Assembly (NCBI GenBank): GCA_036874045.1
Contig: CM072335.1
Span: 17,925,501-17,989,500 of the forward strand
Origin: Cymodocea nodosa
Taxonomy: Eukaryota > Streptophyta > Magnoliopsida > Alismatales > Cymodoceaceae
Reading direction: 5' to 3'
Length of the DNA stretch: 64,000 nucleotides
Positions within the stretch are counted from its first letter, which is position 1, and every line of letters begins with the position of its first letter. Below the pieces are notes generated by a model. It was not told where the DNA came from. It made no database searches and was given only the letters and a program-made list of their open reading frames with translations. This document shows positions 1 to 64,000 of the stretch, one piece after another. Made by a program: the position numbers and the translations under genes.

Positions 1-1100
1 CTCTACGTTCTCTTTTAAAGAAAGGTTAGCTAGACCCCAAAGAATTTTGTTAAAGTCTAATTCAGAAAATGTTTCAGTGTGCCTCTGTGTTGAAAATTCC
101 TAGGTAGGTGTTCTTACTAATCGTTTAGTGCTTAGAGAACGAGTCCATGTGCTCATAAATAAATAGCAGAAAATTAATTACATACCAGTCTAAAGCTTTC
201 CATTTAGTAAATATTTGTTGACGGATGAAGTTGAATCAGCTGCTTCTCCTTCTAGTTCCTCCAACGCTTTTTTCCTTACTTTTAAAAGTGTTGGTAACTC
301 GTAAATAACATTCTATTTTATATATATAATGCACATCCATAAAGTGAATAACTCTCGTTGCAAGAATGTGTCTTGCAACGTGCAGCGTGGTTCCTGTTTT
401 TCTGGGTACGTGTACCACTATTAATTTCAAATTTTGGTAATCGCTAAATCGACGAAGTTTTGTTCGTGGTTAAAAGAATAACCGTTCTGCTTAATCCACG
501 AATTAACCTCGTTGAGTTATAGATAACTCAACGGAATAATGTCAGTTATTGTTACTAACTCCATAGACTAACTTTGTTGAGTTATAGATAACTCAATAGA
601 GTGACCTTATATTATATTATTGACCTCGTGGAGTTAAGCTTAACTCAACGAACCTACTTCGTTGAGTTAACACTTAGCAACTTCTAAGTTTACTCCTCGT
701 AAGTACCTCTCTGCTTTTTTTCTTTTCATTCTGCTAACTGAAATAAAGTTAAATCTATGTCATTAATGCATCAATCTACTCAAAATTCATTTAAATCTGA
801 ACATTATATAAATATTTAACTTGCAGGTCAATTTATGTTATGTAGAATTTACATTTTACCTTGCAACATGTAGAAATTTTCAAGCATCTATCTTGTCATT
901 TAGCAAATTGTAAATCTGTTAAACATTCATTCATAATGTTCCACAAATTATATAACATTCAATAAATTCCATTCATTTCACATTCAAAACACGTATGAAA
1001 AGTACATCTGAAAAATTTATATTCATTAATATGAATCAATTTATATTACAAGTACATCATACAATTTTCATACAATTCTATACAAGTAGACGAACAATAC
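1..1100 (-). other. Untranslated leader between downstream ORF and F-box position; hairpin motifs; possible splice donor
   Basis: On the minus strand this matches 52190-53130, the region just upstream of the third F-box gene. It contains GTTGAGTTA/TAACTCAAC inverted repeats at about 495-670. The match stops abruptly near 190, exactly where the minus-strand sequence reads GACTG then GTATGT (donor GT at 185-184), a consensus-like plant 5' splice site. No F-box sequence is visible in positions 1-185. An intron present here but absent from the 53134 copy is one explanation; a rearrangement is the other. No credible long ORF is seen. Confidence 0.55.
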
Positions 1101-1103
1101 AAT

Positions 1104-3337
1104 TTAGTCTCTATTCCTAAGTTCATCTACTTCCTTCTGAAGTTTTTCTAATTGTTGCTCTAATTGATTAATTCTCTCTATAGCTCCTGTAATTCCTCTA
1201 GAAGGTACAGCTATTTCTGTAGCTACAAAATTTCTGTATTCTTTCACTGAAATGGTTCTTGATTTGATCCTCTTTGATGCCCATTTAGTGAAATCGATAT
1301 AGTCCACCATTAGTAGTGGAATCAGATCTCTATAAAACAATTTCTTCTTTACTATTCTCAGCTTGGAGATAAAAACTGCAGACCAATTTATTGGAATTCT
1401 ATTGACAACTGCAAACGTGGCCCATTTGACAAATTGACTCAGTTCTATGTCATGGCCTTGTCGTTGATAGACATTCTTAATCAAAATGTTGGCTACCATG
1501 TGTGCTTTACCATTTAAATGCTATAGTCTATTTAATAAAGGCACACCAAGATTGATAGTTAAATTGTCCTTGATTTCTTGTTTTGTCCATTCAACGGCAG
1601 TTGTGCTTTCCAAAATTTCCTACCCTTCATTCTTTAATTCAAAAATGTTGTGGAGAAGCTCTAGTGTTATCTGTACATCAGCTTCCTCCACGTTGGAAAT
1701 TAATTTTCCTTCTTCTCTCGAATTTGCATAAAAATAGGGCACTAGATTCTCATATACTGCATGCTCTCTTTCTTGGGAAATAAAATTCAGTAGACCTTGG
1801 AACTCAAATAAATCTTTGATTTCTTGCATTCCGTCTCAATTTACTAGTCTACTGTATATAATATCATAACCCCTAATCTCTTGATATTTAATATAAGCTT
1901 CCTAACTCCAAAAATGTACTTCATTCAAAATTGTTGTTTCAGTCAGGTCAGGAATTTGACTTTGTTGTTCCAGAGGGGTTTGTTCTTGATCTTCCTCCTC
2001 CATATGCTGCATTTGAACATGTTCTGCAGATTCCTGAATTTTTGCTTCTGCTTCTGTCTGTGGTGTGAGCTGGCAGAACTCTCCACTCTATCTTGAATTC
2101 TTTCTATAAATTGCTGAAGAGTTTCTTGCTCTTCAGTGGAATTTGTAAAGTCATTTTTGTCCAAATGGCTTCATTCAGCTTCTTCTTCATTTTCTGTTCT
2201 TTCTTCTTCCTCCTGACTACTAATCTACTCTGTCACTGTTCTTTCTGATTTTGTGGCAGATTGGGATGAAGTCACGAGCAATTCAGTTTCTGCCCTAATT
2301 TCCGTTTCTTCTTCTTGTACAGGCTGTAGACTAATTTCAGCTTGTTTTTCTTCTTCTCTTTGCTCTTGCTGTTGCTCCTGCTCCTCCTCAGAATTAGATA
2401 GTAGGTTTATAAAAATTGGCTTCATAGGCCCTATTACTATTGGTACTTCAGATTTAATCTCCTTTTGACATTCAGGCACTATCTCTTTTCCTTTCCTTCG
2501 TGTGATTAATTGTGTCTGGTCTTCCTCGTCTTCATCTGAGATTAAATCTAAAAATAAAGGCTCTGCACGCCTTTGAGCCACAGGTACTGGCTCTTCCTGT
2601 TTAATTTTTCCAATAATTGCTGGTCTCGAAGGACCAGCTTCAGCTTCTCTTGCAGCACTTGATTTAGCTGCTGCCTGATGTTGTTCAACCTTAATTTTGT
2701 ACTGGGCCCTCAACTTTTCTTTTGCCCTTCTTCTTTTAATGCCATCATATAAAATATGTGCCTTAGCTATAGCTATTCCTTCGTCATCACCTTGGTCTCT
2801 TGCTGTTTTGACCAAGCTAGCAAACTCTTTCCCTTCTTCATCAGTTCTTGGCCAAGCAAATGCTACTCATGGCAATGGCTCTGTTGGCTGAAATGGAGGT
2901 CCTGACTGCTGTTCCTCAAGAACAGGTCTTTTAGCAGTTGGTTCCTCCCGTTCTCCTGCTTGTTGTTGGCGCCATATTTCCCAACTTCCACGACCAGCAT
3001 TGCGTCTTTTGAACCATAATCTGGCCTTGCGTTGGATTAGCTCTAGGGCTACTTCATTGTTCGGCTTGATTTTTCTTTCTTTACTAACTGTAATTTCTGT
3101 TGCTACTCTGATTCGTGTCTCCATTATTTGGGGTATTTGTATACCACAATTTACTAACATTCTTCTTAATCTAAAACGTTCAAATTCTACCTTCTGTAAA
3201 TCTTTTTCTCTTGTCGTATTCCGAATCTTTTGCCGCGTGTGCCATTCCTCTGATTCCTTTAGAAACTCTGATGTGTCAACTGCATCTTCCCAGAACTCAG
3301 GTGTCATCTTCCTCATCGTGGAGTTACACAACACCAC
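1104..3337 (-). pseudogene. Env-position ORF with putative plant transposon protein (PF20167-like) domain
   Basis: A broken reading frame of roughly 740 codons downstream of pol. The N-terminal part (3337-2225) is charged, Glu/Gln/Lys rich and low in complexity. The C-terminal part (about 1850-1104) has a recognisable pattern, DLFEFQGLL, then YFYANSREE, then LELLHN, and later ILIKNVYQRQGHDIELS and RIPINW, resembling the plant family usually called putative plant transposon protein domain (PF20167, assigned from memory). It ends in a heptad-like coiled coil (INQLEQQLEKLQKEVDELR). In-frame stops lie near 2866, 2224 and 1620, and comparison with the 49985-52182 copy shows a one-base deletion near 2065. 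No membrane segment or signal peptide is evident, so calling it an envelope protein rests on position only. Function unknown. Confidence 0.7.
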
Positions 3338-3899
3338 GGAATCACTCTGATTTCTACTATTCTAAATTCTAATTGGTTTGCTGGATAATGCCCCCAAAAC
3401 CTTAGGTTTTAGTTTAAATAAGCCCAAAGTTTAGGCAGGTAATTGGGTCATTTCCCGAACCAACTATTGCTCTCTCATTCGCAGTCTTAGCTACAGTACT
3501 CCGTTGAGTTACAGTTAACTTAACGGAATAAGCTCGTTGACTAACTCAAGACTCAACGGAGTAAGCTCATTGAATTAAGCATAACTCAACGGACTTCCCG
3601 TACAAACAGATATATATAATAAAAATACTTAAGATAATAGTTTTTCTATTTTTACCAGTTTAATCGATACTATGTTTCGGTCAGACCTAATTTTTTTTCT
3701 AGTTGAACTGATACTATGTTTCGGTAAAACTAAAATTTTTTTTTGAAAATTAATATAGATATTTTTATGTTTTGGTCATACCGATGGATCCAGTCAGTTG
3801 AATTGCAACGATTTTTTTTATATTTTAATTATTATTATTTTTTTTAAATTTTTTTATTATTATTTATATATATATATCAACATAAAAATTGATTTCTTA
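3338..3899 (-). other. Non-coding spacer between pol and the downstream ORF
   Basis: No gene seen. It holds GTTGAGTTA-type inverted repeats (about 3500-3595) and, at 3655-3740, two copies of the phrase GATACTATGTTTCGGT, related to CCGAT/ATCGG palindromes in the equivalent spacer of the plus-strand copy (47690-48000). AT-rich runs occur at 3800-3880. Confidence 0.6.
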
Positions 3900-6800
3900 C
3901 TAAGTAAAGCTCGAGTAGTCCTCTACTCTGACTTCTTCTATAATTCCAAAGGAGTTTTTTGGTGTTTTCAGAATAGGTCAAAGTCTTTGTCCATTTACTT
4001 TAAAGATATTCTGATTTTTAGGATTTTCAATTTCAATAGCTCCATAAGGATAAATATTTCGAACTATGTAAGGTCCTGCCCATCTAGATCTTAATTTTCC
4101 TAGATGGTTATGGAGTCTAGCTATGTAAAGATATACTTCTTGTCCTATTTCAAAGCTTTTTGGAATAATTTTCCTATTATGCTAGAATTTCATTTTCTCT
4201 TTTTCTCTTATAGTCTTCGAATAAGCTTCATTTCTAAATTCTTCTAATTCAATTAATTACATTTTTCTATTTTCTGCAGCTTGATTTAAATTAGTGTTCA
4301 GAGTTTTTAATGCCCAATAAGCTTTATGTTCTATTTCAACTAGTAAATGACAACTTTTTCCATATACTAGCCTAAAAGGTGACATATCTAAGCTTGTTTT
4401 ATAAGCAGTTCTATAAGCCCAAAGTACATCTATCAATCTATTAGCCCAATATGTTCTAGTAGGATTTACTACTTTTTCTAAGATTAACTTAATTTGTTTG
4501 TTTGCACTTTCTTCTTGTCTACTTGTTTGCGGATGATATGATGTTGCAATTTTGTGGTTTACTCCATATTTCTTCATTAAGGCTTCAAAACTTCTATTAC
4601 AGAAATGAGTTCCTCTATCACTGATAATAGCTTTAGGTATTCCAAATTTGGCAAATATATTGGTTCTTATAAATTGTATTACCACTTTGTTGTCATTAGT
4701 TTTTGTAGGAATAACTTCTATCCATTTAGATACATAATCCACCCCCAACAATATGTAATTAAATTGATTAGACATAGGAAATGGACCCATAAAATCTATT
4801 CCCCATACATCAAAGATTTCAACTTCAATAATAGGATTAAGAGGCATCATATTCCTCTTTGATATTCTTCCTATTTGTTGACATCTTAAACAACTTAAGC
4901 AATATTTATGAGCATCTTTGAATAGTGTTGGCCAATAAAATCCACATTGTAGAATTTTTGCAACAGTTTTCCCTGATCCAAAATGCCCTCCACAAGCTTG
5001 GTCATGACAGAAAGACAATATGCTTGGATATTCAGTTTCTAGAACACACCTCCTTAAAACCAGATCAGGACATATCTTAAATAAGTATGGGTCTTCCCAA
5101 TAGTAATATTTTACTCTTGAGAAAAACAATTTCTTATCTTGTCTATTCCAATCCTTAGGTGTTAAACTAGTAACTAAGTAATTAACTATGTCTACATACT
5201 AAGGTATTGTGTTGATCGTCATTAATTGTTCATTAGGAAAATTACCCTTAATTTCAATATTTGATTTTTCTATTTGTAATCTTGATAAATGATCTGCTAC
5301 TACATTCTCACAACCTTTTTTATCTTTAATTTCTAGATCAAATTCTTGCAATAATAATATCCATCGGATCAATCTAGGCTTAGTCTCTTTTTTCTTTATT
5401 AGATGTTTTAAAGCTGAATGATCCGTGTATACTATTACTTTAGCTCCAATCAGATATGATCTAAACTTTTCTAAAGCAAACATAACGGCTAATAGTTCTT
5501 TTTCAATAGTTTTGTAATTTACTTGAGTATCATTTAAGGTTTTGCTTGCATAATGAATCACTCTAGGAGATTTTTTTATCTTTTGTCCCAACACTACTCC
5601 TATAGCAAAATCAGATGCATCGCACATTAATTCAAATGGATGGCTCCAATCAGGTGCTTGAATTATAGGAGTTGAAATTAAGCTAGTTTTAAGTCTGAAA
5701 AATGCTTCCTTGCAATTTTTATCAAAGTTAAATGGAACATCTTTTAATAGATTAGTTAAAGGTCTAGCTATCTTGCTAAAGTCTTTAATAAATCTTCTAT
5801 AAAAACCAGCATGTCCTAGAAATGATCTAATATCTTTTACTGATTTAGGTTCTAGTAGATTAGAAATTACTTCTATTTTAGCTTTATCTACTTCCAACCC
5901 TTTCTTAGAAACAACATGTCCTAAGACTATTCTATGTTTAACCATGAAATGACATTTTTCCCAATTTAAAACCAGATTTTTTTCCACACAGCGTTTTAAT
6001 ATTAAGTCTAAATTGCTTAAACAAACTTCATATGAGTTGCCATATACAGTAAAATCATCCATAAATATTTCTAAAAAATCTTCAGTCATTCTAGTAAATA
6101 TGCCTTGCATACACCTTTGAAAGGTAGCTGATGCATTGCATAATCCGAATGGCATTCTCTTAAAAGCATAAGTTCCATTAGGACAGGTGAAAGTTGTTTT
6201 CTCTTGATCCTCTAATGCTACTGGAATTTGATTATAACCTGAATACCAGTCTAGGAAACAAAAATATTCTTGCCCTGCTAATCTTTCCAGCATTTGATCT
6301 ATAAAAGGTAAGGGAAAATGATCTTTCCTAGTCATAGCATTTAGCTTTCTATAGTCTATACATACTCTCCAGCCTGATTGAATTCTAATAGGTATCAAGT
6401 CTTGACTTTCATTCCTAATAACTGTTAATCCTGATTTCTTGGGAATTACATGGATTGGACTAACCCACGAGCTATCAGAAATCAGATAAATTATGTCATT
6501 ATCTAACCATTTCGCTATTTCCTTCCTAACTACTTCTTTAAGGTTTGGATTTAATATCCTCTCAGGAATTCTAACAGGTTTGGCATTCTCTTCTAAATAT
6601 ATGTGGTGATAGGATAAAGTTGAACTTAACCCTTTTATATCAGTCATAGTCCATCCTATTGCTTCTTTATAACTTTTCACTACATCTGTTAATTTAGTTA
6701 TTTGATCCTCTTTTAAATTTGAAGCAATAATGATTAGGCAGGTTCGTGTCTCTTCCAGAAATATATAGGTTAATTCAGGAGGTAAATGTTTTAATTCTAA

Positions 6801-7496
6801 ATGTTGCCCATTAGAAGCTAGAGCTCCTAATTGAATATCATCTTTTTCTAAATTAATTTCTTCCAGATCTCCTTCTATATTTATGCTTTCACTTTCCTCT
6901 AAAGTTTCAGAATTGATTTGCCCATTTAATTCTTCTTGAATCACATCATCTAACATATCTCCTTCATCCTCTAAAAAGTCTATGGTATGTAAGGACATTT
7001 CTAACTCCTCAAACCTTTCTGGTTTGAAAATATTTAGTTGAGTATCCTCATTGCTATATGATAACTTCATTACTCTAGTTTTACAATTTATAACAGCCCC
7101 TGATATTGCTATAAATGGCCTTCCCAAAATTAAAGATATATCACTATTTTTATGCTTAATTTGTTGGGAATCCAAAATTACAATATCAATAGGATATATA
7201 AAGTTTTTGATTTTAATTAAGAAATCCTCTATTTTTCCTCTAGGGTATCTTATACTTCTATCAACTAATTGAATAACCATATTGGTAGGAGTTAAGCCTT
7301 CTAATCCTAAGTATTTAAATATATCACTTGGCATAACATTTATACCTGCACCTAAGTCTATTAAGGTTCTTTCTAGAATGGTATTTCCTATGGTGTATGA
7401 TATAATAGGGATTCCAAGATCAGATAACTTTTTAGGAATTTTGGGCAGAAATAGGGAACTACTTTGCTCAGCTAAAAAGACATTTCTAAGAACTTT
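3900..7496 (-). pseudogene. pol: Athila-type pol: protease, reverse transcriptase, RNase H, integrase
   Basis: One frame, interrupted by stops. Order from the 5' side: retropepsin with [10 protein letters not shown] (about 7360-7330); reverse transcriptase with [26 protein letters not shown] and the catalytic FMDDF (about 6050); RNase H with [21 protein letters not shown] and TDHSALKHL (about 5610-5400); integrase with an HHCC zinc finger ([17 protein letters not shown]), catalytic Asp in WGIDFMGPF and ISDRGTHF and a Glu in QEESANKQ; and a GPY/F-type C-terminus (RWAGPYIV, FKVNGQRL). Stops at 5199 (TAG, Trp in the sister copy), 4257 (TAA, expected Gln) and about 4176 (TAG, expected Trp) break the polyprotein. 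The open part 5199-7496 is long and looks relatively young. Integrase after RNase H shows it is Ty3, not Ty1. Confidence 0.9.
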
Positions 7497-8545
7497 TCAC
7501 TCTCTTTTCTTAGTACACCAATCCTTCAGAAATTTAGCACAAGATGACATTTTCTGCAATAGATTTAACAAAGGAATGTTAACTTGTACTTTTTCAAAAA
7601 TTTCTCTAATTTTTTCTTGTTTTTCAGGTATTGTTTATTGTAATCTTTCAAGATAGGGTGCTAAAGATTGTGATTTAAAAGATTCTTTTTCTTTCGGTTG
7701 ATTTGTTTGATCATTTTTAGCTTCATTAGCAGATTTAGATTGTTCTTTAGTGATTTCTAGATTTTCAGCTATTACATTTTCATTATCGTTTTGATTTTTA
7801 CTCTTATCCGCCTTCATATTATTTTCATTTTGAGTTCTTGGTGGTATATCAGTTCTAGATCTTAATTTTACACATACATCTTCCAGATTTTCATTACTCT
7901 CATGATGTTTTTGTACATCATTTTCGTGATTATGATCTTCAATTATTTTTAGTTTTAAAGTGCATTCTTTAAATTCTCTTGCATTAGTATTTTCTGTTTG
8001 CTGTATATTTTGCAAATTATGTAGATCTATAACATTATAATTTTCATTGTCCTGTTGCATAACTTGTATTTTCATTGTATATTCGTCCAATGCTTTTAGT
8101 TTTCTTTCCAGATCATCTAATCTCATTGCATTCAATTTTTGATCAATTTTCATATGGTTTTTTTAGTTTCGTAAATTATATCCATTTTAGGTTCTGAATA
8201 TGCTTCCTTATAGTTTACTTGGTTGACTTCTTATTGCTGACACATAAAGTATTCTATTTTGTCTAGGTTTTGCTCTATACTACGCTCCAGTCTGTCATAC
8301 CTATCACTAACTTCAATATCTCTCAACATATTACACATTCTACACTAACGATCAGTTGGGTAAACTATAGGATTCTCATACTCAGCTCTATTATACTAAG
8401 GATAATTCATTTGTTGTTCATGGGATCTAACCATCTGCAAATGTCTCAGTTTCAAATAGTCAGAAATGTCATGTCCTTCTGAATTGCAGAATTCACATAT
8501 GCTAACTACAGGTTTCAGAAATCTTTGAGCATAAGCATATGCCAT
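7497..8545 (-). pseudogene. gag: Gag C-terminal part without the capsid core
   Basis: Starts at an ATG (8545) reading MAYAYAQRFLKP, then a zinc-knuckle-like CEFCNSEGHDISDY in which the last Cys ligand is Tyr. A Lys/Glu/Asn-rich stretch follows (open frame 8153-7635), then SLAPYLERLQ and the NIPLL...CAKFLKDW segment that precedes protease in Athila polyproteins. Stops at 7635 (TAA) and 7497 (TGA) and a frame change between 8545 and 8153 break it. The usual Athila capsid domain (seen instead at 10817-11700) is absent: only about 80 bases separate the primer site from this remnant. Same frame as pol downstream, so originally a gag-pol fusion. Confidence 0.75.
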
Positions 8546-8625
8546 ATTCTCAATTACAAAAGAAAACACACAACACTCTGGCTATTAAAACAAAACAGCT
8601 CTAACAGTTACTTATATTAATTCAA

Positions 8626-8719
8626 TTCCCCGGCAACGGCGCCAAAAAACTTGTTTGTGTTTGGCCAACACGACATTAGAAAACTTGTATTGGATCTCCA
8701 ACAACGCACTAGAAAAGCT
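8626..8719 (-). repeat. tRNA-Asp primer-binding site plus two degenerate tandem copies
   Basis: On the minus strand TGGCGCCGTTGCCGGGGA (8644-8627) matches the 3' end of plant tRNA-Asp, the primer of Athila/Tat elements. Between it and the LTR lie two diverged copies of the same unit, each an AAG-T-run followed by a decayed primer site (around 8660-8690 and 8690-8720). Unit length is about 31-34 bases. Only the one furthest from the LTR is perfect. Confidence 0.8.
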
Positions 8720-10781
8720 TGGATTTATTAACTTCTATTTTTACTTAGTTAATTTATATTCATGTCTATTCTTTTTTAGAAGAAAACAAACAACCTTTAA
8801 TACAAGTTAGATATTAATTCCAATTTGTATTTTAACTGCAAGTGCACAGTGTCTATTGTATTAGTATGCAAGTACAGGTCAATCCCATAGGGAATTGCTT
8901 AAGAATTGAGAACTGTTCCATTTTAACAATCAAATTTATATATTCAATAAGCCCTCCATTGAATTACAGTTAACTCAACGGACAAAGTTCGTTGAGTTAT
9001 GGTTAACTCAACGGACTAACCTTGTGGACTTAAGTTAACTCCACGAGCCTACATTCCAATTTAATACTGCTATTTACAAAGGAATTCAGCCAACCATTGG
9101 GCGGTTCCACAGATTGTAAATAACATCAATTAAGCTCTTTAATATTAGTAAACACTGGATTTATCATTAGGCAATACTAACATTCAGATAATTCAAATAG
9201 TAACCATTAAAATATTTAAGTTTTTCGAACAAACCAATTTCAGTAAACTATAAAATTAAAACAAATATAAAACAATCACAACACTGACAAAGATAACATT
9301 AATCACAATACAACACAAACAATACAACACTCAAATACAAAATACAAACACAGATAAATTGTTTTTGGTATTTTTGTTTTAATATGAACATGGAAATGGG
9401 TGAAAGGTGAAATGTAAAGTAATCTTAATCGACAGTAAATACTTCCGTCACTACATACAACGCAATTACACCATTGAAAATTAAACCACTTACAATTCTG
9501 TCTCCTCTCCCTATAGAATCACGAGTCTAGAATTGCAAGATGATCTCCTCTTCAACATACAAGCATCAACCCGAAGGCAAGGCTAGAAGCTTTACGATCT
9601 CCTGAGATATGAGTCGGCGCTTGGTGAAAATGGCTTCCCTTCCCGCAATGCGATCACTCCTCACAGTGGTTGTTAGGCACTGTGTTTGGCTTAGAATCGA
9701 CCCGACATTAGGAAAATATCCTCACAGACCTCCGATGGTCAGTAATTATGGTGATAATAATGTGGTGGTGGTGATAATGGTTGGTGTGGTACTTCAAAGA
9801 ATTACCAACGTTGTCTGTAGAAAGCTCGGTGCTCGTCCTATGTACACACTGGCCATACCCATCGATCACACACACTTTACTTCTTTTTCTTCTTTTCTTT
9901 TATATTTCTTCAGTGGTAACTGCTTTTGCTTGAATGGTCGGTTGGATTTCCTTCATTCATATCAACGACGATGCTTTCTTCTCCCTTCGATGAGTGAATT
10001 CCTGTGTGATACGTGCGATCGTGGTTTTTCCTTCCAACTGTCCTATTTCTACAACCGCTATAGTGGCATATTAGAAAATAAATAGTCTGTGGAGTTACAG
10101 ATAACTCAACAGACTTACCTCATTAATTTAACTATAAAACACATGCATAAATTTAACTATCTGATGCTTAGGTGCATTTCAGATACTTATAAACTTAACT
10201 ATCCGATACCTAGATGCATTTCGGATAGTTACAGATAACTCACCGATATATAACTTAAGTAAATCTTCCATATCATGACAGGTGTCATCAGCAGTTTAAT
10301 AATAAAAGAAACATTTCAGAGAGTTACAGGTCTAACTATCCAATGCTCATCTGCATTTCGGATAGTTAGAGATAACTCACCGAAAGTTCACTTAAGTCAT
10401 GCGTTATGGTTTCGACATGTGTACTTCAGGAAATAATAAACTATTCTTTTAAAACATAACTGTTCGGTAGTTTAAACATAACTATCCGATACATGTTTAG
10501 TATGTTAAACATAACTGTCCGAAATATGTTCGGTATGCTAAACATAACTGTCCGAAATATCAAAAAATTTAGATACTTAAGAATTTCACAGCCTGCAACT
10601 TACCGACAGTTCAAAAATGTACTAAATTAACATTAATTCCCCCAAATTAAGCAGATTCTTTAATTAAAGCTTATAACAGTGCAATTATAACATAATGTCT
10701 TAATTCTCATATGATAAGCCAAATATTATGCAATTAACCATCATTTAACCGTTAATAATATGCACTTTTTCATTCTAAACA
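8720..10781 (-). repeat. 5' LTR of the left Athila-type element (subfamily without the SIRE-like segment)
   Basis: Starts on the minus strand with TGTTTAGAATG at 10781 and ends near 8720 in ...CCA. It contains several ATCCGATGC/GCATTTCGGAT hairpins (about 10140-10400), GTTGAGTTA-type hairpins (8945-9050 and 10085-10115), a TATA-like box (9907-9897) and a GC-richer antisense ORF (9609 onward). It lacks the roughly 130-bp CACGTG-bounded segment found in the plus-strand LTR copies. Most similar to 21961-24155. Confidence 0.85.
9897..9907 (-). promoter_or_regulatory. LTR TATA box
   Basis: AAATATAAAAG on the minus strand, inside the LTR. The same box is kept in the other LTR copies at 15855, 41701, 48752, 55439 and 60728 (plus) and about 23136 (minus), each followed by a purine-rich GAAGAGGAG-like stretch. 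The conserved position suggests the U3 promoter; the transcription start itself is not visible. Confidence 0.5.
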
Positions 10782-10816
10782 GTATTGTTAATATTTCATT
10801 AGAGGAAAATGTAAAA

Positions 10817-12006
10817 ATGACTATTCCAAAAGAAAGACCATTAAGAGAAATTCTTTATCCTAAATTAGTAGATGAACCTTGATGTATACGACTGCCAACA
10901 TTTGAGGGAGAAAGGTTTGAACTGAAATCTAATTATATCAGTTAATTACTAATGTTTTATGGATTAGAAAGAGAAGATGCCTATTATTTCCTTAGAGAAT
11001 TTAATGAGATTTTTCAAATGATGAGAATGCCTAATTTGAGTATAGATATTATTAAACTTAGATACATTCCTTTTGCTTTAAAAGATACAATTAAGAGATG
11101 ACTCTATACTCTATCTCTTGATTCAATTTCTACGTGAACTGAATTCTATTCAGTTTTTTTAGAAAAATATTACCCTACTCACCAAACCATAAAGAAGAAA
11201 AAAGAAATATTAATATATAGCCAAAAGCAAGGAGAATTAGTTTGGAAATATTTTGAAAGATTTAAAGATTTACTAACTAAATCTCCATATTATGTAATGA
11301 GTAAAGCACAATTAATAGACATAATTTATGAAGGCATAGATGTTGCAACAAAATCATTATTGGAATCTACCTATCAAAATGGATTTCTTAAGCTTGGTAG
11401 TGAAGAAGCCTGGATATATTTAGAAAATTTTACAAAAAGAACTACTCAGTGGGAAAATTCGGTTGAAGTTATTTCAGACAAGAAAATATTATCTAAAGGA
11501 ATGCATGAAATTGATTTATGCACTATGCTAGAGGTCAAGTTGCATGAATTAACAAAGAAAATAGAAGAACTATCATTACATCAAAAATTAGCAGAACATA
11601 ATACAAATATGAATGATTTAAATATGGTATATGATAGAAACCAAAGAGATAATTTTGGAAATTTTCACAATCCTAATTGGAAAAATCACCTAAATATATC
11701 CTAAAGAAATAACAATTTCCAAGGAGGAGAGAACATAAATGATAAGAATCTAAATTATGAAGCATTAATTGAATAAGGCACTAGAATAGATGAATTGGAA
11801 AAAGTAATTCAACATTTGAACAATCGTTTAGATTAAGTATTTGAGAATTTTGTAGTTCAAAATCAAAATATGAATAGAAATACACTTAAAATGAAAGAAC
11901 CAATAGAAATTAGACCTACAAGAGGATTACCAAGTCAATTAGTACTGAATCCTTAAAATAGAAATATAAATGAAATTGATACCTCCTATAGGAGGGAAGT
12001 AGAATG
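10817..12006 (+). pseudogene. gag: Athila-type gag core (retrotransposon gag domain)
   Basis: A single frame from the ATG at 10817 with several stops. It reads PLREILYPKLV, then LPTFEGERFELKSNYI, then EDAYYFLREFNEIFQMM, LRYIPFALKDTIKR, FYSVFLEKYYP, LVWKYFERFKDLLTKSP and LGSEEAWIYLENF, the typical order of the plant retrotransposon gag capsid domain (PF03732 type). Distal parts echo Athila gag (NPNWKNHLNIS; RPTRGLPSQLVLNP). Stops near 10880, 10935, 11098 and 11702 kill the ORF; the longest open part is 11297-11704. No zinc knuckle or protease follows. Instead the F-box gene begins about 240 bases later. Confidence 0.8.
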
Positions 12007-12244
12007 AGTAAGTAATCCTTATTAACAATATATGTAAATTATAAGAAAAGAAGAAGAAAAAAAAATATTATATAGAAAACTCTAAATATAAACAAAAATA
12101 GTTTTTATTATTTTCCTCAAGTTGGGGAGTTATAGGTTAACTCAATGAACTTAGTCCATCGAGTTACCACTTAACTTCACAAGCTTGTTAGTAGATTAAG
12201 TAGTAATTTTTGTTTTTATGCTACTAAATACAGAATCACAGTAA

Positions 12245-13379
12245 TTGGAAATTATAGATTTGCCAATGGATGTGCTAAGAGAGGTATTAGGTTACTTGTC
12301 GGCTAAAGATTTGTGGAGATTATGTTGTATATCAAAGCAGATTAAAGACTATATAACAGATAGGTATTTCCATAGATTACAAGCTTCTAAATTGACCAAT
12401 ATAAATGATGGATTTTTATGGAAATTATTTAGTCCTAGTACAGTAAGTTATGAATATTTGAATATAGAAGAAACTATTGGAATTGCACCTCATTCACTAA
12501 GAGGAATTGATTATATTATGAGAAGTGACGAAGGATTGATAATTTATAGAATTAAATCAAGATGTCATATGTTTTTACTAGATACTTTTATTAGAAATCC
12601 TATCACTAAAGAGGAATTCAGTATTGGAAAACCTAGTACTTTTGGAGTTTCCACTGAAAATTCAGGAGTTGCATTAACATTTTTTGATTGGACTTTGAAT
12701 ATACCATATAAATTATTTTATTGGAGACCAACTGGAAATTGGGATGAAGGATTATGTTCAACTGTTTACAATTTTAAAGAAAGATGTTGGCAAGAGAACA
12801 TTCTATCATATTTGAGAGATAGACCATTATTGAACAAAACTCATGTAATACTTGATGGTTATATATATTTAGTGTTTGATATATTAGTTGCATTTAGATA
12901 TAATTTGTATATAATGAATATTAATAGTTATGATGAAATGGTGGAAATTTTACCTATACCTCAAATTATAGCCGAACCACCATCTACTAAATATGACAAA
13001 ATTCAACTAGGATTATGGTATAATGAAATTGATTTTCTTACTTTATGTTTGGTATGATGGTGGGATGACCTTACGAAATTTCAAATCTGGATAATAGAAG
13101 ACCTGAATGAATGGAAATGGAGAGACAAGTACATTGATTTATTTGTGGAAATAGAAGCATCTATATCTTCATGGATAGGAAAAGGAACAATATCCACACT
13201 TAATTTTATTAATGGCGATACTTTGGTTTTAGTGTGGATAACATTTTACATGTTTACCAACTAGAGAAACGAGTGAATGCCATAGAAGTAGAATTAAAAG
13301 TTAGAAGGGGGATGCCTAAAGGTTTGTATAGACTAACACATTCATCCCTTGTATTACTACTTTTCAATCTTGTTTTTAA
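12245..13379 (+). pseudogene. F-box protein gene captured by the retroelement, copy 1
   Basis: About 378 codons. The N-terminal F-box (LPMDVLREVLGYLSAKDLWRLCC...SKQIKDYI) would bind SKP1 in an SCF ubiquitin ligase. After it comes an F-box-associated, beta-propeller-like region: RNPITKEEF, PYKLFYWRP, VYNFKERCW, THVILDGYIYLV, VAFRYNLYI, ILPIPQ and FQIWIIEDLNEWKW, the usual pattern of plant F-box/FBA proteins that recruit substrates. The start aligned to the ATG of copy 3 is TTG here (12245); the first ATG is at 12266. A TGA at 13055 (Arg in copy 3) and frameshifts near 13225 and 13320 disable it. It lies between gag and the tail of the element, same strand, without an intron. The substrate cannot be inferred. 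Confidence 0.82.
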
Positions 13380-14058
13380 ATTGTGTTTCTGTAAACTACC
13401 TTTAGTATTGCAGTTATTAATATAGATTATTTTTTTCGTTTACATTTTGTTTTTGTCATCTTACAAGTAAAAAAACTTGAAGGAAATTTTTTATCATCAA
13501 TGTAGTTTGTTGGTATCTATTTTGAGAAACCAATTGTTTTGCTTATAAGCTACCAAAGGTGTAGGAGTCTAGGTTCCACACAATGCACATATATAAAACT
13601 ATATGTTTTACTTTTATTTGTTATATTATTATATTGTTACTCTTATTTGGTGAATGAAAGCCTTATTAGGAACAAAAATTTGAAAGATATGGTGGAAGTA
13701 CAAGCGAACAAGGAACATTGATCAATTACCTTTTTTGAAATTACATTCTAGTGTAGTTCGTGGAGTTAATCTAACTCAATGAACTAAGTCTGTTAACTTA
13801 AGAATTAAGCCAACAAAATCAATTTATTATGCTTTCTATCATGTACTACATATTGTGTTAATCTATTACATTGAGGACAATGCAAAATGTAGGTATGGGA
13901 GAGGTAATTGTATTAAAATGAAATTAAATCTTGTCAATTGTAGGAATTAGGATTATTCTGCAATTTTCTGTTGAATCTGATATAAAAACTAAAACCTTCT
14001 AATACTTAAAACTATTCGATATAGAAAACTGAAACCTTCAAAGAAAGAATATATTCTA
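13380..14058 (+). other. Tail, Athila-like part, with an internal polypurine-like motif
   Basis: Non-coding. Its first part matches 56650-57065. At 13862-13905 the stretch ATTGAGGACAATGCAAAATG followed by TAGGTATGGGAGAGG resembles the motif that normally precedes the 3' LTR of Athila elements. A similar phrase returns just before the real LTR at 15302-15325, so it is duplicated around the following module. GTTGAGTTA-type hairpins at 13755-13800. Confidence 0.6.
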
Positions 14059-15165
14059 GATGATATTGACAATTGTTTTTTACCTCATAGATATGATATA
14101 TTTTTATCATAGATATTTGAGTGATATCTAGGTTACTATAGAAGATACAATGTATTAGTAGTAAAGTTATTGTAATATCTTATGCTTTTACTAAATTTTA
14201 TAAGTTTAACTACTTTACCATTTTAAATGGAAATCTATATGCTTAATAGAAACTTAAAATTTGTCTGAAATCCTAAAGAATTGAATTGTTGATTTTTAGA
14301 TGAAACAAGCTACATGTGATCAAGGATAAGTTTGACTTGATTGATTAAATTTATGAAATGATTTATATGTAAATCATATTGAACTACCAGTAAAAAGTAT
14401 GAGTTTATTGATATTGATTCATATTTTCAGTAAATCATAAAAGCAATATGATATGAGATTTGTGCTTTATTGAATCTATATTAATGAAATATATATATAC
14501 TATGTTGCAAATGAAAAAAAACTTATGAAGTAAAAATCTTTGAGAGTTTATTGATTTGTTTGACCACAAGCCTTTTGTACTTGAGCATATAGGTATGTAA
14601 AGATTGTTGACCTGATAAATGACTCTTTAAATCTGGCAACCTAAGGTCTTGCTAAAACTTGGGATTGTTGACTGAAAGCTCGTTACATGGGTACACTAGA
14701 AAGCTCTTGTATGATTCAAGCTTTTCAAGTTAACTTTTAAAGTAAAAATATTTGTGTACTATTCTGAAAAGATGAAAGTGTTTCATTAAAAGTATAGATA
14801 TTGTTTAATTAAGTATAATTTCTGCCAATATGATTACTGATGTTTGAATCTAAACCAATACTTTTGAAGGTGTTTATCTGAGATACATTTCATTATTCTT
14901 CTTGTTTTAATCATATTAAGTTTAAAGTTGTGTTTTGACTCATATATAGTTGGAATTGATTCTAGAAATCATATTGGATAAATTCAGGATGACAAATGTT
15001 TTTGAGAAAAGAATTTTTTTTTTCTTTTGATAGTATAGTATAGTAAGCACTTATCTTATACAATTATGTTTTGTATGTTATTGATTATTTTTGAAGTATA
15101 TTTGAGGGGGAGGAAGAATAATGTTAAAATAGATTAACAATTCTCAAAAAATATAGATCTATGTT
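14059..15165 (+). repeat. Tail module homologous to the SIRE element's post-polymerase region
   Basis: Non-coding, about 1.1 kb. It matches, in the same transcriptional sense, the region after the reverse transcriptase/RNase H of the Ty1-type element (30690-29640, minus strand). A stretch of about 120 bases (14532-14652 against 30224-30106) shows roughly 10 mismatches by hand count. It ends in a GAGGGGGAGG purine run near 15105, mirroring TAGGGGGAGC in the SIRE copy. A third copy is at 58750-59790. Confidence 0.75.
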
Positions 15166-15310
15166 AATTTGGGTTTAGTTTCCTTAGAATCCAAGATGAA
15201 TCGATGTTTCAAAAGGATGCAGATTTATAAAGGAAAGAAATAGTCCTAGCACTTTAGAAAGACCATTTTTAGCTAGATCATAGTAGGTTTGGTAAGGGAC
15301 TAGCAAAATG

Positions 15311-15325
15311 TAAGTATGACGGAAG
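15311..15325 (+). other. Polypurine tract
   Basis: AAGTATGACGGAAG directly before TGTTTAGAATG. The better-kept version at 59906-59920 reads GGTACGGGGGAAG. This is the expected primer for plus-strand synthesis. Confidence 0.6.
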
Positions 15326-16919
15326 TGTTTAGAATGAAATTGTGCATAATATTAGTCATTAATGAATGGTTAATTGTATTATATTTAGCTTATTATATGA
15401 GAATTAAGTCATTATGTTACAATTATACAATTGTGAGCCTTAATTAAAGAATATGCATAATTTCAAGGAATTAATGGTTAATTAAGTATCAGTTATAAAT
15501 GAATTAGAAATTACTTCTTTTACATATCAAGTGTTAAATGTTATATAAATATTTGTTTTACTAAACTACAGAACTGAATGAGTTCGTTGAGTTAAGCTTA
15601 ACTCAATGAGGTTGGTCTATTGAGTTACAGTTAAACCAATAGAGTAAGTTTGTTGAGTTATACTAACTCCACGGATCCACAGACCAATTATTTTCTAATA
15701 TTTGATTGTGAGTAGTTGTAGGAAATTTGAAGGAAACCACATTGCATGAATCACACCATGATCTAAAACGTGGAATGAAGAAGTAATCACCATCGTTGAT
15801 GCGAAGGAAGGAAATCTAACTACTGATTTTAGTAGAAGTAGTTAATACTAAAGTAAATATAAAAGGAAAAGAAAAAAAGAACGAAAGAAGGTGGGAGAAT
15901 CGTGCTAACTGTAGAAAGCATTAGATGTTCCTTGAGCTCCCACCAATTCCACCATCCATCGAAGGTCTGTGAGGATACTTTCTAGATGTCGAGTTGATTT
16001 CAAGCCAAATATGGTGACTAACAACCATTGTGAGGAGTGATCGCATCATAGGAAAGTAGGATATTTTCACCAAGCATTGAATCATTTCTCAAGTGATAGT
16101 TAAGCTTCTAGCCTTAGTTTCGGGTTGATGCCGCTATGTTGAAGAGGAGGTCAACTTATAAAAGTCTAGGTTCATAATCTAGTAGGGAAAGGAGCACTTC
16201 ACAGTAAGTGGTTAAGTTTTTAGTGGTGTAATCATGTCACATATAGTGACAGAAGTTTTTTTACTATCAATAGAGAATTTTACCTTTCATCACTCACTTA
16301 TTTGAATGAAGGAAACAAAACGAACCTCATTATCTGTGTTTTATGCTTATCTAATCTATTCTGTATCATTTGTGTTGTTAGTAGTGTTGAATGTTTTGTG
16401 TTTATTTCATTTTAGTTATAGAAAATCGTATTACTGATTGTTTAAACTAGTTAATATAAATCTCTGAAATCTTGATTTAAGAATCTACTATTTGGATGTA
16501 TTGAATGCTAGATTTGATCAATGATGAATGTAATATGAAATAGCGTTCAAAAGCTTAATTAATGTTATTTGTAATATATAGAAACACCTAATGAATGGTT
16601 GTATTATTCTGCAAACTACGATTTTAATTATAAGTTACCTGAGAGCTTGTTGAGTTAACCATAACTTCATAAGGTAATTTTGTTGAGTTAACCATAACTC
16701 TACAAATTAGGTCCATTGAGTTAACTGTAAATCAACGAAATGAGCATATTGTGAATATACACCATACCTTGGTTATGAAAATTTATAGAGTAAAGTGATT
16801 TTGATAGTTCCCTATGAGTTCTACTTGTACTTGCACACTTATACAATAGATGCTATGCACTTGTAATTCATGAAAATTACTTGTTACTTATAAAAAAATA
16901 CATTTAAGTAAATAAGACA
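15326..16919 (+). repeat. Athila-family LTR, shorter and diverged copy
   Basis: TGTTTAGAATG start, TATA-like box at 15855, an antisense-ORF segment around 15950-16080, hairpins of the GTTGAGTTA type at 15585-15670 and 16640-16735, and the end near AAGACA at 16919. At about 1.6 kb it is shorter than the other copies (about 2.0 kb). It lacks most of the ATCCGATGC hairpins and the CACGTG-bounded segment. Confidence 0.75.
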
Positions 16920-17006
16920 AGGTTTTTCTAGCATCATTGCCGAAAAATTGACAATCTGAAAATCATAACATTAATTTGTTTTCATAGCAGTGAGAGTGTT
17001 GGGTTT
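16920..17006 (+). other. Degenerate primer site and internal start, truncated
   Basis: TAGCATCATTGCC (16929-16941) is a decayed tRNA-Asp primer site. The following 60 bases resemble 42907-42975, the start of the internal region of the pol-bearing copy, then stop where a copia LTR fragment begins. Confidence 0.5.
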
Positions 17007-17455
17007 TTCTACTCTTTGAGTTCGTACTTAAGAATTCACTATCCTCAAGAGTTTTTGGTTCACTCAAAACCTAGTGTACTACAGCTTTACTCAAAGCAAA
17101 ATTAACTTGACAAGGCACCGATCCTTCGTCAAGTTCTTCCTTTAACTGTATGAACTCTCATACAATTACCATGTTAACTATATCAACTCTCGTATAGTTA
17201 TTTGCACAACTTTAGGAACTCTCATAAAGTTACTCGAAACTCTTCTGAAAGAACACTTTTCAAAGTTTCCTCCACAACAACCCTTGTGGATAGGCTCTCT
17301 TTTTTAGTTTATGATGTAATGCAAAGAGGAATTAAGCATAAACATAATAAAAGCTTTCCTCTTGTAGATACGATAATCCTTGAATCTTCAAGAAATAGCT
17401 TTGTTACTATTGAGTTCCTTTGAATGATTTCCAGCTCTTGTTCTCCACGTATTTC
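17007..17455 (-). repeat. 3' LTR fragment of the truncated copia element
   Basis: Matches 18870-19345 in the same orientation. The gag frame runs straight into it at about 17455, which marks the internal deletion. Confidence 0.7.
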
Positions 17456-18610
17456 AAGACTATCAATATTATCATTAGAAATATCTTCTTCATGGTCAAA
17501 AAAACTTACCTTAGACATGGATGCCTTAAAAGCTACATTAGCAAGATTTTCTAATTTTGTATCTAAGTCTAAGCTTAAGCTTGAGTTGGAGGAATCTGAT
17601 ATGTCTTCATAATTTGAAGAGCTCTCATCGTCAAATGTTGCTTGCAAAGCCTTCTTCTTAAATCCTTTCTTAGAAGACTAAAACTTAGGCTTGGATTTGC
17701 TCTTTTCTTCTTTAAATTTCTTATCAGATTTCTTTTCCTCCTTTAACCTTGAGGGACAATTAAATTTGTAGTGTCCTTTTTTGTTACAATGATAACAAAT
17801 GAAAACTTCAACTTTTTCCTTTCTTGAAGATCCAATTTTCTTCAAGTCCTTTCTTTTTCTCCAGGCTTTCTTGAATTTCCTAGCTAATAGAACAATATTT
17901 GAATCAGAATTAGAACTAATTTCTGTATCAAAAGATACGTGAAAAGCTATCTCTTTCTTCTTTTGATTCTTTTCCCTTGAGACATGTTCAGCTTTAAGTT
18001 TAACCTCATAAGTAGAGAGGTTTCCAATTAACTCATCCATGGTATAAGTTGACAGATCCTTTGCTTCTTCAATTGTTGTTGCTTTCCATTTCCACTCTAA
18101 AGTTAAGGATCTCAAAATTGTCCTCACAAGATCTTCTCTTGCACATTCTCGACCAAGTGTTCTTAAACCATTAACTATGGTAAGGAATCTTGTAAACATG
18201 TTAGAAATAGTTTCATTTTCATGCATCATAAATAATTCATACTAGTGTACAAGTAAATTTATTTTAGATTCCTTAAGTTGATTTGTTCCTTCATTTGTAA
18301 TTTCTAATGCATGCCATATTTCAAATGTAGACGTTTATGATGAAGCTTTATTAAACTACTCATAAGATAATGCACAAAACAAAATATTCATGCCTTTCAT
18401 ATTTAATTGTTGTAGTTTCTTCTCTTCATCTATCCAAAGATTATATGACTTATTTAATTCAGAAACTTTTTTAGTAAACACATTCCATAGTTTAAAATCT
18501 ATTGATTAGATGAAAAAAGTCATTCTCTATTTCTAATAAATGTACTTTGTTTCATCGAACAAAGGTGGCTTGTGAAAACTGTCCTTCACTTCCAAAACTA
18601 GCCATTTTAA
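17456..18610 (-). pseudogene. gag: SIRE-type copia gag
   Basis: Begins near an ATG at about 18606. A recognisable copia gag N-terminus is present in a broken frame, followed by the open segment 18229-17678: NETISNMFTRFLTIVNGL, LVRTILRSL, MDELIGNLSTYEV, then a CCHC zinc knuckle CYHCNKKGHYKFNCP that binds RNA. An acidic C-terminal part (17647-17456) resembles SIRE gag linkers. Several stops occur, for example TAG at 17678 and just upstream of 18229. The same protein family is better kept at 33900-35574. Confidence 0.8.
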
Positions 18611-18659
18611 TCTCAAAAATCTAGATTTAAAATACCTTTCCTAGTAGAAAAATAATCTA

Positions 18660-18728
18660 CCAAGGCTCTAATACCAGATTGTAATATAAAGTTTGGCTGA
18701 TTTTCCTACTAAGGCTCTAATACCAGAT
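18660..18728 (-). repeat. tRNA-iMet primer site in tandem duplicate
   Basis: On the minus strand TGGTATTAGAGC occurs twice, at 18725-18714 and 18676-18665, 49 bases apart and embedded in a longer direct repeat. TGGTATCAGAGC is the standard Ty1/copia primer site. The copy next to the LTR end (TGTAGG at 18729) is in the normal position. Confidence 0.75.
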
Positions 18729-19945
18729 TGTAGGAAAGGTTTATACTTAAGGGGGGGTGAATTAAGTATGTCACAAATTTTCTTATTTTTCGGTCCCTTT
18801 TTAAATCTAGTTAATGTAAAAATAAAACAAAGATTAAATCATACAGACAATTTATAGTGGTTCCCCTCAACCAAGGTACATCCACTCCTTGAGTCCTTAC
18901 TCAAGAATTTACTATACTCAGGAGTTTTTGATTCACTCAAAACCTAATGTACTACAACTTTACTCAAAGCAAAATCAATTTGACAAGGCACCGATCATTC
19001 GTCAAGTTCTTCCTTTAACTGTACAAACCCTCATACAGTTATCGTGCTAACTATACCAACCCTTATATAGTTATTTGCACAACTTTACAGACTTCCATAA
19101 ATTTACTCGAAACTCTTTTAAAAGAACACTTTTCAGAGTTTCCTCCACAACACCCCATGTGGATAGGTTCTCTTTTTCAATTTATGATGTAATGCAAAGA
19201 GGAATTAATCATGAAAGCATAAACATAATAAAAACTTTCCTCTTGTAGATACGATAATCCTTGAATCTTTAGGAAATAGCTTTGTTGTCGTGTAGTTCCT
19301 TTGAATGACTTTCAACTTTCGTTCTCCAAGTATCTTCAAGACTTCTAAGAATTTTCTCTTTGGAGTTACTACCAAAAGGAACTCACTTCTAACATTAATT
19401 TAACTCTATTTATATTACATGATAAACTCTAACTGATTACATACGATCTTGCATACACATTCCTTCTTTTTCAAATTTATTGCAACTACTCACTAATTGA
19501 ATAGTAGAAAAATAATTGGTTCATGGAGTTAGTGTAACTCAACAGACTTATTTCATTAACTTAACTGTAACTCAATAGACAGACCTCATTGAGTTAAGCT
19601 TTACTCAATGGACTTACTTTAGTTCTAGACTTTTTCGAACCATAATATTCAATCTTGACTTTGTCAAATTTATCTTTGATTGCCATTTGTAAATATTTGA
19701 TCGAGTCTTTAGAAATATGGTAGAACGTGTGTGAATACGTGTGTACCATGTGTCATCTGCAAAATAAATATTCTTACAACAAACTTTGATTAAATATATA
19801 AAATTGTAACAATTAAATACATCCATTAAAGTGATAACAATACGACCCTTCGTAAAGTTATACCCATTAGTTTATGAGCTTATGTATAGTAGAATATAAC
19901 AAATATCTGTAAACTTATCCCCATAACTTTACGAACACTTACAAG
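18729..19945 (+). repeat. Inverted repeat, arm A (copia LTR and adjoining sequence)
   Basis: Starts with the LTR terminus TGTAGGAAAGG and reaches about 19945. Its reverse complement lies to the right: 20445-21204, then 24752-24776, then 36294-36793, split by two later insertions. The match covers the LTR and beyond it, including the phrase around 19740 TGTACCATGTGTCATCTGC. No coding potential. Confidence 0.7.
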
Positions 19946-19946
19946 C

Positions 19947-20440
19947 TGTTAGGGATAATGTTCTTATCCATTAATATGTTTATATTTTGATGAGTGACAA
20001 AATGATTTTTACTTAAATTATGTAAAATGATGAACTTTAGAATAGTATCAAGTCCATAAGTTTACGGATTGTCGTAAAAGTTATATAGTTAACTTTATGT
20101 ACAATTGTAAATTTATTTGATTCATAACATTAGTTTAAAACTCTAGAATTTATCTAAGTATATAATTTTACGGAATCTCGTAAAGTTATAAGGATAAATT
20201 TATGGACATTCGTAAAGTTAAGAAGTTACATTTATATATATATAAGTTATAAATCTTAAGCTTGTAAAGTTATGAGTTTAATGTTATGGATCTTCGCAAA
20301 CTTATGATATATAGAATTCATAAAGTTATAAGGATAACTTAGACAAACTTCCATAAAGTTATCTCTTAAGGGGGTTCGTAAAGTTATAAGTCTAATATAT
20401 GAAGTTTATCAAAGATAAAGAATTATACTTTACATGTGTC
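19947..20440 (+). repeat. Central block C between inverted arms, rich in GTAAAGTTA hairpins
   Basis: About 490 bases starting TGTTAGGGATAATG. It is present again in reverse at 36794-36993 joined to 39175-39447, so blocks run A, C, A-inverse, C-inverse. It contains many TAACTTTACG/CGTAAAGTTA pairs. No ORF. Confidence 0.65.
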
Positions 20441-20444
20441 AGCT

Positions 20445-21204
20445 TGTAAGAGTCTGTAAAGTTAAGGGGATAAGTTTACAGATGTTTGTAATGTTTTGCT
20501 ATGCATAAGCTTGTAAAGTTATGGGCATAACTTTATGAAGGGTCATAATGTTAACACTTTGATAAATTTATTTAACTAATATATTTTTATATTTAATCAA
20601 AGTTTGTTGTAGGATTATTTATTTTACAGATGACACATGGTACACACGTACTCACACACATTCTACCATATTTCTAAAGACTCAGTCAAGTATTTACAGA
20701 TGGCAATTAGAGATCGATTTAACAAAGTCAAGATTAAAGATCGTGGTTCGAAAAAATCTTAAACTGAACGGGTCCATTGGGTAAAGCTTAACTCTACAAA
20801 GTAAGTTTGTTGAGTTATAGTTAAGTCCACGGAGTAGGTCTGTTGAGTTATAGTTAAGTCCACGGAGTAGGTCTGTTGAGTTACAATTAAGTCCACAATG
20901 TAAGTCTGTTGAGTTATAGTTAAGTCTACGGAGTAAGTTCATTGAGTTTCACTAACTCCATGAACCAATTATTTCTCTATAATCATGTAGTGAACAATTG
21001 TAGAAAATTTGAAAGAGAAAGAATGTGTATGCAGGACCATGTGTAGTTAGTTAGATTTTCTCAATGTAATATAAATTGAGTAAAATTGAAGTTAGAATTG
21101 AGTTTCCTTTCGATAGTAACTCCAGAGAGAAAAACTATTAGAAGACTTGAAGATACTTGGAGAATGAGAGTTGAAAGTTATCCAATGAACCCTACAACAA
21201 CAAA
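20445..21204 (-). repeat. Inverted repeat, arm A-inverse, first part
   Basis: Reverse complement of about 19310-19945. It is longer because the hairpin cluster at 20800-20950 has expanded. It continues after the nested insertions at 24752 and 36294. Confidence 0.7.
20800..20950 (+). repeat. Tandem array of GTTGAGTTA hairpin units
   Basis: Four units of about 40 bases, each reading roughly TCTGTTGAGTTATAGTTAAG then TCCACGGAGTA. The mirror region at 19530-19615 has fewer units. A minus-strand ORF across the array is only a by-product. Confidence 0.75.
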
Positions 21205-21572
21205 GGGGGGGTTTGTGCTTTGGGAAACAAGGGGAAACCATAGGTAAAGAAACATTGGGAAAATGTTTCCCAATGTTTCTTGTATTTGTGCATAACAGAA
21301 ATCTTGGGAAATCTTTTCCCATGATTTCCCAAGATGTTGTAAAAGCTTGTCGTCCGTTGCCGAGCTCAAGACGTCCAAAACAAGGGGAAAAACCTCCCAT
21401 TCGATGAACCGTGCCTCCCTCCCTCCCGTTCTGCTCTAGCTTGGTTCCTCCAGTTATTGTGTCCCTCCCTTTGTATTATATCCGCCAGCACCACCACTGA
21501 CATCGAGGAAAACCAATGGTGGCTGGGAGCAGAACCATGATCCACAAATAGGACAGCAGTGGTAAAGTAGTA

Positions 21573-21612
21573 GTAGTAGAAGAAGAAGAAGAAGAAGAAG
21601 AAGAAGAAGCAA
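21573..21612 (+). repeat. GAA microsatellite
   Basis: Uninterrupted run of AGAAGA triplets in the apparent 5' untranslated region of the LRR-kinase fragment. Confidence 0.9.
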
Positions 21613-21645
21613 AAGATTAGAAGAGAGAGGAGCCCGAGAGCCAGG

Positions 21646-21912
21646 ATGAGCACCATGATCTCCAACATCTTCTTGCTCCTTTCCTTGCTGATCTCGCATT
21701 TTGGCATGTGTGGGTTGGAGAGAGGGAGCGAAAACGACTCCAAGGCCCTACTGGCCATCAAAACATTTGTCGACGCCGCCGACGTGATTCCTTGGAGGAA
21801 GGAAGATGCGGGCAATGCCTGCAACTAGAGATTTGTCAAGGAGTGCACCCCCGACAGCCATGTCAGGAAGCTTGTTGTATGGCGGTAGGAGCACTGTTTG
21901 GATCTCCAGCAT
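21646..21912 (+). pseudogene. LRR receptor-like kinase, N-terminal gene fragment
   Basis: From the ATG at 21646: a hydrophobic signal peptide (ISNIFLLLSLLISHFGM), then the plant LRR N-terminal cap (DSKALLAIKTFVDAADVIPW, then a Cys and an expected Trp, then FVKECTPDSHVRKLVV). This pattern is typical of subgroup III receptor-like kinases, which are plasma-membrane proteins. The Trp after the CN pair is TAG at 21826, and the reading ends where an LTR interrupts at 21912. Only about 90 codons remain; no LRR units, transmembrane or kinase part. GC content and codon use differ sharply from the AT-rich surroundings, consistent with capture by a DNA transposon. Confidence 0.7.
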
Positions 21913-24155
21913 GGCACCAGAAAAACTTGATTGGTTACCCAGCAACACGCTAGAAAAACTTGGGTTTGTTAACTTCTGTTTTTACTTAGTTAATTTATCT
22001 TTATGCCTATTCCTTTTTAGAAGTAAACAAACAACCTTTCACACAAATTAAATATTAATTCCAATTTGTATTTTAACTGCAAGTGCATAGTGTCTATTGT
22101 ATTAGTGTGCAAGTACAGGTCGATCCAACAGGGAATTGCTTAAGAATTGCGAACTGTTCCATTTTTAACAATCAAATTTATATATTCAATAAGCTCTCCG
22201 TTGAGTTACAGTTAACTCAACAGACAAAGTTCGTTGAATTATGGCTAACTCAACGAACTAACCTCGTGGAATTAAGTTAACTCCACGAGCCTACCTTTCC
22301 TATTTAATACTACTATTTACAAAGGAATTCAGCCAACCATTGGGCGGTTCCACAGAGTGTAAATAACATCAATTAAGCTCTTTAATGTTAGTAAACACTG
22401 GATTTATCATTAGGCAATACTAACATTCAGATAATTCAAACAATAACCATTAAAATCTTTAAGTCTTTTGAACGAACCAATTTCAGTAAACTATAAAACT
22501 AAAACAAACATAAAACAATCACAACACTAACAAAGATAACATTAATTACGATACAAAACAAACAATACAACACTCAAATACAAAATATAAACATAGATAA
22601 GTTGTTTTTGGTATTTTTGTTTTGATATGAGCATGAAAATGGGCGAAAGGTGAAATGTAAAGTAATCTCAATCGACAGTAAATACTTCCGTCACTACATG
22701 CGACGCGATTACACCACTGAAAATTAAACCACTTACAATTCTGTCTCCTCTCCCTATAGAATCGCGAGTCCAGAATTGCAAGATGATCTCCTCTTCAGCA
22801 TACAAGCATCAACCCAAAGGCAAGGCTAGAAGCTTTACGATCTCCTGAGATATGAGTCAGTGCTTGGTGAAAATGGCTTCCCTTCCCGCGATGCGATCAC
22901 TCCTCACAGTGGTTGTTAGGTGTTGTATTTGGCTTGGAATCGACCCGACATCAGGAAAGTATCCTCACAGACCTCCAATGGTTGGTGATTATGGTGGTGG
23001 TGATGATGGTTGGTGTGGTACTTTAGAGAATTGCCGACGTTGCCTGTAGAAAGCTCGGTGATCCTCCTCTACACACATTGGCCACACCCATCGATCACAC
23101 ACACTTTACTTCTTTTTCTACTTTTCTTTTATATTTCTTTAGTGGTAACTGCTTCTGCTTGAATGGTCAGTTGGATTTCCTTCATTCATATCAACGACGA
23201 TGATTTCTTCTCCCTTCGACGAGTAAATTCCTGTGTGATACATGCGATCGTGGTTTTTTCTTCCAACTGTTTTATTCCTGCAACCGCTATAGTGGCATAT
23301 TAGAAAATAAATAGTCCGTAGAGTTACAGATAACTCAACGGACTTGCTTCGTTGATTTAACTATAAAACATGTGCATAAATTTAACTATCCGATGCTCAA
23401 GTGCATTTCAGATACTTACAAACTTAACTATCCGATGCCTAGAAGCATTTCAGATAATTATAGACTTAACTATCCGATGCTCAGATGCATTTCAGATAGT
23501 TACAGATAACTCACCGATATATAACTTAAGTCAATCTTCCAGAGCACGACACGTGTCATTAGTAGTTTTATAATAAAGAAATATTTTGGAGAGTTATAAG
23601 TCTAATTATCCGATGCCTAGATGCATTTCAGATAGTTAGAGATAACTCATCAAAAATCCACTTAAGTCATTCTTCCAGAACATGACACATGCCATCAGTA
23701 GTTTTATAATAAAAGGAGATTTCGGGGAGTTACACATATAACTATCTGATGCCCAACTGCAATTTCGGATACTTAGAGATAACTCACCGAAAGTCTACTT
23801 AAGTCATGCATTATGGTTTCAACACGTGTACTTCAGGAAATAATAAAATATTCTTTTAAAACATAACTGTTCGGCAATTTAAACATAACTGTCCGATACA
23901 TGTTCGGTACGTTAAACATAACTATCTAAAATAACAGAAAATTCGGATACTTAAGAATTTCACAACTTGTAATTTACCGAGAGTTCAGAAATGTACTAAA
24001 TTAACATTAATTCCCTGGACTTATGCAGATTCTTTCATTAAAGCATATAACAGTGCAATTATAACATAATGACTTAATTCTCATATGATAAGCTAAATAT
24101 TATGCAATTAACCATCATTTAATCATTAATATTATGCACTTTTTCATTCTAAACA
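21913..24155 (-). mobile_element. Inserted Athila-family LTR with two primer-site-like units at its end
   Basis: AGCAT flanks both sides (21908-21912 and 24156-24160), a likely 5-bp target duplication. On the minus strand it runs from TGTTTAGAATG (24155) through an LTR (to 21961) and then two primer-site-like tandem units, ending in CTGGTGCC. It looks like a solo LTR that carried primer-site sequence with it. TATA-like box near 23136; several ATCCGATGC hairpins at 23380-23790. Confidence 0.65.
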
Positions 24156-24335
24156 AGCATGGAGGTGACAAGTGGAGACGAGGTCGGAGGTAGGGCCTTT
24201 GGATTGGGGAGTGGATGCATGGGAGGAGGAGGGAAGCGAGAAGGCAGAACGAGAGGACGTAGGGGAGTAGCCAATGCCCATCACGGTCTCGCACTCAAAG
24301 AATAGTCCAGTGGAGTGCCCAGCTCGCTTCATTCC
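24156..24335. other. GC-rich captured fragment, unidentified
   Basis: Clearly GC-richer than the flanks and lying within the Harbinger-type element. A 62-codon minus-strand ORF crosses it, but I do not recognise the product. Probably a second captured host fragment or the continuation of the same gene. Confidence 0.4.
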
Positions 24336-24751
24336 TTCTTCTTTTTTTTTTGAAAAGGAGATTATTTGTGGCCTTGAAAAATAATGGATAGAAAAGTAAA
24401 AAACTAGAAAAATTGATGGTAAACGAAAAGGAATGAAAGTATTTATGTTTTGTTTACTTTTTTTAATATCTCATAATTTTAAAAAAAAAATTTAAAAATT
24501 TAGAAATATTCATAATAGATATTTAAAATAGTTTATAAAGGTAAACTTAAACTATTTAAAAAAATTTCTTATCATTTCCTGGTATGCACAAATAGCTCTT
24601 TCTTTTCTGTCATTTCCTATCATTTCTTAGTGTGCACAAATATCATTTCTTTCCTATCATTTACTATCATTTTTTCTCCTTTCCATTTCCCATTATTTCC
24701 TGGATCTCCCATTGTTTCATTTCCCGACAGGAAATGTGCACAAACAGGCCC
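24336..24751. repeat. Harbinger subterminal repeats
   Basis: Repeated TTTGTGCA and GGAAATGA-like phrases leading to the terminal GGCCTGTTTGTGCAC. They resemble 36994-37290 in reverse and are probable transposase-binding repeats. Confidence 0.55.
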
Positions 24752-24776
24752 AAATATTGAAGATTCAAGGATTACC

Positions 24777-26356
24777 TGTAGGATCGTATGGCTACACAAG
24801 AGGGGGGTGGATTGTGTATCTTTAATATTTTCTGAAATATATTTGAAACTTTAAAACTCAAAAACAAGTCGAGACATTATTTTCATAAAATCATTTTTAT
24901 TCAAGGTTTCAATTACAATATACAATTCAATTCTCCTCAAAAATTGTAGATGCAATTATATTTCGATACCATGTATCATCTAAACAATTTCATAACTACA
25001 AACAGAGAAAACTAATTTGCAGAATTTAAAACTTTTCTCCTTGTTTGAGATCTTTCTTCTTGTTCTTTTCCTTCTTCAGCAATTCTTTAGTGACGAATAT
25101 CTTGTCTTTTCATGCTTAACCGAATTTGCTTTCTTTTGATACTTCAAATCTTCAGTGACAAAAATCTTACCTTTTTATGCTTCACTGAACTTTCTTCCAC
25201 TTGAGAGATTTTCCCCGAGAAGGTGTTTTTGATCCTTGAAAAAGATTTTTCTTTTGGTGTGCAGGGATGTTTGATCCTTGAAAAGATTTTTCGTTTTGTG
25301 TGCAAGGATAAATTGATCAACAAGAATTCTATGCCTTTTATACTGTATCTTCATTTCATGCATATCCTTCATGTTTAACCACCACCAGTTTTCCACTTCT
25401 CCACGTCTTTTCTTTTTCCTTCATCGAAACACACACGTTCTAACCCACGTTTATATTTCGAATTTTCTTTAATTATCAGTCCTGGATCTCTAAAAAATTT
25501 CCTGCAAAATAAACTTTCTCGTCCAAAAGTTTTTCATTAGTGTAATAAGAAGTCGTTACTTTAATGTTAACTAAACGAGTAACACAAGTATATATATAAC
25601 TTAACGTTTCTAACTTAACGAGTTCCTCAAGTGCCATTTCACGTGACAAGTACTGTAGCTAACTCAACGAACTATGTCCGTGGTGTTATGCTATCTCAAC
25701 GAACCATCTCCGTTGTGTTATGATAACTCAACGAACCAGTAATAAACAAATATTTTTATAATAAGAATTTTACCACGTGCAAAAATAACAACTTAAGTTT
25801 ATAACGCTAACCTAACGCGTTGCCTTAGTGTTCAATATAGCAACTCAACACGTTTAGTTATGTTAACTTAACGAGTTAAACATGTGCACCTCACGTGATA
25901 CAATACAACATTCGTAACTTATAATTTCACCACGTGTATAACACTAACTTAACGAGTTCGTCTCTTCTTTTACTCACTAACTTAACGAGTTATCACGTGA
26001 CCTATTTTAACCTTTAAGCCTCTAACTTAACGAGTTGTCACGTGACCTCTATACAAACAAAACTCTAACTTAACGAGTTGTCTAAACGTGCACTGTTCAT
26101 GATACATAAGATATAACATTAAAACATATCATGCTTTTCAATAAAAACACACGTTAACTTAACGTTTAGCTAAATGAGAAATTAATGCAACGAAATGACT
26201 AGTTATTAACTTCATATCCAATACAGACAAGTATTTATATCAGTAAGCTTTTTCTGTATTAATTGATGATTTTAATTTCTTTTCACAAGTAATAGTAATT
26301 GAGCAAATATGATTATTTTCATTCAGCACACATCATCAAAACAAAAATACTCAACA
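24777..26356 (-). repeat. 3' LTR of the SIRE-type element
   Basis: 1,580 bases, TGTTGAG start at 26356 on the minus strand and CCTACA end at 24777. It holds many CTAACTTAACGAGTT and CACGTG repeats (25590-26160). A solo copy of the same family is at 57066-58611. The part at about 25770-25930 is homologous to a segment of the Athila-family LTRs at 41335-41465. Confidence 0.9.
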
Positions 26357-26370
26357 ATCTCCCCCTTTTT
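26357..26370 (-). other. Polypurine tract of the SIRE-type element
   Basis: AAAAAGGGGGAGAT on the minus strand, immediately upstream of the 3' LTR. Confidence 0.85.
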
Positions 26371-26857
26371 GATGATGACAAAACCATATTAAATCAATTA
26401 TGAAATATGTATAACTCAACAAAGCACCTTCGTTGGGTTAACTTTTAATTCAACAAACTTGTTTGTTGACTTAAGTTCACTTAAGCTTATTTCTATTGTT
26501 TGTGTAAATTTTACCTCTCAGAACTAAAACTCTCAAATGTAAATAATTATATAAGTATCAGTTTTCTAATTATCATCTATCAGATTACAATAACCATTTA
26601 AATAGCATCTCCTTTTATAATATATATATGCAATTAAGATCATAATCATCTTTTTATAATATTTCTCCTCCTTTTTTGTCATTAATCAAAAAGATAATTA
26701 CAAAGAATATATATACATATATAAGAGATATAATTACAACAACTCTTTCTGTAAACAAGAATAATAATTGAAGACATTTACAGGAAAATGTATTGTTCAA
26801 TGAATCAAACAAGTAATACAAACATTACATTTTGTATTTAGAAACAAACAAAAACAG
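26371..26857 (-). other. Non-coding stretch between third ORF and 3' LTR
   Basis: AT-rich; a GTTGAGTTA-type hairpin at 26400-26480. No gene seen. Confidence 0.5.
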
Positions 26858-29182
26858 TTAGCGACCCCTCCTAAGTATATCACTTATAGCAGTACATATT
26901 TTATCTCCTAGATGCCTAATATCATTTCTGATGTCGTTAAGCACTGCATCTAAGTCAGGAGGTAGCTGGGTTTGCTGTTCTGCTTGAACTGAATAACTTT
27001 GTTGTTGTTGTTGTTGTATATGGTTTGTATCAAGTTGTTGTTGTTGTTGTCGTTGAGGTTTATGCATGGTTTGGAATTTTTGCAAATCTTTGACACTAAA
27101 TGCTCTCATGCCTTTAGTTTTAGAGGGCTAGTCGGATAAATTCAATTGGCTTGCAATGAGTCTACATACAGCATCACCATAAAATAACTTTGAACTCATA
27201 TGCTGTAGTTGAGAAGTGAAAACATCAAACCAATTGATTTGAATTCTATTCAGCAAGCTATAAGTTGCATATAAACAACTTCTACTAACTTCCATATTGT
27301 GTCCAACTCTCTGAAATAAATTTTCATGCAATATATTTGCAATAAACCTTGCCTCTGCATTCAGATTTTCCATTAATCTCATTTCAGAATATACATCTGG
27401 AATTTTTGATAAAGACTGAATGTTCCATTCCAGTTGTCTTATCATGTCAAATCTGTTGGTAACAACAACACCTTCATTCTTTAATCCTAAAACTTCAAAA
27501 ATTAACTCAAGAGACAATATAAACTCCTGTTCATTTATTTGAGTTTTCAGAAAATTTCCATTCTTGACCAGATTGCTATAAAAAGCTGCAATAAGCTCTG
27601 TGTATTGCTTCCATTTCCTTCCTACTGGCAAGAATTTAATGAGGCCTTGAAACTCAAACAGATCTCTTATGTCCATCAAATTTCTGAATTTTATTGGACA
27701 AGCATGCAGAATCTGACATGTAATCAGATTATTGTATTTCTGCAATGCTTATTTAGATCTAAAATGAATTGTATTACCTTGAATGCTTAACATTGTACAC
27801 AAAGAAGGTGATACCTGAAGCCGTGATTCAGAGTTTAATTCATCTTCAGGAACCTCTTCTTCAAAATGAATGTCATGTTGTTCCTCTTCCAAAATATTAT
27901 CTTGAAGCTGCTCAGGTAAGCTTGATTCTTCATCTTCAACAGTGTTAGGAACATTGTCAATATGCTCAACATTCATCTATTCAGTCTCTATAGAATGTTC
28001 AGAGTACAATTTTTCTACAAATTCTACAGCCGGTGTATCTGTTTGTAATTGTTCATTTTGTTCAACAGATATTTCCATTGATTCATGTTGTGAATTCTCA
28101 AACTCTGCTTCTATAGATTCCGTAGAAGGCTGGTTAACTTTTAGCTCTTTTAAAGTCTTAACAATTTCAATATCTGCTACTCCAAACAATTTAGCCTTTG
28201 AACTAGTTACTGCCTCAACATTGTCAATTATATCTGCAATAACTTGTTCAATGTCAGGTGCTTGATGCTCTGATTTGTCAATTTCTGCATCATCAGGACT
28301 TGTATTAATAGAAAAACTTGAGCTTATATTTGACTTGGATTTCTTCTCAAGCTTTCTAGCAAGGGAAAATAAAGTCTCATTATCTTCATCAGTTTCCGTG
28401 TGTTCGGAACTGATGAGTTTATTAGATGCACAATAAGGTACAATGTCTAGACATACATTATCCTTTGAAAATAAATTTTCATCTGATTTTCCTTTTTCAA
28501 TAGACTTTGTTTCCTTAGACATAATTTTTCTGACTTTCCTTCTTCTATAACATTTTTGTTTCTCCTTTTCAAGTATTGCTGTTTTCTTTTCAAATTGCTC
28601 CATAAAAGTTTTCTGCTTTAATTCTTCTAAGGCACTTTCTATTGCAACGGCCTTTCGAAGACTATCAACTTTTGTTTTGTCTACAACAATATCTGATTCT
28701 ACTTGTTTTGAATATAAAGGAGTAGGGATAGCTGATTCATGCTTTTCCTCAAATGCATGTAGTCTTGTATCGTTTATAGGAGTTTGAGGAGTTCCTATTG
28801 ATGAACCTACACCTTTTTCCAAATATTTTGCATACTGTTCCAAAAATGCAATTTCAGCACATTTCATTCTATATTCTCTATCATATTTACTTCAAATACC
28901 CATGTATGTAATACTTGCATCAGTATGTTGAAGTTCTTATCTAACTTCATCTAATATATCTTGAGAAAAGAAGTAATCTCTATAAAGTTCTTCTAACCTT
29001 TTGTCGACTCGAAATATTTTCTTGAACCAAGTACGTGGTACTTTATCATTATCTATTTCTCTATTTCTTTTCCTTTTGCATCTCTTCTGCTTTTGCCTTT
29101 TCCTTTGCCACGACCTTTGTAGAACTTGGAGACCATCGTCGCAGGTTGTAACAGCAACAAGCGGGAAAGATTTTCTTGACAA
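26858..29182 (-). pseudogene. Env-position ORF of the SIRE element with a PF20167-like domain
   Basis: One reading frame of 775 codons broken only by five in-frame stops (near 28937, 28896, 27977, 27749 and 27128). The N-terminus is basic (RKRQKQKRCKRKRNRE), followed by a long charged, Ser/Glu-rich middle. The domain at 27690-27128 reads DIRDLFEFQGLIKF, then AAFYSNLVKN, SLELIFEVLGLKNEG, FIANILHENLFQRVGHNMEVS and NRIQINW, closely parallel to the downstream ORF of the Ty3 elements here. The C-terminus is poly-Gln rich (27060-26990) and ends ISDILRRGR. No obvious transmembrane segment. SIRE elements are known for an env-like ORF at this place; whether this one does that job is unclear. Confidence 0.75.
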
Positions 29183-29639
29183 AGTTTACAAATAACCTAA
29201 GTCCTCGTGTTATAAGTGTTTAAATAGGGTTTTTAGGCGTATAACTCAACGTGAAGATAAGTCGGGTTTAGAAATTAAATAAATATTGAATAAAGTTTAT
29301 TCAATCAAGGTACCCGAAATATTCAAGTATAACTCGTTGAGTTAACTAACCTAACGAGTAAAACGCTGTCTAGAGGCAGTTTTACACGTTACCTTATCTA
29401 ATATAATGTCTAGTTAGTACACTTAAACAAGTTTCAGATGCTTCCAACTAAAACCTTCTGAAAACAACACACATGCTAAACTTAACATTATCTTGAGAAC
29501 ATTGTAAACTATTTGAACATTTTGTCTTTTGAATCTAGAATAGTTTATTTGTCTTTTTAAATTATTTCATCAAGATTTTAAGAGGACATTAATTCAGATT
29601 AACTAAGATTTGTATTTTAAATTATATTAATCTGTTTTT
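29183..29639 (-). other. Non-coding stretch upstream of the third ORF
   Basis: Contains a CGTTGAGTTA/TAACGAG inverted repeat (29330-29360). No ORF of note. Confidence 0.5.
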
Positions 29640-30690
29640 GACATTGTTAATGCTCCCCCTACAAATATACTTCAAATATATTCAATCAAAATACAAAATA
29701 TACTTGTAGTGACAATAGATGTTAAGTATAACTATACTTTTACATTTTATTTTCAGAGACTTCCGTTATCCTAACATCATCAAAAATGATTTCCAGAATC
29801 AATTACTATTGTATATGAATCAAAACACAACTTTGAACTCAATTTGATTAATTCAAGGAGAATAAAAGAATGTATCTCAAATAAACGTTTTCAAAAGTAC
29901 TAATGTTGATTCAATAAATCAGTAGTCATATTGGTATAAACTATATGCGATTCAAAGATATCTGTAATTAATGAAACAAATTTTTCTTTTCAAAACAGTA
30001 AATATTGATAATTTTCTTTAAAAGTAAGTTTGAAAAGCTTGAATCATACAAGAGCTTTCTAATGTACCCGTGTAATGAGCTTTCAGTCAACAATCCCAGA
30101 TCTGATCAAGACCTTAGGTTGCCAGATTTAAAGAATCCTTTTTCAGGACAACAATCCTTACATACCTATCTGCTCAAGTACAAAAGGCTCGTGATCAAAC
30201 TAATCAATAAACTCTCAAAGATTTTCACTTTGTAAGCACTTTTCATTTTAAGCACAATATATATGTATTCCATTAATATAGATGTAATAAAACACAAATC
30301 TCATACAATTTTTACTTCTATGAATGTACTGAGAATATGAATCAGTTTCAATAAGCTTATACTTTTGATTAACAATTTAAGATGAGTTACATATAACTTA
30401 TTCTACAAGTTTAATCAACTAAGTCAAATTTATGCATGATCATATGCATTTTCCTTGATTCAAAGAAAATATTTAATCAAAATTTCAGAATGTCAGAAGT
30501 ATTTAATGTTTTTCATTTACACTTCCACTTAAAATCGTAAAAACCATTAAAATTGATAAACTACTTAAAATCAATAAGATACTACTATGATTTTACAATA
30601 AATACATAGTATCTGAAGCAGTAGTTTAGATATTACTTTAGATATTTATAATAAGTATATAATATCTATGAGGTGAACAACATCATCAAT
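29640..30690 (-). repeat. SIRE post-polymerase module, shared with the Athila-type tails
   Basis: Begins about 30 bases after the RNase H stop codon (30724) and ends in the purine run TAGGGGGAGC (near 29660). Homologous along its length to 14059-15165 and 58750-59790. Non-coding; role unknown, possibly a leader for the downstream ORF. Confidence 0.75.
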
Positions 30691-30723
30691 AATATTTATC
30701 TTTTTATGTGGAGTTTAAGCATT

Positions 30724-33160
30724 TTACACATCACATAGCTTACAAATACCTAAATTTAATCTAATGTTGCAGAATGTATTTTCGCCTAGAGGTTTTGTAA
30801 ATATATCAGCTAATTGATTTTTACTAGACACAAATTCTAATTTAATTTTTCCTTTAATTACGTTATCTCTTAAAAAATGATGTCTAACCTTTATATGCTT
30901 TGCTCTTGAATGTAATATAGGATTTTTGGAAAGATTTATTGTAGAACTACTGTCACAATAAATCTCAGTTGTATCATAAGATAATCCAAAATCTTCTAAA
31001 GTTTGCCTTATCCACAGAATCTGAGTGCAACACAGTGCAGCAGCAACATATTCAGCTTCTGTAGTAGAAAGTGCTACACAGTTTTGCTTTTTACTAAACC
31101 ATGACACCAAATTATTTCCCAATAATTGACATGTGCCACTAGTACTCTTTCTATCAGATTTAGATCCTACATAATCAGTATCAGTATATCCTATAAGATC
31201 TATTGAACTATCCTTAGAATAATACAGTCTGAAATTTTTAGTTCCTTGTATATATCTAAATATTCTTTTAACTGCAATTAAGTGTGATTTTTTAGGATTA
31301 GATTGAAATCTAGCACAAACACACACAACAAACATAATATCAGGTCTACTAGTAGTCAAATAAAGTAAAGAACCAATTATACTTCTGTATTTTCTTTGAT
31401 CTATAGATTTTCCTATGTTATCAATATCTAACTTTAAAGTAGTACTCATAGGAGTTCCTCGAATCCTTGTATCATTAAAATTAAATTTCTTAAGCATTTC
31501 ATCTGCATATTTTTCCTGATTTAAAAATATACCTTTATCCATTTGCTTAATTTGAAGTCCTAGAAAATATGAAAGTTCTCCTATCATACTCATTTCAAAC
31601 TGATTAGTCATCTCTTCAAAGAATATTTCTATCAACTTATCAGAGGTTGCTCCAAAGATTATATCATCCACGTATATTTAAACAACAATCTGATCTTTAC
31701 CATCTCTCTTAATAAATAGAGTATGATCCACTTTTCCCATGATATAGCCTTTTTCTATTAAAAAAGTAGACAATCTTTCATACCATGATCTAGGTGCTTG
31801 CTTCAAACCATATAAGGCTTTCTTCAATTTATACACAAAGTCAGGATTTTTAATATCTTCAAATCCAGGTGGTTGTTTTACATAGACTTCTTCATTAATT
31901 AAACCATTTAGAAATGCACTCTTTACATCCATTTGATATAATTTAAAATCCATATAACAAGCATAGGCCAATAATATTCTAATACTTTCTAACCTAGCCA
32001 TAAGAGCAAATGTTTCATCATAATCTAATCCTTCTTCTTGTGTATACCCTTGTGCAACTAATCGAGCTTTATTCCTTATAATTTGACCAGTTTCGTTAGT
32101 TTTGTTTCTAAAGATCCACTTTGTACCTATTATGAACTGATTTTCTAGTGGAGAGACTAATTCCCATACATCATTTCTGATGAATTGATTTAGTTCTTCT
32201 TACATTGCCACTATCCAATTTTCATCAGATAATGCTTCTTGTATATTCCTTGGTTCCACCATAGAAACAAACATACACATACTATTTAAATTTACTGAAG
32301 CTCTAGTTTTAACTCCCTCATTAATATTACCAATGACTTGAGTAATGGGATGTGATGTAGAATAACGCCAATTTCTCTGATTTTCCTCAATATTCTCATC
32401 AACATCTGAAAGTCCATCACTTTCATCATTAGTTTGATCATTTAAGTTCATATTTTTGATTTTCTCAGATAAATCATCAATCTCTCTATTGATCTCTAAC
32501 TCATTTGGAAAATTGATCAAGTCATCATTATCAGCTTTAGATTGAGATTCTCTAAGAGAATTTTCATTGAAGCTTACATGGAGGGTTTCTTCAATAGTCC
32601 TAGAAGTCTTGTTATATACTCTATAGGCTTTACTTCTAGTAGAGTAACCTACAAAAATTCCTTTATCCGATTTGGCTTGAAATTTATCCCTTTTATCCTT
32701 AGTATTAAGAATAAAACACTTGCAGCCAAATGGTTTCATATAGGAAATTTTTGGAACCCTATTAAACATAATTTCAAAAGGAGTTTTATTAACATGAGGT
32801 CTTAAATGACTTCTGTTAATAACATAACAAGCTGTATTTACTGCTTCAGCCCAAAGATTTTGAGGTAACTTATGTTCATTCAACATAGTTCTGGCCATTT
32901 CTTGAAGTGATCTATTCTTTCTCTCAACAACACCATTTTGACACAGTGCTCTTGGAAAAGAAAATATGTGATCAATGCCATGCTCATTACAATAGTTATC
33001 CATTTGATCATTATCAAATTCAGTTCCATGATCACTCCTAAGTTTTTGAATAGAGACACTTTGCTCATTTTGAACAAAATTGCAAAACATTTTAAATTTT
33101 TCAAAAACTTCTGTCTTAGATGCTAGAAAATATACCCAAGTGATCTAGAGAAGTCATCTA
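30724..33160 (-). pseudogene. pol: SIRE pol: integrase core, reverse transcriptase, RNase H
   Basis: Single frame with TAA stops at 32199 and 31678, both at expected Gln codons. Integrase: RSDHGTEF and NGVVERKNRSLQEMARTML carry the second Asp and the Glu of the DDE set, followed by the copia C-terminal SHLRPHVNKTPFE. Reverse transcriptase: KARLVAQGYTQEEG, MDVKSAFLNG, ALYGLKQAPRSWY and the catalytic YVDDIIFG (about 31690-31670). RNase H: GYTDTDYVGSKSDRKSTSG, ALSTTEAEYVA and QLADIFTKPL. A frameshift near 33150 separates it from the integrase N-terminus. Apart from these lesions the frame is well preserved. Confidence 0.92.
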
Positions 33161-33839
33161 CTAAAACAAATACATTCTGTTTACCACCAAGACTCATGAT
33201 TCTTGTTGGTCCAAATAGATCCATATGTATAAGTTCTAAGACTCTCTTGCTTGAAATATCAGTTTTGGATTAAAAAGAGTTTTTGTGAAGTTTACCTAAC
33301 TCACATGCATCACACATAAATTTCTTTGAGTATTTAATCTTTGGTAAACCTCTCATTAAATGTTTTCTAGATAGTTTATGTATCAGTCTCATATTTATAT
33401 GCCCAATCCTTCTATGCCATAGATATGCATCACTAGTTTCAGCTAGCAAACATGAATTTAAATCAACTGCACCAAAAGGTAAAGATAAAATACATATAGA
33501 ACCTTTTCTTTTAGCAATAAACTTAATTTCATCTGTATTTTTATCAATTATTTTGCATACATTATCTTCAAACACTACATAATATTCATTTTCAGTTAGT
33601 TTTATGACACTCACCAAATTAAATCTTAGGTTTTCTACATATAGTACATTCGAAATAACACAAGTAGGAGTTATTTGAACATTGCCCATACCTATGATTT
33701 TATCTTTGCTTTGGTTTCCAAATGTTACACTTCCTTTCATGGTATTTGTAAAATTTTGTAATAGACTTTTTTGTCCGGTCATGTGACTTGACGCTCCACT
33801 GTCCAAGATCCATTTTGATGATGTTTCCTCCTGCAACAC
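33100..33839 (-). pseudogene. pol: SIRE protease and integrase zinc-binding region
   Basis: Retropepsin WILDSGASSHMTG near 33805, then the pre-integrase segment AYLWHRRIGHINMRLI...CDACELGKLHK, which is the HHCC zinc finger. A TAA at 33270 falls where most relatives have Gln. After it HMDLFGPTRIMSLGG and VLVDDFSRS give the first catalytic Asp of integrase, before the frameshift near 33150. Confidence 0.88.
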
Positions 33840-33899
33840 AAATTAAGAAAAACTCTTTCTTGGTACCCAATGTTGTTGAGGACCAAGTTCATTAAACGC

Positions 33900-35574
33900 A
33901 TATTTCTTCTATAAGTTCATACCAAAATTTTGTACTTGTATTAACACTTTCCATACATACAAAATCTTTTTCTACACAAGAATTTTTTGTTTTATCACAT
34001 GTAGAATGAGTAATTGGTCTAATACCAGTGTATTAAATTACATGCTCAGGTTTCTGAATTTTTAGTTTACTATAATTATCTGAAATTTTAGAAACATTAG
34101 AAACTGAATTTCCAAAACAAGAAACAGGATTTTTAGAAACATTTATAGTCATGTTAGAAGTACAATTTGACAAATCACATTGATTTATATTATTACTGCA
34201 TGATTCATCCCTTGAAGTATCTACTTCTACATATTTATGACCTTGTTTCATAATAAAAGGAATTTTAGTCTTAGATTTACTTGAACTGCAACTAATAAAT
34301 CCTTTATTGGCTTGAGATTCAGGATATTCAGGATAATCAAATCCTAAGCCAAATTTATAAGACACCGCAGGGGTATTAGTTAGTTTGTCTAACTTAGTTT
34401 GACTTAAATTCCATTTCTCAATGGTAGAATTTAAATCTTACTCTCTCAGTTTTAATTTATCTATCTCTAATTCAAGTTCATTTATATTGTTTCTCAACAT
34501 TTCATTTTCAGATTCTATCTTTAATTTTTCAGCATTTATATTCTGTATTTGTTCATGCAAGATACATTCATTAAATCTAAATTTTTGTAAATCTCTAGCA
34601 TGATTTTCATTATCACATTTAAACTTTTCTAAAGTAGTAGACAGGAAACAATTTTCTTCTTCCATAATGGATGAAGATTTTCTAATATTCTTATTTTCCA
34701 GTTTACATACTTTAAGTTTTTGTAATAATGCATGATAAGCACATAATAATTCATCAAAGTTGAAATCTGAATGACTTTCAGGATCAGATATTACCTCAGA
34801 CTCATCTGCCATGAAGCACACATGAGCAACGTCTTCTAACTCTTGTCCTCCTTCTAAATGTGAAGATTTTGATGCTGATTCCTCAGATTCAGACTCTTCC
34901 GACGTGTCATCCCAAGTGACCTTCAAAGCCTTTTTCTTGTAAAACTTTTTCTGAGTTTTCTGAGCCGTCTTCTTCTGATTTGTCCTACTTTGCTTTTCAT
35001 TTTTCCTCATAGGACAATCTGGAGAAAGATGTCCAGGTTTCTTACAGTTGTAACATACATACTTTCTAGATGAAGAATTCTTGTCATTCAATGATTTTGA
35101 CGTTGAGGGTTTATCATTTTTGTTCCTTTGCTGTTTCCTAGCTTTCCATGCTTTCTTGAATTTCCTAATCAGCAAAATCAAACCCTTATCAGAATCAGAA
35201 GATATATCAGAATCTGAATTAATTTCGAAGGCTATTTCTTTCTTTATTTTTAGTTTGTTGCGACTCAGTGATTCATTTAATTGAACTTCATAAGCTGTTA
35301 AATTTCCTATAAGTTCATTCATAGAATAAACATTTAAATCTCGTGATTCCTTAATTGATGTTACTTTCTGAGACCATTTAGAACTTAGGGATCTGAGAAT
35401 TTTCCTCACCAAATCCTTCTTTTCTAAACATTTTAAAGAGTTTATGATATCAAGAAATCTAGAAAACATCTCAGAAATATTTTCGTCTTCATGCATCTTA
35501 AAGAGTTCATACTTATGAATCAACATGTTTATTTTTGTCTGTTTAACTTGAGAAGTACCTTCATGTGAAACTTC
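33900..35574 (-). pseudogene. gag: SIRE gag, N-terminus deleted
   Basis: Reads YELFKMHEDENISEMFSRF, LVRKILRSLSSKW, MNELIGNLTAYEVQL, then a basic zone and the zinc knuckle CYNCKKPGHLSPDCP, an acidic Ser-rich linker, and a coiled coil (ELELEIDKL) near 34450. Stop at 34438; the frame reopens at 34365-34033. Upstream of 35526 the frame stays open to 35574, where it joins LTR sequence directly, so the capsid N-terminus and the primer site are gone. Confidence 0.88.
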
Positions 35575-36293
35575 ATTTGATCCTTGAAAAGATTTTTTGT
35601 TTTGTATACAAGGATAAATTGATCAATGAGAATTCTATGCCTTTTATACTGTATCTTCATTTCATGCATATCCTTCATGTTTAACCACCACCAGTTTTCC
35701 ACTTCTCCACGTCTTTTCTTTTTCCTTCATCGAAACACACACGTTCTAACCCACGTTTATATTTCAAATTTTCTTTAATCATCAGTCCTGGATCTCTGAA
35801 AAATTTCCTGCAAAATAAACTTTCTCGTCCAAAAGTTTTTCATCAGTGTAATAAGAAGTCATTACTTTAATGTTAACTAAACGAGTAACACAAGTATATA
35901 TATAACTTAACGTTTCTAACTTAACGAGTTCCTCATGTGCCATTTCACGTGACAAGTACTGTAGCTAACTTAACAAACTATGTCTGTGGTGTTATGCTAT
36001 CTCAACGAACCATCTCCATTGTGTTATGATAACTCAACGAACCATCTCCGTTGTGTTATGATAACTCAACGAACCAGTAATAAACACACGTTAACTTAAC
36101 GTTTAGCTAAATGAGAAATTAATGCAACGAAACGACTAGTTATTAACTTCATATCCAATACAGACAAATATTTATATCAGTAAGCTTTTTCTGTATTAAT
36201 TGATGATTTTAATTTCTTTTCACAAGCAATAGTAATTGAGCAAATATGATTATTTTCATTCAGCACACATCATCAAAACAAAAATACTCAACA
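35575..36293 (-). repeat. 5' LTR of the SIRE-type element, with two deletions
   Basis: Corresponds to 25270-26356 of the 3' LTR. It lacks the inner end (24777-25265) and about 400 bases (25750-26150) removed at an AATAAACA junction near 36073. One extra hairpin unit (CATCTCCGTTGTGTTATGAT) is duplicated at 36010-36070. Confidence 0.8.
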
Positions 36294-36793
36294 TTACCAT
36301 ATCTACAAGAGGAAAGTTTGTATTATGTTTGTGTTTTCATGATTAATTCCTCTTTGCATTACATTGTAAATTGAAAAAGAGAACCTATCCACAAGGGGTG
36401 TTGTGGAAGAAACTTTGAAAGGTATTCTATTAGAAGAGTTTCGTGTAACTTACAGAAGTCCATAAAGTTGTGTAGATAATTATACAAGGGTTCATATAGT
36501 TAGAGGGAGAACTTGACAAAGGATCAGTGCCTTGTCAAGCTGATTTTACTGAGTAAAGTTGTAATATACTAGGTTTTGAGTGAACCAAAAACTCTTAAGG
36601 ATAGTGAATTCTTGAGTGGGGACTCAAAGAGTGGATGTACCTTGGTTGAGGAGAACCACTATAAATTGTCTGTGTGATTTGATCTCTATTTTATTTCTGC
36701 ATTACCTAGATTTAAAAAAGGACCAAAAATACTACGAAATCTGTAGTATACTTAATTCACCCTCCTCTTAAGTATAAACTTTTCCTAACACAA
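36294..36793 (+). repeat. Inverted repeat arm A-inverse, last part (copia LTR end)
   Basis: Reverse complement of 18729-19270. Ends CTTTTCCTAACA, the LTR terminus. No primer site follows; the sequence passes into block C-inverse. Confidence 0.7.
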
Positions 36794-36993
36794 GAAACAC
36801 AATTATTTATCTTTGATAAATTGCATGTATTAGACTTATAACTTTACAAACCTCTTAAGAGATAACTTTATGGAGGTCTGTCAAGTTATCTTTATAACTT
36901 TATAGATTAAATATATCATAAGTTTACAGAGATTTATAAAGTTAAACTCAAAACTTTATGAGCTACAAATTCATAACTTATATACGTAACTTT
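36794..36993 (-). repeat. Block C-inverse, first part
   Basis: Reverse complement of about 20240-20430; TAACTTTA-type pairs. Interrupted at 36993 by the Harbinger element and resumes at 39175. Confidence 0.6.
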
Positions 36994-37431
36994 GGGGGTG
37001 TTTGTGCATAATTTCCGTTAGGAAAGGAAATGACGGGAATTGTTGGAAATTTTGGGAAATGACAAGAGATGATAGAAAAGTTTACGCATTTGTGCACGTT
37101 AAGAAATTATGAGAAATGATAAGAAAGTTTGATGTGTTTGTGTAGAACAGGAAATGAAATAATGAGAAATGATATAAAATTTTGACGTATTTGTGCATAA
37201 TAGGAAATGATGAGAAATACAATTTTTAATAATTTTTTGAAATAGTAAATAATAGTACAACTTGAAAGTAATATTTTAAATAATAGAGTATATATTGATT
37301 ATTTTGTTATGAATAAACTTTTCATCACAAATATAATTCATTACATCAAATGTTCAACAAACAATATTTCAATTTCTTTCCTACATGGAATACATAATAT
37401 GATCTCATTTCCTATCAGCTATTCTTTTTCT

Positions 37432-37985
37432 TTATTCTACACTCATATTACTAGAACAACTTATGTTTTCTTGAACAACATTATTAGCAAGTTCCTCAAA
37501 CATATCAACATTTGTTTCAACCAATTCATCTGCTAGATCTTGAAGTAAGTCTTTTTGATCTGCTTTTCTAATGAAATTGTGTACAAGAAAACATGCTAAT
37601 ACAATCTTAACTTGTGTCTGAAATGAATATGGCATATAACCTTGTAAAATAGCAAATCGATGTTTGATCACTCTAAATGTACATTCAATTACATTCCTTA
37701 ATTGGGAGTGTCTGTAATTGAAATTCTCTACTACATTATTTGGAGCATGATTTTGATCATATTTTGATAAATGATATTGCACACCACGAAATGGAAAAAT
37801 AAATTCGAGATGATTTGGGAAGCTTGCATCTACCAAATAAAACTTATTACACAATATACTATAATATTCAGCAATTTCAATAAACCAATATCTAAAATTA
37901 TTAAAATTGTACACAATTATACCCATACCAAGTGGGACTTGAAGCCCATGAGGTCGAGAAATAGCATCTTGCAAGATCCTTGCAT
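37432..37985 (-). pseudogene. Harbinger transposase (DDE_Tnp_4), C-terminal half
   Basis: Reads ILQDAISRPHGLQVPLG, then FYLVDASFPN (catalytic Asp region), FPFRGVQYHLSKY, FNYRHSQLRNVIECTFRVIK (catalytic Glu region) and QVKIVLACFLVHNFI. This is the second half of PIF/HARBI1-type nucleases. About 85 extra bases between VPLG and FYLVDA start with GTATGG and end in AATAAG, so they look like a retained intron. The N-terminal half with the first Asp is missing. Confidence 0.85.
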
Positions 37986-38030
37986 CTGTAGCTAATCCTT
38001 CCCATCTTGCAAGTACATATGTAAATCATC

Positions 38031-38234
38031 CTATTGCACTTTCCATATGTTTTTCTCAACATTGGCATTTGTTTGAGTATTGTATTCCGCAATCACCTTT
38101 ATCCATGTCTCTACTCTAAGCTTACCATTTTGTTGTTTTGCATTTCCTTCTTTGATTTCTGTTGCTAATATACTTAAAAAAATTTCATCTTGTTTTGTGC
38201 TCCAGTTCATGTATTTCCTTTTTTCAAAGGCCAT
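38031..38234 (-). pseudogene. Myb/SANT-like Harbinger ORF fragment
   Basis: MNWSTKQDEIFLSILATEI...VETWIKVIAEYNTQTNANVEKNIWKVQ matches the Myb/SANT-like DNA-binding protein that PIF/Harbinger elements encode beside the transposase. It starts at 38234, truncates after the third helix and runs, in another frame, into transposase sequence. Confidence 0.75.
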
Positions 38235-38470
38235 ATTTCCTGTATTATATTTAATTTTGGTGACGGTGTAATGTGAAAAGATAGAAGATAAAATAAGTAT
38301 ATGTGAATGACATATGTTAAAGTTTGTAACAATCAGTACTCAAATACATGATACAATAAGTTCATATAGACATGTGATATTAAGTTTATGAAAAAATATC
38401 ATGTGCTCCAACAAAATACATCATGCAAAAAAAATTGTTAGTAACAATCAGTAATCCTTTAAACATAACA

Positions 38471-38968
38471 TATATAGATGAACAAGTGCAACATTTCAAT
38501 TATTTAATCAACAAAATTTTTACCATCCTAACAAGTGCTCTTGAAACATGAATACATTGTTTCATTCTCACGAATAAATGGAAAATTATTATTGTCATAT
38601 AGATGAAGCATATGTAGATATATAGATGAACAAGTGCAACATTTCAATTATTTAATCAACAAAATTTTTATTGTCCTCATATTGCTCTTGAAACATGAAT
38701 ACATTGTTTCATTCACATTAATAAATCAACAAAATTACTATTGTCATATAGATGAAGCATATGTAGATATATAGATGAACAAGTGCAACATTTCAATTAT
38801 TTAATCAACAAAAATTTTACTATCCTAACAAGTGATCTTGAAACATGAATACATTATTTCATTCACACGAATAAATCAACAAAATTATTACTATCATATA
38901 GATGAAGCATATGTACATATATAGATGAACAAGTGCAACATTTCAATTATTTAAGCAAGTGCAAGTGG
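38471..38968. repeat. Tandem repeat of about 149 bp, 3.3 copies
   Basis: Units start with TATATAGATGAACAAGTGCA at 38471, 38619, 38768 and 38918. They lie between the coding remnant and the right terminal repeat of the Harbinger element. Confidence 0.9.
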
Positions 38969-39174
38969 AAGCACTAGTGACAAGGGTTTTTTTATAGTTG
39001 GGGGAGGGGAGGAATTCTAGACCTTACCTAGGGGGGTAGTTCGGAATTCATCTCCCTTCCCTTCTTATGTACTACAGTAACCTTGGGAAACACTTGTCCA
39101 AGGTTTCCAAAGTGCACAAACACACAATCCTTGGGAAAGTGTTTCCCAAGATTACCGGGAAGCACAAACCCCCC

Positions 39175-39447
39175 ATTCATATCTTTACGAACGTTTGTAA
39201 AGTTATCCTTATAACTTTATGAGTCTCTGTAAAATTATATATTTAGAGAAATTCTAGAGTTATAAACTGTGTTATGAATTAGATAAGTTTACGATTTTCT
39301 ATAAAGTTAACTATATAACTTTACGATAGTTTGTAAACTTATGGACTTGATATTATTCTGAAGTTCATCATTTTATATAACTAAAGTATAAATCATTTTG
39401 TCAATCATCAAAATATAAACATATTAATAGATAAGAATATTATCCCT
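39175..39447 (-). repeat. Block C-inverse, second part
   Basis: Reverse complement of about 19950-20240, ending ATTATCCCTAA. Directly joined to the gag-tail sequence of the next element. Confidence 0.65.
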
Positions 39448-40894
39448 AATAGAAGGATTACTAAGTCAAGCAATGCCTAACCCTTTAAATAGAAGTGTTA
39501 ATGAAATTGATACCTCTAGTGGGAGGGACCTTGTATGAATATCACCTAATTACTACTAAATAAATGTAGGTAGTAAAGAAGAAAAATGAAAAAAGGAAAC
39601 AAAAGAGTTTTTTTTTTTTTCTAGGTTCGTTAAGTTATTGCATAACTCAACGAAAGTAGTACAGTTTGAATTAATTTCTATTTTTGTGTATTTGATGAAT
39701 ACAGACTCACCATATATTGGAAATTATGGATATGCCAATGGACGTGTTGAGAGAAGTAATGGGCTATTTGCCAACTAAGGACTTATGTAGATTATGTTGT
39801 TTTTCCAAGTAGATTAAAAAATGCATAGTTGAAGTTACTACCAAAGATTGCGATGACCAACATAGGCAATAGATTCATATGGAAAACATTTGGATGCAGT
39901 ACTATAAGCTAGACTATCTAAGTGTAGATGAAACTTTAGGAATTCCACCTAATGCATTAGGAGGAGTAGAATATATTCTAAGAAGTGATATAGGACTAAT
40001 CATCCATAGGATGAGAATGAGGTATAATGTGCTTTCATCGAACATCTATATTAGAAATCCTATCATTGAAGAGGAGCTAAACATTGGAAGGCTAAGTATC
40101 TTTGAGAGTGCCATTGAAAACTCAAGTGTAGCACTAACAGTTGCTAATTGGGAATCAAAAATACCATATAAGTTATTTTATTGGAGACCAATTGGAAGTT
40201 TGGACGAAGGTATGTGCTTGAATGTTTACAATTTTGAGAAAAAATGTTGGCACAAGAGTATAGTAGAGTATTTTGGAGAAAGAGCAATAGCTAACAAGAC
40301 TCATGTGATACTTCATGGTTATGTTTACTTAGTTTCAGATAGTTCTATTGCATTCAAGTCCAATCTCTACATAGTTAGCATTACTATTTATGATGAGATG
40401 ATAAAAATTTTACCTATACCAAAAAGTGTAGTTGAACCACCATCCACTCATTATGACAAGGTCGAACTAAATTTATGGTGTAATGATTTTGATTATCCTA
40501 CATTGTTCCTAGTAAGATGATGGGATGATGAAATGAAATTTCAAATATGGATATTTGAAGATTTGGATGATTGGAAGTGGAAACACCTAGATCATTGTGA
40601 TCAAGTAGAGGAATTGTTACTACATTCCATTTCATTAATGATAATACTCTTGTATTTAGTGCTGATAACATACTTCAAGTTTATAATTTGAGAAAACAAG
40701 TAAAGTTAGTAGAAGTGGAATTAAGAGTAAGAAGGTATATGCTTAAATGTTTTGCATGGACAGATACATTCATTCCATATGTCAATACTTTCTAGTCATG
40801 TACTTAGAATGTATCTTTGTATTTGTGCTTATTGTGAATGTATTACTGTTTGCATTTATGTTTGAATAGTGAAAGAAAAAAAAACATGTACACT
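39448..40894 (+). mobile_element. 3' part of a second gag/F-box element
   Basis: 39448-39540 matches the gag end of the first such element (11920-12005), so both share the gag, short linker, F-box order. The tail between F-box and LTR is only about 90 bases, lacking the long module found at 13380-15310. Confidence 0.65.
39717..40807 (+). pseudogene. F-box protein gene captured by the retroelement, copy 2
   Basis: Same protein as copies 1 and 3. F-box MDVLREVMGYLPTKDLCRLCC, then a TAG where the others have Gln or Glu, a damaged segment to 39880, then an open run of 213 codons (39879-40520): VDETLGIPPNALGGVEYI, RNPIIEEEL, PYKLFYWRP, THVILHGYVYLV, ILPIPKSVVEPPS. A TGA at 40518 replaces the Trp of the WWD motif; further frame changes follow, and the end aligns at 40807. 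Like copy 1 its aligned start is TTG (39717), with ATG three codons later. Confidence 0.8.
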
Positions 40895-42881
40895 TGTTTA
40901 GAATGAAAAAGTGCATAATATTAAGGGTTAAATAATGGTTAATTACATAATATTTAGCTTATCATATAAGAATTAAGCCATTATGTTATAATTGCACTGT
41001 TATATGCTTTAATGAAAGAATCTACATAATTTCAAGGAATTAATGTTAATTTAGTACATTTCTGAACTGTTATTTAGCTGTGAAATTCTTAAGTATCCAA
41101 ATTTTCTGTTATTTCAGAGAGTTATATGGCATGTATTAGACAGTTATGTTTTTAATGATAGAAGAATATTTTATTATTTCCTGGAGTACACGTGTTGAAA
41201 CCTTAATGCATGACTTAAGTGGATTTTCGGTAAGTTATTTGTTAACTACCCAAAATGCATCTAGGCATCGGATAGCTAGGTTTGTAAGTGTCTAAAATAT
41301 CTGAAGTTGTTAAGTTAGAATTATACACGTGTTGAATTTAAATGCTTTAGTATATCACGTGAGATGCACATGTTTAACTCGTCAAGTTAGCATAATTGTA
41401 CGCATTGAGTTACATGAATACACACTAAGGTAATGCATTATGTTAGCAGCTTATTTTTTTATTGCATGTGTTTTATAGTTAAATCAACGAAGTAAGTCCA
41501 TTGAGTTACCTGTAACTCCACAGACCATTTATTTTCTAATATGCCACTATAGCAGTTACATAAACAAGATATTCCAAGGAAAACCACGATTGCACGTATC
41601 ACGCAGGAATTCACTCATGGAAGGAAGAAGAAATCACCTTCGTTGATATGAATGAAGGAAATCTAACCGATCATCTAAGCAGAAGTAGTTACTACTGAAG
41701 AAATATAAAAGAAGAGGAGAAAAAATGAAGAAAGTGTGGTTGGCCATGCGTGCAGAGGTGGAAGACCGCACTAACTGCAAGCAGCATCAGAAGTTCACTG
41801 AAGCTCCACACCATTACCAAAATCACCAACCATTGGAGGCCTGTGAGGATACTTTCTTGATGTCGGGTCGATTTTGAGCCAAACACGGTGCTTGACAACC
41901 ACTGTGAGGAGTGATTGTGTCGCAGGAAGGGGAGCCATTTTCTCCAAGCACCGACTCATATCTCAGGAGATTGTAAAGCTTCTAGCCATGGTTTCGGGTT
42001 GATGCCAATATGTTGAAAAGGAGATCATCTTGCAATTTTGGACTTGCGATTCTACAGGGAGAGGAGGCAGGATTGTAAGTGATTAAGTTTTCAGTGGTGT
42101 AATCGCGTCGCATGTAGTGACAGAAGTTTTTACTGTCGATAGAGATTTTTACATTTCACCTTTCATTCATCTTCATGAACATATCAAAAAAAAAAAACCC
42201 AAAATAACAACTTATTTGTGTTTATATTTAGTATTTAAGTGTTGTATTGTTTGTTTTGTATTGTGAGTAATGTTATCATTGTCAGTATTGTGAATGTTTT
42301 ATGTTTGTTTGATTCAGAAAATAGAAAATAGTTTTACAATTTACTCAAATTGATTTGTTCTAGATACTTAAAGATTTTAATGGTTACCATTTGAAATATC
42401 TGAATGTTAGTGTTGCTTAATGATAAATCTAATATTAACTAGCATTAAAGAGCTTAATTGACGTTATTTACAATCTGTGGAACTGCCCAATGGTTGGCCA
42501 AATTCCTTTGTAAATAGTAGTATTTAACTGGAAAGATAGGCTTGTGGAGTTAACTTAAGTCCACGAGGTTACTCCGTTGAGTTAGCCATAACTCCACGAA
42601 CTTGGTCCATTGTGTTAACTGTAACTCAACGGAGTACTTACTAAACACATAAACTCCATTATAAAAATCAGAACAGTACACAATTCTTACTCAATCTTTG
42701 TGGGATCGACCTGTACTTGCACACAAATACAATATACACTGTGCACTTGCAGTTAAAATACAAGTTGGAATTAATATCTAATTTATGTGAAAGGTTGTTA
42801 GTTTACTTCTAAAAGTAATTATTGATATAAGCATAAAGACAAATTAAACAAGTAAAAACAGAAGTTAACAAACCCCAACCA
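40895..42881 (+). repeat. 5' LTR with the SIRE-like CACGTG segment
   Basis: TGTTTAGAATG to CCCCAACCA, 1,987 bases. The segment at 41335-41465, bounded by CACGTGTT-like and CATGTGTT-like repeats, is absent from the LTRs at 8720 and 21961 and homologous to SIRE LTR sequence. TATA-like box at 41701. Hairpins at 41490-41520 and 42545-42640. Confidence 0.85.
41701..41712 (+). promoter_or_regulatory. LTR TATA box
   Basis: AAATATAAAAGA; equivalent to the boxes at 48752, 55439 and 60728 in the sister LTRs. Confidence 0.5.
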
Positions 42882-42888
42882 AGTTTTC

Positions 42889-42906
42889 TGGCACCGTTGC
42901 TAGGGA
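42889..42906 (+). other. tRNA-Asp primer-binding site
   Basis: TGGCACCGTTGCTAGGGA, three mismatches from the perfect site at 8644-8627. A single unit here, with no tandem copies. Confidence 0.8.
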
Positions 42907-42964
42907 TTGAGAAGCTAAGCAACTGTGAGTGCTGTTTTGTTTTAATAGCAAGAGGAGTGTTGTA

Positions 42965-44080
42965 TGTTTTCTTCTATAATTGAGAATAAGGCATATGCTT
43001 ATGCTTAAAGATTTCTGAAACATGTAGTTAGTATATGTAAATTCAGCAATATGGAAGGTCACGACATTTCTAATTGTTTGAAACAAGATGGTTGCAAATG
43101 GTTAGATCACATGAACAACAAATGAATTATCTTCACTATAATAGATCTGAGTATGAGAATCCTATGGTTTACCCAACTAATGGTCAGCTAAGAATGTGTA
43201 ATATGTTGAGAGACAAGGAAATTTGAGATGAGTATGATAGACTAGAGCGTAGCTTAAAGCAATACACGGACAAACTAGAATAATATATGTGTCAGCAACA
43301 AGAAGTCAACCAATTAAACTATAGAGAAGAATATTCAGAACCTAAAATTGATACCATTTACGAAATTGAAAAAACCATAATGAAAATTGATCAAAAATTG
43401 AATGCAATGAGATTAGATGATTTGGAAAGAAAACTAAAAGCATTGAATGAATTTACAATGAAATTACAAGTTATACAATAAGAAAACACAAATGAAAATT
43501 TTAATGTTACAGATCTACATAATTTGCAAGACATACAAACAAAAGAAAATACCAATGCGATAGAATTTAAAGAATGCAATTTAAAACTAAAAATAGTTGA
43601 AGATCATAATCACGAAAAGGATATACAAGAACATCATGAAAAGTAACAAAAATCTGGAAGATGTATGTATAACATTAAGATCTGGAACTAATATACCACC
43701 AAGAATTCAAAACGAAAATAATATGAAGGTGGATAAGAGCAAAAATCAAAATGATAATGAAAATGTAATATCTAAAAATATAGAAATCAATGAAGAAAAT
43801 CTGAATCTGAAAATGAGACTAAAAATGATCAAACAAATCAAATGAAAGAAAAAGAATCTTTTAAATCATAATCATTAGCACCCTATCTTGAAAGATTACA
43901 ACAAACATTTCCTGAAAAATAAGAAAAAATTAAAGAAATTTTTGAAAAAGTACAAGTTAACATTCCTTTGTTAGACTTATTACATAAAATGCCAACTTGT
44001 GCTAAATTTCTTAAGGATTGGTGTACTAAGAAAAGAGAGTGAAAAGTTTTAAGGAAAGTCTTTTTAGCTGAGCAAAGTAG
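42965..44080 (+). pseudogene. gag: Gag C-terminal part without the capsid core, second copy
   Basis: Counterpart of 7497-8545. The zinc-knuckle-like segment reads CKFSNMEGHDISNC, so here the second Cys is Ser while the last Cys is kept, the reverse of the other copy. The open pieces 43287-43481 and 43597-43845 carry the KIDQKLNAMRLDDLERKLKA coiled segment; a TAA at 43480 and frameshifts break it. Here too the capsid core is missing between primer site and knuckle. Confidence 0.7.
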
Positions 44081-47000
44081 TTCCTTATTTTTGCCACAAA
44101 TTCCTAAAAAGTTATCTGATCCTAGAATTCCTATTATATCATGCACTATAGGAAATACCATTCTAGAAAGATCCTTAATAGACCTAGGTGCAGATATAAA
44201 TGTTATGCCAAGTGATATATTTGCATCCTTAGGATTAGAAGGCTTAATTCCTACTAGAAATGTTATTCAATTAGCTGATAGAAGTATAAGATACCCTAAA
44301 GGAAAAATAGAGGATGTCTTAATTAAAATCAAAAACTTCATATATCCTATTGATATTGTAATTTTGGATTCCCAACAAATTAATCATAAAAATCGTGATA
44401 CATCTTTAATCTTGGGAAGGCCATTCTTAGCAACATCAGAGGTTGTTATAAATTATAAAACTGGAGTAATGAAGTTAGCATATGGTAATGAAGATACTCA
44501 ATTAAACATTTTCAAGTTAGAAAAGTTTGAGGAGTTAGAAATGTCCTTACATTCTATAGACTTTTTAGAGGATGAAGGAGATATACTAGATGATGTGATT
44601 CAAGAAGAATTAAATAGGCAACTAAATTCTGAAACTTTAGAAGAAAGTGAAAGCATAAATATAGGAGATCAGGAAGAAATTAATTTAGAAAATGATGATG
44701 TTCAATTAGGAGCTCTAGCTTCTAATGGGCAACATTTAGAATTAAAACATTTACCTCCTGAATTAATCTATATATTTCTGGAAGAAAAAGGAACATGCCC
44801 AATCACTATTGCTTTAGATTTAAAAGAGGATCAAATTGCTAAATTAAAAGATGTAGTAAAAACTTATAAAGAGGCAATAGGATGGACTTTGACTGATATA
44901 AAAGGGTTAAGTGCAACTTTATGTTGTCACCACATATACTTAGAAGAGAATGCTAAACCTGTTAGAATTCCTAAGAGGAGATTAAATCCAAAACTTAAAG
45001 AAGTAGTCAAGAAGGAAATAGTGAAATGGTTAGATAATGACATAATTTATCCGATTTCTAATAGTCTATGGGTTAGTCCAATCCATGTAGTTCCCAAGAA
45101 ATCAAGATTAACAGTTATTAGGAATGAAAGTCAAGACTTGATACCTACTAGAATTCAATCAGGTAGGAGAGTGTGTATAGACTATAGAAAGTTGAATGTT
45201 GTGACTAGGAAAAATCATTTTCCCTTACCTTTTATAGATCAAATGTTAGAGAAATTAGCAAGGCAAGAATATTTTTGTTTCCTAGATGGGTATTCAGGAT
45301 ATAACCAAGTCCCAGTAGCATTAGATGATCAAGAGAAAACAACTTTCACATGTCCTAATGGAACTTATGCCTTTAGACAATACCATTCGGATTATGCAAT
45401 GCACCAGCCACCTCTCAAAGGTGTATGTAGGGCATATTCACTAGAATGACTGAAGATTTTTTAGAAATATTTATGGATGATTTTACTATTTATGGAACTT
45501 CATATGAAGTGTGTTTAAACAATTTAGACCAAGTATTAAAACGCTGTGTGGAAAAAAGTCTGGTTCTAAATTGGGAAAAATGTTACTTCATGGTTAAATA
45601 AGGAATAGTCTTGGGACATGTTGTTTCAAAGAAAGGGGTGAAAGTAGATAAAGCTAAAATAGAAGTAATTTCTAATCTACTAGAACCTAAATTAGTAAAA
45701 GATATTAGATCATTTCTAGGACATGCTGGATTTTATAGAAGATTTATTAAAGACTTTAGCAAAATAGCTAGACCTTTAACTAATCTATTAAAAGATGTCC
45801 CATTCAACTTTGATAAAAATTGCAAAGAAGCATTTTTCAAGATTAAAACGAGCTTAATTTCAACTCCTATAATTCAAGCACCTGATTGGAGCCATCTATT
45901 TGAATTAATGTGTGATGCATCTCATTTTGTTATAGGAGCAATGTTGGGACAGAAGATAGAAAAATCTCCTAGAGTGATTCATTATGCAAGCAAAACCTAA
46001 ATGATGCTCAAGTTAATTATACAACTATTGAAAAAGAGCTGTTAGCTGTTGTGTTTGCCTTAGAAAAGTTTAGATCATATCTGATTGGAGCTAAAGCGAT
46101 AGTATACACAGATCATTCAGCTTTAAAACACCTAATAGCAAAGAAAGAGACTAAACCTAGATTGATTTGGTTGATATTATTATTACAAGAATTTGATCTA
46201 GAAATTAAAGATAAAAAAGGTTGTGAGAATGTAGTAGCAGATCATTTATCAAGATTACAAATAAAAAAGTCAAATATTGAAATTAAGGATAATTTTCCTG
46301 ATGAACAATTAATGACCATCAAAACAATGCCTTGGTATGCAGACATAGTTAATTACTTAGTTACTAGTTTAACACCTAAGGATTGGAATAGACAGGATAA
46401 GAAATTGTTCTTTTCAAGAGTAAAATATTACTATTGAGAAGACCCATACTTATTTAAGAAATGTCTTAATCTGGTTTTAAGGATGTGTGTTCCAGAAACT
46501 GAATATCAGAGCATATTGTCTTTCTACCATGACCAAGCATGTGGAGGGTATTTTGGTTCAGGGAAAACTGCTGCTAAAATTTTGCAATGTGGTTTTTATT
46601 AGCCAACACTATTCAAAGATGCTCATAAATATTGCTTAAGTTGTTTAAAATGTCAACAAATAGGAAGAATATCAAAGAGGAATATGATGCCTCTTAATCC
46701 TATTGTTGAGGTTGAAATCTTTGATGTGTGGGGAATAGATTTTATTGGTCTATTTCCTATGTCTAATCAATTTAATTATATATTGTTAGGGGTGGATTAT
46801 GTGTCTAAATGGATAGAAGCTATTCCTACAAAAACTAATGACAACAAAGTGGTAATACATTTTATAAAAACTAATATAATTGCCAGATTTGGAATACATA
46901 AAGCTATTATTAGTGATAGAGGAACTCATTTCTGTAATAAAAGTTTTGAAGCCTTAACGAAGAAATATGGAGTAAATCACAAAATTGCAACATCATATCA

Positions 47001-47634
47001 TCCGCAAACAAGTGGATAAGTAGAAAGTGCAAACAAACAAATTAAGTTAATCTTAGAAAAAGTAGTAAATCCTACTAGAACAGATTGGGCTAATAGAGTA
47101 ATAGATGTACTTTGGGCTTATAGAACTGCTTATAAGACAAACTTAGGTATGTCACCTTTTAGGCTAGTATATGGAAAAAGTTGTCATTTACCAACTGAAA
47201 TTGAACATAAAGCTTATTGGGCATTAAAAACTCCGAACACTAATTTAAACCAAGCTACTGAGAATAAAAAAATACAATTGATTGAATTAGAAGAATTTAG
47301 GAATGAAGCTTATTCGAAAACTGTAAGAGAAAAAGAGAAAATGAAATTTTGGCATGACAAGAAAATTATTCCAAAAACCTTTGAAGTAGGACAAGAAGTA
47401 TATCTTTACATGACTAGACTCCATAACCATCTAGGAAAATTAAGATCTAGATGGGCAGGACCTTATATAATTCAAAATATTTATTCCTATAGAGTTATTG
47501 AAATTGAAAATCATAAAAATTAGAATATATTTAAAGTAAATGGACAAAGACTTAGACTTATTTTGAAGATACCAAAAAGTTTTTTTGGAATTATAGAAGA
47601 AGTAAGAGTAGAGGACTACTCGAGCTTTCCTTAG
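44081..47634 (+). pseudogene. pol: Athila-type pol, plus-strand copy
   Basis: Protease DLGADINVMP (about 44200), reverse transcriptase [10 protein letters not shown] and FMDDFT (about 45475), RNase H LMCDASHFVIG and TDHSALKHL, integrase zinc finger with one His replaced by Tyr (GGYFG), catalytic segments [17 protein letters not shown] and VESANKQ, and the GPY-type end (RWAGPYII). Single-base losses near 45380 and 46000 shift the frame; stops at 46435 (TGA) and 46600 (TAG) replace Trp and those at 45599 and 47017 fall in conserved positions. It is more damaged than the minus-strand pol. Confidence 0.88.
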
Positions 47635-47792
47635 TAAAAAATTATCTAAGAGTTTGTTTTGTAAAAAAAAAAACCTTATTTTGAATATAGTCACGGTTCA
47701 GCCGAAAGGAATTATCGGTTTTACTGAAACATATTTTAAAAGAAAAAAATTGTTGTGGTTCAACCGATAGGATCCATCGGTCTAACCGAAAC

Positions 47793-47828
<36 letters not shown>

Positions 47829-48085
47829 TAAGTGAAAATGTTGGTTTTACCAAAGTATAATATTTGTTCAACCGACAGGAAAAAAAGAAAATATTTAATT
47901 TCGGTTCAACCGAGGAATATAACGATTTGACTGAAATTTTAAAATGTTGGAAAATTAAGAGTCGATTAGACCGGAAATTCTTTAGTCTAGACCGAAGTAA
48001 AAAATATTATTTTAAGTATTTTTATTAGATATAACTTTATAGAAAGTCCATTGAGTTACACTTAACTCAATGAACTTACTTCGTT
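47635..48085 (+). other. Spacer after pol, with CCGAT-type palindromes and an AT microsatellite
   Basis: No gene. Palindromic CCGATAGGATCCATCGG near 47765 and related phrases to 47990. An (AT)n run at 47797-47825. A GTTGAGTTA hairpin at 48045-48085 ends at the LTR junction. Confidence 0.6.
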
Positions 48086-49929
48086 GAAAAAGTGCATAAT
48101 ATTAACGGTTAAATGATGGTTAATTACATAATTTTTAGCTTATCATATGAAAATTAAGCCATTATGTTATAATTGCACTGTTATATGCTTTAATGAAAGA
48201 ATCTGCATAATTCCAGGAAATTAGCGTTAATTTAGTGCATTTCTGAACTATCGGTAAATTGTAGGCTATGAAATTCTTAAGTATCTGAATTTTCTATTAT
48301 TTCGGAGAGTTATGTTTAATGTATTGGATAGTTATGTTTTAAATGCTTAAAGAATACTTTATTATTTCCTGGATTGCACATGTTGAATTTAAATGCTTTA
48401 GTATATCACATGAGATGCACATGTTTAACTCGTTAAGTTAGCATAATTGTACGCGTTGAGTTACGTGAATACACACTAAGGTAGCGTGTTATGTTAGCGG
48501 CTTATTTCTTTATTACACGTGTTTTATAGTTAAATCAACGAAGTAAGTCCATTGAGTTATCTGTAACTCCACGGACCATTTATTTTCTAATATGCCACTA
48601 TAGCAGTTACAGAAACAGGACATTTGAAGGAAGACCACGATTGCACGTGTCATGCAAGATATCATTCATGGAAAGAAGAAGAAATCACCATCGTTGATAT
48701 GAACGAAGGAAATCCAACCGATTATCTAAGGAGAAGTAGTTACCATTAAAGAAATATAAAAGAAAAGGAGAAAGACGAAGAGGGTGTGACCAGTGTGTGT
48801 GCAGAGGAGGACAAACCGAGCTATCTGTAGGCAACATCGGAAGTTCCCTGAAGTTCCACACCAACCACCATAATCACCAACCATTGGAGGTCTGTGAGGA
48901 TACTTTCCTGATGTTGAGTTGATTTCGAGCCAAACACGGTGTCTGACAACCACTGTGAGGAGTGATCGCATCGCAGGAAGGGAAGCCATTTTCACCAAGC
49001 ACCGACCCATATCTTAGGAGATTGTAAAGCTTCTAGCCTTGGTTTCGGGTTGATGCCAGTATGCTGAAGAGGAGATTATTTTGCAATTCTAGACTCACGA
49101 TTCAATAGGGAGAGGAGGCAGAATTGTAAGTGATTAAGTTTTTAGTGGTGTAATCGCGTAGCATGTAGTGACGGAAGTATTTATTGTCAATAGAGAATTT
49201 TTACATTTCACCTTTCACCCATTTTCATGAACATCTCAAAACAAAAATACCAAAAACAACAACTTATCTGTGTTTGTATTTCGTATTTAAGTGTTGTATT
49301 GTTTGTTTTGTATTGTGATTAAAGTTATCATTGTCAGTATTGTGAATGTCCTATGTTTGTTTGATTCCGAAAATAGATAATAGTTTTACAATTTACTGAA
49401 ATTGAATTTGTTCAAAGTACTTAAAGATTTTAATGGTTACTGTTTGAAATATCTGGATGTTAATATGGCTTAATGATAAATCTAATGTTCACTAACATTA
49501 AAGAGCTTAATTGATGTTATTTACAATCTGTGGAACCGTCCAATGGTTGGTCGAATTCCTTTGTAAATAGTAGTATTAAATTGGAACGATAGGCTCATGG
49601 AGTTAACTTAAATCCACGAGATTAGTTTGTTGAGTTAGCCATAACTCCATGAACTTAGTCTGTTGTGTTAACTGTAACTCAACAGAGTGATTACTGAACA
49701 CATTAAGTATAATAAAAAATGGAACAGTACACAATTCTCAATCAATTCTCTATGGGATCGACCTATACTTGCACACAAATAGAATATACATTGTGCACTT
49801 GTAGTTAAAATACAAATTGGAATTAATATCTAATTTATGTGAAAGGTTGTTTGTTTACTTCTAAAAAGAAATTATTGATATAAGCACAAGGATAAATTAA
49901 CTAAGTAAAAACAGAAGTTAACAAATGTA
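48086..49929 (+). repeat. Athila-family LTR, 5' end clipped
   Basis: Starts in AAAAAGTGCATAATATTAAC instead of TGTTTAGAATG. Contains the CACGTG-bounded SIRE-like segment (48370-48520), TATA-like box at 48752, and hairpins at 48540-48575 and 49595-49690. Confidence 0.8.
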
Positions 49930-49936
49930 AGTTTTC

Positions 49937-50004
49937 TGGCGATGCTACTTATGAATTAAACAAGTTCTCTAGTGCTGCCTAAAGCTGAACCAAACAAGAC
50001 GTCA
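49937..50004 (+). repeat. Two degenerate primer-site-like units
   Basis: AAGTTTTCTGGCGATGCTAC and AAGTTCTCTAGTGCTGCC, about 34 bases apart, comparable to the tandem units at 8626-8719. The second runs into the ORF sequence. Confidence 0.55.
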
Positions 50005-52182
50005 AAATTTCTTAAAGATTCGAAAGAATGGCACACAAGGTAGAAGATCAGAAATACGATAGGGGAAAAAAAGCTACAAAAGGTAGAATCTGACCTTTTT
50101 TACTAGAGGAAAGTGTTAGTAGATTTATGTATACAAATACCTTAGATTATGGAAATGAGAATTAGAGTAGCTATAGAAGTTGCTGTAAATAGAGAAAGAC
50201 GAATCAAGCCAAATAACGAAGTTGCCCTAGAATTGATCCAACGTAAGTCCCGACTCTGTTTCAAAACACGCATAGGTAGACGGGCTCAGTGGACAATCTG
50301 GGAGCAACAAAAGAAAGGAAATGAAGAACAGGCAACTGAAGAACAAGAGGAACCGATTGTTGAAAGACTTGTCCCTAAGGAACAGCAGCCCAGACCTTTA
50401 GTTCCACCACCAAGGCCGTTAGAAAGAGCAGCAATTTTGGGGCCTTCTACTGAGGAAGAATTAAGAGAATTTCAAGAACTGGTTCAAATTAGAAAAGACC
50501 AAGGAGAACCATAAGAGTTGGTAATAGCTATAGCACATCTAGTGTTTGATGCACATTGCAAAAAGAGGGCTACAGAAAAGTTGAAGGCCCAATACAAAAT
50601 TAAAGTGGAACAACATCAAGAAGCCACTGCCATACCTACTGTAAGAGGAGTTGAAGCTGGTCCTTTGAGACTAGCAATTATAGAAAAAGTTAAATAGGAA
50701 GAGCCAGTACCTATGGCTCGAGGGCCTATAGAGCCTATTTTTGTAGATTTAATCTTAGAAGAAGAAGACCAAACACAATTAATTAGAAGAAGGAAAGGAA
50801 AAGAGATAGTGCTTGAACATTAAGAAGAGATTAAATATGAGATTTAAATCTTAGTAGGGCCTGTAAAGCTGATTTTTGTAAACCTATTATCTGATTCTGA
50901 GGAGGAACAGGAGCAACAACAGCAAGAGCAAAGAGAAGAAGAAAAACAGGCTGAAACTAATCTACAGCTTGTACAAATAGAAGAAATAGAAATTAGGGCA
51001 GAAGCTGACTTGCCCGTAACTCCATCCCAATCTGCCACAGAATCAGAAAGAACAGTGACAATTTAGATTGGTAGTCAAGAGGAAGAAGAAAAAGAAGAAA
51101 CTGAACAAGAAGCTGAACAAGAGCATATTGAACAAGAAAGAAATGACTCGACATATTCCACTAAAGAGCAAGAAACTCTTCAACAAATTTTGGAAAGAAT
51201 TCATGACAGAGTGGAGAGCTCTACCAGCTCACTACCACAGACAAAAGTAGAAGCAAAAATGTAGGAATCTCTAGAGCAATTTCAACCAATTCAAGTTCAG
51301 CACATGGAAGAAGTTCAAGAACAAACCCCTCTAGAGCAACAAATTCAAATTCCTAACCTGACTGAAGCAATAGTTTTGAATGAAGTACACTTTTGGAGTT
51401 AGGAAGCATATAATAAATATCAAGAGATTTAGAGTTATGATATCATATATAGTAGACTAGTAAATTGGGACGGGATGCAAGAAATTAAGGATTTATTTGA
51501 GTTCCAAGGTCTATTGTAGTTTATTTCTCAAGAGAGAGGGCATGCAGTATATGAGAATCTAGTGCCCTGCTTCTATGCAAATTTAAGAGAAAGAGAAAGT
51601 GGATTAATTTCGAACATGGAGCAAGCTGATGTACAGATAATACTAGAGCTTCTCCACAACATTTTAGGATTGAAGAATGAAGGAATAGAAATTCTAGAAA
51701 GCACAACTGCAGTCGAGTGGACAGAGCAAATAATAAAGGATTGTTTAGCTATCAATCTTGGTGTGCCATTATTAAATAGACCGAAGCACTTAAATTGTAA
51801 AGAATGATAGCTAACATTTTAATTAAGAATGTCTACCAACGACAAGGCCATGATATAGAACTGAGTCAATTTGTCAAATGGGCCACGTATTCAGATTAAT
51901 TGGTTTGCAATTTTTATCTCCAAGCTGAGAGCAATAAAGAAGAAATTATTTTATTTAGATCTGATTCCACTACTGATGGTGGACAGTATTGATTTCACGA
52001 AATGAGCATCCAAAATGATAAGATCAAGAACCATTTCAGTGAAAGAGTACAGAAATTATGCTGCTACAGAGATTGGTGAACCTTCTAGAGGAATTATAGG
52101 AGCTATAGAAAGGATAAACCAATTAGAGCAACAATTAGAAAAACTCCAGAAGGAAGTAGATGAACTTAGGAAGAAAGATTAA
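50005..52182 (+). pseudogene. Env-position ORF with PF20167-like domain, plus-strand copy
   Basis: Colinear with 3275-1104 on the other strand. The N-terminal part (to 51060) has the open piece 50149-50514 (MRIRVAIEVAVNRERRIKPN). The domain reads LFEFQGLL, CFYANLRE, LELLHNILGLKNEG (51500-51680), ILIKNVYQRQGHDIEL (51815) and INWFAIFISKL. The C-terminal coiled coil INQLEQQLEKLQKEVDELR ends in TAA at 52180. Multiple stops (for example 50515, 50695, 51264) and a small deletion around 51890 relative to the minus-strand copy. Function unknown. Confidence 0.68.
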
Positions 52183-53133
52183 ATTGTATTGTTCATCTAC
52201 TTGTACTTATATTTGTATGAAAATATCTGATTGATTGTAATGTAAAATATTCTTATAAATGAATGTATGTTTTTTAGATGTTTTTGCATTCGTGTTTGAG
52301 AATGATGTAATGGATGAACTATCTTGAATATTATATAACTGTTTGAACAAGATGCAAGATTGTTTAAAAGATTTACAAATTTTATGAATGACAAGATTAA
52401 ATGCAAGATAACTAGCTAATGCCTGAAAATATCTACATGCTGCAAAGTAAAATGTAAATTCTACATAACATGAAATGAATTGCAAGTTAAATATACATAT
52501 CATGATCAGATTCAAATGAGTTTTATTTAGAAAACTACATTAATGACATGTATTTAACTTTATTTAAATTGAAAAAATGCAGGAGAAAAAAAATATAAAA
52601 GTTAATACGAGGAGTAAGTTTTAGAAATTTGCTAAGTGTTAACTCAACGAAGTAAGTTCGTTGAGTTAACCTTAACTCCACGAGGTTAATATTATTATAT
52701 AAGGTCACTCTATTGAGTTATCTATAAACTCAACGAAGTTAGTCTGTAGAGTTAGCAACAGTAACTGAAGCTAGTCCATTGAGTTAACTATAACTCAACG
52801 AGATTAGTTCGTGGATTAAGCTAAATGGTTATTCTTTTAGCCATGAACGAAACTTCATGGGTTTAGCAGTTACTGAAATTTGAAATTAGAAGTGGAACAC
52901 GTATCTATAAAAATAGGAACCACACTACACATTAATAGACACGTTCTTGCAATGAGATTCATTTGCTTTATGAACGTGCATTATAAATATAGAACAGAAT
53001 GTTATTTACTAGTTACTAGCACTTTTGGAAGAAAAGGAAATTCGTTGGGGAACTGGAAGGAGAAGCAGCTGATTCAACTTCATCCGTTAACAACTATTTA
53101 CTGAATATAAAGTTTCAGCTTGAATCACAATAG
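52183..53133 (+). other. Leader between downstream ORF and F-box gene
   Basis: Matches 1100-190 on the minus strand. A cluster of GTTGAGTTA and GTGGAGTTA hairpins lies at 52630-52830. A 74-codon ORF at 52880-53104 (64 codons in the sister copy) is partly shared and may be a chance upstream ORF. No other gene seen. Confidence 0.55.
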
Positions 53134-54273
53134 ATGGAATCGATGAAATTACCACTAGATGCACTGAGGGAAGTACTGAGTAACCTATCAGCTAAAGATC
53201 TATGCAAATTGTGTTGTGTATCAAAGGAAATCAAAAACTGTGTAAGAGAAAAATATTTTCATGGACTACAAGCTGCAAAAATGACTAAGATTAGAGACGA
53301 ATTTTTATGGAAGTCATTTAATCGTAGTTCAATCAGCTATGAATATCTGAATATGGAAGAAACTGTTGGAATTCCACCCAATGCATTAGAAGGAATAAAT
53401 CATATTATGGGGATAGATGAAGGATTAATTATATACAGAACCAAACCAATGTATGCAATTCTATTACCCAACATTTTGATTAGAAATCCTATCACAAGAG
53501 AAGAATGGAATATAAGAAGGCCTAATAGATTGGAAGTACCAACTGAAAATTGTGGGTTAGCTTTAATATTTTCTAATAAAAATTTGACTATTCCTAAAAA
53601 ATTATATTACTAAAGACCAACTAGAAATTGGGAAGAAGATTTATGCTTAAGTGTGTATAATTTTCTAAATAGATATTGGACTGAAAATACTATGATATAT
53701 CTAGGACAGAAAGCATTAATTAATAGCATGCATGTCATACTTGATGGATATATATATGTAGTCACAGATATATCAGTTGCATTTAGGTCTGATTTATACA
53801 TAGTAAGCATAAACAATTATGATGATGATTTTATAGAAATATTACCTATACCGAGTGATATAGCTAAACCACCATCTATAGAACATGATAAAATTCAATT
53901 AGGAATGTGGTATAATGAATATGATGATCCTACTTTATGTTTGATAAGATGGTGGGATGAATTGAGGAAATTTCAAATATGGATTATAAAAGACCTAAAT
54001 GAATGGAAGTGGGAAAAGGAATATATTGAAATAGATGTAGAAATTGAAACAGCAACATTATCTTGGAATAGAAGAGGATCCCTTTCTGCATTTCATTTCA
54101 TTAATGGAAATACACTTATATTTAGTATTGATAACATACTACAAGTTTACAAGCTAAAAAGGAAAACAGATTGCATTAAAATAGAATTAATAGCAAGAAG
54201 AATTATGCCTAAAAAGTTTGCATGGACTGACACATTTATTCTATTTGTTACTATTTTTCAATCATGTTCTTAA
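53134..54273 (+). pseudogene. F-box protein gene captured by the retroelement, copy 3 (nearly intact)
   Basis: 380 codons from an ATG to TAA with a single interruption, TAA at 53611 where both other copies have Trp. The F-box MKLPLDALREVLSNLSAKDLCKLCC (residues about 4-50) is a credible SKP1-binding domain. The F-box-associated region follows: RNPITREEWNI, VYNFLNRYW, VILDGYIYVV, VAFRSDLYI, IEILPIPS, WWDELRKFQIWIIKDLNEWKW, and a C-terminal repeat FHFINGNTLIFSIDNILQVYKL. Usual F-box/FBA proteins have 350-420 residues, so this is full length. No intron. It is followed within about 100 bases by LTR sequence. It could be functional if the stop were a sequencing artefact or recently gained. Confidence 0.85.
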
Positions 54274-54374
54274 ATTATAATGCTGTGTTTTTAATGTTGT
54301 GTGTATTTTGCATTTATTTTTAGAAAAAAAATAAAAATAAAAATTTAGTTTTAGTTTTATTTTATAAGAAAAAA
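54274..54374 (+). other. Short A-rich 3' flank of the F-box gene
   Basis: Runs of A and T only. A decayed 3' untranslated end is possible. No polypurine tract visible. Confidence 0.4.
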
Positions 54375-54614
54375 GAAAAAAATAAACTCTAATATAAAAA
54401 TCAAAATTGTACATAATTCTTACTCAATCTCTATGGGATCGACCTGTACTTGCACACAAATACAATATACACTGTGCACTTGTAGTTAAAATACAAATTG
54501 GAATTAATACCTAATTTATGTGAAAGGTTGTTAGTTTATTTCTAAAAGTAATTATTGATATAAGCATAAAGATAAATTAAAGAAGTAAAAATAGAAGTTA
54601 ACAAACCCCAACCA
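54375..54614 (+). repeat. Athila-family LTR, last 240 bases only
   Basis: Matches the end of the other LTRs, to CCCCAACCA. Followed by AGTTTTCTAGTGCC, the start of a primer site split by the next LTR. Confidence 0.75.
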
Positions 54615-54628
54615 AGTTTTCTAGTGCC

Positions 54629-56630
54629 TGTTTAGAATGAAAAAGTGCATATTATTAAGGGTTAAATGATGGTTAATTGCATAATATTTAGCTTATCATA
54701 TAAAAATTAAGTCATTATGTTATAATTGCACTGTTATATGCTTTAATGAAAGAATCTGCATAATTTCAGGGAATTAAGGTTAATTTAGTACATTTCTTAA
54801 CTGTTGGTGAATTGCAGGCTGTGAAATTCTTAAGTATCCGAATTTTCTATTATTTCGGAGAGTTATATTGCATGTACCAGATAGTTATGTTTTTAACGAT
54901 AGAAGAATATTTTATTATTTCCTGGAGTACACGTTGAAACCTTAATGCATGACTTAAGTGGATTTTCGGTAAGTTATCTGTTAACTATCTGAAATGCATT
55001 TGGGCATCGGATAGTTAGGTTCATAAGTGTTTGAAATATCTAAACTCATTAAGTTAGAATTATGCATGTGTTGAATTTAAATGCTTTAGTATATCACGTG
55101 AGATGCACATGTTTAACTCGTTAAGTTAGCATAACTATACGCGTCGAGTTACATGAATACACACTAAGGTAACGCATTATATTAGTAGCTTATTTCTTTA
55201 TTACACGTGTTTTATAGTTAAATCAGCGAAGTAAGTCTATTGAGTTATCTGCAACTCTACGGACCATTTATTTTCTAATATGCCACTATAGCATTACAGA
55301 AATAAGACATTTGATGGAAAACCACGATTGCATGTATCACACAGGAATTCACTCGTAGAAGGAAGAAGAAATCACCATCGTTGATATGAATGAAGGAAAT
55401 CCAACTGATCATCTAAGTAGAAGCAGTTACTACTGAAGAAATATAAAAGAAGAGGACAAAAAATGAAGAAATGGTGGTTGACAGTGTATGCAGAGGTGGA
55501 CCATGCTAACTGCAGGCAGCATTAGAAGTTCACTGAAGCTCCACACCGTCACCAAAATCACCAACACCACCATAATCACCAACCATCAGAGGTCTATGAG
55601 GATACTTTCTTGATGTCGAGTCGATTTCGAGCCAAACACGGTGCTTGACAACCACTGTGAGGAGTGATCGTGTCGCAGGAAGGTAAGCCATTTTCACCAA
55701 GCATCGACTCATATCTTAGGAGATTGTAAAGCTTCTAGCCTTGGTTTTGGGTTGATGCCACTATGTTGAAGAGGAGATCATCTTGCAATTCTGGACTCGC
55801 GATTCTATAGGGAGAGGAGGCAGGATTGTAAGTGATTAAGTTTTCAGTGGTGTAATCGCGTCGCATGTAGTGACGGAAGTTTTTACTGTCGATAGAGATT
55901 TTTACATTTCACCTTTCATTCATCTTCATGAACATATCAAAAAAAAATACCAAAAACAACTTATCTGTGTTTATATTTAGTATTTAAGTGTTGTATTGTT
56001 TGTTTTGTATCGTGAGTAATGTTATCATTGTCAGTATTATGAATGTTTTATGTTTGTTTAATTTAGAAACTAGAAAATAGTTTTACAGTTTACTGAAATT
56101 GATTCGTTCCAGATACTTAAAGATTTTAATGGTTATTGTTTGAAATATCTAAATGTTAGTGTTGCTTAATGATAAATCTAATATTAACTAGCATTAAAGA
56201 GCTTAATTGACGTTATTTACAATCTGTGGAACCGCCCAATGGTTGGCCAAATTCCTTTGTAAATAGTAGTATTTAACTGGAAAGATAGGCTTGTGGAGTT
56301 AACTTAAGTCCACGAGGTTAGTCCATTGAGATAGCCATAACTCCACGAACTTGGTCTGTTGTGTTAACTGTAACTCAACGGAGTACTTACTGAACACATA
56401 AACTCCAATATAAAAATCAGAACAGTACACAATTCTTACTCAATCTTTGTGGGATCGACCTGTACTTGCACATAAATACAATATACACTGTGCACTTGCA
56501 GTTAAAATACAAATTGGAATTAATATCTAATTTGTGTGAAAGGTTGTTAGTTTACTTCTAAAAGTAATTATTGATATAAGCATAAAGACAAATTAAACAA
56601 GTAAAAATAGAAGTTAACAAACCTGTAACA
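54629..56630 (+). mobile_element. Solo Athila-family LTR inserted in a primer-binding site
   Basis: TGTTTAGAATG to TGTAACA. GTGCC before (54624-54628) and GCACC after (56631-56635) look like a 5-bp duplication with two transitions. Removing it restores AAGTTTTCTAGTGCC followed by GTTGCTAGAG, exactly a primer site in register. TATA-like box at 55439; SIRE-like segment at 55060-55210. Confidence 0.75.
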
Positions 56631-56635
56631 GCACC

Positions 56636-57065
56636 GTTGCTAGAGAAAAAAAAAACAAAATATCAATCTAGTTTGTTGGTATCTGTTCTAGGAAACCAAC
56701 TGGCTTACTTGTAAGCCACCAAAGACATAGGAGCCTGGGTTCCACACAAGACACTGATTTAACAAGTTATGTTTTGTTATTTTATTATATATTCTACTTT
56801 TATGTGTGAATGAAAAGTTTTTCAGAATCAAAAAATTAGAAGATATGAAGGAGACACAAAAGGACAAGGTATGTAATTGATTACTTATCCTGAATTTACA
56901 TTTAAACTCAGTTCGTGGAGTTATTCATTAACTCAACGAATTAAGTTCGTTGAGTTAGGTGCTAAGTCAATGAAATAATATTCATGCCTGCTATAATTAC
57001 TGTATTTATCGTAAAATCTTTTACATTGAGGACAATGCAAAATGTAGGTATGGGCGGGAGGTAAT
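56636..57065 (+). other. Tail, Athila-like part, second copy
   Basis: Matches 13480-13910: shared phrase TAGTTTGTTGGTATCTGTT and the ATTGAGGACAATGCAAAATG motif at about 57020. Hairpins at 56915-56975. Non-coding. It follows the primer site directly, so gag, pol and F-box are deleted in this element. Confidence 0.6.
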
Positions 57066-58611
57066 TGTAGGACCATATGGCTACACAAGAGGGGGGTGAA
57101 TTGTGTTTTTCAATATTTTCGAATATAATTGAAACTTTAAAACTCAAAAACAGTCGAGACATTGTTTTCATAAAATCATTTTTATTCAAGGTTTCAATTA
57201 CAATATATAATTCAATTCTCCTTAGAAATTGTAGGTGCAATTATATCTCGATACCATGTATCATCTAAACAATTTCATAACTACAAACAGAGAAAACTAA
57301 TTTGCGGAATTTAAAACATTTCTCCCTATTTGAGATCTTTCTTCTTCTTCTTCTTCTCTTTCTTCTTCAACAATTCTTCAGTGACGACTATCTTGTCTTT
57401 TTATGCTTCACCGAATTTGCTTTCTTCTGATACTTTAAATCTTTAGTGACGTAAATCTTACCATTTTATGCTTCATTGAATTTTCTTTCACTTGAGAGAT
57501 TTTCCCCAAAGAGGTGTTTTTGATCCCTAAAATGATTTTTCGTTTGATGTGCAGGGATAATTTGATCAACGAGAATTCTATGTCTTTTATACTGTATCTT
57601 CATTTCATGCATATCCTCCACGTTTAATCACTACTAGTTTTCCACTTCTTCACATCTTTTCTTTTTCCTTCGTCGAAATACACACGTTCTGACCCACGCT
57701 TACATTTCGAATTTTTTTTAATCATCAATCCTAGATCTCTGAAAAATTTCCTATAAAATATACTTTCTCGTCCAAAATTTTTCATCAAATATAATAAGTC
57801 GTTACTTTAATGTTAACTAAACGAGTAACACAAGTATATATATAATTTAACGTTTCTAACTTAGCGAGTTCCTCATGTGCCAACTCACGTGACAAGTATT
57901 ATAGCTAACTCGATGAACTATCTCCGTGGTGTTACGCTAACTCAACGAACCATCTCCATTGTGTTACGATAACTCAACGAACCAATAATAAACAAATGTT
58001 TTTATAATAAGAAGTTTACCACATGCAAAAATAATAACTTAAGTTTATAACACTAACCTAACGAGTTGCCTTAGTGTTCAATATAGCAACTCAACGCATT
58101 TAGTTATGTTAACTTAATGAGTTAAACATGTGCACCTCACGTGATACAATATAACATTCGTAACTTATAATTTCACCACGTGTATAACACTAACTTAACG
58201 AGTTTGTCTCCTCTTTTACTCACTAACTTAACGAGTGCTCACGTGACCTATTTTAACCTTTATGTCTCTAACTTAACGAGTTCTCACGTGATCTCTATAC
58301 AAACAAAACTCTAACTTAACGAATTGTCTAAACATGCACTATTCATGATATAGAAAATATAACTTTAAAACATACCATGCTTTTCAATAAAAACACATGT
58401 TAACTTAACATTTAGTTAAATGAGAAATTAATACAATGAAACGACTAGTTATTAACTTAGTATAATTTTAGATCTAATACAAACAAGTATTTATATCAGT
58501 AAGCTTTTTCTGTATTAATTAATGATTTTAATTTCCTTTCACAAGCCATAGTAATTGAGCAAATATGATTAATTTCATTTAGCACACATCATCAAAACAA
58601 AATATTGAACA
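57066..58611 (-). mobile_element. Solo SIRE-family LTR
   Basis: TGTAGGACCATATGG to TTGAACA, with GTAAT on both sides (57061-57065 and 58612-58616), a perfect 5-bp target duplication. Same family as 24777-26356, same orientation. Confidence 0.9.
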
Positions 58612-58616
58612 GTAAT

Positions 58617-59905
58617 TAAAGTAATAGCCATGTAATTTTGTTAATTAGAAGAATTAGAATGGTACTACAAAAGTTCTATGGAAATTGAAAATTTTTTTTT
58701 TATGAATTTACTGTAGCTATCCAATAATTGAAATTGTAAAATTTGTAAGAACTGTAACTACTTGAATGTTATATAAGATGCTACAGAATTTTACTATTCA
58801 TACAAATCTAGATATAGTATCTATGTGTTTGCTGAATTTTATGAGTTTAACAGTTTCACAATTTTAAAAAGAAATCAGAATGCTTAACTGAAACTTAATA
58901 AATTATTTGAAATCTTGGAAGAGCTGAAATATTGATTTTTGGATTAAATGAAATACATATGATCAAGGATACATTTAATTTGATTGATTAAACTTGTAGA
59001 ATGATTTATGTGTAGATCTTATTAAACTACAGAAAAAGTATGAGCTTATTGATATGGATTCATATTTTTAGTAAATAATAGAAGCAGGACTATATGAGAT
59101 TTGTGTTTTATTACATCTATATTAATGAAATACACATATATATTGTGAAAAAAAAAGAAAAAAAATGAGAGAAAAGAAAAGGAAAAAAAAACGTTGAGAG
59201 TTTATTGACTTGTTTAATCACGAGCATTTTGTACTTGAGCAAATAGGTATGTAAGGATTATTGACCTAAAAAAGGACTCTTTAAATCTGGCAACCTAAGA
59301 TCCTGATTAAATCTGGGATTATTGACTGAAAGCTTGATACATGGGTACACTAGAAAGCTCTTGTATGATTCAAGCTTGTCAAACTAACTTTTAAAGTACA
59401 AATATGCATATACTGTTTTGAAAAGATACAAGTGTTTTGTGAAATATAGATATCTTTTGAATCAAGTATATTTTTTGTTATCTAAAATTACTGAAGTATG
59501 AATTTAGAATAGACTTTTGAAGTTTATCTGAGATATAATTCTTTATTCTACTTGTTTTAATCATATTGAATTGGATTGTGCTTTGATTCGTATGTAGCTG
59601 AAATTTATTTTGAAATTCATATTGGAAAATTCCGGATGACAGATGCTGAAAAGAAGAAAAAAATGATAATATAATTAACACCTATGTGATGCTAATATAT
59701 TTTGTATGTAATTTACATATGTTTTAAATATATTTACAGGTTGAAGAGGAGAAAACAACATTAAAACAGATTACTGAAAAATACAGAATATCTATATAGT
59801 AATCTAAATTATGTATTCTGAAGAAGAACGAAATGAAGAATTAATTCTAGTACTTTAGAAAGACCAACTAGTTAGATTTTAGTTTGCTAAGGGACTAGCA
59901 AAATT
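58617..59905 (+). repeat. Tail with SIRE-derived module, second Athila-side copy
   Basis: 58750-59790 matches 14059-15165 and the SIRE module at 29640-30690. Non-coding; A-rich gaps near 59150. Confidence 0.7.
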
Positions 59906-59920
59906 TAGGTACGGGGGAAG
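59906..59920 (+). other. Polypurine tract
   Basis: AGGTACGGGGGAAG immediately before TGTTTAGAATG; the clearest example in the window for this family. Confidence 0.8.
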
Positions 59921-61914
59921 TGTTTAGAATGAAAAAGTGCATAATATTAAGGGTTAAATGATAGTTAATTACATAATATTTAGCTTATCGTATAAGAATT
60001 AAGCCATTATGTTATAATTGCACTGTTATATGATTTAATGAAAGAATCTGCATAATTTCAGGGAATTAATGTTAATTTAGTACATTTTTGAACTATCGGT
60101 GAATTGCAGGTTGTGAAATTCTTAATATCCGAATTTTCTATTATTTCAAAGAGTTATATTACATTTATCGGATAGTTATGTTTTTAACGATAGTAGAATA
60201 TTTTATTATTTCCTGGAGTACACATGTTGAAACCTTAATACATGACTTAAGTGGATTTTCGATAAGTTATCTGTTAACTATCCGAAATGCATCTAGGCAT
60301 TGGATAGTTAGGTTCGTAAGTGTCCAAAATATCTGAACTTGTTAAGTTAGAATTATGCACGTGTTGAATTTAAATGCTTTAGTATATCACGTGAACATGT
60401 TTAACTCGTTAAGTTAGCATAATTGTATGCATTGAGTTACATGAATACACACTAAGGTAACGCATTATGTTAGCAGCTTATTTCTTTATTACACATGTTT
60501 TATAGTTAAATCAACGAAGTAAGTCCGTTGAGTTATCTGTAACTCCACGGACCATTTATTTTCTAATATGCCACTGTAGTAGTTACAGAAACAAGACATT
60601 CAAAGGAAAACCACGATTGCAGGTATCATGTAGGAATTCACTCATGGAAGGAAGAAGAAATCACCATCATTGATATGAATGAAGGAAATCCAACCAATCA
60701 TCTAAGTAGAAGAAGTTACTATTGAAGAAATATAAAAGAAGAGGAGAAAAAATGAAGAAAGTGTGGTTGACAGTGTGTGTAGAGGTGGAGGACCACACTA
60801 ACTGTAGGCAGCATCGAAAGTTCACTAAAGCTCCACACCATCACCAAAATTACCAACATCACTAACTATCGGAGGTCTGTGAGGATACTTTCTTGATGTC
60901 TGGTCGATTCTAAGCCAAACACGGTGCTTGACAACTACTGTGAGGAGTGATTGCGTCGCGGGAAGGGAAGCCATTTTCACCAAGCACAGAATCATATCTC
61001 AAGAGATCGTAAAGCTTCTAACCTTGGTTTCGGGTTGATGCCAGTATGTTGAAGAGGAGATCATCTTACAATTTTGGACTCGTGATTCTATAGGGAGAGG
61101 AGGCAAGATTGTAAGTGATTAAGTTTTCAATGATGTAATCGTGTCGCATGTAGTGACAGAAGTTTTTACTATTGATAGAGATTTTTACATTTCACTTTTC
61201 ATTCATCTTCATGAACATATCAAAACAAAAATACCAAAAACAATTTATTTGTGTTTATATTTAGTATTTAAGTGTTGTATTATTTGTTTTGTATCATGAG
61301 TAATACTATCATTGTCAATATTGTGAATGTTTTATGTTTGTTTGATTGAGAAAATAGAAAATAGTTTTACAGTTTACTGAAATTGATTCGTTCTAGATAC
61401 TTAAATATTTTAATGGTTACTATTTGAAGTATCTAAATGTTAGTGTTGCTTAATGATAAATCTAATATTAACTAGCATTAAGGAGCTTAATTGATGTTAT
61501 TTACAATCTGTGGAACTGCCCAATGGTTGGCCGAATTCCTTTGTAATTAACAGTATTAAACTGGAAAGATAGGCTCGCGGAGTTAACTTAAGTCCACAAG
61601 GTTTGTCCATTGAGTTAGCCATAACTCCATGAACTTGGTCCGTTGTGCTAACTATAACTCAATGGAGTGCTTACTGAACACATAAACTTCAATATAAAAA
61701 TCAAAATAGTGTACAATTCTTACTCAATCTCTGTGGGATCGACTTGTACTTGCACACAAATACAATATACACTATGCACTTGTAGTTAAAATACAAATTG
61801 GAATTAATATCTAATTTGTGTGAAAGGTTGTTAGTTTACTTCTAAAAGTAATTATTGATATAAGCATAAAGACAATTTAAACAAGTAAAAATAGAAGTTA
61901 ACAAACCGCAACCA
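59921..61914 (+). repeat. Athila-family 3' LTR
   Basis: 1,994 bases, TGTTTAGAATG to CCGCAACCA. SIRE-like segment at 60350-60495, TATA-like box at 60728, hairpins at 60505-60555 and 61570-61680. It is the 3' partner of the truncated LTR at 54375-54614 and ends inside copia sequence. Confidence 0.85.
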
Positions 61915-61959
61915 GTCATCAAAAGAAGATCTACTCATACATGGCTGCCAAGAGACAAT

Positions 61960-63590
61960 AGATTTAATATTCTAAGGACTAACACTAGTAGACCCAAGAA
62001 AATATGGGTACCAAAAGCCTTAATTTAAATATGATTTGCAGGATTGCATGGACAAGGAAGCTCAAACGTCAAAGTGGATCATTGAAATTGGATGTTCAAA
62101 GTACATGATAGGTAAGAAAAGATTTCTAGAGTCTATTAAAACTATAAATTCAGGAGTAGTAAAGTTTGGTAATAATGAAAAATGCAAAATCATTGTTGTA
62201 GGAAATGTTGCATCTAAAAATGGAAAAATTGAAAATGTCATGCATGTAAATGAATTAAAACAAAATTTGTTAAGTGTAGGTCAATTATGTGACAAGGGCT
62301 ACAATCTTCTATTTACTATTGAAAATTGTTTTATATCATAGCAAGATACACTTGAAATTAAATTTACTGGATATAAAGATAAATCAAGTTATACCTTAGA
62401 ATTTCCATTAGATAATATGACTAGTGATGCATGTTTAATTACTTCTAGTGAAGATGAATCGTTATGGCTTAAGAGATTAAATCATGTAAATATGAAAACC
62501 TTAAGGAAATTGACCAAACATGATCTTGTTAGAGGTGTGCCCAAACTCAAATTTAGAAAGGATAAACTATGTAGTGACTGTATTATTGGAAAACAAAAGA
62601 AATCAGTGCACAAGAGTATTGAAGATATTGTCACAAGCCAACCACTAGAATTACTACATATGGACCTGTTTGGTCCTACTCAGATAGCTAGTTTAGGAGG
62701 AAGAAAATATACCTTAGTGGTGGTTGATGATTGCACAAGATTCACTTGGGTTATTTTCTTAGTACACAAGAATGAAGCTTGTAATGAATTCAAATATCTC
62801 TACATTAGAATTCAAAATGAAAAAGAATTAACTGTGAAGAAGATCTGAATTGATCATGGAGGTAAAATTGAAAATTCTAATTTTGAAGACTTATGCAATT
62901 CTTTTGGTATATTACATGAGTATTCATGTCCAAGAACTCTTACATAGAATGGAGTTGTAGAAAAGAAAAATAGATCAGTACAAGAAATGGCAAGAACAAT
63001 ACTTAATGCCTTTGATCTATAAAAATTTTTATGGGCTAAAGTTGTGATTACTATATGTCATACAATAAACAGAACTCATCTTAGACCTATCTTGCATAAG
63101 ACACCATTTGAATTATGGTATGATAAAAGACCAAATATTGGATACTTCAAAATATTTGGATCAAAATGTTTTATGCTTAATACAAGAGATCAAAAGGACA
63201 AATTTGATGCAAAGTTTGATCCTACTCTATTAGTTGGATACTCTTCAAGAAGCAAAGCTTACAAGGTCTATTTTGAAAATGAAAGAAGAGTAGAAGAATC
63301 AATTGATGAAGAGCTAGTAGGAAAATTAAAGCAACTGAAAATAGATAGTGAGAGTGAAAGTGAATCAGAAAGCACTACAGAAAAAGGAAAGTACAACATT
63401 GCCTACACCTACCTTGATAGAAAAAGCATGGAAAACAAAATCTGGACATTCCATTGCACAAATTATTGGAAATATAAATCAAGGAGTTCAAACAAAGACC
63501 AAAATTCAGAATATTTGTAATTATTGTGCATTTGTATCTGAACTTGAGCTTACAATAGTTGAAGAAACTTGCAATGATGAATACTAGATT
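61960..63590 (+). pseudogene. pol: Copia protease and integrase
   Basis: Gag-pol linker RPKKIWVPKA (about 61990), then the protease region, where the catalytic DSG is EIG (WIIEIGCSKYM, about 62075), so the enzyme would be dead. Then the integrase zinc finger (LKRLNHVNMKTL...CSDCIIGKQ), HMDLFGPT and VVDDCTRFTWV (first Asp), NGVVEKKNRSVQEMARTIL (Glu) and THLRPILHKTPFELW. Stops at 62340 (TAG), 62846 (TGA), 62946 (TAG), 63019 (TAA) and 63585 (TAG). Confidence 0.85.
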
Positions 63591-64000
63591 ATGGCCGTGC
63601 AAGAGGAACTGAATCTGTTTAAGAAAAATGAAGTCTGGAATTTAATTGAAAGGCCCATTGAAAAATCAATTATTGGAACTAAATGAGTGTTTAAAAATAA
63701 ATTAGATAATGATGGTAGTATTATCAGAAACAAGGCTAGACTAGTTGCTCAGGGATATAACTAACAGAAAGGAATTGATTATGAAGAAACATTTGCACCT
63801 ATTGCAAAACTTGAAGCAATTAGAATGTTGCTTGACTTTGCAAGTAGTATGAAATTAAAGCTCAATCAAATGGATGTTAATAGTGCATTCCTGAATGGTA
63901 TTTTACAAGAAGAAATATATGTAAAATAACCATCAAGTTTTTAAGATGAAAACAGACCAAACCATATATACAAATTGAACAAGGCTCTTTATGGTCTGAA
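63591..64000 (+). pseudogene. pol: Copia reverse transcriptase, N-terminal part
   Basis: ATG-led MAVQEELNLFKKNEVWNLIE, NKARLVAQGYN, YEETFAPIAKLEAIRMLL, MDVNSAFLNG, ALYGL at the window edge. Stops at 63684 (TGA at the conserved Trp), 63762, 63928 and 63943. The catalytic YVDD would lie beyond 64000. Confidence 0.88.

Follow-up and report, generated by a model that had tools for sequence, protein, structure and literature searches.

The locus described here lies in a stretch of 64,000 nucleotides of the Cymodocea nodosa genome (contig CM072335.1, positions 17,925,501 to 17,989,500 of the forward strand), hereafter the window, in which three related F-box open reading frames (ORFs) are found at 12245-13379, 39717-40807 and 53134-54273; we refer to them as copies 1, 2 and 3. 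Their presence at these positions, intronless and in sense orientation, had been claimed in a first-pass annotation and was confirmed within the window. Copy 1 is 72.4% identical to copy 3 across 1,132 nt and 69.1% identical to copy 2 across 1,123 nt, copies 2 and 3 share 66.1% across 974 nt, and identities in this range (66-72%) far exceed chance. The F-box domain (PF00646) scores above its cut-off of 20.5 bits in copy 1 (36.5 bits), copy 3 (41.6) and P0001 (36.7). The protein had also been called FBA-like; in its C-terminal part FBA_1 reached 14.8 bits in the copy 3 piece against a cut-off of 21.1, the Pfam matches of P0001 included no FBA domain, and no Pfam domain at all rose above its cut-off. 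The description of the three ORFs as full-length did not hold, as every copy in the window is broken. Copy 1 is open for 270 codons from TTG at 12245; read in the frame of copy 3, it is then stopped by TGA (13055) and shifts frame close to the 3' end; copy 3 starts with ATG at 53134 and meets an in-frame TAA at 53611; copy 2 carries internal stops and deletions extending into the F-box. The features surrounding these ORFs are listed in Table 1.

Table 1. Parts of the elements that carry the F-box ORFs, by position in the window
Positions	Strand	Feature	Remarks
1..185	-	Start of GT-AG segment (GTATGT), minus-strand element	in L039, to the left of the window, gag, F-box, tail and 3' LTR follow
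186..3274	-	env-position region of minus-strand element	up to the splice donor
3863..8651	-	PBS, zinc-knuckle/linker ORF, RT-RNase H ORF and integrase ORF of minus-strand element	RT-RNase H 5199-7334; integrase 4257-5129
8652..10781	-	5' LTR of complete minus-strand element	flank AATAC
10782..12233	+	Capsid-type second gag, with the GT-AG segment's 3' part, copy-1 element	minus-strand insertion cuts at 10782
12234..13379	+	F-box copy 1	acceptor AG at 12232-12233
13496..16868	+	Tail and 3' LTR of copy-1 element	tail to 15325, PPT-like ..GACGGAAG; LTR from 15326
39717..40807	+	F-box copy 2, broken	3' part of gag-containing segment upstream at 39434-39698
40895..42881	+	LTR, probably 5' LTR of copy-3 element	no PPT before it; flank mismatches the flank after 61914
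42882..47671	+	Leader, zinc-knuckle/linker and pol of plus-strand element	capsid-type gag not recognised in the 5' part
49999..53122	+	env-position region adjoining copy 3 upstream	other copies have the splice donor at its end
53123..54273	+	F-box exon and ORF, copy 3, spliced state	junction 53122/53123, compared with unspliced copies
54376..56636	+	Nested LTR pieces between copy 3 and tail	to about 54628, an LTR 3' end and the PBS start; from 54629, a second LTR
56662..59920	+	3' tail of element	PPT at its end (..GGTACGGGGGAAG)
59921..61914	+	3' LTR	after tail and PPT

The elements of this family are arranged in the order 5' LTR, PBS, zinc-knuckle/linker plus pol, env-position region, GT-AG segment, F-box, tail, PPT and 3' LTR. 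A PBS-like TGGCGCCGTTGCCGGGGA follows the 5' LTR and the PPT lies directly before the 3' LTR. In the minus-strand element RT and RNase H stand upstream of the integrase, with RVT_1 and RT_RNaseH recognised in 5199-7334 and rve in 4257-5129. By its sequence features the family is a Ty3-type LTR retrotransposon, and an Athila-like one as far as features tell. Among the Pfam matches of three ORFs from the minus element's env region, the Athila ORF-1 domain PF03078 did not appear; according to PMC6317226 this domain is reported in only 16% of Athila elements.

The GT-AG segment, of approximately 1.6 kb, is bounded by GTATGT...AG and holds a capsid-type gag (PF03732, 27.3 bits against a cut-off of 24.1, in the homologous stretch of L041). 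The gag that had been noted before copy 1 is this second, capsid-type gag, and it is into this gag that the minus element inserted; the copy-1 element seems to be without an env region. The order env region, gag, F-box was observed in all six copies with all three in sight, namely the minus element together with L039, L040, L041, L042, L043/L017 and L044/L021. In L040 the env region is represented by its last 180 nt; L043/L017 and L044/L021 (copy-1 lineage) also show pol. The LTR begins exactly at the end of the tail in L040 and L041, and the tail of L042 is cut by another LTR piece. We had considered a separate, non-autonomous element type with gag followed by the F-box, and rejected it because gag lies between the env region and the F-box in these six copies. 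In the 5' part just before pol a zinc knuckle is present and a capsid gag was not recognisable by eye (42882-44090 on the plus strand and 7334-8651 on the minus strand of the window); in L045 and L054 the leader continues without such a gag insertion as far as the fetched sequence reaches. A zinc knuckle 5' of pol and a capsid-type gag downstream of the env region amount to an unusual split of gag.

The F-box had been described as always lying just before the tail and LTR. This applies to copy 1, which is followed by a tail with a PPT-like end and an LTR; it does not apply to copy 2, where the next LTR has no PPT before it and is probably the 5' LTR of another insertion, nor to copy 3, where LTR pieces come between F-box and tail. 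Within these pieces, one LTR (54629-56636) seems to have inserted into the PBS of an LTR of the same family (54376-54628), giving the succession LTR end, PBS start, new LTR, rest of PBS. That the plus-strand element between 40895 and 61914 is one clean insertion could not be shown, its outer flanks being ACACT and GTCAT.

The env-position regions of the minus element (190-3274) and the plus element (49999-53118) are 79% identical, and this match ends where the match to the F-box of copy 3 starts. At that end the minus element reads ..GACTG/GTATGT, which resembles a splice donor. Taking into consideration this donor-like end, the acceptor-like sequence before the F-box of copies 1 and 2, and the fusion of the two halves in copy 3, we predicted that an F-box should lie to the left of the window. 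The prediction was borne out: the 7.5 kb to the left (L039) contain an F-box with 88% identity to copy 3, followed by the tail and by an LTR that starts exactly where the tail ends. This LTR shares 92.6% identity with the one ending at 10781 (2,102 nt compared), the target duplication AATAC flanks both ends of the minus element, and a polypurine stretch precedes the 3' LTR. Between the two LTRs lie pol, the env-position region, the second gag, the F-box, the tail and the PPT. When the empty site was reconstructed from 120 nt of each flank, 13 other, distinct copies could be aligned with it across the junction (L002, L008, L011, L017/L043, L021/L044, L023, L031, L032, L033, L036, L037, L040/L027 and L041), and the second AATAC was surplus.

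Both ends of an element were sought by expected distance at four further loci; L031 gave both, and L035, L023 and L029 did not. At the expected distance the L031 element shows its 5' LTR and leader, and AAAGG/AAAGA, a 4-of-5 duplication, stand at its ends. Its joined flanks read through in one frame, which resembles a copia RT and has one stop 12 codons before the site. The element is 3'-truncated, the tail end, the PPT and most of the 3' LTR being deleted; what remains of the LTRs shows 94.5% identity in 403 nt, and the sequence examined covers the L031 locus and the two ends of the element. The F-box is thus, as claimed, an ORF resident in this family, a conclusion upheld by its position between the LTRs of a complete element with an AATAC duplication and within the 3'-truncated L031 element.

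These boundaries bear directly on the view that the copies are independent retrocopies of a host F-box gene and that the elements are merely nearby, each copy then sitting in a target duplication of its own. The ORF is intronless and most of the copies examined are broken, as retrocopies would be; however, the F-box lies inside LTRs with target duplications, it has the same neighbours wherever these are in sight, and its divergence is correlated with that of gag and tail. A fixed spacing is also seen on contig C1, for which 85 exact F-box sites and 87 exact donor sites were listed: 10 of these F-box sites have a donor site on their own strand 1.91-2.00 kb upstream, and three control placements gave 0. 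In the other 75 F-box sites of this contig the donor may be changed, spliced out or missing. Element boundaries and co-inheritance rule out independent host retrocopies as a general explanation, and we regard this reading as hardly credible.

The co-inheritance was measured by comparing distances among loci. F-box and gag distances were correlated with a Mantel r of 0.957 over 21 loci, F-box and tail distances with an r of 0.909 over 31 loci, and in both cases 0 of 999 permutations were as high; the sets comprised pieces of at least 900, 650 and 280 nt, with L009 and L040 excluded. The divergence of the F-box tracks that of its neighbouring gag and tail, in agreement with the earlier proposal that it moves with the elements.

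The proposed search of the genome for further copies was carried out on one genome of 374.6 Mb, in which the exact F-box 16-mer was found 1,065 times (539 and 526 on the two strands) and its reversed control 0 times. With the 270-aa protein of copy 1 as the query, 6,094 first-look candidates yielded at least 142 matches, own locus included, and all 142 that were scored had E < 1e-105. The scored matches lie on 20 of the 28 contigs (by eye), and 40 of the 142 rows have no stop in the matched 270-codon stretch (by eye); over the whole length, one of 35 aligned copies is free of in-frame stops. Loci were picked by similarity to the F-box (copy 1) or to the junction, not at random among elements, and the share of F-box-bearing elements cannot be read from them. 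A donor 17-mer was found 2,484 times with at most one mismatch (control 3), a number not comparable with the exact F-box 16-mer count. Judged by these sequence counts, the family has left about a thousand or more F-box copies in the genome, and F-box gene counts in plant genomes may be inflated by a high-copy element family of this kind. On contig C1 (28.9 Mb) the listed exact F-box 16-mer sites fall within 5.4-22.4 Mb, none of them near the ends. One locus, L005 (G000:C19:2183534-2186650), has an F-box ORF with an open frame of 452 codons and no match to copies 1-3, and is probably an ordinary host F-box gene.

Tandem F-box gene families occur at self-incompatibility loci, and the window could in the same way hold a cluster of host F-box genes among which elements inserted. 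Three sense copies within 42 kb, surroundings rich in retroelements and a dS near 1 between the copies would all suit such a cluster. The dispersion of the scored copies over most contigs and the recurrence of the 16-mer across the genome argue against it, as does the union of the F-box with gag, tail, PPT and LTR in a single unit. The host gene cluster, which we consider barely conceivable, is ruled out by this dispersion together with the LTR boundaries, the target duplications and the co-inheritance.

Selection on the F-box was examined on a tree of 35 copies, from which L002, L004, L007, L008, L021, L028 and L032 (truncated or disturbed) and L040 (the same place as L027) had been dropped; of the other loci, L009 is copy 1 itself and L005 a different F-box gene. 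Changes at codon positions 1+2 relative to position 3 gave a ratio of 0.36 on internal branches and 0.85 on terminal ones, the latter becoming 0.97 under HKY without copy 2. For gag the corresponding ratios are 0.31 and 1.06 (n=25), and for the noncoding tail the internal ratio is 0.87-1.20 in three arbitrary frames (n=33). From the low internal and high terminal ratios, which gag shares and the noncoding tail does not, we infer that the F-box was under selection during spread and neutral after insertion; that is, by the codon pattern, it is selected while the element moves and near-neutral after landing. Among 43 sequences (902 pairs, with truncated copies included and one place, L027/L040, present twice) the median pairwise omega is 0.52 at dS <0.15, falls to 0.27 at dS 0.8-1.1 and climbs again to 0.40 in the most distant bin (dS 1.1-2.0). 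Among copies 1-3 the pairwise dN/dS is 0.25-0.28, at dS 0.9-1.3; a dN/dS near 1 from the first insertion onwards, which would have spoken against a resident gene, is therefore not what the copies show.

The constraint differs along the protein, with internal ratios of 0.20 for residues 1-45, 0.29 for 46-160 and 0.49 for 161-379, against terminal ratios of 0.89, 1.07 and 0.95 for the same regions; mean amino-acid identity is near-equal across them (0.71, 0.68 and 0.70). Selection could in principle have acted on a role of the DNA or RNA, in packaging, splicing or spacing, and not on the protein, and the F-box exon does begin at a conserved splice acceptor. The constraint nevertheless tracks codon positions and is strongest in the F-box domain, a pattern that the noncoding tail lacks, and we consider a pure nucleic acid role very improbable.

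The same copies bear on the GT-AG segment. GTATGT is present in 6 of 6 aligned unspliced copies, and the 3' end of the segment shows a T-rich stretch and AG. In copies 1 and 2 an acceptor-like ..ACAG stands before AATCAC or ACTCAC, and in copy 3 the halves are fused. The AG before the F-box exon is kept in 31 of 38 usable loci (by eye; of the 41 rows, L007 and L028 were set aside as disturbed and L040 as a repeat of L027). Six of the seven losses read AA and the other TG. When the fused junction of copy 3 served as the query, 4,124 first-look candidates gave at least 40 matches (a lower bound), and all 40 that were scored cross the exact junction. The two contexts in which the first-pass annotation had placed the F-box, after gag and after the env-position ORF, are accordingly not two arrangements; they would correspond to the unspliced and spliced states of a single one.

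In a tree of 31 F-box copies, 6 of them fused, copy 3 pairs with the unfused L038 (94%) and L058 with the unfused L037 (98%). The minimum number of changes between the fused and unfused states is 4, and fused copies cluster beyond what shuffled labels give, 42 of 1,000 shuffles having as few changes or fewer; owing to this clustering, some fused lineages may have spread as such. Both deep lineages carry the GT-AG segment. If the gag-less junction were ancestral and the gag segment a later insertion, splicing would not be involved. Such a history would agree with the many gag-less copies (40/40 scored matches, of at least 40) and with their clustering in the tree. It would leave aside that the segment runs from GTATGT to a T-rich stretch with AG, that it is carried by both deep lineages, and that gag-less copies fall among gag-containing ones, including the two mixed pairs. 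Repeated retrotransposition of spliced RNA fits this pattern best; a later insertion of the segment is less likely, and we hold it to be improbable. According to the proposed mechanism, spliced genomic RNA would be packaged and reverse transcribed to give copies without the GT-AG segment, unspliced RNA would serve gag, and splicing would join the F-box ORF to an upstream exon for translation. The gag-containing segment would then be a natural record of reverse-transcribed spliced RNA.

Taken together, we put at roughly 85% the probability that the F-box is a sense ORF of a Ty3-type LTR family, located between the env-position region and the 3' LTR, inherited with the element, kept under purifying selection during spread, and preceded by a GT-AG gag segment that is exactly missing from many copies.

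Polerovirus P0, the analogy drawn in the first-pass annotation, is an F-box protein that acts on ARGONAUTE, and the present family resembles it in that an F-box protein is encoded by a selfish agent of plants; a silencing role in the present case would be hypothetical. LTR elements of bdelloid rotifers have reportedly captured extra ORFs as well (PMC5408684), in animals and with other ORFs.

In plants, LTR retrotransposons with additional sense ORFs (aORF/eORF) between pol and the 3' LTR are described in PMC7264820 and PMC6317226, according to which such ORFs are common and mostly of unknown origin and function. In PMC6317226 the eORF proteins of Ty3/gypsy elements fall into 314 groups, and 21.4% of eORF proteins contain a known domain. 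The ORF described here shares with the eORF-3'F type its same-sense position between pol and the 3' LTR and its conservation by selection. The reported eORFs are heterogeneous; here an F-box protein is encoded, with a capsid gag in a GT-AG segment before it. The word 'F-box' is absent from the main texts of the two papers. In PMC8764390, as far as its available text goes, an F-box 'LTR-gene' of Thlaspi is found among retroduplicated genes, with no conserved element ORF described; the corresponding text of PMC11728184 treats aORFs of sunflower Athila and Tekay, with no F-box, and that of PMC12786077 has no F-box either. At the level of titles and abstract openings the papers listed included no LTR element with a conserved F-box ORF, and the domain tables of PMC6317226 may name one. 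Given that the extra ORF of the present family is a recognisable ubiquitin-ligase adaptor selected along an element lineage, the role of such ORFs becomes directly testable.

The family shares with Athila-like (OTA) Ty3/gypsy elements the order RT-RNase H-integrase, an env-position region and long noncoding parts. It is unlike them in having an F-box after the env-position region and a 5' part without capsid gag, the likeness being one of features alone. A spliced env-like message of the Athila-like barley element Bagy2 is cited in PMC7264820, and PMC6317226 describes an intron in Ogre elements that is removed from some of their transcripts and not from others. As in Ogre, an intron of a plant LTR element, here deduced from genomic copies, would be spliced from part of the RNA; unlike in Ogre, it holds gag and sits between the env region and the F-box. 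The family is also comparable to LTR elements with captured host genes, such as maize Bs1 (cited in PMC7264820) and the rice and sorghum sets of PMC3726574, since a cellular-type gene is found inside LTRs. Transduced genes are described in PMC7264820 as present in one or a few copies, whereas the ORF reported here is high-copy and selected along the element lineage.

What the protein does can be approached through its domain, which on internal branches is the most constrained part, the C-terminal part being the least. In SCF ligases the F-box protein binds SKP1 and selects the target. By virtue of its F-box domain the element protein would dock on SKP1/ASK, and once docked it would direct an SCF ubiquitin ligase of the plant at some host protein by which the element is held in check. 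That it works via SKP1/ASK and the host SCF ligase seems to us somewhat probable from the sequence. The upkeep of such a gene during the spread of the family suggests that a retrotransposon may turn the host protein-disposal machinery to its own ends. By analogy, a silencing component would be the likeliest single target class, at odds that are low in absolute terms. A fuller proposal, equally by analogy and tentative, would be that the lineage encodes its own SCF adaptor, which disarms a host restriction or silencing factor in the manner of viral F-box effectors; that a splice around the relocated capsid gene switches the RNA between capsid (unspliced) and adaptor (spliced); and that, both forms being packaged, the genome fills with capsid-less, adaptor-carrying copies dependent on complete relatives.

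The F-box protein might instead act in the element's own cycle, for example in Gag/Pol turnover or nuclear import, and not against host defence. The F-box adjoins the capsid gene and the deduced splice would part them, which is in keeping with such a role; on the other side, PMC7264820 discusses accessory-like roles for additional ORFs, without settling them. We regard an own-cycle role as possible and doubtful. Searches for relatives of the protein gave 348 and 1,485 word-sharing candidates, none of them scoring, in a database that may hold few plant proteins; no PDB relative of the C-terminal part was found, and the AlphaFold model of the copy 1 ORF is poor (pLDDT 34.9). A host parent gene was not found among the genome matches, which are not separable from element copies.

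Several smaller features were observed along the window. At 53122-53136 a short upstream frame ending in ..ESQ-stop abuts the F-box ATG (TAGATG); TAGATG precedes the F-box in several other copies too, CAGATG in others and TAATTG in copy 1. A TATA-like motif, TATAAATA, is located at 52980-52992, about 135-140 nt before the splice-donor position; it is similar in most of 7 aligned copies, not in L043, and is possibly an internal promoter. Part of the tail of the copy-1 element (14064-15171, plus strand) is 75% identical to 29595-30691 on the minus strand, just after a copia-like RT/RNase H ORF, and an ORF at 37432-37974 (minus strand) resembles a PIF/Harbinger-type transposase. The LTR, the end of the env region, the GT-AG segment and the tail have in common a short motif, about 45 nt long, that contains inverted repeats resembling ACTCAACGAA.
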